Source: Marchantia polymorpha subsp. ruderalis
Taxonomy: Eukaryota > Streptophyta > Marchantiopsida > Marchantiales > Marchantiaceae
Direction of reading: 5' to 3'
Length of the DNA stretch: 64,000 nt
Assembly: GCA_037833965.1 (NCBI GenBank)
Contig: AP031353.1
Span: 622,501-686,500, forward strand
Part shown: piece by piece, positions 1 to 64,000 of the stretch
Position numbering within the stretch: position 1 is the first letter of the stretch
How the letters are laid out: each line of letters opens with the position of its first letter
Notes under the pieces: model-generated
What the model was told of the DNA's origin: nothing
The model's database searches: none
The model's input: only the letters and a program-made list of their open reading frames with translations
Translations under genes and position numbers: made by a program

Positions 1-3000
1 TGGCGAGTACTTCGAGAGAAAGAGATGATTGCAGTGTTGTTTTCGGTATGAAAGGGCATGTCCTGCGGTACTATTCTGTAGAAGTACAATCTTTGGGTCT
101 CTTGGAAGGTTGCGAAATTACGAGTTGCATCCGATAGGTTTTCCGTCCTCACCTTCTGATAGTCACTTTCACGAAAAGTATGCACAATTCTGAATGGCGC
201 CTGGCCTTTGGTGGAACCCATCGCCTTGCGTACGTAAGCTGACCTCATAATGCCCGATGGTGGAAGCTATGGGACAGCACGCGGATGCTGTTGACGTCTA
301 GAGTTGGCCCAGAACAACTCTCACGGGACGCGGCATCTTTCCATCTCCTTTGGAATCAAATTTCACAAAGGATTTGGTTCTTTCACACGGTGCTCGTCGG
401 GCAGACGGAGCATCTGCCATGTTTCAACAATTGGCCGTGAAGTATTTGGGATCGAAGTGAGAAATTATATCTCGAAATTCCACAGATTTTTGGGTACGTT
501 AACGAACAGTGTGCCAGGGTCGATTATAGGATCTAGAAGTTGTGGAGACATGATCATGTCCGAAGTTCAGCGTCGGCAGACGACTTACATACATTAAATT
601 AGGTTATTGACGTGCCTAGGGTGGATACATCCGACCGCACATAGTTGTGATGGTTTATTCCTGGCAGGATGGCAAAACTGTGACACGAGCGACCTTCTGC
701 AGGTAAGCAGTCTTGAGATGCATGCTGTCCGACTTATCCACTCTTTTCGTTTTCCGCTACTACCATCCACTACTCACTCTTCTTTTCTTCACTTTCATTG
801 CCATGACAGCACATATTCCACTTTCTAACCGTTCGTGGTGTCCGCGATAACACATTTCAGATTCAGGATGAGAACTACTGCAATTGTCAATCCTGCAATT
901 CCTAACCCATTTCGCTGGATGGTTGGTCACCCCAGAAATTATCAAAGCCTATGTTTCGAAACACACCCCTCTTTCTACAAGACCGGTATAATTAATAGTA
1001 TGTCTCCGTAAAGACGATCCGCATCTTTTCGCGCTTGATGAACTCCCTGGATTCACGACTGTAGCGTGCACTACAACACGACGTAATTCGCTACGGGCCG
1101 GTACTAGTCTTATGCGAGGTCAATTCGTTACGAGCCGGTACCCTAAGATTCCACCACCAGTACTATGTTTATCGTAAACGTACTGTATTCTGTCCTCATG
1201 CACTGTCCATTTGATCGTAATGAACACTGCTCGAAATCGAGAACGGAAGTCAATCACACACCAAGCTCATATCCCGATGACATTAAAAGATACCGTCGGG
1301 GTAATTTAAGGTGCGGTATTTAGACAACATAGGTGATCCGACACTACGATGATGGTCGTGTGCATTATCCATTCTATTGAAACTTCGGTTTTCAATTTCG
1401 GTAATTACACCGTGAAACGAGATGTACCGAAGGAGCGAAGCCAGAATTCATGAGGCAGAAAACTGTTATTAGCCCTCGACTTGCTCTGCTATGCGGGCGC
1501 CAGGATTCATGAGCCAGAAACCAACTTCATGACAATGAGCGTAAACAGGCACCCGCTTTTGGACCATAAGGCCGAACCTCAGCACCAGAAAAAGAAACAC
1601 GTCAAGTAAAGTATATCAAATGTAAACGGTTTCGAATCACTTCTTCAGAGTGGAGGAATGTCGTGATGTGCGTAGCACGATGGTGTTAAAAACCACCACC
1701 GAGCTTTAATCACCCCAGTCGATATCGTGGTGTTTGTAACCCTGTGGTGTTGGATTGCAGCCACCGTGCTAATAGTCACCACTCTCGGCGATTCCGCAGA
1801 AAAGAAAAGAAGGACTCGCCACGCTGAGTTTCAGCTAGAATCAAATGGACAGAAAAATCATTCACAAGCAGGAAACAACAGCTACCCCGACAAAATCAAA
1901 CCAAGACGGTCTCCACATCGCAACTCGACTCTAACAGACAGAGAAGGTAGTCACTAGCACTTCACATTCTCGACATCGCTGGTAAAGTCCGCCTCCGAGG
2001 CCTTGTGGTGACCCTCGACGAAGCTCGTGATCTTATAGTCCACGGAAGGTTCAACGAACGCTTCAGAGAGGTACTCTGTAGCTTCTAAAGAGAAGAAGTT
2101 CCGGTCCCACTTAGGGTTCCATCCAAATGACTGACATCCAGATTCATCCACGGCACGCAACGACGTTCTTGTTCTGTAACATGGACAAGGACGAATGAGA
2201 CCTCTAGGCCTTCAAGCAAACGAGAGAAGTGGTGATTGGTTCCAGGAAAGATAAACCATCTGCAAAACGAGCAATCCATGGAACATAGATAGTGTCAGAT
2301 GACGATTATTTCCTTGGTCCAGTTAAACCGCTGCATCCGGATGGTTTGATGAAACACATACTCAATAATCATCATTTTGGTAAGTTTTGAAAGAAAAGCC
2401 AATTTTAAGTACATGAGGATTTTCTATTGCATGAATGCAATAGAAATTTTTTTTACCCACAACATTGTAAATTCATAATGTGATTACGATGACTTTCAAA
2501 ATCTAATGAAAATTAGGTTTATTAATAAAAAATCATATAATTCATATAGCCAGTATTGTAGTTAATTATTCAATTAGTCATTTATGTGTGTATATATATA
2601 TATATATAAACGATTAAGGAATCTTTTTGCTCAACATTAAACTTAGTCATCCTTGTGATTTTACCGACAAAAATGTCTTCAGAGCTTTTTTTGAAGCATC
2701 AAATTAAAATATAGATCATTGTATATTATTAAAAATAGAATTTATAAAAAAAATAGATATTAATTATAAATTCAGATAGATTGCTATGTAAATGATGATA
2801 GGTTTAAATTTAAACTTATTCAATATATTATTCAATACACATTATGATTTAATCACTAGAGCTTTATGTGAATTTTCGGAGTTCAAATTCAAATAATCTG
2901 ATGAACTTTAGATGATCACTTTCACATCAATAGAATTTTCAAACCTTTTTCAATCCTATAATTATACAAATACAATTGAAGCCAGAGCTATGGGACATCA

Positions 3001-4059
3001 TTTTTCCGGTTCACCAATATTGCTTTAGTATTCAAATCACCAATAACAAATTATCTTTGAACAATTGTATAATTGGCATTAGAAAAAACTCTATATAAGC
3101 AAATCGCAATTCTATAAATTATTATCCATCTTGTCAATAGAGTTGACTAACTGGTGATTGCATCCAGTCCGATAATTACAAAGTGAGTAACATTGTGGAA
3201 TGTGTTTCTACGCGATTATGCCGCCAACAGAATGATAATTACTACTTTCCGTAATACTTGATGCCCTGGATTGAAGAAAGTGAATCATCATAAGTTTCTG
3301 TAATCTTTAGTCAAGAGCTTTTTCCATCTCTAGAGAATCAGAATCTCAGAATACCATTTCATGATTTTTGTTGCTGCCGCATAAATTGCATATGCCGGAC
3401 AACAATGAAGCGAACAAAAAGATCGAATAACGAATGGCTAATATCTTGAGCCTGTGAGGGTAACGAACGAAGTAGAGAAATCACAAGATAGTGTTTGAAT
3501 TGAAGTGCGCGGACCATCTAAAATTTTCATTCCAGGCTTCTCGTGCATTCACGACCAAGTTCTGCTGTGTCAGTTTGTCTCGGTTATATTCGATTCCAAT
3601 ATCACTACGGCGACCGAATGGAGTAACTTTGTATAGAAGATGCCAAACTGACAGGGAAGGAGAGCGTTCTGGTGCGTCAGGGCACGAAGAACATTTGTCA
3701 AACCCTGAAAAAGATTCGGTAAATATTCAGTTTGAAAGCTACTCTGTGTCATTGATAATTGTCATTGAGAGTATTTCTTCAGAATTTACACGACGCTCAC
3801 GCGTCTTTCGTTTCCGATTCTTTTTTATCTTTGATTTGCTTCCTTCTGATCAGAAATGCTTGATTCTAGTCATTCGATTCGATGATTTTTGACTCAAGCA
3901 CATGCTGATGAAAACGTTGTCTGTCGAGTAATAAAATTCCTGCTCTGCCATTGTTTTTTTGCACAAGATCGAGCACATTGTCTCTTAAGTGATCAAACGC
4001 CTGATCTTGCCATTGTTTGTGTGCACAAGATCGTCGGACATTCTACCGTGTGATCTGCT
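1..4059. other. Region with no recognisable gene
   Basis: Short open frames exist on both strands but none shows a family motif or a coherent exon chain. There are short imperfect duplications near 1085-1140 (ATTCGCTACGGGCCGGTAC and a near copy) and near 1447-1525 (around ATTCATGAG), and a TA run near 2590-2608. From about 2400 to 3480 the sequence is AT-rich. The last few hundred bases probably contain the promoter and 5' leader of the LPXB gene, but I cannot place a start site. Confidence 0.5.
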
Positions 4060-7000
4060 ATGAGATGGTGGTGCTCTCCTGGAAGAAAATACGTGTTCAA
4101 AACCCTTTGGAAATGTCGGGACGGTATCAAAGAGTGGACGTCTCTTCCCTCCAAGGTCGAGAAGGCTCAACCCAGCAGATGGCCAGCGAGAGATCTGTCG
4201 ACATGTAGAGTATTCATTGTTGCTGGGGAGGCCTCCGGCGATGCCATTGGAAGCCGGCTCATGGCCTCCCTGTGCAAACTGTCACCTTATCAGCTGGAAT
4301 TCGCAGGTGTTGGAGGGTAATCTTATTGCAAACTCTGGCGTTTTGTGTTGTTTGGAAGAAGAAATAGTTCTTCGTAGGCTGTTGATGGTAGATGGATCTG
4401 GACATTATTGACCCGGAAGTCCCATGATTACACTGATTATTTCATTAGAGATCTAGCTGTAATGCACATCATCGGGCTGTGTTTCCAAAACTTTTGATCG
4501 CAGCCTGTGTGGTTGTTTTATTGACGCCGTTCAATAATTTTTCTGTTCTCTATGGTGATGCACATGCAGGCCCTTGATGGAGAGGGAGGGATTGAAGTCA
4601 CAGTTTCCAATGGAGGATATCTCAATTATGGGTTTATTGGAGCTCATTCCACATACTCTTCGTCTCTGGGTGAGTTGTTCTACAATATTTATTGTTTGGC
4701 TTTAAGCAAAGGCCTTGTACAGCTGGTATTGTGGTTGCGCCGCAGTGGTTATGAATGTCATCTGGAGTTTAACTGTGCAAACCCGTTTGCTATGTGACAG
4801 ATGCGCTTGCGAGAAACGATTGCAGCCGCTGTAAAGTTCCAACCAAATGTCGTGATCACCATTGATTCCAAGGGATTTTCATTTCGCTTACTTCACGGCA
4901 TTACTGGTGAGAGAACGTTGTCAGCAGTCATTCAATAATTTGTATACAGCCTGATGCCATTTGTTGTCCGATGTTTCTGATTACCTTTAGGTCAGAACGC
5001 CGCAGCTAAACTTCATCACATATGAACATGAAAGATGGATATGCACATGAAAATCTCATTTTGTTCGTATTTTCTTGCTCGAGCTCCCATAACTTGATAT
5101 TTGCTAGGCGATGCGGATTGATTTTTCTGTGCGCAGATGAACGCTCTTGCTTTAGTCAGCATAGGTTAGGTTGACTTGTGTCTAAGACTCCCCTGTGTAC
5201 AGACGCGTATGCAGGAATGTCTCAATGTCGTCCCCTAGCTGTTCACTACGTAGCGCCTTCCTTTTGGGCTTGGAAAGGAGGTGAAGAAACTTTGAGACAT
5301 TTGTCGAAGATTATAGACCACATGCTATGCATCCTGCCGTTTGAAGAAGCATCATGTCAAGCTAATGGAATAGGAGCGACGTTTGTGGGCCATCCAGTTT
5401 TGGAGGATGCTTTCCATGTCACAGCTGTATGAAACTGCTGGTACCCTTTCTCCCTCATTTACCATCGTTCTCTGAAATATTATTGTCTCAAGAGGGTAGT
5501 TGCCCCGAAGACATTAATATTTGTATCATGCAAAAACTGTTTTAAGATTGAGCAGTTGTTTATACTAGACTGTCAGGTCCTTCGCTTATCCTGGAGCATG
5601 TGCCTTGGCTAAAGATTGTTCTATACAGTACAGGCTTTTTTGCCAAAAGATGTGGAGCTACTGTGTATAATTCAGTGGCATCGATACTGATTTGAAGAGC
5701 CACGTTCAATTTAAATTTGTCCGCATGCGTCTTGAGAACTTTCGCTGTTTTCAGTCTCAAATGCGAAGGCATCGGTCTGCGACTCAAGCTCTTGTATCTT
5801 GAAGCATGTCTCAAGGAAGCAGAAAGGCAACCGGTAGCGCGTCTTCCTAGGGTTTGAGTTGTCTATACTTTTTTGCAAGAGATAGGCATACTTGAAAGAT
5901 CACGTTACGTTAGAGTAGCCTAATGGCTATCTTAAAACGAAAAATCGAGCAATAACGTATTTTACTCAGTAGTGCGTCGCAGCAGAATCAGGTCGATATA
6001 TTAGCTACTCTGTGGCTACTGCTTCAATGTTACTTGTTCTCTGCCTGATCTGTTGTCACTCAATTGATCCCTACTCGTTTGTTTGCTATCCTTTTCCTAC
6101 TGCTTTCGAATGGAATGCAAGTGTGATTGTCCTGTACAAAATCTTTTGTCATTCAAACTTTCATAATTTCGTGGATTAAGTTTGATGTATTTAGCATTGC
6201 CGTTGTTTGCTTACTGTGAGAAATTTTGTTTTGGTGTAGAGCGCAAAAAATGACGATGGTCCTGAAGCGATAACAGGCGATGCAGCTAACTTCCGTGAGC
6301 AGCATGGACTACATAAGGGTACTATCATACTATTTTGAAATTTCATCTTATAAGACTTATGGTTAAGGTTTTTCAGGTAGTAAGTGGACATAGAGAAATT
6401 AGCGTGGATTTCTTCATATTGCGTAAACTTTCTCTTTCTGCTCCTTTTGTTGATCTGTACGGTAATCTGATTGAAAGCTGACGTGCCTGTCTTGAACTAC
6501 TCCTAGTTCACCTTCACCTTTCTGAACCCTTTGAGCGGTGCTTATTGCAGGATCTACACTGCTGAGCGTCTTGCCCGGAAGCAGATTACAAGAAGTGCAG
6601 AGGATGCTACCTATTTTTGAGAGTGCAATGACACGTTTGCAAAATTCCGACCCGGACTTGACTGTTGTAATACCAACTGCCCAACCTGGTTCCGTAACTA
6701 GAGCTGTGGAAGCTCTGGTGGCAAAGTGGAGAGTTCCTGTCGTTCTACTTCCTGGAGCCTCCTGTGCAGAGAAATACAATGCGCTTACGGTAGGATTCTG
6801 CAAAAATCATCTGCCTCCTCTCACAATGAAGCGGCATTCACAAATTCGTTTATTCAAAGTGGCAGTGCCAGCACCTTGTTTATCTCGATTGGTTGTCTTT
6901 TAGGCTGTACGATTATTTGCCAAAGTGTGAAGCGTGATAACAAAGTATACGAACGAAAGTCTTTTCTTTCTGAATTTTACCCTGGTCGAGCAGGCAAGCA

Positions 7001-7726
7001 ATGCAGCATTGTGTACTTCAGGAACAGCAGTCCTGCAGACTCACCTGGCAAGCGTACCATGTGTGGCGGCCTATCGTGCTCATCCTATAACTGAGTATTT
7101 TATTCGACGACGAACCAAACTACAGTTCATATCCTTACCAAATATTCTACTCAACTCTGCTATTATTCCCGAAGCTCTTTTTGGAGCATGCACTGCTGGA
7201 CAGATTGTTTCCTACCTAAGGTTCTTTTCTTCGCATTAAGACTTAGCATTTTTACGGGTCAGTTTAATTGACCCGTAGAAATGCGTCCATTTTTTTTTTT
7301 AAATTGTGCACTTTCCCTACGCAGGTGTAATCCGGCGAGATTAGAATGTCTTTGTTCGGTGCCTAGACAAAGTTTTTGCTTGGTCTCTTTGGTCTTGCAT
7401 GTTCGCGTTTATGAAAGTGAAGAAATCAAAGCCCTGCAGGTTCTAGCCAACTTTTAAGTTTCATACTCAACTGTTGTCAACCTCACATTTTTTGCAGGCC
7501 TTTGATTGACGACGAGATAGTGCGGAAAAAGCAGCTCCTCAGAGCTGAGGAGTTGAGGGATCTTTTAAGCCCTGTCACGCATGAGATGTCAATCAGCAGT
7601 ACGATGGGCTCCAGCTCTTTGGAAAATAGGATTATGCCCAGAAAACCAAGTTTTGTTGCAGCATCCTGTATCCTCAAACTATTGGAGGACAGAGCCCATC
7701 GAATAAAAGCAGGAAGCTCATTGTGA
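4060..7726 (+). CDS. LPXB: Lipid-A-disaccharide synthase, eight exons
   Basis: GT-B glycosyltransferase of the LpxB family. It joins UDP-2,3-diacylglucosamine and lipid X into the tetra-acyl disaccharide-1-phosphate of lipid A; plant homologues are nuclear-encoded and thought to act in mitochondria. The exons I infer are 4060-4316, 4570-4669, 4801-4906, 5203-5426, 6240-6318, 6551-6789, 6994-7220 and 7498-7726. All introns are GT-AG and all phases match, giving about 486 residues, against roughly 380 in bacteria. Visible motifs are GEASGD (residues 56-61), FPMEDISIMG, IDSKGFSFRLL, HYVAPSFWAWKGG, FVGHPVLED, SVLPGSRLQEV, LCTSGTAV, and SLPNILLNS followed by IIPEAL. The ATG at 4060 is the first after an in-frame TGA at 4051; the roughly 48 residues before the conserved core, rich in basic residues and Trp, could be a targeting peptide. 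Exon 2 is read in a frame that does not hold the longest ORF there. Intron 4 is the longest (813 bp). The frame is intact throughout. Confidence 0.93.
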
Positions 7727-8948
7727 TGCTATTTGCTCCTGTAGCCTATACGTTGTGTATTTATATGTATCATCAAGGCTGCAATTTGTGGAGATACAGA
7801 GTAAGCCTTTGCTTCCATAGTGATGAAATGACTTGTAAAAATTTGGTACTTATGAAGACAACATGGGAAAATTAAACTTGAGACTGGTTTGGATTGAAAT
7901 GTACTTAATTTCACTGCTTTTGTTACATTTCTATCTGATTAGGATTTGATGTATGAATCTTATGGAACAAATTGTTGAGTTTGCTAGTTTTCATGTGCAC
8001 AATCAAGTCAATAAATATTGATATGTAAAAAGATGATGTCCAAAACCGTCATATTTGCCAAAATTTAAATTGTTGCTAGAATTCAGAAATTATCATTTCC
8101 GAGATTAAAACTGTTGCACGGGGTCTAAGGAGACAACAAATTAACATATATAATTGGAAACTACATGCTGACTACTACAACACAACGTAAAATATGTATT
8201 AGTTTAAATACATATACGCAGAAACGTTGCATAACCACCCATGAATGCCAAGGATGATACTGGTATATGCATTAAACACTTAGTTTACGGAGAAAGAAGT
8301 TCTCCACGTAAATATCTGAAGTATATTAGCCTTCTGGTCTACTTTTGTATTCAAAAGATATCCTTCTCTAATTATCAGAAATCAAGTAAATGAAACAATT
8401 GTACCAAAATAGATGACTTGATGTTTGAATCTAATTAAACTTTATTCTAGACTCTTTTTAATAATGATATCTATAATGAATGTATCTAGACTTCAAATAT
8501 TTTTTATTCTTGACTTATATGATACACACCAATTTTATTTTAAATTTCATCTGTTTTTTTCACCTGTAATTGATTTATTTTTAAAAAACATAGGATTGTA
8601 AAAATAATTTTAATCCTTTTTTCTCTTTTAAGAGCTGCATATTCGTTCCAAGAAAGTGAATGAAGTCAACACGAAGTATTATAATTCAATGAGAGCCGTG
8701 ATACCTTCACATTTTAAATAATTATTATTAATAAATAAATAAATCGTAAGTCCATACTAACCTATATGCTAATTAACAAATTCAAACCAAAATTGTCTGA
8801 AATATATATAATTGCACTCATAAAGATTTATTTGACTTAATCACATCAATTGTTTTATATGGAGTAATTGTTACATATTGCAACTAGGTAATTAGAGCAA
8901 TTCCTTGATGTTACTTCTCTACTATCACTCTTTAAATTTTTATTTTCT
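7727..8948. other. AT-rich intergenic DNA
   Basis: The first few hundred bases should be the 3' UTR of LPXB. The rest is AT-rich with A and T runs, no coding signal and no repeat I can assign. It ends at the left boundary of retroelement D. Confidence 0.5.
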
Positions 8949-9048
8949 TATCGTGCAAATATATTTCGTCATACAATCTATGTCGTTCATATGTCATAAT
9001 CATACATATGTATAAATAACGAGATTGTACACACTCAAATGTATTACA
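8949..9048 (-). repeat. Repeat X, outer copy (B2) of element D
   Basis: About 100 bp, homologous at roughly 80 percent to 9342-9445 inside the same element and to X of element A (28504-28618 and 28917-29021). It lies outside the L repeat, where an ordinary LTR element would already have ended. On the plus strand X ends ..TTACA, then AT, then L begins with TGAAAG. Confidence 0.75.
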
Positions 9049-9050
9049 AT

Positions 9051-9339
9051 TGAAAGTATTAGTGAAAATCCTATTGGTTTCAAATACAAAGATTCACATC
9101 AAATCGAACCAAATCCACACCTCGGAATCTACAGATCAAAGTTATGGTGATACCATAGCCAACCTACTGAAGACTATTCACTTTGCAAAAGTCTCAACTC
9201 GAAGAACAAACCATTCATCGAGTAGACGCGACTATTCTCTCCGACAAGAATGACCTACCCTAAGTTCTATCTAGACTTAACTCAACTAGAGTTAATACTA
9301 ATTTGATTTGAATTATAGACAACACGTAGACACATGACA
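9051..9339 (-). repeat. Repeat L, 3' copy (A2) of element D
   Basis: 289 bp, starting TGAAAGTATT and ending CACATGACA on the plus strand. It aligns with 17086-17367 at roughly three quarters identity and with L of element A. It is followed by GC and then X, so the junction forms a perfect 16-bp palindrome at 9333-9348. Confidence 0.8.
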
Positions 9340-9341
9340 GC

Positions 9342-9445
9342 TGTCATGCAAATATGTATTGTCACATAATCTACATCGCTGACATGCCATAATCACATCC
9401 ACACATATATATGTAAGAAGAGCTTACAAATACAAATATATCACA
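9342..9445 (-). repeat. Repeat X, inner copy (B1) of element D
   Basis: Plus strand starts TGTCATGCAAATATG and ends TATCACA. Just beyond it, at 9447-9456, the sense strand has the purine-rich run AGGGGGTGAG, the expected place for a polypurine tract. X plus the following L therefore looks like the proper 3' LTR in sense. Confidence 0.75.
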
Positions 9446-9595
9446 ACTCACCCCCTAGCTGGAGGTTAGGTCTCACTAACTCCCAAATAGCACTACATAT
9501 CTACGTTATGACATACACCTTCGTGAGTGCAAAAATCAATATACGCGGTGTCAATAAAGTCTATATGCAATCCATGTCATGTGTAGATTGAGTGA

Positions 9596-9870
9596 TATAT
9601 CGGTCTAAGTACATCCAGGACAAACCTATCGTCCAACATCAACAACATCGATAGATGGAGATAAGCATGACATGTGTACAACCCCGAAAACATGTGTGAG
9701 ATAATAACATACAGCTAGCGTTACCAGTCGAACCACATAACATACATCTTAAACCAAACCGTATCACATCTACGTTTGGATCCATTGTACCATCAATGTT
9801 TGAAAGATGACATGATGCACAATTGCGCACATGATTCTTCCACACAACTCCATCACGATACTCCAACACA
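9596..9870 (-). pseudogene. PHD-finger remnant of element D
   Basis: The minus-strand frame reads NHVRNCASCHLSN, then LRCMLCGSTGNA, then CFRG. After a frame change it reads the motif C-L-S-P-S-I-D-V-V and, past one stop, V-C-P-G-C-T. These match the second half of the PHD finger of copy A at 29194-29516, and the histidine-methionine-serine-cysteine step is visible across the shift. The remnant lies directly after integrase, as in copy A. It is non-functional because of the shift and stops. Confidence 0.65.
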
Positions 9871-9876
9871 AGAACT

Positions 9877-11660
9877 CTAGAAGATAACAACTCCCGCAAT
9901 CGCAAGATAATGCGTACTATCATCACATCCAACGTTGTTGGTGCAATCTGATATATCAGATTGCAACGATATCTGATGTATATAGACGTAGTGCCACACA
10001 TGTAACCTACGAATTGATGATCGATAATCTCCTCCCCGTGTGATTGCATGTCGCAACGTATTTTTATGTTGAGCAATTGCAAGGTTCTCAAGTGCAGCAA
10101 GCATGACTCTCTGAAAGAGCTCTGCCCGTTGAGAATACACTTTCATCCACATGTCGGCATCATCAATTTTCACCACCTCACTAGATTCACATCGAATTGC
10201 TGTCGGCAAGTCTGGATCTCGGCCGTACAACAGAAAATATGATGAGAAGAAAGCCAAGGATGTTTGACGACTCAATCTATATTTCATGGCCTCCCATGAA
10301 AACTAAATATACTAGTACTCAAGATGCCCCTTCTGTAGGCCATACTTGCGCAATGTTCTCTTCACCGTCTGTACAACACGTTGAGCTAAACCATCCGACT
10401 CTAGATGATCTCGAGACGTGAATCCGATGATCAATCATTGTCTTCTCACACAAAACCTGAAACTCCTTACCTTGATTGGTGTAACACTAAGGTTTAGAGA
10501 GAATTTCACTCGAAGATAGAAACATAAATTTTGAAGATGAGATACGGTATAATGGTTCTACTCTCCCATATATAGCTCTCTCCAACAAGTACAATGAGAT
10601 AAGATCTTAGGTCCACTATTCATTTCACTTCTAGTAGATGGATGACGTGGCGGATAACCCTGACAAGCACAAAGATTGCTGACGTGGCGCTCATAATTAA
10701 CACACTAACTGACACACTCAATCCTTTCATAACAAGCACACGGATCGTGGACATAACGTTGTCAACTAACACACTTACTCTCTACCTACGAAGCACGCAA
10801 ATCGTTGACGTTACAGCTATGACTAGTGCACACTAAAGTATCTATATCAACATTTAGAATTACCTCTATTTTGGTTCTAACTAACTAAAGATGGTTACAA
10901 TTGGTCAACAACTCAACTGATGCATCAAAGTGACTGAGTATCCTATCAAGAAAAGCATGTGATGTTACGTCACTTGCCTTGTCAGTTAATGCCACCAACC
11001 CAATACACTTTAAGAAATGCTTCACCATCATCAACAGATATAAATGATGTCGTATATTCAAAAGTAATGGTTCAACGAAGTCCAAACTCCAACGGAAATT
11101 CATTTCCATGATAAGTGAGAGGTGTAATTCTGGTGTTGAGGCATTGAACAATGTCTTCATTCGATCACAACCATGCATCGTGATACCAATTGTTGTATCT
11201 TAGTATACATATCACATCATCAATACAGACCAAGGAGTATGTACGCTTCACTCCAAAGTGTTCTAACTCCTTATGTCGCACATTGCGCGCTCTCTAAGCT
11301 AGATGCGGTACTACTCGTATCCTACCGTACTCCCACACTCGAAGAACATGTGCGCACTCAAATCAGTATCTCTTTGCCCGTTGGAGAACACGATCTCGCT
11401 TGTTGACATTCACTGTGTCTAGCACCATATTGGTCCGTAGGAACTGCAATATCAATGCATCATCATGAATATCACAATGATCCATACCATCATCTTCAAA
11501 CTCAAGATTTGAATATTAGCCATTCACTCTTTGACTAGCGTAAGATGTCAAGTGGTACTCCCTACTAGAGTCTTCACATAACAAACACAAGAAGATAGAT
11601 GCATGCTAATCATGCATCATCTACTCATCAACCTCATCATGTCATCTAGCTCCAATGTCA
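9877..11660 (-). pseudogene. Integrase remnant of element D, interrupted by a solo LTR
   Basis: Fragments on the minus strand match the integrase of copy A: WSLDF, GLVALTDKASD and AFLD at 11178-10885, and FLLYGRDPDLPTAIR with the QRAELFQRVM stretch at 10287-9877. The two blocks are separated by the solo LTR 10480-10899 with its ATTGG duplication; removing that insertion brings the integrase blocks together. Stops and shifts are frequent. It was once the DDE integrase that inserts cDNA into host DNA. Confidence 0.7.
10480..10899 (-). mobile_element. Solo LTR of the chromodomain family C
   Basis: 420 bp, from TGTAACACTAAGG to GATGGTTACA, the same length as the LTRs of element C at 36326 and 41968, with scattered substitutions. 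It is flanked by the perfect 5-bp duplication ATTGG (10475-10479 and 10900-10904). It arose by LTR-LTR recombination after an insertion into the integrase of element D. Two of the four TGACGTGGC boxes seen in the young LTRs survive. Confidence 0.93.
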
Positions 11661-11689
11661 TACTTTTAGCTAGTGCATGGATTTTGACT

Positions 11690-12530
11690 CAAACTATAGG
11701 CATCAAGATTTGCAACCCAGGTCTATGCACCACCTAAAAGTTGTAATCCTATAAAATGAGAGCCCACTTTGCAAGTTTCCATGTGAGTTTGTCGGACTCC
11801 ATCAACCACTTGAGCGGACTCCATCAACCACTTGAACGGTTGGTGATCAATAACAAGGATAAATTGCGTACCAAATAAGTAACATCTAAAGTGTGCCTCA
11901 TGTCACACTGCTACCTTGTACAAACTATCTTGCGATTCAGATGCATTGTTCAAACAACTAGCAAACGCAATCACAAACTCCTTCCCCTCATCATCACACT
12001 CCGTCAACATCACTCACATACTCAAATTAGTGTGCAATTAGTATGGACGACATTTGATGAACCCCCTCAAGATTGGAGCTGCCACCAACTTGACTTTGAG
12101 CTCAACAAAAGTTATATCTTGTTCATCTTCTCATTGCTTATGATCTGACTTCAACAACTGGTTCAAAGGCTTGGCTATAGCACTAGATTCTTTCACATAC
12201 TTCAAATAATAGTTTGCTAAATCCATGAATGCACTAACTCTACTCACATACATCAGACAAGAGATGTGTGCAATAGCATCAACTTTTGCTTGTTGAACTC
12301 CTAAACCACTTCGGTAGATCACATGACTCAAATACTCAACGTTTTCCGGGAAAAACCTACACTTCTATGGATAAAATTGCACATCATGAGCCTTTAACCG
12401 CTCAAACACAATATGCAAATGTATCTGATGTTGCATCACCGTGTCGATAAACATCAAGATATCATCAATGTAACACCTGACAAAATCCAGCTCCTCTAGG
12501 ACCTATCCTACAACTTCCGGACTGACTCTC
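11690..12530 (-). pseudogene. RNase H and C-terminal reverse transcriptase remnant of element D
   Basis: The minus strand around 12485-12430 encodes the RT palm block FVRCYIDDILMF, which includes the YIDD active site. It is followed by a stop (about 12360) and by the connection block AKPLNQLLKSDHK (ORF 12331-12131). RNase H follows down to about 11690. The plus-strand sequence at 11795-11841 contains a 26-bp tandem duplication. The N-terminal half of RT is missing beyond about 12530. This copy preserves the RT core that copy A has lost. Confidence 0.7.
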
Positions 12531-13030
12531 ACTTATGTTTAACTCTGATGGTTTTTTGGTAGCTCATCATGTAACTAGAAGGCTAAGATTCCCTCTCATG
12601 CTCATATTCCAAGTACCCTCTCACACAATCTCTCCACTCATCACTTCAGTCACACACACATTGACACTTCAAGATATTGAAAAACCTCACTACTTCATTG
12701 ATGAAACAAGTCTCTACATAATGAACTCTTCAAATTTGCTTAGAAGATTCTTTCCTACCTCTCTATATATACTACTTGATAAGTTATCATACTAACAAAT
12801 GGTAATTTTTTCTAACTTACTTTTACAAAAGATAAACCATAGTAAATTTGACTGGTTACCAATACGTGGCAATATGTCATTGGACTTCTAGACCTTCTAG
12901 ATGTTTACTAATTCCTAGATTGAAGTGGCGATATGACATTTGTGCCTTTACAGCTTCTGGAACCTCCATTTGCCATTAAGTCAACATTAAACTTAGTCTA
13001 GCCAATGAATTCTTTATTACTTAGTCAAAT
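12531..13030. other. Unassigned segment inside element D
   Basis: About 500 bp between the truncated RT and the gag remnant, where copy A has zinc knuckles, protease, methyltransferase and N-terminal RT. I find no clear match to those. It contains TATA-like TCTATATATACT near 12760 and could be an inserted solo LTR or a deletion scar. I could not define ends. Confidence 0.35.
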
Positions 13031-13930
13031 CAATCAAAACCAAATATGAAGTAGTATAGGAAAATAGTAGAAGTAATCATTGTTTTCTTAGTAAACAAAG
13101 ATGTCATCACTCTCTCATCCACTATGTTAAGCTCAATCTTCTTAAAGAGAGTAAACACATGGACTAATGTGGATGACACATTGCTTATGAGAATAGAATC
13201 ACGTACCAGCATGAGTAACTTAGATCAAGCATCGCATACAAGTGTATGCCTCTTGAACACTCTCACCAATTTTCCGTTCAAACTCTTGAAGACTCCTCAA
13301 CTTCTAAGTTTTCATATCTTAGTAGTTCTTCCTCAAACTCTTGAAATACATCGCAATATGGCTAAATGAATGCACACTACTAGCAACTTCACCCAAGCTG
13401 CCAACGGCGGTGCTACTAGTATCACTTCTAGTGTTTCCACTAGATGCACCACCAATATGTCCAGTGGAAACGCTCCTGTTACTACCACCAGCTGCTTCAC
13501 CGGTATCGTTTCTATTAATTTCACTGATATTTGCATTAGTGCTGCTACTTGCACCTCCACTAGTAACAACATCACCCTGGATAATAGACATGTAATTTGG
13601 AGACTAATGACATCTCCAAGCATCATCACAACATTGTCTTTTTCAAATTCATGATAATCTTCCTTGAAAGGTTCTTTCAAATGCTCAAACAACCTTTTTC
13701 ATGCAAAAAAGAGTTTGAACAATGTGGATTTACGCAAAAATTGCATATCAAACCACATATCAAAACTCGGAATTAAGTCATATAGCTCAATAGTGCACAC
13801 TACAATTAGAGTACCGTCGTATGCTCTTCATGAACCCGTACATCACGTTTATGTTCCAAATCAACGAGGTTGTGACACTAGACGATATCAACGCAAAAGG
13901 TTCAATGTCCGCAACAAACTAATCATCTGC
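13031..13930 (-). pseudogene. Gag remnant of element D
   Basis: The minus strand at 13212-13030 reads a block around HVFTLFKKIELNIVDERVMTS, matching HVFALYEKIELNMVEERVVTS in the gag of copy A. The block from 13690 to 13340 corresponds to the Ser/Thr/Gly-rich N-terminal part. Zinc knuckles are absent. Several frames are needed, so it is inactive. Confidence 0.65.
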
Positions 13931-16900
13931 ACCAACTGATGAGATATGTAAAGATAGCCGATACCTCAATCCACTCCACGTAAATCCACCACTGTCCTTG
14001 ACAAGATCATCAAGTGCTGAAGTGAAGTGCTCACTCAAATTTTCTAAAACTTCTCTAGTTATACCGCCAAGTATAGATATTATAGCTAAACATAGTTGTA
14101 ACTTGATAACTTAGTTATAAGTAGATAGACTTAGTCATAACTAAGCTAACCATGACCAACTTCTTGGCTATTTCTAATTCTATTTCACACATACAACATC
14201 CGGTAATACAAACCAAATTCCCAACGGGAATAACTGTCAAATCTCCACCAAGTAGCAAACAATTGCTAACTTTATGGCCAAACTAAGCTACTCTAGCCCT
14301 ACTAGTTGTGGAGTATATGCAATCTAATCTGCCATCACCGCAAGAAAAATTTCACGGTCTATTGGTCGTCACTCCAGTTTCATCATGACCGTGATAACAA
14401 AGATTGGTCGTTTGGTGATCAACCCAGCCGCACTATCGACAACACACTAGAGTAAAACTACTCCAAGAACCAGCGTCAACCCCTACACAGAAGCGCACCA
14501 AGAAGCAAGACTAGAGAAGATCCAAACACAATCAAATAGCTAGCAAAGACTCTCAAGTCTGAAGTAAACACTACACAAAATAACACAATACATGGGACAT
14601 CACATTGCATAACGATTCCAATTTGATCTCCATCGCCCATATCACCTTCAACCTATATTCCATGCAATGCAACCTCGTCCACCAAGTTGCAAAGAGAAAT
14701 TCCACGTCGTGCTGTCATCCTCCACTTCACACTACAAATAGGGTCAAGGAATATAAAAATAGTCAGTCTACCCTACTGTTCACAATGTAAAAAGGAATCA
14801 GGATAAAACTAATGCTCCCACTACCTTTAACAAACACACTAAGCACTGAAAATCTTAATATGTTTTTGAACACGTCATATATATATATATATATAAGTAG
14901 ATATTTTCACAACCTGAAAACTAGAATGGGGGAGACGGAATCTCACTTCTTGGTACCTTCAGAATAGGTTCTCTAATAAATGTTTCATTTTTTTCAATTT
15001 TTTTTCACAACTTGAAATCTTTCTTCAATCTTAAATATAAAGAGCTCTGTAGATTTTTTATTTGCAAGGTTTTTTCACTAACTAGAACATCACAATTTGT
15101 TGACCATGACTAATTGAACGTTTATCTTCACTAAAGAATTTACTAAGACCTGTAACCTGACTGTGCACAAAGTACCCAAAAAAGATATCATGTAAAATGA
15201 AATAAGTAAAAGGCGTTATTTTTTAGAACTAAAAACCTTTTAACAGTCAAACTATTTAACTGTTTTAATAGTTTTGCAGCATTGTTTACAAACAAGTTTA
15301 CTTTAACTTAGATAATTCAGAACGTGAGTAACTTGTTCTTGACTAATTGATTGTAAATGATGTTGTGCACGATATTACCTCCTTGAAACCCAATTGTCAA
15401 AATAAATATTAAGCTCAACTTGAACTGCCAAGCCGGAACATGACTGACTGACAAGGCTACATGGTCTGAAATTACATTGTCAACTGTAATTTTGTGAGTA
15501 TATAACAACAAATGACACAAAAACCAACTTTTCAGCTTGGCCCATTTCACATACGTCACACTCAGATACAAATAGGCTTTCCTACTAATTGAACAGTTTT
15601 GCTAGGAGGTATATAATACTATAAACAAAGTTCACCATGATGTTAATTGCACTTCCTTACTATGAAGTAGTGTGATATTGTAAAAAATCTATCTCAACAA
15701 AATACTTCTCTTCCTTACAAAATGCCGGGCAAAAATGTTTGTGAAGACTAGAACTAAATCTCAGTTGTTTACCTCCACAATGTACGAAGTCAAGACTCCA
15801 TACTCAACACCGCATAGAATAACATCTTGATTCAAACCCTTCGCTAAGACGATAAAAAAAGAGCAGTTTTCTTTTGCCTCCTCCAAGGTCTTCTGCGCCT
15901 CTAAATAGACAGATCATTCAAAACCCTTGAAATCCAAAAAGAGTAAAGCTCATCAGCACCTTCTAATTCCAACAAGTCTTCCAACCTCACACAAATTTAC
16001 CAGAAAAAGAGTCGACAAAGCACCAAGACTTCTCAATGAAGCTTCTAAAAGTTTCATCGTCCAGAGCCAAAACCGACTCTACACTAGAGCGGATAACACG
16101 TCAACCATATGGTACTGAAAAGTCAAAGTTTTCGTTCGATTGTGTACGAGGTAGAACAAAAAAAAAAAAACTTTGAAATAAAAGATCTTAATCAAGTTTG
16201 ACAGACCCAATCATAAATATCTGAAACAGAAATAAAAAATGCTATTCAAAATCACAATTGCTCCGTCTACCTTGTTTGCCAATTCAAACCATTCCACTTA
16301 GTGCACTTCACGTCCCGGGCGATCACATATTCATGCATCCTCTCATGTACTTGGCAACGTCCGCTTTTCATCCACTCACTTCCGATTCAATACACAAAAT
16401 CCTAGAGTTTGAATTTGAAACCTCAAAACTGCACCGTTTCCAATACTCTTGTTAAATTCTGCAATTGATTTTGATGCGGTACCTTCCTCATTTCACAGTA
16501 TGCAATGAATAAACTCAAAAGGCCAGAGACTCAAAATGTCTGAGCGGCTCGCAATTATACTAGAATGAGCCGAAGATGAGACAAAGTATTCTTCATCTTC
16601 GTTCGGATGAAGAAAAATGGGATCACGAGCAAAATTTGACGTGTCTTTGTGTCAAACATATATGCATGATCAGCCGACAACGGGATTGCGGATTCTTTCA
16701 TCATAGAAACTCAATTACAAGCACTACTCTACTTTGAAACAACAACGTTTGAATATTTGCGCCAAGCCGCTCCAAATTCTCCTTCTCAACGTCTCACAAA
16801 TCATCAAAACTAGTCGAAAAAAGTCTCTAATTTTGATTTAGACTAGCCGCATCAACAATTTTGCATCTGGATCTCTCATTCTCTTCATCGTACTTGGTCA

Positions 16901-17085
16901 ATGAACCACACTGTATACGACAACCACAATTCCTAACCTGAAAATCTAGAACTCAAAGCGTCAATGCTATAATTTTATATCAAAAGAAATTGACAAGTGG
17001 CCGGAGCACTCCAGGTAAGAGGCAAAATACCTACGAGTCAGAGTTACAAATCTCTCAAAACGACAAAATAATTGAGTTCTTCAAG
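13931..17085 (-). other. Leader (5' untranslated part) of element D
   Basis: About 3 kb between gag and repeat L, collinear with 46291-49644 in copy A. The clearest match is 14390-14650. It contains a TA run near 14877-14895. I see no conserved ORF. Next to L in sense the sequence is CTTGAAGAACTC, which does not match the usual initiator-Met primer-binding site. Confidence 0.55.
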
Positions 17086-17367
17086 TGAAAGTATTTGTGA
17101 AAATCCCACTAGTTTCAAACAGAAAGATTCACATCAAATCGAGTCAAAATCCACTTCATACGTCAGAGACTACAGGTCGAAGCTAGCGGGACACCATAAC
17201 CAACCTACTGAAGGCTTTTTCCTGCGCAAAAATCTAACCTCAAAGAACTTACAAATTTTTGAGTACGCGACTATACTCTCTTACTAGAGTGATTTAACCT
17301 AGGGTTGAATCAACTAGAATTCATCCTAATCCGATGCTAATCATATACAACTTGTAAACACATGACA
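17086..17367 (-). repeat. Repeat L, 5' copy (A1) of element D
   Basis: 282 bp from TGAAAGTATTTGTG to AACACATGACA. It pairs with 9051-9339. Unlike the other end it has no X on either side, which makes the element asymmetric. Confidence 0.8.
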
Positions 17368-19331
17368 TACTTGCTAACACAAGAAAAGCTAACTTGGCTT
17401 GCGTCACTGCCAACAGCCTTTCCGCGACAACTCTTTATTCATTTATGTCCATATTCAATCATTGAACTCCTTCCATCGATTATCTTGCTAATGGAACACC
17501 TTATGCATAACACTAACAACAGTCACATAACTTTAATACAAGGTCTACCAACCAAGCAGATATATGAATGTAAGTGATACAATATTCAGTAGAATCAACG
17601 GCGCTTTGAAATTACATGTAGTTAATAGCATTCTACTTTTCTTTAATGCGTGCATATGAGACCCAGAAGTGTTACCACTTGCAATGTTATGCATAATATT
17701 TTGTAGTGCAAGGTGATGACACTACAGTATGAAGTGTTACCACTTGCAATGTTATGCATATGTTTTGTATGAAAGGTGTCTGACATTCAGCGTGTCTTCT
17801 TTGTGAATCTATCTTCTTCGGTCACTACCTCACATCAAAACCCTTAGTCTATGCCAACTAGATTCAATTTAATTATCAGCTCTTGAATGATCTTGCCTCA
17901 ATTTACCTAATCTTATTCCTCTCAGTTATAGCATTGAGATATCTAGTAGAAACATGATTAATCTTGGATATTTTGGGTCCCCGTCGAGGTGTCGATGTTC
18001 TGTTGCCTCACCATTGCAATCCATTTATATGCATTATGAAAAATCTGTATTTTATCAATGTTAACCAAGTCATATATATATGAACCAAAAAAGACAAAAT
18101 GTAGACTAATACTCCTTTTGAGCTAGTAATCACATATGTAATCCTTGCATATGCTAGGAAAAGATCTCACACGTCATTTGTTGATGTAAAGTCTAAAATT
18201 AATGTGCACATAATGCGATTATGAAAATGATCTTGAATCATATCAGTTTTATTTCGTTTGTAGAGAACCAAAAAATGTAATATACATCAGTATCTTACCA
18301 TGATTTATGACAAACCAGACCATTCCCAATTATTCTAAACTTTGAAATATAGAAGATTTTTTTTATCTCATTTATAGCCATGATTAGAAATTAATTTGAA
18401 AATTCTATAATCTGAATAAAATAATCATTTTTTAGGGCTATTTTAACATGTGAAATAAATTCCAAAGTGTGATTCGATTAAATGCAATGAATTGACTCTA
18501 ATAAGTGTGAAGATTAAGTTACATCAAGTTACATGAACATATTACAAATTGCCTTTTATAAGAATCATACGTGAGAATAATAAGTGCAAGGTCATTTACT
18601 TGTAAAATTCATTCCTCTATGTGATGTAATTCTAGTTATTATTTCATGTAGTCATAACAGTGATCATGAAACTTAATATAAAAATTTCTATTTATTTTAT
18701 TTTATATTTTAAATATAAATAAATTTACTGGAGTAAAGATATTTCAAAGCATTTTATAGGCTTTAGTTTTAGGAATAATTCTGACGGATATTCCTAAAAA
18801 TACATTTAAAATATAAATCGCTTACTTAACAAGACCAGGCATAAAAAAATGATAATCTTGGACTCCATTGCTTGTACAGTACCACTATCATACACAACCT
18901 AATCGAATCCTGTGACGTAACCAAACCCGCAATCTAATCTGCGTGTGGTTTTAATCGGGGGTCGAGTCAATGATGTCCACTATAGATATCCCTCTCTCTG
19001 TGTGTCTCTGTGTCTCCCACTATGACATTACTATATTATAACGCAAACACCATCGTGTAAGTTGTAGAATTTCATATGTTACTTTGTCCAACGTCTTATA
19101 TCTTTACCGAAGTGGGGTAAGTCGCGAGAAGAGTCACGCACACGCCCCTACGCTGGCCTCTTCCAGACAAGAGCCACGATTCGAATTCGATGTCGGGTGC
19201 AAATTCCGGTCACGGCAATTTTTTCGAATTGGGATTGACGTGGGCGCAGAGCTGTCTCGCGCTTCGAGTCTCATGACAGTCCGCCCTTGCTCTCGAAATC
19301 GCTGTCAGAGCGCGCCACAGCTGCGGAGACT
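17368..19331. other. AT-rich intergenic DNA and leader of the telobox gene
   Basis: No gene recognised. A direct repeat of about 35 bp (GAAGTGTTACCACTTGCAAT and following) occurs near 17668 and 17731. A CT/GT-rich stretch at about 18988-19018 and the GC-richer DNA from 19090 probably belong to the promoter and 5' leader of the next gene. Confidence 0.5.
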
Positions 19332-22300
19332 ATGGCCGTGTCGAATTTGCGGCCTCTTTCCGCCGCTTGCAGTCTCTTGATTGGACCTGCTCAGGGCCAA
19401 GACGAGGCCGATCGAGACCTGAAACAGAGAGAATGGATTTGGGAGTTTTTCTTGAAGAATAACACGAATGGAAGTTTGCTCTTGGAGTTGATGACTGCTC
19501 TGCCATTTCCGAATGAGAATTTAAATCTCAAGCGATTGCTACTTTTGAGGTCTCTTTCCTTACAGTTGTCGTTAGGACAATTTGATGAACTTACGCTTGA
19601 CATCCTGAAGGCTCTCGGGGAGATGGTCAGGAAGCCTGACTGTTCACTTGAAAGCATCTGTTTTCGTGAAGCATCTGATGAGCCTGCAAAGAAGCGGAAA
19701 GCGACTGAGAAAGGGGAAAAGCACGACACTCGAATTTCGAAAGTGGAAGCGACGAAAGAATCGGTGAAAAGGGGACTCCCGGAGAGCCTTTTCGGGAGGA
19801 AGTCGAAGAAGTCACGCAGAGAACGCACAGGGGAAGAGGGAAGACGAGACGCGAATCGGTCTGAAGAACTCTTTCCCAGAGGAGACGCAATTGGCCTCAA
19901 AGATGGAAGTCTAAGAACAAATTTTGCCTATATGCAAGCAGGAGCTCCTTCGTGGGAACTTCAATTGGATGTAATGATTGAGTTAACTGTAAAACATTTG
20001 AGGGGGGTTTCGCTTAGTAAGAAGGCCTTTGAAGCAGCGCTGGCTAAATACTGGGGAGATTTTATTATGGATACAGAGGAGCCGGTTGCAGAAAGGCTTT
20101 CATTTGAAATTGCCAGGGAGGACATCAGAAATGAGCTATGGAAGGTTCATAGTAACCTCGATCTCTTGGAAGAGATCACACAAAAGTACACCGAAGGAAG
20201 AGTTAGGAACAAACTGGCATGGTTTCTGAGAGAAGCATGGGCAGACACGCAGAAAACTTTTCTGGAAACAGTTAGCAGCGATGTTCTTGATGGTACTTAC
20301 GAACCTCTGAACCCTGATGTTCATCGGAGGAACGTGGGAGCAGTTGTAGGGGAAGATGGAGTGGCAGTGAATGCTAGAGAGCTTACAAGCGAGAAGCCCT
20401 GGGTTAGATCTTCGAGAGGGAGACTCTCAAGGAGTCGAGAGAAGCTGCAAAAAGCCTTTGGGGTTCTTGAAATCAACGCCAGACGGGAACTGGAGCAATC
20501 CGGAAACATAATGGATGGCGGTGATAATGAGAAGAATACAGAAGTCGTTAAGATATGCAAAATCAACGACATTCTTGGTCCTCCCTTGCTACAAACTCGA
20601 ACAGCGGAGGTATACTTGCCGAGTGCAACAGATGCCAACAATGAAACTGGATCCAAGCAAAAGATCTATTCTGGATCAGAAGATACGGCCGATGCAGCTG
20701 AACGTGAGACTGAAGAATTTGACCATGAAGAAACAGGAAGAAGTCAGCCTTGTGATAGGGTACTTCGTAGGACTGAGGATCATGCAAACTTGGTGAAAGA
20801 TGGAGGTCTCTCGGATAAAGAGATAACAGGTGACCGACAAGTAAGAAGCGCGAGTACGTCACCTGTATCCCCAACCACCCGAGGTGATTTAAAGTCTTAT
20901 CGCCAAGATCTTAAGGGTAAAGGTTCATACTCTAAGGACGAAGCATCATCGGATGGAGCGTGCAATAGGACGAAGTGCACTGACTTGCAAGTTGCCGATC
21001 CACAACATTCGAAGATGGAAGGAACTGCTGTAGAAACAATAAATCTGTTGTCGCCTTCTCCCCGACCATTAGCCAAGATCCAAGGCTCGCTAAGCCCTCC
21101 CCCTTGGGGTAGGTTCTGCTCCCAACTCCCGCTCTATCTTTGTAACAGTGCAGATGTGACTACTTCCTTCCCATATGTACAGATTAAATCTTCTTATCCG
21201 CTGTCTGACGCTCATAAATATCGATTGCAGTAGAAGCCAGATTGCGATTTAGAAGGAAACCGGCTTCACCCTCGAGTAATAATCAGACAACAGGGCCTGC
21301 TCAAGTTTATGAAGGAAACACAAGAGCAGGAGCGTCAAGTGAAGCCGGAAGTGCAAAGGAGAATTCTGGCCCGGGTAGTGCTGAAAAGTCAAGGAAAGAC
21401 AGAAACATGGATGCACAACACGAGGTCCTACTACAGTTTCCCATATCGAAAATTGGAGAAACAGCTGCAGCGAAGCCCAGCTTCTTACAACGAAATTCCA
21501 CTGCCCGTACGCTAGAGGTTTGGAATTCTGAAATCAAGCAAGCGAACATAATGAACAAGAGGAAGTGAAGCCAATTTTATTTTCTTGGGATGGAAGATTA
21601 TACACGAAGTTGGTACGCGAGTTGATTTTCTAACTGAACATTGTATTTACAAGGGACTTTACCTTTCTCAAGCCATTAAGCTAGCTTGACTGATCTGAAA
21701 ATGGTGCAGTGGAAAGACGAAGATGACATTTCTGAAAGTCCGCCAAGTCCTCCAGAATCAAGGCGTGTTGCTTCAGCCCGGACCTCTGCAGTGATCGCCA
21801 CTCGCAGGGCTTCATCTCAAACTAGCACGCGGAGGAGGAAACATCGCAAATGGTCTAATGAGGAAACCGAGCTTTTGAAAAGTGAAGTGTTCAAGTGAGT
21901 TGCTTTTTGTGGTTGCTATTTGATTTGTTTGATTTGCTTGCAGTGCATTTAGAATTGTGGTTCTGACTTCTGACGACACGAATGGCTTTTCAGGTATGGT
22001 AAGGGTCGATGGAAACTAATTCTTGCTAATAATCAGACAGTTTTCGAAAGCCGCACAGAGGTACTATCATGACTCTCCCGTTTTAAATGTAGCGTATCAT
22101 TTTCATGGACTCCATAACAAAATAATATCAGTAGCTCTTGACGCCCAGCAGGACACGTTACTAGGTATATCTTAATCTCTGCGGCAAAAATCTGGAAAAA
22201 TGTATGTTTCGTTGTAAGTAACTTTGAAACAAGGACTCTTTTGCTGTTGCGAATCTCGATACTAGCAGGCTTTGCCTTGGATGAATCTAGCATTCCACTG

Positions 22301-22674
22301 TGAGTTTCGGAAGTTTGTCAATTTCTCGGTTTTACCTACAGGGTTACATTCTTTATTTATGCACCTTTTTATTTTCCATAGACGTTTAATATTTGCGACA
22401 TGTCGATCGATTGTGAATTTTAGCCGATTTTGGTGCCTTAGTCTGTTCGCAGCATTAGTGACATCAGTTCTTCATTGAGCTTGATCATAAATGCCAGGAT
22501 GCCATTGGCACAGACTTGTGCCTACAGATTTCCGTTCTCTACTGGGATCTCTCATTTATCATCGATGATCAACATTCGTTTGTAACTATCGTGGGTCACC
22601 TCTTACAGGTAGATTTGAAGGACAAGTGGCGGAATTTAGAAAGGTTTGAAGGCTTGAGCGTCTCAGACGATTGA
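19332..22674 (+). CDS. TRF-like protein with C-terminal telobox Myb domain
   Basis: Resembles plant TRFL proteins, which bind the telomeric repeat through one C-terminal Myb domain. The exons I infer are 19332-21108, 21231-21517, 21710-21894, 21994-22060 and 22609-22674. All introns are GT-AG, phases match, and the total is 794 codons including the stop. The N-terminal block at about residues 33-100 (REWIWEFFLK, then ALPFPNENLNLKRLLLLRSL) resembles the conserved N-terminus of TRFL-type proteins as I remember it. A basic low-complexity middle has likely nuclear signals (GRKSKKSRRER). A second helical block near residues 250-320 ends in KLAWFLREAW. The Myb domain starts near residue 736 (KWSNEETELLK), continues with KYGKGRWKLIL and ends in the telobox VDLKDKWRNL. 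Only about 10 residues follow. The join at 21517/21710 is inferred from phase and from the motif WKDEDDISE; without it the long exon would stop at 21568. I chose the ATG at 19332; an alternative start lies at 19287. Confidence 0.85.
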
Positions 22675-25600
22675 GGGCACCATTCGTCTGGCACAGGTAA
22701 AAGTCCTTCGATGTTTGTACAAGTTAAGGTCCAAAATATGCGTACTCCTTGTTTCGCATAAATTTATCAAGGATTGGCGATGGTGCCTCTACTGCAGAAT
22801 GTAAGTTGCTATGAGGTTATCTAGTTTTGACTCACGCATGCTTGTTTGAAGATGGTTGTCGTTTATCTCCGGGAGGTTTCTATACTCCAACAGTGCTAGT
22901 AGTCTTGTAGGTGAAACCAGTTATTCGTTTCATTCTCGTGTGAAATCAGCTTTGGATCTTGCGGGTGTTTTTCAGAGCGGCTGCATCATGTATTGTGGAT
23001 GCACTTCTGCCATCGGCCTTCTAAGACGAGGATTGGTGATCCATCTTTATTTCCGGATTGTTTGAAATCACCTCCTTTACAAACGCAGCTACAAGTCAGC
23101 TGCAGATGAGTTATTATACGCGAAAGTTCGACAAATCCAGGTATCCAAAGTTAGTCTCGACAAGGATGATTCAAGCTTTCTTCTTTGTCCAATATTGAAT
23201 GTTGAACATTACAGAACACGGGGCTTGCTGACAGAATGATGTTGTTTGTTTTGTGCTTCAAGGTTGATCGCGGAGCTGATAAGGACAGCTTAAGTTTTGA
23301 GTAAAAGGGTAGCTCTGCAGTCTAGATCCCCCCTGAAAGGTAAGGAGTAGACGGAGATGTTTGAGTTCTGAAGTGGAGAGCGTTGAATCTGAGTAACCAG
23401 AAAAATGAAACAAATGCTAAACATCAAATACCGAAAAGGATCACAACATGGTGATCTCTTGAGGTCGCAGTTGTCTGGGTAGTAGAGCGTTCACTTACCT
23501 CTTTAGTATAAGGTGTGGAATAAGGATAAACTTTCAACCCAGTCTTGAAAGTTCAATTTCAAGGTGCCCATGTGATGGAGGTGGTGACTTGATGATCACA
23601 CTCTGATGCCGCTGCTGAAGATTTCTATACTGGTGGGATTATACACTGTAGGAACCTTGTTGCAGATCCCGATGCTATTATGTCGTGATACCGTTACACA
23701 ATGCCAAGTCCTTCTAGGCGTTCAGTTCTGCATGCCTGAACATCGCTGTGGTTGTATCCTCGAAAATTATTAAGATATTCATGACACATTTTACGTACTT
23801 TCTTTCTTGTAATGACTTCATTTTCAAATTTTATATCTGTAACTAATTTGTTTAAGTTTCCTTCAATTATTTGTCTTCCCAGTTAGCCACCTGCCACATA
23901 CTGCTGGTCTCCAGTGGTATTCTTCCTTACTCATACCCAGTCCTTTTTGTTCCCTTTTCATCAACTCTTCGTTTAATCTTCTCTTCTTACGAGCACCGTT
24001 TAGCAAACCCGCTCGGTCTTTAGTCTTCGGGCCATGAGCGGCAATTATTGGTGAGTACGGTTGTGTTCTCTCGTCTTTCGTCCACCTCTCCTCTCTCATG
24101 TGTACATCATGTCTTTAACTCTACATCGATTTTTGCTCACGTTTCAATTCTTACATCCCTATGCTTTCTGAATCTCCTCTCAGATAGATGATATTCGACC
24201 CTTGTTCCTTTTAGATAATCGAACCATTCCCATGCTTCAGGGCTTACTTGCACTATGTCTGAGATGATCAAGGGATCGATTCTTGCTGAAATATATTTAT
24301 ATTATTGACTATTGCTCAACATTTTATATACTTATAATGTATTAACGAGTTGAAGATTATTCCCACAATCCGTTGGAAGATATTCCTTTGCCAAGGCGAA
24401 ACTATGAAGTTTCGCGCGTCAGGCTTTCTTCGTAAGGAGGAAATTTTTAAAATTAAAGATAGAAATTAGAAATAAAAGTAAGTAACTTAAAATTAAAATT
24501 TTAAGCTCGAAGTGACTGTTCCAATTAAGGGACTGCAGGAACTAAATTTCAGGCTGCTCTTCATTCAAGGAAATATCTTTCTTATCAAGAAAAGTAAGTT
24601 TTGAAACAAAATGTAAATTTTACTGCATAACTTCGCTGACATGCGACCATTTTATCTTACATATCTGTTTGATGGTTTGTGCCCCCGTTTCTTCACATAT
24701 CTCAGTATTGTTTGCATCTCATACCTCTTCCTTCCTCGACCATCTTATCATCTGGATATTATTTTTTGGTTATTGCATTCCAGTACGGCTGACATATCTC
24801 GTCCATTGTGGTGTGTTTTTAGGGATCTGTTAGAACCTGAGCCTAGGATTTCTACTATGTTATAATCCTATCGCAAACTGCAGTAGAGTGGAATGATGCT
24901 ATCGAATAAGAGTTCGCTTTTAGAACTTTAAGCTCTTGTCATTTATGGGCTTTTCCAGCGAAGAGACACATTACTCATGTCATCCAACTCATCCCATTTT
25001 ATTATTCACCAGTATCATGAGTAAATCTTTGAATCTAGGTGTCGAAGTGCCCAAGTCCTAGTTTTAATTGTATTCATGTGATCAACTCTACACTTATCTG
25101 ATGCTGATATGAGAAGAGTTTGTTACTTACGCTCGTGAGACCTAGAAGATTGACATCCGAATGTACCAAGGCTTATATCTCGATTGATGTTGCCCTAGTG
25201 GAGGTTAGTCATTGGGTTGTTTTAGTTCATCTTCATTGTGAGAAAGATTAACAAAAAAAAGAAGGCTTAAAGACTTAGTAATCAATTACCTTCATTGTCA
25301 ACCCGATTTCGAACCAGGATCTCAATCCATAAATATCCTCCAATATTGGTACCTGGTCAAGTAATATTTTTACATGGAGTGCGCATGCACTTGAGAAGAA
25401 AACAGGCTTCACTGAAGTTGTCTTAACAGATTATTCTGCATTACTATTTGTAATATATCCTTACAAATGAAAGTAAGAAAGAACACAAATATTCATTGAG
25501 CAACAATTTCAATATCTTAGAAATTTTTCCTCTACTCAGAATATTTAAACTGCTCATAATAAAGGTAGAGCAAGTTAAAATCAACTGAAAAGTCTACACA

Positions 25601-26193
25601 ACGGATGGCAAACCGCAAAGATAATCATAGTCAAGACAAGCTGACTGAAACTACATATGTTGCATTCATCAATATTACTTATATGACAATAAGTGAGAAG
25701 ACCTGAAGCACTAGAGCTCAATCAAACCTGAAGCACTAGAGCTCAAGATTATGATGTTTTTTTTTTGTTAACTAGCAAGTAACATAGTCACGATATCAAA
25801 TCTTAAATACTTAAATTACTCATTTCAAGCTTCTTCTTTGGTTATAAAATCTATACAACTGTTATCAATGCCATGCCACAAAATCTTTGCAAAGAGAATT
25901 AATTATCACATCAGTTATGTCAAGACAAATACCCTCAAGGTGTGCTGACATGACATGTTAACATGACATATCTTGAGAGATTTTGGATTCTTCGGTACCA
26001 TATTTTAAACTCTCATTTTTCAATTACTGAAATCTTGTGAGGAATAATGTCTCAATTTTCCATAAGAAGTTCATGGGCAACCTTTTGTATGTGATGGTGA
26101 AAAAAATCTAAGGGTAACTAAGGGTTACGTAAAAAAATTCAGGTCAGATCTATACAAGTTTCATAGCAAGTTATTAAGTGCATATTTATATAA

Positions 26194-26228
<35 letters not shown>

Positions 26229-26854
26229 AATTATGTTATTATGTTGATTTCTGGAACAATATAAAAATTTTGTTACAATATGTTGATTTTGAAAACGAAC
26301 AAGTTAAAATGTACAACAATATATGTGTTTACATTTGGAGATAGATATATTATTTGTTGAAGTAATATCTGCATAGCTTATTTAACTATGTATATTGCAT
26401 ATGTCTACATTAGAGAAACAAGAAAGTAGACTATTTGATTGAAAAAATTTATTATCTCAATCAACATGAAGCAAGATGTTGAACTTTAATCAATTTGCAT
26501 TATATCCTGGAGCAAATTGACTGATGGATAACATGATAAACCTTATCAACATCACTTTCACTTCATAAAAGATGTAATTGTTAATTAGAACATTGGGCTA
26601 GTCAAAATTTGGCTCATGCATTGACAAAAATAACTTGAAGCTATTTTGGAAACTTGACTTATCATGTTGAAGTATACAAAATTAAACATATAATCAATAA
26701 TTAAACAAGTAGATTTTAAGAAGTTCATTAAAAAAATACGCATTTTTTCCAATAATACAACATACAATTAATTTTTATAAGTTAATGTTATTTTCATGAT
26801 ACTTGAATTTAGTAAATAAAAGTTCCCAGTAATAATATTAACTATATTTACACA
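22675..26854. other. 3' UTR of the telobox gene, then gene-free DNA
   Basis: The first several hundred bases are likely 3' UTR, perhaps with an intron; I cannot place the poly(A) site. Beyond about 24200 the DNA is AT-rich. CCTGAAGCACTAGAGCTCAA is present twice, 26 bp apart, near 25702-25748. A TA run of about 30 bp lies at 26198-26227. No ORF here has a recognisable domain. Confidence 0.5.
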
Positions 26855-27085
26855 TTGCTGCCCCAGATAAATCAAGGTTCACATACTTGAGTAGAAGAGA
26901 GACATATAACCTTATTCATCCTTTAGAGTGCTACATCCACAATTGAAACACTCGAGAATATTTATTGACAACAGAATGTAACTCGTACAAAGTAGAAATC
27001 TTGGTCTATATATAAACCTGGCGATCAACCTAGCTATAGATAGCTAGATACTGAGCTTACTCCTTAATTAGAGTAAACCTCAACA
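26855..27085 (-). repeat. Ty1/copia-like LTR fragment, inverted relative to 55021
   Basis: Read on the minus strand from 27085 it starts TGTTGAGGTTTACTC, contains the palindrome-like TAGCTATCTATAGCTAG and continues through TATATATAGACC. The plus strand at 55021-55214 has the same order of landmarks (TGTTGAGGTTAACTC, TAGCTATCTATAGCTAAG). No internal coding region is visible next to it. It is a solo or truncated LTR; the limits are approximate. Confidence 0.6.
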
Positions 27086-28503
27086 ATTGTCTAACATAAT
27101 AAAAAAAATTTCATAATTTGAAACTTAGATATATCAATTTAATATTGTGATGTTGAAATTGATTTTCATGTTTGATACATCATGACAAAAAATTGCTTTG
27201 ATTTTGTTTCACTGAAATCTTGTTAGAATATATAGAAAATATATTTATCAATATATTTAAAGGCATATCGGAAAAATTCAATATTTTGAATCTAGTCTTG
27301 ATTAATTTTTTATAAGTCTAAATTTTTTTAAAATTAAAAGAATGTATGTTAAAGAACATTATTTTGAACTTATGAACTATTTTCAATCTTTCAAGATCTT
27401 TAATGAGTAATAAAAAACAGTTATTAATTGAAAAGATAATTAGATAACTTAATTCATAGGTGATTTTTTTATTCAAATACATAGTGACATCAAATTCATA
27501 AAATTTGGATACATTTTGTGACACTATAATAAATTTTAATGTGAAAAATCAAACGTATGTTTTAGATGTGAAATCTTTAATATTACGATTGTTTAATATA
27601 TGTAGTGTGATTTGAATAGTTTGGTCAAGTTAATATTGGCAAAATAAATCTTATAAAAATTTCAACAAGATATTCAAAAAAAGCTATTTTTCAAAATTAG
27701 ATACAAATTTACAAGTTAAAAGTTTGGATATTTTAAGAAGAAAAAATATATTAAAAATGTATGTTCACAAATGTGAATTTTATAAATGTCATTTGAATCA
27801 AAACTATTGTAACATTGATGCATTTGAGAGTCAAAGATATCATAATAAATCAATTTGATATTTTTAATGTATCGATAAAAATGTGAATTTATTATAACTT
27901 CAAAAATATTTTATTTGTAATTAATATAATTTGATTATGTTTTTTATCATTAAATTAAATTAATTGTAAATACATTACTTAAGAACTCCAATATATTGAT
28001 AACTCATGTTAGTTTGAACTTTGTTAATGAAACTTATTAACAAAGTTCACTACATAAAATTAACTCACCAAAGCTTATGTTGACATATGTAAGCAATCTC
28101 AATAAAGACTTAGGTGTTTAATACATGTAGCTTGTATTGTTCCACCATGTATGTATGATGATAATTGTAGTGAAGATTCACATATGTTCAATGTGATTTG
28201 TGCTTGAACATTTTCAAATAGATTTGTGTATGAGTGTCATTTTAATTCATGTGTTTGATTTTTTTATGATGAAAAATCTTTAAAATTAATATAAGAGCTT
28301 TGGATTATGACGAGCATTGCTTTGAAGTTTTACTAGTATTGTGGAAAATAGACAACAAGTTAGATCAATTGCATGTTCGAGACGAGCTGCAAGAGCAAAA
28401 TAAAGCTTTACAAAAGTACAAAAATATGATTTTAGCACAAATATCATTCTAATTTGCAAGATTAAGAGTTTAAAGTTATGTTAAGATCAAAAGATTAGAA
28501 GGA
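27086..28503. other. AT-rich DNA without recognised features
   Basis: Very AT-rich, with many short A and T runs and no ORF with a domain. It ends at the left end of retroelement A. Confidence 0.5.
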
Positions 28504-28618
28504 TGTCGTGCGAATACATATCGCCATACACTCTACATCGCTGACATGCTACTCACATACACATACGCACACATACACACATATAAGGCGCGAGAGAGTA
28601 TACACTCAAAATGTCACA
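28504..28618 (-). repeat. Repeat X, outer copy (B2) of element A
   Basis: 115 bp, plus strand TGTCGTGCGAATACAT to ATGTCACA. Nearly identical to 28917-29021 apart from an indel of about 10 bp in the ACACAT stretch and one or two substitutions. It is separated from L by AC, so the sense junction reads CA-GT-TG. Confidence 0.9.
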
Positions 28619-28620
28619 AC

Positions 28621-28914
28621 TGGAAATAAACGGGAGATTTCCCACTGGAATTCCCGTCGGTCAATTACCCTACTTGCAACAAACCGTCACCGTCACAAAC
28701 ATGAGTCAAGCCCAACCCACTCCACACTCGGAGAATCTAGGTCGACGCAAAGGGAAAAGTCGCTCTACGCTCCCAACGCTTCTAGGCTCGACTCGAAGAA
28801 CTAACGTTCTTCGAGCCGTCCCCGACTATATACCCCTCGTGACCCGAACTTTATTTTCACGTCTAAATATAGTAAGTGCTCAAACTGCATGAGCCGACTC
28901 GTAACTACATGACA
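28621..28914 (-). repeat. Repeat L, 3' copy (A2) of element A
   Basis: 294 bp, TGGAAATAAACGG to TACATGACA. Matches 49645-49937 with about a dozen substitutions. In sense it contains a TATA-like stretch (CTATATTTAG) and may hold the promoter. Confidence 0.9.
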
Positions 28915-28916
28915 GC

Positions 28917-29021
28917 TGTCGTGCGAATACATATCGCCATACACTCTACATCGCTGACATGCTACTCACATACACATACGCACACATAAGGCGCGAGAGA
29001 GTAGACACTCAAAATGTCACA
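28917..29021 (-). repeat. Repeat X, inner copy (B1) of element A
   Basis: 105 bp, second copy of X. Its junction with L is CATGACA-GC-TGTCGTG, a near-perfect palindrome. On its other side lies the purine tract and then the PHD finger. Confidence 0.9.
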
Positions 29022-29022
29022 A

Positions 29023-29034
29023 CTCGCCCCCCCT
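29023..29034 (-). promoter_or_regulatory. Candidate polypurine tract of element A
   Basis: Sense sequence AGGGGGGGCGAG directly before the TGTGACA start of X. The same position in element D has AGGGGGTGAG. This places the start of the sense 3' LTR at X, not at L, and would prime plus-strand synthesis. Confidence 0.55.
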
Positions 29035-29193
29035 AGCTGGCGGTCAGGTCCCTCTGACTCCCAGGTAGCCCTATCTACAACTACATGCTATACACCTTCG
29101 TGGGTGCGCGAACCAGTAGGCCGGGTGCTATGTCGCCCCATCGTTAGTCGCCTATCTGCAATTCATAACATGTGAAGATCAAGTCATCTACCC

Positions 29194-29516
29194 CTATGAA
29201 GTACATCGAGGACAAACCCATCGTCCAGCCGGAATAACATCGATAGGCGGAGTTATGCACGACATCCCATAGAGCACCTATCACACACCAACATACGGGC
29301 CGCCTGACCAGCTGACCCACACAGCATGCACCTTAAGCCATCACGTACTATCGCTAAGCTTGAATCCATAGTGCCATCTACGTTTGGGAGGTGGCATGGC
29401 GCACAATTGCGCACATGATCCTTCCAAACAACGCCGTCGTGACCCTCCAACATGAGAACTCCAGAAGGTAACACCTCCCGCACTCGCAAGATTGTGCGTC
29501 CCGTCGTCACATCCAA
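29194..29516 (-). pseudogene. PHD finger at the 3' end of element A pol
   Basis: The minus strand gives NCAPCHLPN, then C-M-L-C, then LVCDRCSMG in one frame. A small deletion around the expected Trp-His step changes the frame, after which the sequence reads CITPPIDVIPAGRWVCPRC, Thr-Ser and a stop at 29194-29196. Together these give the Cys4-His-Cys3 order of a PHD finger, with only the Trp-His step damaged. PHD fingers read the histone H3 tail; placed after integrase one could steer integration, as the chromodomain does in chromoviruses (my inference). Copy D has the same domain. Confidence 0.8.
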
Positions 29517-29531
29517 TGTCGTCGGTGTAGT

Positions 29532-30770
29532 CTACTGTAGATAGACGTAGTCTTCCATATGGAATCTACGAATCGATGGTCGATAACCTCCTCCCCGAAT
29601 GGTTGCATATCGCAACGTATCTCTATGTTGAGCAATCGCAAGATTCTCAAACGCTGCAGGCATAACTCTCCGAAAAAGCTCTGCACGCTGAGAACATACT
29701 CTCACCCACATATTCGGATCTTCAAGGTTCATCACCTCACTAGACTCACGACGAATCGATGTTGGCAAGTCTGGACTCGACCGTACAATAGAAAATATGG
29801 TGAGAAGGAAGCCAATGATGCTTGACGACTGAACCGGTATCCCATGGCCAACCACGGTAGCTGGATATCCCAATCCCCAAGATGAACTTTCTGTAGGTCA
29901 TACTTGCGCAACGCCCTCTTCACCGTCTGTACAACACGTTCAGCCAAACCATCCACCTCTAGATGATCTCGCGATGTGGTCTGATGATCAATCAGTGCCT
30001 TGTCACACAAGACCTGAAACTCACCTTGAAACTCCGTCCCCTGATCGGTCAACACCTCAGCTGGTGCACCATAGTGACAAGTCAAGGAAAGCATACGCTA
30101 CTCCCTCACTCGCCTTGTCAGGTAATGCCACCAACTCAATCCACTTGGAGAAATGCTCCACCATCACCAACACATACCGATGATGTCGTACAGTCAAAGG
30201 TAGTGGTCCAGAAAAGTCCAAACTCCAACGGTAACCCAACCTCATGATGGGTAATGGATGTAACACTGGTGTCGGGGCATTGAATGATGCCCTCACCCGA
30301 TCACAAACCATGCAACGTGATACCAACTGTTGTACCTGAGTATGCATACCACGCCACCAATACTGACCAAGGAGTAAGCTATATGTACGCTTCACTCCAA
30401 AATGTCCCAACTCCTCATGAGCATGCCTCACAATGCGTGCTCTCTGAGCTGGATGTGGTGCTACTCGTACCCTACCGTCCTCCCAGACTCGGAGAACATG
30501 TGATCCCTCCAATCGGTATCTCTTCGCCCGTTGGAGAACACGATCTCGCTCCTTGGCACCCACTGTGCCTGGCACCATGCTGGTCCGTAGGAACTCTAAC
30601 AGCAATGCATCATCGTGAACATCTCGCTGATCCACATCATCATACTCAACCTCAGGATCTGATGATAGACCATCTATTCTCTGACTAGAGTAAGATGTCA
30701 GATGATTCTCTTTGCTTGAGTTTCCACATAACCAACACATGAAGTCAGATGCATGCCAACCAGGCACCAT
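29532..30770 (-). pseudogene. DDE integrase of element A
   Basis: The N-terminal zinc domain is visible around HAHEELGHFGVKRTY and QLVSRCMVCDRV (His-His-Cys-Cys). The core has WSLDFSGPLP with the first Asp, VMVEHFSKWIELVALPDK, then, after a frameshift near 30060-30095, EVLTDQGTEF with the second Asp and HLEVDGLAERVVQ with the Glu. A further frame change near 29735-29870 leads into the C-terminal block FLLYGR...AELFRRVMPAA. It would insert cDNA into host DNA. The frameshifts make it inactive, but all catalytic residues can be found. Confidence 0.85.
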
Positions 30771-30800
30771 CTCCTTGTCAACCTCACCATGCCATCTAGC

Positions 30801-31309
30801 TCAAGTGTCATCCTCCTGGCTAGTGCATGGGTATCGACTCAAACCATCGGCATCCAGGTTCGCAACTCCAAGTATATGCACTACTTGAAAATCGTACTCC
30901 TCTAAGATTAGAGCCCACCGTGCAAGCTTTCCTGTGAGCTTGTCGGACTCCATCAACCACTTGAGCGGCTGATGATCAGTAACAAGGGTGAACTGCGTAC
31001 CAAACAAGTAACACCTAAAGTGTGCCACAGCCCACACCGCTGCCAAGCACTCTTTCTCGTACGAACTATACCGCGACTCCGCTGCGTTGTTCGAACGACT
31101 AGCGTACGCGACCACAAACTCCTTGCCCTCATCATCACGCTGTGTCAACACCGCTCCAAGTCCCAACATACTCCAATCAGTGTGCAACTGGTATGGACGA
31201 CCTCTGATAGGTCGTCCAGAATTGGCGTATCACTAGCCAATTCTATCCGTATACCGGTTTCAATCAACGCACCCAACTCCTTCATACTGAAGGCAAAACA
31301 ACTCCTATA
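30801..31309 (-). pseudogene. RNase H joined to an RT N-terminus by an internal deletion (element A)
   Basis: The minus strand at 31187-30801 reads an intact RNase H block: LHTDWSMLGLGAVLTQ, VAYASRSNNAAESRYSSYE, KECLAAVWAVAHFR, LVTDHQPLKWLM, DADGLSRYP. Upstream, 31309-31210 reads the RT start CFAFSMKELGALI and IRIELASDTPI. The whole RT core, including the YxDD box, is missing between them. At the joint lies a perfect 9-bp inverted repeat (31195-31217). Comparison with copy D, which keeps the RT palm and connection, confirms a deletion. The frame continues upstream at 36200-36325 once element B is removed. Confidence 0.85.
31195..31217. repeat. Perfect 9-bp inverted repeat at the RT deletion joint
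   Basis: GGACGACCT, then CTGAT, then AGGTCGTCC on the plus strand. Copy D carries only the left arm's counterpart and then runs on into RT, so the right arm was brought in by the deletion. Confidence 0.9.
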
Positions 31310-31327
31310 GTCTCTGTGGTAACACAC

Positions 31328-32706
31328 TTTTTGTTTTTTTTGCAGAATTTAAACAATTTAGAAAAGAAGTACCGAAGCAGTGTCTGTAGTTAGAAAATGG
31401 TACGTTAAATAGAGTGGATTGAGGAGATCGTCACGAGGTCACGAAGAATCGCGAAGTTGGACCTACCAGCGTCAAATGCCTTCGGCGCCTTCGGCAAGAT
31501 CTCCTTTACTGAGGTGTCTCTACCCACGCGCTTCCAGCGTTTAGGGAAGATACGCTTCCGGCACAGACACCTCTGAAGGAGATGTCGCTGAAGACGTCAG
31601 AAGCCGGCAAGGACCTCTGAAGGCTTCCGACCATGAGTGCGACTTCGGCGATGCGTCGCTAGCGCGGGAGGGAAACCTTCATAACGATCAAGATTCACGG
31701 TAGTTCTAGTTGGTTGAGGTTGCATTGAAAAGAGCTTGGAACGCTCGTTCCAACGAGCCCAAGAGCGCCGGAGATGGATCAGGGACAAAGAAGTTATGAG
31801 CGTTGGAAAACTCGCATCCGGACATGCGCGGTTCGCGCTAGGGTTCACCGTCGGAAAGGACTTCTGTACGCCTTCGGCGGAACCACGCGCTCATGAGAGA
31901 AGATCAACTCAGAGGCGGAAGCGCCTTTGACGGCTGCGCAACGAAGAGAAGCGCAAGCCGGATGTACGCCTCCGACGTGGCGCGGATAGGCAGATGCGCT
32001 GGCATGATTCGCGCCGGCGGGAAATGCGCCGTCGGCGATAGGCGGGGCAGAACGGAAAAACAAGTGGTACGAATACGCGCCGGCGTAATTCGCGCCGACC
32101 TGATGTGCGCCTCCAGCGAGGCGCCGACAGGGAAGGAATACGCCAGCGGCGATACGCCTCCGGCGATGGTCAGGTTAGGAAAAGACAACCTAGTCGACGC
32201 ATACGCCCAACTGCGGCGAACTCGAGTCCGGAAGACGATGGCGGCTGGAGAATTCAACGTTCACGCATGCGAATGCGCGCAGTGCGGAGTCGTGAATTCG
32301 AGCATGCGAGGGAGAACCGTTAGGCCGTATAGCCGGCTGCATAATCAAGTTTGCTTGTAGCCAGTGAGAACGTTGGACGATCTTGAATTCGGAGAAGAAA
32401 AGACTGCTCTCCAGTCTCATTCTCTCATTCTTGATTGTGAGTTTGTGAGTGAGTCTCACAATCAAGAAGCGATGAGATTTTCCAGCTTCAGAGATTACGC
32501 GCAAGGGCGGAGAGACCTGCAGTGAGAAGAGAGAGTGCGCGAGGATCTTGACAGACCTTGCAGAGAGTTTGCGAGCAGCGAGCTTAAGCGCGCAAGAGAA
32601 GAGAGAGCGATTTCAGTCAGTGTTTGAGCGGCCGATGCGCAGCGGCGATTGGGAGAGAGCGAGCGGAAGGAAGAACGTCTGTGTGTGTGCAGGAAACGCA
32701 AGGAAG
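31328..32706 (+). other. 5' part of element B upstream of its ORF
   Basis: 1.4 kb. The part from about 31900 to 32230 is rich in GCGCC, CGGCG and CTCCGGCG words in loose, irregular repetition, which gives spurious long ORFs on both strands. I see no conserved coding frame before the ATG at 32707. Confidence 0.5.
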
Positions 32707-35222
32707 ATGTCGAAGGTCCCCCAGCTGCGAGTGTCCCCACTCAGAGTGCCGCATATCGGTCTGCGCGCATTCCAAGATGTGTTAACAAGGCTGAAGCTTG
32801 ACTTCCTCCTGTGGGGATGGAACAGGACATGTCCGGAGATGGTGCGCGAGTATCTGCAGGAGAAACACAAGCCCTCGCGCGGATTCCGCCCACATCCCGA
32901 GAGGTGGGACATTAGTGACTGGGCGCAGGTGTTAGGAAGGTGTGCAGGCAAGGAAGGGTTTCTCCTCTTCGAGGCCGAGAGCGTGAAGGTGTCCAAGGAG
33001 TAAGAAATCTCCTACAATGATCTTTTCAAAGTTGCCAGGCATCCCAAGAACGGTTTCCGGACACAGGATTACAAAGATCGATTGCGGAGAAATGTCGCGA
33101 CTGCATTGCTTCAGATATTGCAGCCGACCAAGACCGCCTACATGCATGGTTGGCAAGTGGGATTTGTGGAGCTAGTGTTGTCAGGAGCTCCGGTTCATTG
33201 GGCACGACTCATGTGGAAGGTGACGCGCCAACATGCGCAAGAAGAGAAAGGAGGGACCCTCAATCATCTTTCGCCTTACCTGATTGTGTTTTATCGAGCT
33301 ATGGGATGTTTGACAACTTCGGAGCGGACACGGTTTCCACTGCTCACCCGGAGTTATCCAGGTAGATACTTGCGGGAGGCCGAAGTGGACACAGATCCGG
33401 ACGAAGCACCTGCCAGTCCAGCTCCAGCTCCGGCTCCGGCCCCAGCAAGAGCAGCAGAAGAGCGTCGAAGTGAGCGCGCTCCGCGAAAGCGGAAATGGGA
33501 TGAGAGATTTGAGGACAGGCAGCCGGAGCTGCCTCTGCGCCGACTCGGAGTCGGCCAACCAACGAGCCTCACAGCCGGCCGAAACAGAGGGCACGCAAAG
33601 TGGTGTTGCCAACTAGTACTGAGGAGACCGGGCGTACTTTGGTCTGGCGGAGTATCCTGCCCACGCAGGAAGAGATAATCGCGCAGATCCTGGGGAGGTC
33701 GGCGGACACCTCTGCGGGGAAGGCACCGATACCTCCAACAGAAGATAGGCGAACTGACAGTCGGGCGACTGAAGGACGGCCAACTGAGCAGCGCGTTGAA
33801 CCGGATAGCAGGCCGGAAGCAGAAGGGAGTTTGGCTGACGAGCCAACAACCCTCAGAGGATCGCCTTCGGCAGAAGGCGCTTCTGGGACAACGCCGCCAG
33901 CAAGCAGGCCAAGTAAAGTGAAGACGCGCAGAGTGGATCCGACTGCCAGTCGGACAACTGCGAGTCGGTCAACTTAGAGTCGGCCAGATTCGCCGACTGC
34001 GAGACGGACAGGGCCGGCGACCATTGTGCGGGCGCCTTCGGCGGACACACCTCCGGCGAAGACACCTTCCGCGCAGATCGCGCCGGAAGAGCAGGCCGTA
34101 GAAGCGGGCGGTGCAAAGGTGACAAAAGTCACTGCGGCACCGACCCCTTCGAGAACCGAAGATCGAGCCGGAACAGGGGCTCAAGCCGTGGGATCCCCCA
34201 CTGCCTTGGATATTTTAGCAGGGAGTGGAGCGGCAGTCGCGGCGGAAGCTGCCGCGCGCCACAGTTCCAGGGAGTCGCCAAGAGATTCTATGGCGACCGA
34301 AATCCTCAAAACAGAGGATGAGACGAGTTCGGAAGAGCAGGAAGCGGACTCCGTGCAGAAGACGCCAACAGGGGTATTGTGCGAGCAGATAGTGCCACTC
34401 CTACGATATTTGGATCGCAAGACATCAAAGTACTCGGGTTCCAGAAAACCGCAGTCTTATGTGGAGATTGTCAAGCGCAGGACGAGGAGCAAGGTGGCCA
34501 CTTGGGCCTCTAGGTGCCAAACATTGCAGGATAGGTATACTGCCCTCCGACAGCACCTGGCGATCACGCAGAGGTTACACCAAACCCTGCAACAACAGTG
34601 GGAGGATGCGGCGACGAAAGCCCAGGCGGATGCCGAGCTAATGCGGGCAAAGATCGAGTCGGAATTGCAGGAAGAGCGGAGACAAAACCGCATCTTAACA
34701 GAGGAGCTTGCGCGCCAGGCGCGCGCATTAGAAGAAAGTCAAAGCACACGCAAGGAGGATGAGGAGTTGTTGCGCAACTTGCAATCCGAGTGCGCGGATT
34801 TGAGGGCGCAGCGCGCAGATGCGGAAATGCAGCTAGCAGAGGTGGAAGGCAGCTGCCGGACGCGAGAAGAGTTGGTGACGCGGGTGACTCGCTGTCTAAA
34901 AGGATACGCCCATTGGGAGGTGGCAGCTCAAGAGAAGATCACACTCAGGGAGTTTGAGCTTCGGGCGGCGGCATTGACGGAGGGTGACAATCGGAGTCGG
35001 CGGCGAGTAGCAAGGAAATTAGAAGCCTTCTTGTCAAGTGCGCGCGACACTATGGCGCACTTAGAGTCGGAAGTGACTGCAGCCCTTCGGCGACTGGGGT
35101 TGCGCAGCCGGTCGGAAGATTGGCAGGGTAGAGATAGGGTGCGAGGCAGTCCGGCGCGCAGGAGGCGCAGCACCGGATCTGCAGAGTGCAGTAGTGTAGT
35201 TTGGTTTCGTGCAGGAGTTTAG
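32707..35222 (+). pseudogene. Broken gag-like/coiled-coil protein gene of element B
   Basis: About 838 codons when read through. From the ATG at 32707 (MSKVPQLRVSP) a globular N-terminal domain (MVREYLQEKHKP, PHPERWDISDWAQVLGRCAG) runs to TAA at 33001. The same frame continues (NGFRTQDYKDRLRR, MHGWQVGFVELVLSGAPVHW, HLSPYLIVFYRAMG, PGRYL, VDTDPDE). A frameshift near 33540-33595 moves to a Pro/Thr/Ala-rich linker. A TAG at 33975 interrupts it. The remaining 398 codons end in a long Glu/Gln/Arg-rich coiled coil. I recall a multicopy hypothetical protein family of this type from Marchantia, unverified, and know no function. The layout (globular N-terminus, linker, coiled coil) fits a structural or gag-like protein. 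Two stops and one shift make this copy dead. Confidence 0.7.
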
Positions 35223-35971
35223 ACTAGCAAGTAGTGCAGTGTAGTGTTAGTTAGGACCTTAGAGGGTATAAAGTAGATCAAGGCGTTTTGCCTTGGGACT
35301 CTTCCAGTTTCGGAAGTGCAGATCAGGAACTCACTTTCTTGGCGTGTTTGTGCATTTGGTCCTGGCACCACGTAGAGAAGCTACAGCATAGTGAAGTTAC
35401 CGTATGTTGTAGTTGAAGGCCTTCGGCTGAATGTTCAGAGCTAGTACACCGGTTAGAGACTTGAGTAGTGCGGATCTGCACCTGCGGGTGATTTCTGATG
35501 CTCAAAGCCGGTTGCGAGTTAGAGACTTGAACAGTTCCCCCTTACTCCTTCGAGTGACATATCCTGATTGTACTCCTACGGGAAGTTTCCCCTGAATGCC
35601 AAAGTGAAGTTTTGTTACTTCGTGTAAACCTTGGTTTGCAATTCAGGTTGTGTGTGTGTGTTACTGGATTGTGTCTCAGTTAAGTTCTCAGTCAGGCCTG
35701 TACTCTCTACGCTTGGTGTGAGTCGAGGGTGACATCCACTGCGTATGAGGGACTTCGTTCCGAAGTGGGAAGTCCAGTCCGGGTTCCCTACGCTAGTTCC
35801 TGGCGGAAGGGCTGTAAAAGCCGGAGTGGGAGTCACTACCTGCAGAGCTTCTGAGTGAACTTTTGAGATACTTTCCCCCTGAAATCCTAAGCGGAGGTCC
35901 TGACCGACCTCTGAGTTGTGCTTTTCCAGTTTCAGGTGTGTGTGTGTGTTGAGTGACCTACGCTGCACTGT
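35223..35971 (+). other. 3' non-coding part of element B
   Basis: Non-coding by frame. GT-rich runs occur at 35648-35660 and 35936-35949. Its short ORFs are not credible. Confidence 0.5.
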
Positions 35972-36044
35972 GCATCCTCCGAGTCGAGCATCCTCCGAGT
36001 GACCTCCGAGTCGAGCATCCTCCGAGTGGCCTCCGAGTCGAGCA
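35972..36044 (+). repeat. 27-bp tandem repeat in element B
   Basis: Two complete units (35985-36011 and 36012-36038, one base different) with partial units on both sides. Each unit itself contains two CTCCGAGT words. Confidence 0.85.
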
Positions 36045-36199
36045 CTGCAGTATTTCTGGGAGTGACAGTCGCCTGAGAATTCAAACTCTACAAAAATCTG
36101 TTAAACGTGGCACTTTTTACTCTGTGTGTTGCCTCTGTCCCTGGGGGTTCGATCTTTTTACCACCATACTGCAGTTTTAGCCTTTGGTGGGTTATTACA

Positions 36200-36325
36200 G
36201 TCTCGTAGGAATCGTGTCAATCGTCGCCTCTCTCCTCCTGTGATCTGGAAACCAATCAATGGCTTCCATTCCTCCTCCATAGACACACTAGAGGGAGGCA
36301 ACACTGTCAATGGTTGCTACGCTAC
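36200..36325 (-). pseudogene. Element A fragment between insertions B and C
   Basis: 126 bp of element A. In sense it follows the methyltransferase region (42392 and above) after removal of element C, and leads into the RT N-terminus at 31309 after removal of element B. It encodes the block E-R-R-R-L-T-R-F-L-R. One frame change separates it from the upstream ORF. Confidence 0.75.
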
Positions 36326-36745
36326 TGTAACACTAGGGTTTAGAGAGAATTTCACTCGAAGATAGAAACGTAAACTCTGAAGATGAGAGATACCAACAAT
36401 GGTTCTCCTCTCCCTTATATAGCTCTCACCAACAAGTACAAGGTGATAAGATCTAATCCCCACCATCCATACCACTCCTAGTGGATGGATGACGTGGCGG
36501 ATAACCCTAACAAGCACACGGATCGCTGACGTGGCGCACCCAACTAACACACTAACTAACACACTCAATCCTTACCTACAAGCACACGGATTGCTGACGT
36601 GGCACTGTCAACTAACACATCCACTCTGTACCTACCAAGTGCGCGGATCGCTGACGTGGCAGCTATGACTAGTGCACACTAAAGTATCTACATCAATATT
36701 CAGAGTAACCTCTACTTTAGTTCTAACTAACTAAAGATGGTTACA
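36326..36745 (-). repeat. 3' LTR of element C
   Basis: 420 bp, TGTAACACTAGGG to GATGGTTACA, identical by eye to 41968-42387. Confidence 0.97.
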
Positions 36746-36758
36746 AACCTCCCTCCTT
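36746..36758 (-). promoter_or_regulatory. Polypurine tract of element C
   Basis: Sense AAGGAGGGAGGTT, lying between the pol stop codon (36759-36761) and the 3' LTR. It primes plus-strand synthesis. Confidence 0.9.
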
Positions 36759-39700
36759 TTAAGATGCAACGTCCTCGTTGCACATACGTTCAAACTCCTG
36801 AACTATCAAAGGTGCATTTGCTAAATTTTTAGCTGGTTCCCAAGTTGATTCATACGATGGATAGCCTTTCCATTGAATCAAATACTCTACTTTGGGATAT
36901 TTATGACCTCGAATACGTTTCTTGAGTATCTTTTCTACCTCAAACTCCTCATGATCTGCTATCAAGGTTGGAAGAGGAGGTGGTGCTGGTTGATTGGTGA
37001 ATTGTTTTGGTCGTGGTACATGTTTTCGCAATCGTGACACATGAAATACTGGATGTATTTTCATATGTGACGGAAGTTCCAACTTGTATGACACTTCACC
37101 AACACGCTTCAAAACCAAAAATGGACCAATGTACCTAGGGTTTAACTTTGGTGTTCCTACAAGAGACAAATTCGTTGTAGATAACCAAACATGATCTCCA
37201 ACCTCAAAAATCACTTCTCTACGATGAGCATCGGCATGCTGCTTTTGCCGATTTTGAGCTATCACCAACTTCTCCTTGGCCTGATGTAGTCCTCGGTGAA
37301 TATGCTCCATGAATTCGTTGACTGCTGCAACTTTGGTCGAAAACTCCTCTCCTTTCGGAAGTCTCATCAAACTTGAAGGAGTTATCGGATGAGCTCCATA
37401 CATAAGAAAAAATGGAGACACTTTTGTGGATGCATTAACAGAATTGTTATATGCAAATTCCACAAGTGGCAAAAGGTTGTCCCACTCTTCTTGCTCTTCT
37501 AATGTGAATGCTCGTAGCATATCCTCTATGGTTCTATTTGCCCTCTCAGTTTGTCCATCAGTTTGAGGGTGATAGGCCGTTGACATTGCTAGTTTTGTTT
37601 TGAAAAAACTAAACAAAGTTTTCCAAAATAAACTAGTGAAGTGAGTACCTCTATCCGTGATTAACACTTTGCTTAAGCCATGATTCACAAAAACTGCGTC
37701 TAGATACAATTGAGCTAGTTGTGGAGCTGTTACTGTTTTTGTGGTTGGCCTGATGTGAATCATCTTGCTCAATTTGTCCACAAAAACCACCACTGAATCA
37801 TGTCCTAACGAAGTCCTTGGTAACTCACATACAAGATCCATGGTGACATGTTCCCACCGCTGTTCGGGAATAGGAAGAGGTTGTAATAAACCCGCTGGTT
37901 TTTGATTACTTGCCTTGTTTTGTTGACAAGCAACACAACTTCGAACGTAAGACTCCACATCCTCACGTATTTTGGGCCAAAAGTACACTCGTTGTATACT
38001 CTCCACGGTTTTCTCCACTCCCACATGACCTGCAATGGCTGTATCATGACTTTCTGCCAAAATCATTGTGCGCAAATCGTGATCTTGTGGAATCCATATA
38101 CGCTGATTGTAAAACGCCAAACCTCGAGATTTCTCTGCCTTTCCAGTTTGTAGTGCTCGAGTGATCTCTTCATCCTCCTTTGTGGCTTGTGACATCTTGC
38201 TCCACCAATCCGCCTGAATTTTCACTTCTGCAACATGATTCAAACAAGGCATGCGTGTGAGAGCATCTGCAAGTTGCTTCTTTCCCTCCACGTACACAAT
38301 CTTCATGTTGAAGCGTTGACGCCACTCTGCCCATCGAATTTGTCGTTTGGACAGATCCTTCTGAGTTTCCAAATAAACCAAGGGTTTATGATCAGTCTCC
38401 ACCACAAACTCCTTATCACCCAGATAATGCTTCCAATGTTTGGTTGCCAACACGATAGCTAACTCCTCCCGTTCTGTCGTGTGATAATTTTGTTCCGCCG
38501 CCACCAACTTTCGAGAATAGAAAGCAACTGGATGCCATCCATCCTCCCATTCTTGTTGAAGTATGCCACCTACTGTTGTACCTGATGCGTCAGTGGCCAA
38601 CTTGATAGAACGGTTAGGATCATACCACTTGAGAATAGGTGCGTGTAACAAAGCATCTTTCAATGCTTGAAAAGCTAACTCTTGAGCTGTTCCCCATCTC
38701 CACTTCTGACCTTTCCCTAACATGGAAGTCAAGGCCTGAGCTAGTCGAGCAAAACCTTTCACAAATCTACGATAGAATCCAGTGAGCCCTAGAAAACTCT
38801 TCAATTGAGTTTGATCCTCAGGTGCTATCCATTTCTGAATGGCCTCTATCTTCTCACTCATCACTTGGATTCCTGTAGCTGTAACTCTATGACCCAAGTA
38901 ATCTACTTCTGACTTGCCAAATTCACATTTTGAAGCTTTGGCATACAATTGATTGTCTCTTAAAACTTGAAGTACCTCTCGTAAATGACTTCTATGATCA
39001 CTCAAAGTTTTGCTATACACCAATATATCATCTAGAAAAACAATGACAGATTTATCTAGATAAGGGCGAAAGATATCGTTCATCAATCCCATGAATGTAG
39101 CTGGTGCATTAGTGAGACCAAAAGGCATCACCAGATACTCAAAGTGTCCATACCTAGTACGAAAAGCTGTCTTGTGAACATCTTCATCTGCAATTCGAAT
39201 TTGATTGTAGCCGCTTCTCAAATCTAGCTTGGTGAAGTACTTCGCTCCTTGAAGTTGATCAAACAAATCATCCATACGAGGTAATGGATATTTGTTTTTC
39301 ACCGTTTGCTGATTCAACCCGCGATAATCGATACATAGTCTCATGGATCCATCCTTCTTCTTCACAAAGAGTACTGGAGCTCCATAAGGTGAAACACTTG
39401 GCTGAATGAATCCCTTGCTCAACATCTCCTCCACTTGAGCTTTGCATTCTTCCAATTCGTTTGGAGCCAAACGATATGGAGCTTTGCAAGTTGGTGTACT
39501 TCCAGGTATCACCTCAATCTTGTGATCAACTCGCCTCTTTGGTGGTAATCCTGCAGGTAGATCATCTGGAAAAACATCTTTATACTCCATAAAAATGTCG
39601 TTCAAGGACTCCGGGATGTAAGGTTTGTCCGTGGACCCAATATCTCTTATAAGTCCAAGGAAACATACATCATCTCTAGAAATGGATGCTGTACCCATCA

Positions 39701-40204
39701 CAAAGAGGGGTAAATTCCTATTCTGAGATCTAATTCTATCTCCATAGATCTTCCATCCGCTACTTGTAATCACTTTTCTTCTCCAATCTACCTTCGGATT
39801 ATATTGTTCCATCCATGGCATTCCAAGGATGACATCATACCGAGCTAAACGAATTACTCTCCATTCAATGCTCTCCTTGTATCTACCTATGGATAATTCT
39901 ACACTCCGTGGTAGTGTTTCTATCACTTCAGTTTGCCCGTTTGGCAATTCAACTTCTTCACTCACGTCCTTCATCAACATCAAACCTAACTTCATAGCAA
40001 CACTCCTTGATAGAAAATTCTCAGTTGCTCCAGGATCAATTAAAACTCTCACCTTGTGTCCTTCCATGAAACCATCAGTGACAATGAGTTGAGCTTGCTT
40101 CTTACTCCTTCCATGAGCTCCCAACCATTGCTTTCTTCCAACCTCGCCTTTTCTTCGCTTTGTAGAACCAGTAAGGCCGCGAGGCAAGATTACTGGTGAT
40201 CTTC
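36759..40204 (-). CDS. pol: Pol polyprotein of element C (PR-RT-RH-INT-chromodomain)
   Basis: About 1,140 residues in the -1 frame relative to gag. The frame has no ATG at its start and is open from the slippery site at 40211-40205, so it is expected as Gag-Pol. Visible in order: retropepsin ([11 protein letters not shown]), RT ([33 protein letters not shown]), RNase H ([24 protein letters not shown]), integrase zinc domain ([25 protein letters not shown]), catalytic core ([31 protein letters not shown]), the GPF/Y-type module ([22 protein letters not shown]) and a C-terminal chromodomain ([28 protein letters not shown]). The chromodomain marks it as a chromovirus-type element that targets histone-marked chromatin. 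No stop or shift is seen. Confidence 0.96.
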
Positions 40205-40211
40205 GTTTCCC
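40142..40211 (-). promoter_or_regulatory. -1 ribosomal frameshift signal between gag and pol (element C)
   Basis: The slippery heptamer GGGAAAC lies at 40211-40205, phased G-GGA-AAC in the gag frame and 12 nt before the gag stop. After a 7-nt spacer comes a perfect 8-bp stem, ACCAGTAA (40197-40190) with TTACTGGT (40174-40167), with a 15-nt loop. Loop bases CCTCGC (40184-40179) can pair with GCGAGG (40147-40142) to form a pseudoknot. The gag stop is inside the first stem arm. Confidence 0.85.
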
Positions 40212-41353
40212 GAAACTGCTTCCTCCACCTCTTCATACTCTATCCCCTCCATATTGTTGAACGGTCGTCGCTGCATGGGCCGTCCTCCTTGTTGTGTCGG
40301 CCGAACTCGACAAAACTTGGCTATGTGACCCATTCGTCCACATGCATAGCATTGGCGATTGTCACGAACTCCAGCTCCTCCTCGAACCATTCCATTATTT
40401 GCATAACCTTCTTGCAAATTTGGAACTCCTGGTCGCCTAATCTCACCTCCAAATCTTGGTGGTGGTCCTCTTGTTGGTGCAAAACCTTCTCTACGTCGAA
40501 GGTTTCCCAACTTCATCGGTGTTGGACCAGATGGATCTCTAAAATTGCTCACTGGCTCACCGTGTGTGACACCAAAAGCACCTGAAATTCGTTGAGCAAT
40601 TGCGATTGCTTCATTCACAGTAGATGGATTGCTTACCATCACCTCCTTTCGAATTCGATCTTTCAAGCCTCGTTTGAACACGTCCAAGGCTTCAGCTCCA
40701 CTCATATCCATGATAGATACTTGAAGATCACGAAATTCTTCAATGTACTCATGAATACCTCCTTTCTGCTTCAGATCCCACAACTTCATTCTTGCAGTTT
40801 GAAGAGAATCCACCGCTTGAAAATTTTGCAGAAGTCCTTCCTGCATTCCACTCCACGAAATGGTAGCACCTCGTTCTGAAAGCATTCTCTCCCATGTTGT
40901 GTACCATGTGAGAGCCTTATCCGTAAGATAAGATCTCATGAACATTCCTGCAATATAATCAGAAACATGAAAATGGGATAAATGAATATTCATCCTCATA
41001 ATCCATCCCTCTAACACTCCCATTGCTCTACTCCCTTTGTAAGCTTCCACCTTACAGGATTTTCCCATTCGAAGCAAAAGATTTGCTTGATCTTCAATCT
41101 CTTGAAGACGTCTCCTATTTGCCTCTGCTGCATCAATAGGAGTTGGTTCTGGCTGAACTTGGGAAGCTTGAACTTGAGGTTCAACTTCCATCTCTCCAAC
41201 TCTCTCTCTATCTACTTTCTCACTCTCTAATGCAAAGATTTTATCTTCCATGGCTTGCTGCTTGGTATGCCCATCTACTATCGCTTTTCTCAACTCCTTC
41301 ATCTCCGCCATGATTGCATTGAGAACCTCACCCATATCAATTGATGTTCCCAT
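40190..41353 (-). CDS. gag: Gag of element C
   Basis: 387 residues from the ATG at 41353. A coiled-coil-like N-terminus is followed by the retrotransposon capsid fold ([50 protein letters not shown]) and a C-terminal zinc knuckle [14 protein letters not shown] (C-x2-C-x4-H-x4-C) that binds RNA. It forms the particle. It starts 17 nt after the stop of the second small ORF. The frame is intact. Confidence 0.95.
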
Positions 41354-41370
41354 GCTTTTTCACACTCCCT

Positions 41371-41577
41371 CTAATACAAAGTGAGTATAATCATTATGTG
41401 ACCTCTCAACAAAGGAGTCACAAAAGGTGCAGGTGACTCTATCACAGCTCTATAGTACTCCTCTCCATAATTCCTCACAAGAAAATCTCTCCATATCCTC
41501 TTCTGTCTATATACTGTTCTAATCTCTACATAAGTGCTGAATCGAACCAGGACAGGTGGTTCGCGGTTCAAATCCAT
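41371..41577 (-). CDS. Small leader ORF 2 of element C, paralogue of ORF 1
   Basis: 68 residues from the ATG at 41577 (MDLNREPP); the frame is open further up to an ATG at 41625. Its core (IWRDFLVRNYGEEYY, then AVIESPAP) aligns without gaps to ORF 1. I know no family for it. It lies between the PBS and gag in sense, so it could be translated from the genomic RNA before gag or by leaky scanning. Function unknown. Confidence 0.55.
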   Translation of the reverse strand: MDLNREPPVLVRFSTYVEIRTVYRQKRIWRDFLVRNYGEEYYRAVIESPAPFVTPLLRGHIMIILTLY

Positions 41578-41584
41578 GAAACAA

Positions 41585-41803
41585 TTAGTATAGAATGTAT
41601 ATAGTACAATCCCAAGTCTCTCCATAAGTAACTATTGGAAGAATCAGTGGCACTCTTGACTCCATCACTCTAGTCATAAAATCTGCACCCCAACAAGCCA
41701 CAAGGTACATCCGAAAATGATGTTTCTCCATGCAACGAAGGTGAATATCGAATAGGTTAGGAATTGGCCAGTGCGGTACTGGATTCCTGTCAATCCCGTC
41801 CAT
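41585..41803 (-). CDS. Small leader ORF 1 of element C
   Basis: 72 residues from the ATG at 41803 (MDGIDRNP), ending 7 nt before the aligned ATG of ORF 2. The core HFRMYLVACWGADFM then RVMESRVP matches ORF 2 at about 10 of 33 aligned positions, including the Gly, the Glu-Ser and both Pro. The aligned starts and tandem layout suggest an old duplication kept under coding constraint. Confidence 0.55.
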   Translation of the reverse strand: MDGIDRNPVPHWPIPNLFDIHLRCMEKHHFRMYLVACWGADFMTRVMESRVPLILPIVTYGETWDCTIYILY

Positions 41804-41954
41804 ATCTGCAAAAACACAATGTCCCCCTTCCACCTCTCTCTACATGCAGATGAATGACCTCTGCCAACCTCTATACACTCTCAAGACTACACTCCATCAT
41901 CACTCACTTGCTATTCCATGAGGGGTAATCCACACTCAAGGAAAGAGCAAGGTC

Positions 41955-41966
41955 GCTCTGATACCA
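41955..41966 (-). promoter_or_regulatory. Primer-binding site of element C
   Basis: Sense TGGTATCAGAGC, one base after the 5' LTR. This is the standard plant site complementary to the 3' end of initiator Met tRNA. Confidence 0.96.
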
Positions 41967-41967
41967 T

Positions 41968-42387
41968 TGTAACACTAGGGTTTAGAGAGAATTTCACTCG
42001 AAGATAGAAACGTAAACTCTGAAGATGAGAGATACCAACAATGGTTCTCCTCTCCCTTATATAGCTCTCACCAACAAGTACAAGGTGATAAGATCTAATC
42101 CCCACCATCCATACCACTCCTAGTGGATGGATGACGTGGCGGATAACCCTAACAAGCACACGGATCGCTGACGTGGCGCACCCAACTAACACACTAACTA
42201 ACACACTCAATCCTTACCTACAAGCACACGGATTGCTGACGTGGCACTGTCAACTAACACATCCACTCTGTACCTACCAAGTGCGCGGATCGCTGACGTG
42301 GCAGCTATGACTAGTGCACACTAAAGTATCTACATCAATATTCAGAGTAACCTCTACTTTAGTTCTAACTAACTAAAGATGGTTACA
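41968..42387 (-). repeat. 5' LTR of element C
   Basis: 420 bp, identical by eye to 36326-36745. In sense it drives transcription of the element. Confidence 0.97.
42055..42302 (-). promoter_or_regulatory. LTR promoter of element C: TATA box and four ACGT boxes
   Basis: TATA box, sense CTATATAAGGG, at 42066-42055. Upstream in sense lie four exact copies of GCCACGTCA (plus-strand TGACGTGGC at 42132, 42169, 42237 and 42294), three of them inside longer repeats (CACGGAT-GCTGACGTGGC). These are G/C-hybrid ACGT cores of the type bound by plant bZIP factors. The same set is in the 3' LTR at 36490, 36527, 36595 and 36652. Confidence 0.7.
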
Positions 42388-42392
42388 GCTAC

Positions 42393-43783
42393 ATCCTGCA
42401 AAGAAGGGTTCTTCATACCCTCCTTCGTAGCCACCTCCATATGAGAATCCTCTCCAACTGCATAGGCTGCAACTTTGGCAGGTCCTTTCATCACGTCCCA
42501 TAAACTCCAAGAATGACGAATATCTCGTCTGTCGCCCCCAGCCATTGTCTCTACCGTCTCGGTATGCAATGAGCTAACAAGTGGTGTACTAACCACCAAA
42601 TCAACGTGCAAACGGCGTTACTCCGCCAAACCCAAGCTCACAATCCACGTCAAGCAGTTCAAGTCCATAGCTTGACCCAAAACCTGACGACGCGAAGCCT
42701 TTGAAACTGTAGCAGCTGCGGTGACACCAGTCATAAATCCCATCGCACGCTCTCTCTCATCAGCGTTGGGCTCCATCAACTGATGTACTGTACTGTCCCA
42801 CAGTAGTCCAGGTCCACCATCACGATATGCATGTGATGCCGGATAACTGACAAATGTAGGTAAAGCCATCCGAGGCTGACCTACGCGGTTCACCTTTGCC
42901 ATAGGTGACCTGTCAGCAACTCTCACTACCTGAGAGTGTCGGAAAACATCCAAGATACTGTCAACAATGAGTGTAGGATCACGCTGCACAGAATCATAGG
43001 CATGACGCAATATCTCACATGGCAAAAGATTGGTCCACCATAAACGTGCACGATGAGCACGTGATACAACCCTCGCAGCATCCAACAGTACTGCTGATCC
43101 AATCCATGCTTGGACCTGATGGACACTCGCCATCAATTGGGCCCGAGTGTCACCCAACAATGGTACGTTCTCTGATTTGTATGCTGGAGAACGTGTCTGC
43201 TGCATTTGGAGATGACATAACACTCGCATCATCTCCCAACACATCCAAGATCTGGGAGCATGCAACCTTGTCCCATGTCCAACGCGTTAGTGTCCCTGAC
43301 ATGGCCAGCCCGCAATCACCGTATCAATATTGCCAACGCGGACAAGGTCTGGCGCCCCCAACAACAAAATGTCTGAAGGCAACGCCTCGGGAATCCTCGG
43401 ACAGTTGATCGCAGCAATAACGAAGGAAAACGCCGCATCAACTGTGCAACATGTCGTGAGGGGACTCGACGTGCAGTCTAGTCCTTCTCCACATACAAGT
43501 ATCTCCGTACGATAATACCTGACTGCAACAGCGCAGCCAAACCTGTGCTGATCCCACCAAAAAGATCAAGCAAACAAACGCCCTCTGAAGAATACTCCCA
43601 TTCAATAGATGTAGTAACCAATGGAGACCATGCGCTAGAACCACCAACTAGCCGATCAGCTGAAGCCCTCTCTGGCTCTGCTGGTAAAGAGGCTTCACTC
43701 CAAGCCTTTTTCACCAACCTATCAGCCTCCAACTGTAGTGCCTGGCACGAACTCCACAGTGGAACATCTAAGGGTGAAGTCAC
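42393..43783 (-). pseudogene. C5-cytosine DNA methyltransferase domain (DNMT3-like) of element A
   Basis: Lies in sense between retropepsin and RT. Motif I is CLLDLFGGISTGLAALL, followed by VRRYLYVEKD and then a TAG at 43480-43478. The same frame continues with TARRV and RHVAQLMRRFPSLLL. One frameshift later the sequence reads DTVIAGWPCQGH, with the catalytic Pro-Cys pair (codons 43304-43299). After a further shift come MMRVLCHLQ, SENVPLLGD (motif VI Glu-Asn-Val, 43172-43164), VLLDAARVVSRAHRARLWW (like the DNMT3 AHRARYFW block) and a C-terminal target-recognition/motif X part (ERAMGFMTG, SKASRRQVLGQAM) to the stop at 42618. Such enzymes methylate cytosine at C5 in DNA. All key motifs are visible, but one stop and at least two shifts inactivate this copy. 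The 42611-42393 stretch links to RT. Confidence 0.85.
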
Positions 43784-44363
43784 CGCCGCTGTGTACTCAC
43801 AACCTCCTCCACATCCTCGTAGAGTGAGGTATCGTCGGCAGACATGTTCCCCTCCAACAAGCCATTGGGCCAGGTAAGCACTCCGCTAAAACCCGCAACA
43901 GATGCCAAGACCGCTGATGAAGATCCAAGAGATCGATCTCGAGAAATAAATCTCACTAGCAGCTCGCTCAGACGTCCATCTCCGGACTGCCAACTAGGAC
44001 GATATGCGGTAGTCTCCGTCCAATAGTCCATCCGAAAGCCCATCGGGTATAACACAACTCCACCAACAAGCACATCATATGACTCTGCTGATGTAACCAC
44101 AGCACGAACTCCAAACTGCGAGCTATCATGAAGGTGATCATGCCTCAATTGCACCGCTATGCTCTCCCTGGTCATAAAGTAAGACTTATCGCTGGCGCCA
44201 CCAAGGGATGTCTGGACTCTGACCTCTGAATACCCAAACTAATGCATGCAGCCTTGCCCAACATCAAGGGCTGTGCACCAGAATTCAACAAAACTCTGGC
44301 TGGGACATACACATGTCCATTAGAACTCACTAACCGAAATAGACCACTTCGGTTGTCCACCAT
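43780..44363 (-). pseudogene. Retropepsin-like protease of element A
   Basis: The minus strand reads a flap-side start (GLFRLVSSNGHVYVPA) and the active-site loop VLLNSGAQPLML, where Asn stands in place of the catalytic Asp. A frameshift near 44175 leads to the second half, including SYDVLVGGVVLYPMGF. It would cleave the polyprotein. The Asp-to-Asn change and the shift inactivate it. It directly precedes the methyltransferase block. Confidence 0.75.
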
Positions 44364-44391
44364 ACATACACCATGAACAATACTCTCGCGA

Positions 44392-46290
44392 TCAATGGCG
44401 AGCTTGTAAGGACTCCATCCTTGCCGCTACGGCCTGCCAAGTCGTCTCCTCGAACAATGTAGACGTTGAGGATGGGTCCTCAATCGTATCCTCACGTATC
44501 TCGGCACTCGTAGCAGCGACTCTCCCACGCTCACACGACGTGGCTGCTACCCGAAATACTCGAGCCAAATCAATACCAGAGTCTATCAACTCCGTGGCTG
44601 AAAACAATGGAGATTGCAAGACTGAAGTGGCCATCCGCATCACTGCACTAGATGGCACGTCTGCGTCCACAACAGATGATGTAAGAACCTCAGTTCTCAC
44701 TCTAGTGTCACTAGGCGATGCAGGTCTCATAGATGAACTACTACCCACCTCTGACAACAAAAAGGACTGGAGAAGTCTAGAATGACGTCCACCCTCACCC
44801 CTCTGAGGGTCCAACTCCACAATTGCACCACGTGGCTCTAAAGTGCGAGCACCACCTCTCGTCACTGCAACTGATGCCTCAACCTGTGCTGCACTGGCCA
44901 AATAGGAGAAATCCTCTCCCTCGTAAGATGTGGAAGTGCTCGCCCCCAGACCATCCATAGCAGCAAGCCTCTGCTCCAACTGCTCAATCCGAGCAGCCAT
45001 AGCACTCTCTGTGGCGGAAGTAGCACTCGTTGCGGTACCTCTACCACCTCTACCGCCTCTACCACCTCGGCCTCGTGGAGCATCACCTCCACGACCTCTA
45101 CCTCCAGATCTCAACTCAGGATGAAGGTCAAAGCAACGCTCTCGAGAGTGACTCGGTCGATGACAATGATCACAGGTCACCTGTGCCGGCTGTGGCCTAG
45201 CATGTGGAGTTTGTCTCTCTTGCTCTTGGGGACAATCCTTCCTCATATGACTACTTCCGCATGTCCAACATGATGATCCCTGTGGCTGGCCCAAAAATGA
45301 AGGCAGTGGTGGCCGCGCACTAGGCTCTCTGTGACCTGAAGGATGTCGTGTATGACCTCCATGACTCCCACTACCACCACCCGTGGGGCGAGACTGTGCT
45401 GTGTTATGTGGGATACGCGAAGTAGTGGTCGTGTCTCTTGCAAATGTAGACGTCACCACCCTCTCCTCCACCATGTTAAGCTCAATCTTCTCATAAAGAG
45501 CAAACACATGGGCTAATGTGGGTGATGAGTCGCTCATGAGAGTAGCATCACGCACTCTCCTCCGCAACTCTCTGTCCAGAATCCGATACCAGTACTGGAC
45601 AGCCTGTGCCTCAGTTACACCGTGAGTAATCAAAATTAGCCGTCGCATACGAGTGTATGCCTCACGAAGACTCTCACCAGTCTTCTGCTCAAACTCCTGG
45701 AAGCTCCTCAACTTCTCCGTTTTCACCCCCTGATAATTCTTCCTCGATCTCTAGAAGAACTCAGGAATGGGGCTAAACGAAGGTACGCCACTAGCATCTC
45801 CCCTCGTGCTGCCACCGGCAATGCTAACAGTACCGCTGCTGGTACTAGTACCAGTTGCGCCAACTGCTACACTGGTACCCTCGCTGATGCTACTACTCGC
45901 ACCTCCACTGATGCCGATACTCGCACCTCCACTGGTACCCACCCCACCTTGGGTAATGGATAAGTAGTTCGGAGACCAATGGCGCCTCCATGCATCAATC
46001 TCCGCAGCATAATCTCTCCCAAACTCATGACGTCCATGGGAGGCCCCTCCAAATGCTGGAATAACCCCTTCCACGCAAAGAAGGGTGTAAACAACGTGGG
46101 GTTACGCAGAAACTGCATATCACACCACGTGTCGAACTCCTGAATTAAAATCATCGAGCTCGATGGTGCCCACTGCACGAGAGTAACGTCGAGGGTCCTT
46201 CACGGCCCCGTACATTCCGTCCATGTCCCAAATCAATGGGGTTGGAACACTAGACGATATCACCACCAAAGACTCTATGTCTGCAACACT
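44392..46290 (-). pseudogene. gag: Gag of element A
   Basis: Main open part 45726-44392 (444 codons). It has a capsid block (LRSFQEFEQKTGESLREAY, AVQYWYRIL), two zinc knuckles (CWTCGSSHMRKDC with spacing 2-3-4, and CDHCHRPSHSRERC with spacing 2-4-4), an RGG-rich stretch and a Ser-rich C-terminus. An in-frame TAG at 45753-45751 splits it from the N-terminal part (46074 down), which holds a Gly/Ser/Thr-rich run. A frameshift near 46030 leads to an upstream block with FLRNPTLFTPFFAWKGLFQHL. The gag of copy D matches the capsid part. Confidence 0.8.
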
Positions 46291-49200
46291 CTAGTCCTGC
46301 TCCGCAACAACTGGCGAAATAGGTGAAGGTAGTCGATACCTCAGCTCACTCCGCGTAAATCCCCCGCGGTCCTAAACAGGACCACTAGACTGCTCCGTGA
46401 TGACGAAACCTCAACTGGCACCACTGCCAGATCTCCACCCAATAACCCTATGTGCACCTGACGTCGTGCCGCACTAAGCTACTCTAGCCCTACTAACTAA
46501 GAGGTATGGGCAACCTAGCCTGTCATCACAGCAAGAAGACTTTCACGGTCTACTGGTCATCACTCCAGTCTCACCGTGAGAGAAACATAGATAGGCCGGC
46601 CGGTGATCAAGTCCAGCCCCCTATCGACAGCACATAGGAGTAAAACTACTCCGCAAATCTGCGTCACCCCTACACGGGCGCGCACCAAGAAGCAAGACTG
46701 GAGAGGATCCAAACACAAGCAAACAGCTAGCAACGACTCTCCAGTCTAAAGGAAACACATCACAAAACAAGACAACACACACGGGACATTGCGTCGCTTC
46801 GCGTTCCCGATTCGATCTCCATCGCCCTCCTATCACCAAAAACTTATCACGTACAAATGGTACGTGATAAGTTGCTCTCACGTTCCCATCCATAGGTTGG
46901 TCACGAATCCGTCACCAATTGAACGTTGGAGAAACATCTCCAATTCGCGCAGGGAAAGAACTTTACTATTCAACTAGTAGGCTATCTGACTATGATTTCA
47001 TAAGGAAATCACTAACAAATCACTAAGTACGCTAATTGCCTAATCATAAAAAATCACAACATTTTGTGATCAAGTTGTACAAAAATGATAAATGCAACAC
47101 CGTACCTTCAAACTAAAAGAAGTGAGACTAGATGCAAACTCCAGTCTCTTCAGTCTTTTTTTTATTTCTTTATTTTTTTTATTTTTTACTTATATTTTTA
47201 TTTTTTTATTTTTATTTCTTATTTTTTACTTTTTACTTTTTATTTTTTTATTTTATTTTATTTTAATTTTATTTTTAAACCTGAAATGTTGTGCTCGGAC
47301 AGTCACACCAACTCGACACCTTAACAATTGATATCAGTATACTGTATTTCTGAGTATACTGTATACAATCAGTATCCAATATTTCTCTGTATACAGTAAG
47401 AATGTGAAAACTATTTGAAAACTAGAAGGTGTAGGTCGAGCTAGCTGATCAGTATACTAACAGTTCTCTACACAGATGCAAGTGGCAGGGAGACCGAAGT
47501 GACCTGAACTAACTTACATAAATCAAAAGGAACATTTTTTTTATTTTTTTATTTGTTGTCCCAAAGAGAGCCTGTTTCTGAACCCAGTGTCTAAATTTTC
47601 TACAAAGAAAAGAAGGCATTTAGTTCTATAGAGGATTTTACTAGGTCTTCATTTACCTCCCTATGAAAGAGAAAACATCAGATCATTTACATTAATCTGA
47701 TCATCTACATATCCCATCATAACAGTTCTAACCTCAATATTTATCTTTACGAACATATCCTTCACTCATCTCAGAACGGAAACAATCCCAACTCTTTGCG
47801 CTGAAGGACTCAACAAGGTCCACGACGTTTCTCCTCTCACGCCAGAACTCTCAAACTCACACTCCCTATCTGATGTATTTTTGAACTCCAAACATTTTTG
47901 CTCCTTCAAATCAGTCAATGATGAGTCCATGGACGAAAAAGTAAGATGGAGATTCTGACAAAGATCTTCATCCGAAACTGAGTTCTCCGCTTCAATAGGT
48001 ACAACACGTACTCAACTAGGGGACAACAGACATCCAGCAGTATTTTTGATTCTCCATTTCCGAGAAGAGGACGTGATTAGAGCAGCAGCATCCTTCTTTC
48101 CTCCGCTACCAAAACCCTGTCTCCTTTCTTCGCTTCTTGTTGGGACACTCAGATCTATACTCCACTTTGTACCTGAAAATGTATACAATTTGCGACACTT
48201 CGTGGCAAGAGATGAGGCCCGCTAATGCATCCAAACTATGATCAGGAGGTACAACTCAATTCAGTTTTCCAAGCTGCCCTTAATGTCGAGTTCAGGTTCA
48301 GATGATTTTGCTTCCACAGGTATAGAAGCATATAGGTTGATGAGCTTCTCCTCCTCATGCGACAACTTCAGATGGCAAGCTTCACGGTCAATTAGCATAC
48401 TCACCGAATCAGGTGCAGTGATCCCTCAAATTGGACAGGCCAGCTTCGCATGACCTCCTTTCTCCAACGCATTACAGTCCTCTACTCCACTAGACCAACT
48501 ACAGCATGCGCAGCAATCTGTCGCATGTTGTGGACAGATTTCTTTGCCTTCGGCAAATCAGATCAACTTCAATCTGTTTCTATTAATTAATCTGCTGTAC
48601 TTCCCGAATTGCTGATAATACTACGTCAGGCCCCGCTGCTCTCTCCGCTGATGACTTGTCTACTTCTCTCTGAAATCTGCTGCTGACGGCCGCTGCCAAA
48701 TCTGCGCTCAGCTTTACGCTAAGCAATATTCAAGGTCAGTTGTACTCCTGTCCCCGAGCTAAATTCCTATATTCGACCCCTTCTTTCTCTTTGAGATTAG
48801 ATATCACCTTTGAGTCTACACAAGCAGGAAGTAGAATTGTCTCATATGTGTTTGAATCGTGAATCAGATTTGACAGTTCAGATGATCTGAAGGTACTACG
48901 GGTGAAATTACTACACTGATTTCTCCTACCAAGTCACATAAACCTCATTTCGCTGGAACCAAAACTATTACTCCATTTGAACTCTGTTTCAATTCACAGG
49001 CACCATATTCGGAATCAGAGTAAAAGAATACGTAGCTGTAACACCCCGACTTGCATAGTTGCAATTAACGCACAGAGATAATTCTCAGGCGATTCACGCT
49101 CAGATTCTTGTAAAGTCTTGTCGCATTTCCCTCACATTCTCAAGGTCACACTCTCGAGCCCTTCCTTCTCTCTCTCTTGCCGAAACACAATCTGCAACCC

Positions 49201-49644
49201 GCAGATTCATTGGCTTCGTTTATCCGTCGTCGACTTCTAATTTTCCCTCAAACTTTTACAAATCTTTCCAACACTAAGACGATGGAAGCTTCCAAAGGAG
49301 AAGCTTCTAAATTACTCGCGAAATCAACACAGAATAAGAATATCATTGCTTTTCCGAATCTCCATGATATGACATCTCCGACATGATGAACAATACTGCT
49401 GCAGTCTGTCGCACCTCACCTCCACGCAGACTCCACTCGTAATAGCGATGTCACCAATCCCGCCCGCACAAGCTCCGACATCAGAAATTGAGCTGATTCT
49501 TCGAGCTCTCTTCCAGTGATTCCTCTGTTCGATCAAATTCAAAATATTGAAACTCAACCACGTACAATGAAACACACAAAAACCACTCTAGCCAAAAGCT
49601 GACCACAACCCACCGACGATTTGGTGTACACTGAGTTTTTTGAG
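46291..49644 (-). other. Leader of element A
   Basis: 3.35 kb between gag and repeat L, partly collinear with 13931-17085 of copy D. It has a T-rich block at about 47156-47275 (A-rich in sense) and the short inverted repeat CTTATCACGTACAAATGG-TACGTGATAAG near 46845-46872. No conserved ORF. Next to L the sense sequence is CTCAAAAAACTCAGTG, with no initiator-Met PBS. Confidence 0.55.
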
Positions 49645-49937
49645 TGAAATAAACGTGAGATTCCCCACTGGAATTCCCGTCGGTCAATTACCCTACTGGC
49701 AACAAATCGTCACCATCACAAACATGAGTCAAGCCCAACCCACTCCACACTCGGAGAATCTAGGTCGACGCAAAGGGAAAAGTCGCTCTACGCTCCCAAC
49801 GCTTCCAGGCTCGACTCGAAGAACTAACGTTCTTCGAGCCGTCCCCGAATGTATACCCCTCGTGACCCGAACCCTATTTTCACGTCTAAATATAGTAAGT
49901 GCCCAAACTGCGTGAGCCGACTCGTAACTACATGACA
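49645..49937 (-). repeat. Repeat L, 5' copy (A1) of element A
   Basis: 293 bp, TGAAATAAACGTG to TACATGACA, about 95 percent identical to 28621-28914. X is absent on both sides here. Confidence 0.9.
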
Positions 49938-51279
49938 AAGATAATACTTTTATAGAAGATTGGAGAATTGGATGACGATATACAAGACGTCAAACATGAT
50001 CATCAGAGTTTAATTCAAGTCTTCTAATAACTCAAATTAACTAAGTTAGAATTTAGATTAGAATTCAAGATAATTAGTATACTCAAAAATCATAACATTC
50101 TCATTACATAGAATCTTTCATTCATATTTTTTAAGTCATTTAGTGGAATTTAAAGGATTTTATGGAAAATTTATGCATGCATGAACTACATATATTTATT
50201 GTAAATGTGCTTTCTCACAATGCACATAAATGAATCTAGAAAGATGATTGAATTTAGATGTCCAGCATCTAAATTGTTGTCATTGTTGACAACGTCATTG
50301 CTCCTTACTACGCTTTGCAGCCATAGATTTTGCACACGCCAAAATAGCCAATATATCAAATTGTTTTCAACTTTATTTGATATTTTATTTTTGTTGGCAT
50401 CTACAGACTTTCAAGTTTGTTGTCCTATCAAGAAAACTTCATAACTTCTTTTATTGATACCATTTCATGTATCATCACACCTTTGAGATTTTCATACATT
50501 TGGATTTGATAGTACAATGCAATTTATGCTATTTGGATCAATACGCTGATGAGCTTTTCATACATTTGGGTTTGAAATACTAAGGCAATTTGCGTAGTAA
50601 ATTGTCACAAATATCTACTTCCAATGAAAAAAATTGTATGTTTTACAGTTTGAAATAACTTTCAAAGAAAAAATTAATTTCAAATCATATTGTATCTTTA
50701 CTAAAACGCATCATCTTGGAAGCATACAGTAAAAATTAATGTTCTTGGTGACAATAAAGTTTTCTTATCATTTTATGGAAAAAAATTTAGTTATGAAGAT
50801 TCAATATTCACACATAGAGTTGTTATATATATGACAAAAGATTCTTGATTTTAACACTTGTTGCAGGTTGTTGCAATCTTGTTTATTGAAAATGCATGGC
50901 TTTGATTTCACCAAAATTAGAAAAAAAAATGTCAAAAGATTTATTCAATTAACCATCAATCTTTGATCACAATTAGCAATCATACAATTGCAGTGAGTAT
51001 TTTTTGTGTGATCACAAATATTCTGGTTCATCACAAATTATTAACTTTCCAACATCTAAAATTTTATGTGACAACTTTGGAATGTAAGAATGTGACAACT
51101 TGCGATATTATTTAAAATGTTAAAACTTTGTTTTTGAACAATTTTAACTGAGTTATTGAAAAAAATATGGAGGTAGGATTTGTAAATTGAATCATGAAGA
51201 TTGAATTTAAATTTTTCTAGAATGTAACAGTTTTGTAGATGCAAATTTGATTCTCTTAAAAATAATTCTAGAAACATGT
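49938..51279. other. AT-rich DNA without genes
   Basis: It contains a degenerate duplication around TTTTCATACATTTGG near 50490 and 50558. No domain-bearing ORF. Confidence 0.5.
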
Positions 51280-51850
51280 GTTTTTTTTTCTAAGAGTTTG
51301 TAGTTGATGTTAATATCTTTCATACTAACATAAGAGCTTTATGACATAATCATTTTTTATGGAAAAAAGATTATTCTTATTGTTGGCAATGTATATGAGT
51401 TAGATGATTTGATATTTGAATTTAATGCTAAAAGTTTGTCGTCGATGATAATATTTTTCATTCTAACATGAAAGCTTTAAGCCATTTGCATTTTTATGGC
51501 CAAAAGATTTATTTAATTGTTGGCAATTTATTTGAATTAGATGATTTCACATTTTTTTTTCAATGCTAAGATGTTTTTGTTGATAGTATTATCTTACATC
51601 CTAACATGAAAGCTATATGGTATAAGCTATTTTTTTGGCAAAAAAGATTATTTTAAATGTTGGCAATCTATTTGAGTTAGATGATTTCATATTTGTTTTT
51701 CAATGCGAAGAGTTTGTACTTGTTGGTAATATCTTCCATACTAATAAAAAAGCTATATGCTAAAAGAATTTTTTATGGCAAAAAGATTATACTAATTGTT
51801 GGAAATCTTATTGAGTTAGATAATTTGATATAAAAGCATATTGAGAAGAA
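51280..51850. repeat. Degenerate tandem repeat, about 138-bp period, four units
   Basis: The marker GTTGG(C/A)AAT recurs at 51382, 51519, 51659 and 51798. It is followed each time by GAGTTAGATGATTT-like sequence, AATGCTAA, TTTGT, TAATAT, CTAACATGAAAGCT and TATGGCAAAAAGATTA. Units differ by about 15-25 percent. Very AT-rich. Confidence 0.75.
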
Positions 51851-52261
51851 GAGTGCAAAATTGAGTGAGAGTATTCATTGAGGTTAGTCAAGCTAAACTT
51901 GAAGGAGATGAACTGCAGTGCTTCACTCTATAGTAACAAAGCATAAACTCTAGAGTTTTATTTTTGAGTATAACAATTTTAACATGAATGATAAAAAAAA
52001 CATATGTAATTACGGCCAAATAAACAACTTCAAATTTCAACAAAACAAGATGGCTATCACAAAGTTTGTAGTAGTAAGATATGACACAGTCTAATGTAAT
52101 GAATGCAATGAAAATCTGATTTGAAAGAAACAAGTCAAAACATAATAAGAATTTCATGCCCAAAATAGACGTTGAGTCATAAATTGTTCATCTACAACAA
52201 CAAAGATTTGACAAACATGCAAAAATAATAATGGATTGTAAATATCGTTATACTAAATTTG

Positions 52262-52640
52262 ATATTTTGATTTTGAAGCAAGTGAATCAGTATGATGACT
52301 ATGTTTTATGATTTAAATTCTTCAATATTTATTTTATCACAAAGATTTATCAAAGAAATTTTTTGAAGCTATTGAGCTTCAAGATGAAAAGTTCAAGATC
52401 AGATCGATAATTTTATCATAATTTAATCTTTAATATCTTGGAGACATTACATTTGAAATCTTCGATTTTGAAGCAAGTGGATGAGTATGATGATTATGTC
52501 TGTTAATTGAAATTTTTTAATAACAAATTTATCACAACAAATTGTGATAATTTTTTTTCAAAGAGCTTCAAGATAAAAAGTTCAAGATTATATCAACATT
52601 CTTGATAAACTTGTCATTGATCTTTAAAAATTTTGGAGGA
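52262..52640. repeat. Two-copy AT-rich tandem repeat, about 196-bp period
   Basis: GATTTTGAAGCAAGTG with GTATGATGA(C/T)TATG occurs near 52269 and 52467, followed in both by a TTTATCACAA block and by CTTCAAGAT(G/A)AAAAGTTCAAGAT. Confidence 0.65.
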
Positions 52641-55020
52641 AAAAAAATGATGAAAAGAATAATTTTCAACTTTTAGATTTATTTTGTGCATCTTATTAAT
52701 CGTAATTAGATGTATTGCTTCATCGAGAGATGTCAAAAAAATTACACCAAAGTTGTAAATGATTTATCAACAAATAAATTAATTATAATATAATAAAAGA
52801 TGTCATTGCTTTAAACTTTTTCTTGTGGATGAAGCTTCACAATATATATGAAATGACAAAGATTGCAAACATTTTAGATTTAAAAGTACATCTATAACTT
52901 TGTAAGGAGTAAACTATAATATGTTAGAAATGTGGCAACAAAATACATGTTAAAAAGCATGCCTTGTAAAGAGCAAAACTAATGATCATTTTTCAGCCTG
53001 TTTGGCTCAAGAGTTTGATCATTGTAAGTAAAATGTACTTTGATGTGATACTATGATTTATGTAATTCATCAAAAAATTTATTTGATGTATCTATTCTAG
53101 ATAATGCTTGTTAATATCACATCTTTTACATTGTCAAACTTTTTATACTTTTTCAAACCGTTAATATTGAAAATATTGGATTTGTTGAGATTCAACATTT
53201 TGATTTCATCAAACTTACAGTAATTCAAATAATATTTTTATCTGATTAAAAGAAATATGTATGTTTTAGAATGTTAGACAGAAAAATACTTGAATGAAGC
53301 TCTATAAATGAATCGTTTGAGGTTTGAAATTATGTAAAAAACACAAGCATAACAATCTATAGATTCTTGAGGGCGTAATCATCTATGATAGAGTCAGTCA
53401 AATTAAATTCTCAGTTGAAATTACTTATGTATGGCATTTTATGCTTAAATACATGAATTTTAGATACTTAACGCTCTTTAGGGAGCATGTTACTACTCGA
53501 CATAGGTAAATTAACTTAGAATATAATGAAAATAATGTAATGGGCAAAAGTCATGGATATAGTTTAATTTTGAACTTCAAATTTTAGAAATGTTTCTTGA
53601 TTAGATACATATTGATGTTTGGAATCTTTTTTTTGAAATATCACTTTTGAAAGTTAATCTTAAGTATCATTTTTTGACGAATACTCAAGATTTGTGTGAA
53701 TTTACGTATTCATCCAAAAGTTTGAGATGATGAGTTATTTGAAAGGTCCAAGTTGAAACTTAGAGTGAGTACAAGATTAGTTGACTGCATATTGATAATG
53801 CCGGAAGGAATATATCTTTGAAAATTTTAAAACTTACTGTCAAGAGTAATCTCATCAAGGTTTACAACAAAACTTGTTATAAGTCCAAGTGAATAATGTT
53901 GGAGAAGTATTGCAATATATTGAACCAATCATTTTTATTCTATGAATCTTGAATTGATGCCGTTAATTTCATATTTTGATTGATAAAAAAAAGTTATTTT
54001 TTGCAAAATAAATTTTATTGCAGAAATTAACTTTTTTGCACTTTTTTTGCAATCAATTTTTTGAATAAAATAATAAAATAATGACTTATTATTGAAGTAT
54101 TTGAAAAACAATTATACAACTTATACTTTCAAATCTACAAAATTTAATATGAAATTAGATGTGATATTTAAAAAGTGTTTTTTTTTAAATATGCTAGAGA
54201 TGTGAAGAATTATAAATTTTGAAATTGAATAAATTCTAAGTTAATTGTTTGTATATGTTTTATTATTTTTACCAATTCAGATCATTCAATGTAGAAAATC
54301 TTTTCATGCTTATCAAACTTACAAGAACACATTTTCACTCACAAATGTCGATGGCCTATTAAAAAGATTAATCAAATTATGCATGATGACAATGCATTAA
54401 AAAATGAAATACATTGTTTATGTAACAAACTCTAATCTTTCACATTACAATACTATTGTAGACATAAGATGCAACCATTGATTGATAATAAAATATGAAA
54501 ACTAGTGAAGCTTTCAATGAAATAAGTGTATGTATAAGTTGAATAAAAATCTAATAAATAATGAGAAGAAAAGTTTTCAAGCCATGTTGACTAGAGGTTT
54601 CAAATATAAATATAATCTGTATTACAAAGAAAAATTTCATCTATATCAAATTATGATACAATTCACCGGTATGTGCATTTGATTTAATATCTAGTCTTGT
54701 TATGAATTTCGTTGAATTTCATCAAATCAGCATTTTTTTGAATTTTTGGAGGATAAAATCTACATAAAACAATGAATTAGCTTTGAATAAAAATATTTTT
54801 ATACAAATTAATGTATAGATATTTGAAAAATTGTATAGATAAATACAAGCTTCTAAACAATAAATGCAAGATTTGATGAGTTCATTAAAGTACAAAGATT
54901 TTCAAAGAGTGTATATGTCTATGTGACTATATGAAAAAAATAAAAAAAGGAATCTTTAATTTCATTAATCTTTCAATTCTTTACGTGATTGACATGTTTA
55001 TTTTTGCATGAAAGTCATTG
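52641..55020. other. AT-rich DNA without recognised features
   Basis: Dense in A and T runs, with only short random ORFs on both strands. I see nothing assignable. Confidence 0.5.
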
Positions 55021-55214
55021 GTGTTGAGGTTAACTCCGGTCAAGGAGTAACCTGACGTTTAGCTATCTATAGCTAAGAGTGATCGTCGGTGTTTGGTTAT
55101 ATACCTAGGGTCTGTGTGTTACTAGAGAGAACGTTCAGTATACTATCACGAAGCTATTCCCCGTGGACGTAGCCCTTGAGTGTGAACCATGTTATACTCT
55201 CGTGTCTCTGATGT
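55021..55214 (+). repeat. Ty1/copia-like LTR fragment
   Basis: Starts TGTTGAGGTTAACTC and includes TAGCTATCTATAGCTAAG and TTATATACC; related to the inverted fragment at 26855-27085. The following GTTGGTGGTTTTG may be a decayed primer-binding site. The RNase H relic 550 bp downstream is on the same strand. Confidence 0.55.
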
Positions 55215-55765
55215 TGGTGGTTTTGAATGATGAATGATTCTCAGTTTTTACGTTACAATTTGACGTAAACAAATGCAATAATTGACTAAAATCTACGTCT
55301 TGAATGAAGGATTTGGATAAGTTCAAGATGAATGTTCATAGACATTTGAAGGAAGAAACACTATAATTGAATCAAGGCAAGTAAATTCAACATATGTTTT
55401 TTAAATTGAAATGAAAAAAACATGAACAATTTTATTTCCACATTTTAATCTTTCTAAAGTTCATGGTACAGTTGTTTCTAATAAAAGAAAAGATATAATT
55501 AGTTTACTATGACAAATCAATGAACAACCTTATGTATTTGATGATATTAACAAGAACTGATATTGCTCTAGTTGTGAACAAAAAAGCAGATATATATCAA
55601 AGCTGGAAAAGATGCATCTAAAAAATTGGTATCTCAAATACCTTGAGGATAGTAAGAATTGTTTTTTGTTTGATGATTCATTAAAAAAATTCAAATTCTT
55701 TTTTAATATCCGTTGATATTGAGAATGAACAAGATATGAACAAAAAATGATTTTTAATTGAAATT

Positions 55766-56104
55766 TTGTTTACACTTGTTGATGATTGCATTAGATACAA
55801 TTCTACTTTGCAAATTTGTGTAGCTCAGTCTACAATGCAAATTGAAAAAGTAGTGGCAGCAAAGAAAGGAAAAGAATATATTTTATTGAATATACGTCTC
55901 ACTTGGATGAAATCCAAACAAAATTGTGATATCTGTGAATATAAAATTGTGATCAATGTTTATTGTGATAGTTTGAATGCATTAAATCTTGCTAAAACTC
56001 AAATGATGAATATTAGAGTGACACTTATTGACACTACTTGCCACTTTATTAGAGATGCAAATCTTGATATAATAGTTGAAATAGTTAAATTGACAATAAG
56101 CTAA
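55766..56104 (+). pseudogene. Ty1/copia RNase H remnant
   Basis: The 112-codon frame shows the order of landmarks of copia RNase H ends: FTLVDDCIRYNSTLQICVA, QSTMQ, VYCDSLNALNLAKTQMM, and HFIRDANLDI. Acidic residues and the YCDS block are kept but spacing is disturbed. The rest of pol and gag is not visible, so this is a deeply eroded, internally deleted copia element going with the LTR fragment at 55021. Confidence 0.7.
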
Positions 56105-56290
56105 ATTCATTAAATGCATTGATCTAACTTATTACTTTGAAAAAATTTAGCACACATTCTACTTATATTGTGGAGGTAATTTTTTTTACCTCCACATAGA
56201 CTCATAATTTATTTATTTTTGGCTTATATTGAAATCTAATTATTTCTAGTTAAAAAACACATTTTAGGATTTTTTCCTTCATTTTTCTGC

Positions 56291-56292
<2 letters not shown>

Positions 56293-56332
<40 letters not shown>
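56293..56332. repeat. TA dinucleotide repeat
   Basis: About 20 uninterrupted TA units. Confidence 0.97.
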
Positions 56333-56336
<4 letters not shown>

Positions 56337-58700
56337 AGATTACAGTCCTCACAACATGAGTTGAAGGAGATACAACTAGAAATTTAATCAAGTCCTTTGG
56401 TAATTTACGTTAGCTTGACTCATACTAGTGGAGCTGGTTAAACCGGAAGTATATAAAGAAACTTCCAAAAAAATTTGCTATCACATTTTACGGTTTTTCA
56501 CTAAAGCTTGAGGTATTAGATGGAAACAGCATGTTGTGGTGAACCATATATATTTGATTTTGGTTCTGTACGTGTGCATTTAGTCATTGATGCGATATGG
56601 GTATGTTCAACTAATGCATTTGACTTCTTTTTTTAAGTGTTAAACCTAACAAAAATGAAAAAATCAAATATATACAAGAGTCACTTAGATAAAATATTGT
56701 TACAAGAGCTAATGATTAATTAGATTTATATGCAACTCAATGCGTTAATTAACTTACATCTAAGCAAATGAATATGTAAATAAGTAGAAGTTCTTTAAAA
56801 CATATGAAATGTTTAATTTTGCTTATCTGAAAACTAAAATTTTAAAGAATATATGATAAGTAGATCACACAAATCAACACGGGTTTTTTATACATATATA
56901 TTATTAAACAAAATTTGAACATGAAGTCATAGATTTTTCAAATTACATATTGATTTTGAAACTTGATTTAAGATTAAATTTTTCAAATGTTTACTGATTT
57001 AGTGTGCTACAAACTGTATGACATCAATAAATAATTTGAAAAACTTTGTATTCTTGAGATATGAACAGCATCTTTCATGTTCATTTACGAGTTGATCAAT
57101 AATGGAATTAATAATATAAACTTAATAAAATATTTAATACAAAACACGTCTATGATATATTGCAACAATATGTTTCAAGAACATTCTCATGAAACATAAT
57201 GAAGACATAAATCTTCATTCAATAAGCTCTCACACATAAGTTTTGTATCTCTTCAATACTATGTTATATTACAAGTTTTCAATTTTAATATCATCTAGAT
57301 TGTGTGATCTTGCATTTGAAAGTCATCGCAAAAAGTACATGTTATCAATGTTTTAGCGATTCATTCTCACATAAAATCAAATTCGTAATATGTCATCCAA
57401 CTAATTTTATTTTATTTTTTTATGATTATATGTTAATAAAAGGTATCATAACAAGAAATTTCTACCATGAATTAAGTGTATTAAGAGGTAAAAAACATAG
57501 CAAAGAAAAATATCAAACTAGTTCCGATCTCTCCAAAACGATCACCAGATTCAATCTATTATGTCCAAAACTCACACTATGACTCCTCGATCTCGACCAC
57601 AACCACCAAATGTTTCCACCAACTGCTCTTGCCATAGGGAAGATTAACGTGGAGTCTCCCCCACCAACTTAGAACAAGTACATATCAAACCGTCCTCATG
57701 CTCCACCAAGACAACGACTCACAACAAACTGTTACCATGGTAGTTGAATGTTCTACCGCAGCTCTGTCAGTCGAATCATACAGTACTAGCAGAAATAATG
57801 TGGTCTTGTTATCAACCTTCCGGGGTCATACGGTAGACAAGCTGGTTTAGTCGCCTTCTGGACAATATATTGGTAGATTTGAACATTTTATATTCTCTAT
57901 ATTTCAAAAACATTATTTCAATTTTAGTGGTAGAGCTCGTCTGGCTGCCTTGGTACTTGCGCAAGTTTTTTCCCACTACGTACTGTTCTTTTACATAGTA
58001 ATATATCTCTCAAGGGAACATACTGGATAATGAAATCATATTGGATAACATTATAATTTTCATGAAATAAAAAAGTACTTTCTAGGTGCCAAGCCATGAC
58101 TTCATGTTCAATTTTTGTGAATCTAAGATATTTGATGTTTTTAAAATATTAAAAGTTAGCTTTACTCCATCGAGCATGAATAACTTCATTTTCCTCGAAA
58201 CTATAAATAATAATCTAATTTATAGATAAAATCCTCAAGAAACGTTCGATATATTATCCCTGCACTTCAACAAAAAGTTTGTGATCATGAGGAACACTAT
58301 TTTGCACTCCAGTAACACTTTTTCCCAAACCATGCCATCGGCAGGGTGTCGGAGAATATTGAAGAGGAGAGTAAAACTAAAGGATCGGACTACAACTTTA
58401 GAGACTATCATCAAATATCCACCTTCAGTTTATAATCATGGAGAGTCACGAACTTCACGATCACTATGCTTGTCAACAGGAAGGCCCTCATAAAAATGTG
58501 TACCACCATGCAAAGGTAATATTTACGAAGAAGCAAATCGATGATGATTCCCAGTCCTGCTGTGATGGGGCTGAGTACGCCGTCCGAGAAAAGGGTGATC
58601 GAGAAAACGCATGGAGGAATTTATGGAGCGGAGATTTGTAAGACTGACGCGGGGAGCGCCCTGCAGTACATTTTCAACGTGACCACATGATGCGCAGCCA
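56333..58700. other. AT-rich DNA without recognised genes
   Basis: Composition changes towards higher GC from about 58300. The small ORFs at 57304-57582 and 58281-58641 have no recognisable motif. Confidence 0.5.
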
Positions 58701-61700
58701 CGCCAGAGCTGACCCCCCGTCGTAACCCTCAGCCTCCGAAACACCCAGCGCACTTCATTCGTTCGTGCCTTCCTTCACTCGTGATGGAATTGCGCTTCTG
58801 AAGCTCTGGTCGATCGTCTGTCCGTCCGTGCGTGCCTCGAGGTCCCCTCTCGTTCTGTACGCCTCGTATCCCACGACAAATCCCCTCCGACCCTCACTTC
58901 GTTCCTGCTTCTGCCACTAAATTTCCCCCCTCGCGTCAGGACTAGATATGTCGCTGACGCTACTTATCATCTTGCCGACAAGCGAGCCAGTAGACTCGGA
59001 TCAATGGAGAATTACGGCACCGGAGTACACTGGAATCAAGCGCTAGATACCTCTCATCAATATTCCTCCCATGTCCTCTGCTCCTAGCCCTCTACATGAA
59101 TTCATGATATCGCCCCTCATGCCTCATGATATCTCCCCGAAATTCCCCGCAGCCGCACGTTCATCACCGGACGAAAGTCCGAGGCCGGGACTATGATCAT
59201 GGAAGGAGGATATGGCGACGTTCAGCAGCTCGAAGGAGTTTCATCGCACATGTCGATTCCAACGACCTCGAGTCGAACTGAGCCACCCTCGTTCGTGCTC
59301 GCAGTCAGTGCGAGACGAATCATTTGTGGTTACCAGCGATCAGCTGCTGCATGGTTTCCGGCTCCAGCGTACCGCAGCTCGAGCTCGGGCTATCAGACCG
59401 ATGAATTATTGGGTGGAATCAATAATAACTGCACGGGGCACAGGACGAAAAGATGCAAGCTCAGAGTCTCAGACTGATCGGTACGGAACTCGCGGGTACT
59501 GTCCTCGCGCGTACATGTGTCGGTCCTCGTACCGCCTGACCTCGCGCCTGGGGCCTGGCGTCGTTATGTCGACTGAATGACAGGACTAATGATCGGGAAT
59601 GGACTGCTCTGAATCACCGAATGAATGACGAGCTGGACTACCGGAGTCTGACGTGCGTGTCGTGTAGGCTTGAACGACGAGGAGAAGGAGAAGCAGGAGG
59701 AGGATGAGGACTCGGCGTAGGATACACGTAGGATCGTTGGTGTGCTCCTCGGGAAAGCTGACCTCACCTCACCTCACGCAGCCGCTCGATTGATTCCCCG
59801 TCGCAGGTTTGGGTCGGATAGGAAAGGTTCGGGACGAGCCGCATGTGGTTCGGGGACATTTGAAGCTCGCTCTCGCGCGATCATTTCTTGGTTCGGGAAG
59901 GGATATAATGGAAGCGGGAGGAAGATGCCAGCCCGCGCCCGGGGCCTGAGTCATGCATGGGGCGAGCGACTTGCGTGCAGTGTCATGCGCTACGCACATC
60001 TTGCGGACGTCAGCGAGGCTGAGCGGGCGGACGAGGATTGGGCCGGCGAGCCAGCGTGTCAGCCATGTAGGAGCATATTTATGCTGCAGGGCAACAAGAT
60101 ACGTTGTGCGGTCCTTGGGGCCCGAGGTCGATACTGTCACCAGAGGGGCGAGCAGCGCAGCAGCAAAGGAAAAGGGCTCACGAGTTTCTTTCCCTTGTTT
60201 CTAGTCCCAGCTCCAACAAAATTGGTCCAGAGCCCTTCAAATTTGGAAACTTCTCAAACGCCCTTGCGTCGGAATTTGGGTCTCGTCTTCCCTCCTCTGC
60301 TGTGCCCGAATTCTCCACTTCTCAGAGGATTAAACAATCACACACACACACATTCTTTCCTCCGATCCCATCTCGTCCAGCAGCAGTTGACAGTGGCATC
60401 CTTGCACGGGACCACTTAGGCCTCCCGTGCCTGCCGGTGACTCTGGTTCTGATCTGAATCCTCGGATGCGAACTCCATCTGGTTCTGATCTGAATCCTCG
60501 GATGCGAACTCCATCTTCGCGGTTCGACAAAATTGATAGATCGCTTAGTGTCGTATGCAGGAGGATATTATAGACCGCCCAACAAGCCATGGATATGGTG
60601 ACTCCACCACAATGCTATATAGCGGGGCCCTTCTACAGCAGTCCCAGTAGTACCTCCATATAAGTCAGAAATCAACGGCTGTCAAAAGGTGCTCTGTACG
60701 CAAAGTCATTCACTTGATTCTCCCACGATCCACCTCCTGATGAGATAAAGCGGCGACGTGCGCGTCAGACAATTGCGGTACCCCATGACCGGAACTAGGC
60801 TTCTAGCTTCAAGCTGCAGCCGCTGTGAAATGTCCGGACCCTGCTCACTGAAATATCCTTCGCCATCAGCTTCTCAGAAAGCTGAGCGACATGGCATGGT
60901 CCCTGCTTACGGACGGGGACGTGGTCTTCGACGACTCTCCGTGTCCTCCAAGAGAGTACGTAGTTCTCACTACCATGGTCGATGCCTGCCTCGTTCAGAT
61001 TCGAAACTGTAGGGAAGGGGGATTCATCTTGGCCCACGGCCTACTTCTCGCCCACGAGTTCGGTTTCTGGAGAATTTGTCATCTGATGGTGTGCCGCCTA
61101 GATACAGCAGCAAGTACCAGGACGACCTTTTAGCCGACCGCTACGGGATCTGGCTTCTGTGCTTGAGGGAGGGAGGGAGGAAGGAGGATGTGAGCACAAA
61201 GCCAAGTGTTGCATTCAGATGGAGCTTGAGGGCTCGGCTTGAACTTGGCCCTGGACCTTGTGGCGGAGTAGGCTTTCTAGGCCCAGCCAGTTGTCATTAG
61301 ACCAAAATTTAAGCTTCACTAGATTCTGAATGTGGGGGCCCGGCAGAGCCATGAACCCCGCTCGTTTATCGAGTACTGTACTGCGGTTGATTGTGTGTCC
61401 GTGCTCGGCCAGATGTCCAAATCTAGTGCATGTCCAGGCCTGATACGGAAGTGCCGTAACAAGGAAAGCAAGTGACAAATGGTCGATTGGACAAAGTCCT
61501 GTTGACTGTGACAGTTCGAGTACTGGAATGGATTTAGGAGCTTATCCAAGTTGCTGTTGAGCTCAGCTGACCATCAGGCTATGCCTGTAGTCGGCTCCTT
61601 GGTGTGTACGTCGAATGCATTTTCGTCTTGACTGTACGGTCGGGATTGATGTTCATCTGGACACGAGCCGCCCCCCCCCCCCTACAGTCCAGATTCCAGT

Positions 61701-63316
61701 GCCAAGGTAACACACGAAGTTTGGAAAGACGTGCAAGCTGAAGCAGCTGGTGATTTGTGAGAATATTGCTGTCTTTTGAGAGCTGAGGGTCTTTCATCCC
61801 CAAACCCAGGGTCTCGAGGATTGATTTCATACAGATGCAGAGGTGGCGAGCACTACCTGCGTTGCACAACTGCTCCTGCAGATTGATTCACTCATTCTTT
61901 GCAGGGTGATTCTCGAACAGTCAACCAGATGCCTCGCGAGCGCAGATTGACCTACTCGAATATACTTGGTCTGCACAGTTCCTCCATACCATCTACCGCA
62001 CTACCCCGAACCTTTCCCTCGGCACAGCACAGCACAGAACATCAATTACGACCCACTTCTGCCTTGCAGCCAGCATGAAAAATGAGAGCGAGCGAGATTC
62101 CTCTTGCTTGCAACCTTCGTGGTCCGAAAACCATGACAGTTCGACCGAATCATCTGCACTGGTCGGCCATTGCATTGCGAGGCAGAATCTTTTGCCCACA
62201 AAGCCTATTCGAGACTAAGAGTCACCCACTGTGCTTCCTCACCATGGTACCATGGGGCAAGAGGATTGCTCTGCTGAACCTTTACTTCAAAATGACTCAA
62301 ATTGACAGCTCAAATTGACTGCTCGATCCCAGCCTTTAACAGCCAGAGAATGCCTTCATCTGGACTACTGCTCATCGATCGTGCCAACAAGTTTTGAAAA
62401 TGTGCTGACACCAGAACGTCAGAGAACCATCTTTCATCATCTGGGCATAAATTTCTATTATACCATCTCTTTAGGAAAAACGCAGAATGAGAAAAAGTAT
62501 GCAAACGTGTGACAGATATTTACTTATTCAAGACCGAAGCTCTTGTTTGGATCTACATTACAAAAGAATGGGATCGATCATCTTCAGATCCTTTAGATGC
62601 TGAGGAGATGATCGTGAGTCTATCTAACCAACTACCTACCTGGCCTACATTGACTTTACTACTCAACAATCAGCAAAATTATTTACAGAATCGCCTGCTG
62701 TAACTCAAGCGAGAAGTGGGGTGAGTGCCTACCTACTCGTCACAAACACGCGTACACCGCTCCAAACGAATAGTCGAAGCGAGGCGAGCGACGAGGCAAG
62801 GAATACGCTTTCTGCAGATCATTTTCTCGGTTGCGTTGTTGGACATGGGTGACAACGCAACCATGTCCAGAGTCCTCGACATTTGCTGCCACTGAATAAT
62901 GGTCGGACCCGTGGCATCGTCCCCCACTACGCAGTAGAAGACTCCACCTGCTGGCGCGAAATCAAGCATGAACGAGGACCACGGCATCCAATGAAGGCGA
63001 GCGTAGACTCAAATCCGATGACTCGGATCTCGTCGTCACCATCACCGATCTCTTGAACGGGCGTCGCACGGACCGAGTGCTTTTTACCTGCATGCCTGCC
63101 TGTTCCTATGGAGCTGATCATGTATTTTCCACGATGCTCGACAGACGATTTCCCAGAGCGGTCAGAGTGATAGGCCAGCTCTAATGCGAGGGAGCTGAAG
63201 GGATTCGATCGGATCGATCCTGCGCCTTCATCTTCTCTGAGACTCCTTGACTGACGCGTCCGCCTTCTCGGGCAATGCCGATCAATGTGAAGGGATGTGA
63301 GAAACTGTGATTTATC
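58701..63316. other. GC-richer region without a supported gene
   Basis: Contains CG-rich, repetitive words such as CGTCCGTCCGTGCGTGC (58820) and CTCACCTCACCTCAC (59760), a C run of about 13 at 61670-61682, and overlapping ORFs on both strands, the longest 59742-60419 at 225 codons. These look like composition artefacts. Parts may be UTRs or introns of a transcript I cannot define. The stretch next to 63316 is the likely 3' UTR of the RING gene. Confidence 0.45.
60445..60516. repeat. Perfect 36-bp tandem duplication
   Basis: Two adjacent identical units starting GGTTCTGATCTGAATCC. The length is a multiple of three, but I see no supported coding frame. Confidence 0.9.
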
Positions 63317-64000
63317 TTATGAGCCTCCTGCGCCAGCGGCTGGCCCGCCTGCTCCTCGTCCTGCAGCTGGTGCTGCGCTAAGAGCAGCAGCAGGGGGGGG
63401 ATCGGCGGGGGAATTCGAGCTAGAGGCCGAGGAGTGGTGAAGGAGATGATGGCCTCTGGAGGCTGGTCCGATGCTGGCCGTGAAAAGGTTCATGACATTC
63501 TCCGCTGCGAACATCGAGTAGAGCGAAGCGCGCACCGAAGATCCCCTGCCTCCGCGCCTCGACCCTGGCACCCCAGCTTGCTGACTGGCGCTGCTGCTGC
63601 TGCTGCCACCTCCGGCACCGCCGGCGTTCGACGGGGAGTAGAGGACCAGCGCATCGCTCGGGCCAGCCACGCTGGCGCTGCTGCTACTGCTACTGCTGCT
63701 GCTTCCGCCTCGCTCTCGGAGGAGCTCGGCCCTCATGTTGCTCTGCGAGGCCGCGGAGGAGTCGATGGGGTCGGATGACGAGGCGGGGACGGCAATCGAC
63801 GTCTGAAGCTTGGGATCCTCGACGATGGAGTCTCGGCAGACGGGGCAGGATACGTGGGACAGCAGCCACATGTCAATGCAGTCGATGTGGAAGACGTGGT
63901 TGCATTTCGGGAGCAGCCGCACCTTCTCGTTCTCGACGAAGTCGCTCAGGCAGATGGTGCACTCGGCGGGGCTGCCCTCCTTCAGCTTGCCGATGGTGGC
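63317..64000 (-). CDS. ATL-type RING-H2 E3 ubiquitin ligase, C-terminal part
   Basis: The minus-strand frame is open from the window edge (64000) to a stop at 63317, so the gene's 5' part lies outside. The RING-H2 domain is complete: [10 protein letters not shown], then [17 protein letters not shown], then SCPVCR, giving the Cys-Cys-Cys-His-His-Cys-Cys-Cys order with the ATL-type Trp after the sixth ligand. Such proteins pass ubiquitin from an E2 to substrates, and ATL members usually carry an N-terminal membrane segment, here not visible. After the RING the tail of about 190 residues is low complexity: two Ser runs, Gly/Ala-rich stretches and a Gly/Ala/Pro end. The tail is encoded by GC-rich triplet repeats, which also make long antisense ORFs. 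Confidence 0.92.

What the first reader, a model, noticed from the sequence alone, without database searches (positions are those of the whole stretch)
42618..43783. A Ty3/gypsy-like retrotransposon that carries a DNMT3-like DNA methyltransferase
Between the retropepsin and RT of element A the minus strand encodes, in order, C5-methyltransferase motif I (DLFGGISTGL), motif IV (GWPCQG), motif VI (ENVP), the AHRARLWW block typical of DNMT3-type enzymes, and a C-terminal motif X-like part. The order and spacing are those of a real enzyme, broken only by recent-looking lesions. From memory, methyltransferase-carrying retrotransposons have been reported in dinoflagellates and charophyte algae; I do not know of a described land-plant family. 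An element that can methylate its own cDNA, and that also carries a chromatin reader (PHD), would be a self-marking parasite.
Basis: partly seen in the sequence, partly recalled or inferred. Interest (0 to 1): 0.88.

Follow-up and report, generated by a model that had tools for sequence, protein, structure and literature searches.

The report
Liverwort jumping gene with DNA methyltransferase
A retrotransposon present in many, often unbroken copies in a Marchantia-like liverwort genome carries its own DNMT3-type DNA-methylating enzyme, which selection appears to keep intact, so it may chemically mark its own DNA copies.

Summary
Minus strand 42618-43627 is a broken but clear C5-cytosine methyltransferase (MTase), motifs in normal order, nearest to DNMT3A among solved structures. 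It is no one-off: the 111 scored own-genome matches (of 659 candidates) cover nearly the whole domain. In 20 fetched copies, chosen for long open frames, every motif is intact; in 14 of them MTase dN/dS (0.21) overlaps that of RT (0.14).

Intact copies show the design. ORF1 = Gag-protease-MTase ends at UAG-CAA-YYA (20 of 20 loci), a TMV-type readthrough context; then in frame ORF2 = RT-RNaseH-DDE integrase-PHD. Ends are split direct repeats (A1...B1-A2-B2) with 4-bp target duplications; a 12-nt putative self-primer site follows A1. Relatives occur in liverworts, Sphagnum and green algae, in two domain orders.

Closest known is KnitGypsy-Dnmt3 of Klebsormidium; my searches found no land-plant description. 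An extra: 5' leaders differ between subfamilies and hold host gene fragments, in one copy clearly spliced and antisense.

The window copy is dead: MTase stops and frame changes, RT core missing, two nested insertions. Self-methylation of cDNA is likely but untested. New variant of a known kind.

The parts
49646..49937 (-). A1, 5' terminal repeat (292 bp, TGTCATG...), without the B part
   Evidence: 96% identical to 28623-28914; A1 alone at the 5' end in 5 of 5 own-genome copies with fetched 5' ends
46830..49645 (-). leader; holds segments matching loci elsewhere
   Evidence: 47850-48153 matches three spaced blocks at C8:1058154-1058874, 48152-48488 two blocks at C2:14949410-14949966; a sibling copy at C8:382083-384490 shares most of it at 93%
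43795..46224 (-). ORF1 Gag and protease part; zinc knuckles about 45130-45271, protease motif NSGAQ about 44300-44260
   Evidence: tblastn of P0121 residues 1-778, 79.8%; frames
42618..43627 (-). DNMT3-like C5-cytosine methyltransferase domain, broken by stops and a frame change
42388..42617 (-). end of ORF1 after the MTase, up to the nested insertion
   Evidence: P0121 aligned to 42387
36311..36319 (-). ORF1 stop TAG in context TAG CAA CCA; in frame with the RT linker in the empty-site reading
   Evidence: TAGCAAYYA in 20 of 20 fetched loci, contexts
36321..42387 (-). nested chromodomain Ty3/gypsy element B with one copy of its 5-bp duplication GTAGC (not part of element A)
   Evidence: LTRs 36326-36745/41968-42387 identical, duplication, Pfam
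36200..36310 (-). ORF2 N-terminal linker, first piece
   Evidence: P0129 695-718 at 36271-36200; empty-site reading
31343..36199 (+). second nested insertion C (plus-strand ORFs), splits the ORF2 linker; limits approximate
   Evidence: P0129 alignment break 36200/31342, ORFs
31215..31342 (-). ORF2 linker, second piece, ending at the loss of the RT core
30801..31214 (-). RNase H
   Evidence: PF17917 8.7e-37
29340..30770 (-). DDE integrase (H2C2 1e-16, rve weak) and C-terminal part
29197..29330 (-). PHD finger, frame-shifted in this copy
   Evidence: intact in L018 (PF00628 3.6e-10)
28917..28988 (-). B1 repeat (core)
   Evidence: 72 bp identical to B2
28911..28920 (.). palindromic junction GACA-GC-TGTC between B1 and A2
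28623..28914 (-). A2 repeat
28504..28575 (-). B2 repeat (core), 3' end of the element (...CGCACGACA)
9047..17367 (-). older decayed relative of element A; no MTase found in it
   Evidence: RT, integrase and PHD remnants

Best explanation
Element A is a dead copy of a large, partly intact family of Ty3/gypsy-type retroelements in a Marchantia-like liverwort. SHOWN by sequence: an un-rearranged DNMT3-type MTase is the last domain of ORF1 (Gag-protease-MTase), ahead of a UAG-CAA-YYA stop; ORF2, in the same frame, is RT-RNaseH-DDE integrase-PHD; ends are split direct repeats with 4-bp target duplications; MTase dN/dS in copies with open frames is about as low as that of RT (overlapping intervals). 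INFERRED, in falling order: (1) the stop is leaky, so the MTase is made in Gag amounts and packaged into particles while Pol is a minor readthrough product; (2) the RNA 5' end primes reverse transcription by pairing with the 12 nt behind A1; (3) the MTase methylates cytosines of the element's own cDNA before integration; (4) the PHD reads histone H3 tails and steers integration. The likely gain is an incoming copy that already carries the host's silent-DNA mark.
For: MTase motifs and homologues. Nearest solved structures: DNMT3A 6.1e-12 (single sequence) and 1.2e-21 (profile), against 4onj (labelled DNA methyltransferase; recalled as a plant DRM) 1.2e-8 and 1.1e-9, DRM2 1.6e-4 and 5.3e-5, HaeIII 3.5e-4 and 4.1e-7; confident model, pLDDT 90.4, pTM 0.91. 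Copies: 123 PF00145 matches, 28 in open frames of 1265 aa or more (by eye); 111 scored matches to the domain, 69 without a stop in it (by eye). 20 of 20 fetched copies keep five motifs. dN/dS in 14 copies: MTase 0.21 (0.12-0.34), RT-RH 0.14 (0.07-0.28), IN 0.23 (0.10-0.61), Gag 0.27 (0.18-0.41). TAG CAA YYA in 20 of 20 loci; ORF of 150 aa or more directly behind it in the same frame in 19 of 20, not in L029. Self-primer 12 nt exact in 4 of 5, a TATA-like box 30 nt upstream in 3 of those 4. Split repeats and 4-bp duplications in 5 of 5. RT and MTase identities correlate, r 0.685, 0 of 9999 permutations as high. Published: SymbioDIRS MTases methylate CG in yeast (PMC5890265, section 10 read).
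Against: No activity data. In the only comparable test KnitGypsy-Dnmt3 gave no methylation in yeast, called inconclusive by the authors. CpG observed/expected in ORF1 (0.71) gives no sign of extra depletion: nested element B without MTase is lower (0.59), the MTase part is 0.86. The PHD is less constrained than the enzymes: pooled dN/dS 0.47 in 15 copies, few codons, which weakens step 4. Fetched copies were chosen for long open frames, which lowers dN/dS, and they share ancestry; the genome search scores only the best candidates. Readthrough, self-priming and packaging are read from motifs. Structure comparison with the PDB could not be run.
Confidence: 0.6

Rival explanations
1. The enzyme works in trans on host chromatin: it raises methylation across the host genome or around new insertions, rather than marking its own cDNA.
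For: High copy number; discussed for Symbiodinium in PMC5890265 (discussion read).
Against: The MTase sits in the Gag-side product, which favours particles; selection on a trans benefit shared by all copies should be weak, yet dN/dS is low.
Confidence: 0.15
2. The domain acts without, or not mainly by, DNA methylation: for example as an RNA methyltransferase, nucleic-acid chaperone or decoy for host DNMT3.
For: PMC5890265 raises RNA methylation for the LINE type; activity of this family is unproven.
Against: Catalytic motifs kept in 20 of 20 fetched copies; DNMT3 is the nearest solved relative, DNMT2-type enzymes far weaker, 1.2e-4 and 1.9e-4 against 1.2e-21.
Confidence: 0.2
3. The MTase was captured twice: once between protease and RT (type I), once between RNase H and integrase (type II), not moved inside one lineage.
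For: Two positions exist; two independent captures were proposed for SymbioDIRS.
Against: 22 retro-MTases of both types split from liverwort host DNMT3, DRM and human DNMT3A with 97/89; type II is one clade in the RT and MTase trees, 100/99 and 97/94. Only three cellular sequences were in the test, and one viral-contig sequence (L001, very long branch) fell on the retro side.
Confidence: 0.15
4. Chance capture of host DNA by one copy, without meaning for the element.
For: None after the genome search.
Against:: many copies, intact motifs, low dN/dS.
Confidence: 0.01

Closest known systems
KnitGypsy-Dnmt3 of Klebsormidium nitens (de Mendoza et al. 2018, PMC5890265; first two of seven parts of the text, sections 9-11 and passages read)
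   Same: Dnmt3-type MTase in a Gypsy-type polyprotein; repeats arranged as in DIRS but Gypsy domains; purifying selection on the MTase
   Different: Host is a land plant; MTase lies in ORF1 before a leaky-type stop, there in Pol; PHD occurs 0 times in that paper's main text; duplication, self-primer site and leaders like these were not in the parts I read. K. nitens sequences were not recovered, so kinship is untested
SymbioDIRS-Dnmt3 of dinoflagellates (same paper)
   Same: Dnmt3 MTase in a split-repeat retroelement; two domain orders
   Different: Tyrosine recombinase there, DDE integrase here
Type II algal elements found here (Haematococcus P0170, Monoraphidium P0178, Cymbomonas P0199)
   Same: RT, RNase H and a retro-MTase of the same clade; DDE integrase and PHD in P0170 and P0178 (P0199 lists neither rve nor PHD)
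   Different: MTase behind RNase H, before the integrase. PMC6338049 (passage) already speaks of DAM- and DCM-encoding elements in green algae, so algal cases may be known
Chromoviruses (nested element B)
   Same: Ty3/gypsy enzymes; chromatin reader at the integrase end
   Different: Chromodomain not PHD; ordinary LTRs; no MTase
Tf1/sushi self-primed elements and SIRE1/TMV readthrough (recalled, not looked up)
   Same: RNA 5' end pairs with a site behind the repeat; UAG-CAR-YYA
   Different: No MTase, no split repeats

Membership tests
KnitGypsy-Dnmt3 | Dnmt3-type MTase inside a Gypsy polyprotein | tested here: met
   but upstream of the stop, with Gag
KnitGypsy-Dnmt3 | Repeats A-coding-B-A-B | tested here: met
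   5 of 5 copies with both ends. Of 20 loci, 14 show B1-A2-B2 at the 3' side, L019 B1-A2 only, L010 and L013 end after B1, L024, L025 and L029 did not show the repeats in the stretch
KnitGypsy-Dnmt3 | Same clade as the K. nitens sequences | not tested
   No K. nitens protein in the lists (120 of 287 shown)
Ty3/gypsy (Metaviridae) | PR-RT-RH-DDE integrase order | tested here: met
   L018 ORF2 RVT_1, RNaseH, H2C2, rve in order; DSGAQ protease motif in ORF1 (no protease Pfam hit in L018 ORF1)
Ty3/gypsy (Metaviridae) | Complete identical LTR at both ends | tested here: not met
   5' end is A1 alone, 3' end is A2-B2
DIRS | Tyrosine recombinase and no target duplication | tested here: not met
   rve domain and 4-bp duplications in 5 of 5; no recombinase in the Pfam scans
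DNMT3 | Motifs I-X in un-rearranged order | tested here: met
   the host gene L003 shows the rearranged order
DNMT3 | Nearest to DNMT3 among characterised C5-MTases | tested here: met
   the tree puts it beside, not inside, the three cellular enzymes
DNMT3 | De novo DNA methylation activity | not testable with these tools
   Needs an assay
UAG-CAR-YYA readthrough | Motif at the stop and in-frame downstream ORF | tested here: met
   Motif 20 of 20 loci, downstream ORF directly behind in frame 19 of 20; actual readthrough not testable

The most novel reading that the evidence does not exclude
A plant retroelement that arrives disguised: its Gag-linked DNMT3 pre-methylates its cDNA, its PHD picks silent chromatin, and its lineages keep swapping their 5' leaders for spliced, antisense pieces of host mRNAs taken up by template switching, so that small-RNA silencing aimed at the leader would also hit host genes. 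DNA circles joined at the palindrome GACA-GC-TGTC would be the integrating form.
Probability: 0.1. Interest if true: 0.92.

Novelty: new variant of a known kind. Interest (0 to 1): 0.74.

Why it matters
Retroelement-borne cytosine methyltransferases were described from dinoflagellates and a charophyte alga (PMC5890265); one opinion paper says land plants such as tracheophytes lack transposon-encoded DNA methylases. Here is a family in a liverwort of a genus used as a laboratory model, with many copies, unbroken ORFs, near-identical terminal repeats (0-6 mismatches in 290 bp in five copies) and signs of selection on the enzyme. That makes an open question, why a transposon would carry the kind of enzyme that silences transposons, testable in a tractable land plant. 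It also adds enzymes to the host's own set: a published count for M. polymorpha names five DNA methyltransferases (PMC5784723, passage).

Tried and rejected
Rejected: chance motif match; single-copy capture; recent capture from this host's DNMT3 or DRM; RT of element A at 38-39.6 kb (belongs to element B); ordinary LTR structure. Led nowhere: viral-contig scans (none; one contig, L001, 31% identity); Rfam and the tRNA scan in bacterial mode, no hits; CpG depletion as a trace of self-methylation (not informative); NCBIfam (only the general dcm model, below its cut-off, for P0002 and L018 ORF1). No K. nitens protein was seen in three protein searches. The species is inferred: 9 contigs, 241 Mb and best ORF1 identities of about 90.7-96.6% to M. 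polymorpha proteins in the 20 copies, so probably a Marchantia other than the reference strain.

Full report
WHAT IS THERE. The minus strand of 42618-43783 carries a C5-cytosine methyltransferase in pieces: motifs I, IV, VI, VIII and X in order, with stops and a frame change between them. Pfam sees it only faintly in this copy (0.039) but clearly in relatives (6 of 10 relatives scanned pass the curated cut-off; the other 4, P0056, P0020, P0010 and P0011, show no family at E<=0.1).

KIND OF ENZYME. Against solved structures the intact relative P0002 (source organism not given) matches DNMT3A best (6.1e-12), then DNMT3B/3C, 4onj (1.2e-8, recalled as a plant DRM), DRM2 (1.6e-4), HaeIII (3.5e-4), HhaI (about 4e-3). 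With the 56-row profile DNMT3A again leads (1.2e-21), then 3C and 3B, 4onj (1.1e-9), HaeIII (4.1e-7), DRM2 (5.3e-5), HhaI (9.2e-5). The AlphaFold model is confident (pLDDT 90.4). The host genome also has an intron-containing, un-rearranged DNMT3-like gene (L002) and a DRM-like gene with motif order VI-X before I-IV (L003) (the names are my reading of motif order). In a tree of 26 rows, 22 retro-MTases of both architectures split from these two and human DNMT3A (97/89; bootstrap not settled, short and partly partial sequences; the viral-contig sequence L001, on a very long branch, falls on the retro side).

COPIES IN THE GENOME. The window lies in a 241-Mb, 9-contig assembly. PF00145 gives 123 matches (290 candidates, 123 scored); at least two are host genes; 28 lie in open frames of 1265 aa or more (counted by eye). 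P0002 gives 111 matches (659 candidates, the 111 best scored), nearly full length at 73-79% identity; 69 have no stop inside, 42 have (by eye). Both lists favour well-kept copies; the window copy itself is not in the list.

DESIGN OF INTACT COPIES. I fetched 20 of the 28. ORF1 (1299 aa in L018) has two zinc knuckles, a DSGAQ protease motif and the MTase (Pfam names only the MTase). At its end stands TAG CAACCA, in L025 TAG CAACTA; in L024, which carries an internal duplication, the context lies further down, at 6756 of the locus (20 of 20 loci hold TAGCAAYYA). An open stretch of 150 aa or more starts directly behind it in the same frame in 19 of 20; L029 has none there and its RT part lies beyond a break. 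ORF2 is fully open (1042 aa) in 15 of 20 and, in L018, holds RT, RNase H, H2C2 and rve integrase, and a PHD. UAG-CAR-YYA is recalled as the TMV/SIRE1 readthrough context. The placing matters: the MTase would be made in Gag amounts, unlike the published KnitGypsy and SymbioDIRS cases, where it lies in Pol.

ENDS. Copies start with a 292-bp repeat A1 and finish with B1-GC-A2-B2; 5 of 5 copies with both ends fetched show this, each with a 4-bp duplication (AAGA, AAAG, AGTG, CAAT, ATGT), and are 11.3-12.1 kb long. Window flanks are TCTT and TCCT. This is the DIRS-like arrangement reported for KnitGypsy-Dnmt3 (figure legend) but seen here with a DDE integrase and a duplication. Of the 20 loci 15 hold the palindrome GACAGCTGTC at B1/A2; 14 show B1-A2-B2, L019 only B1-A2, L010 and L013 end after B1, and L024, L025 and L029 did not show the repeats in the stretch fetched. 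Twelve bases behind A1 (ACTCGAAGAACT) are the exact reverse complement of AGTTCTTCGAGT at position 112 of A in 4 of 5 copies, with a TATA-like box 30 nt upstream in 3 of these 4; L033 and the window copy have mismatches. That fits self-priming as recalled for Tf1.

SELECTION. In 14 copies intact in both ORFs the MTase has dN/dS 0.21 (0.12-0.34), overlapping RT-RNaseH 0.14 (0.07-0.28), IN 0.23 (0.10-0.61) and Gag 0.27 (0.18-0.41) (L024 left out because of its duplication). In all 20 the MTase has 0.17; the tail behind the MTase (0.45) and the PHD (0.47, 15 copies) are looser. The sample is biased to open frames and the pairs are not independent.

SPREAD AND HISTORY. Search with the Gag-MTase stretch gave 48 polyproteins and an alignment of five divergent ones gave 44, including Haematococcus lacustris, Monoraphidium neglectum and Cymbomonas tetramitiformis. 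Forty proteins hold both MTase and RT: 14 with the MTase first (type I), 24 with RT first (type II), 2 overlapping by the rule; in the type II proteins scanned (P0172, P0175) the MTase lies between RNase H and integrase. In 28 elements with enough of both domains, type II is one clade in the RT tree (100/99) and the MTase tree (97/94), and MTase elements stand apart from four elements without MTase with modest support (82/80). Identities of the two domains correlate (r 0.685; 0 of 9999 permutations; 376 of 378 pairs). The simplest reading is one old capture, inherited with the element, and one move; long branches (P0168, P0166, P0164) make details unsure.

THE LEADER. Between A1 plus 12 nt and a shared stretch before ORF1 lie about 2.7-3.5 kb that differ between subfamilies. 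Leaders are inherited: sibling copies share whole leaders or most of them (98%, 93%, 98-99%, 100%), and one module of L032 recurs at about 36 of 40 scored places. I searched six leaders against the genome. L030, L031, L032, L033 and the window hold blocks that touch in the element but are spaced apart at another locus; L034 shows no such spaced set. For L030 the sign is ambiguous, because a sibling copy at C2:30886828-30889246 has about 277 extra bases at the same point. The clear case is L032: five touching blocks match C7:8670463-8672109, and the gaps begin CT and end AC at three of four junctions exactly, one base off at the fourth beside an alignment gap, so introns were removed and the piece is antisense to the element; its reverse strand encodes part of an AAA ATPase (9.1e-10; by eye PEX1-like). 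In L033 the strand opposite to the element encodes a Sec63 domain (8.8e-33), matching six spaced blocks at C8:424060-426298 (splice sites not seen). Orientation is known for these two only. I had no paper searches left to check whether this is known.

THE WINDOW COPY is dead: MTase stops and frame changes, RT core missing (31220/31214), insertion C at about 31343-36199 and the young element B (identical LTRs, 5-bp duplication GTAGC). Intact copies exist elsewhere.

FUNCTION. Best guess: the MTase marks the element's own cDNA before integration, and the PHD, whose nearest solved relatives include CHD4, KMT2D, PHF12 and PHF21A (recalled as largely readers of unmodified H3K4), guides integration. 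Neither is shown. Published work found CG methylation by SymbioDIRS enzymes but none, inconclusively, by KnitGypsy-Dnmt3.

LITERATURE. Ten searches listed no report from bryophytes that I recognised from titles and abstract starts. Read: PMC5890265 (first two of seven parts, sections 9, 10, 11, passages); passages only of PMC12344493, PMC5784723, PMC6453930, PMC9516144, PMC6338049, PMC9033089, PMC10952607. [quoted passage not shown] Most subscription papers and all bioRxiv preprints are outside the library.

Noticed in passing
L030-L034 and window 46830-49645: Leaders differ between subfamilies of the MTase element and hold fragments of other loci; in L032 a spliced, antisense host gene piece, in L033 an antisense coding piece.
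   Followed up: partly
C2:30886828-30889246 (no locus fetched) against L030: A sibling leader has about 277 extra bases where L030 and its C2:23975488-23976395 source blocks meet: retained intron, later splicing or insertion.
   Followed up: no
window 36321-42387: Nested chromodomain Ty3/gypsy element with identical LTRs, open gag and pol, 5-bp duplication GTAGC.
   Followed up: partly
window 9047-17367: Older decayed relative of element A without a detectable MTase, with a copy of element B's LTR at 10480-10900 (85%) and a palindromic junction at 9336-9345.
   Followed up: partly
window 31343-36199: Unidentified insertion with long plus-strand ORFs inside the ORF2 linker.
   Followed up: no
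L032:4076-4465: A 130-aa sense ORF in a leader module that recurs at about 36 of 40 scored places of the genome; no Pfam match.
   Followed up: partly
L010, L013: These two copies end after B1, lacking A2-B2; either B1/B2 recombination or integration from a circle with one junction.
   Followed up: no
L002, L003: A DNMT3-like host gene (un-rearranged, with introns) and a DRM-like one in the same genome; a published list of M. polymorpha enzymes that I saw names DRM but no DNMT3.
   Followed up: partly
P0170-P0187: Elements, three with named algal hosts in the wider set, with the MTase behind RNase H, a second domain order.
   Followed up: partly
P0202: A long Gypsy-type polyprotein with a PHD listed but no MTase found, a possible relative before capture or after loss.
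   Followed up: no
window 51281-51831: Self-similar stretches in an AT-rich region.
   Followed up: no
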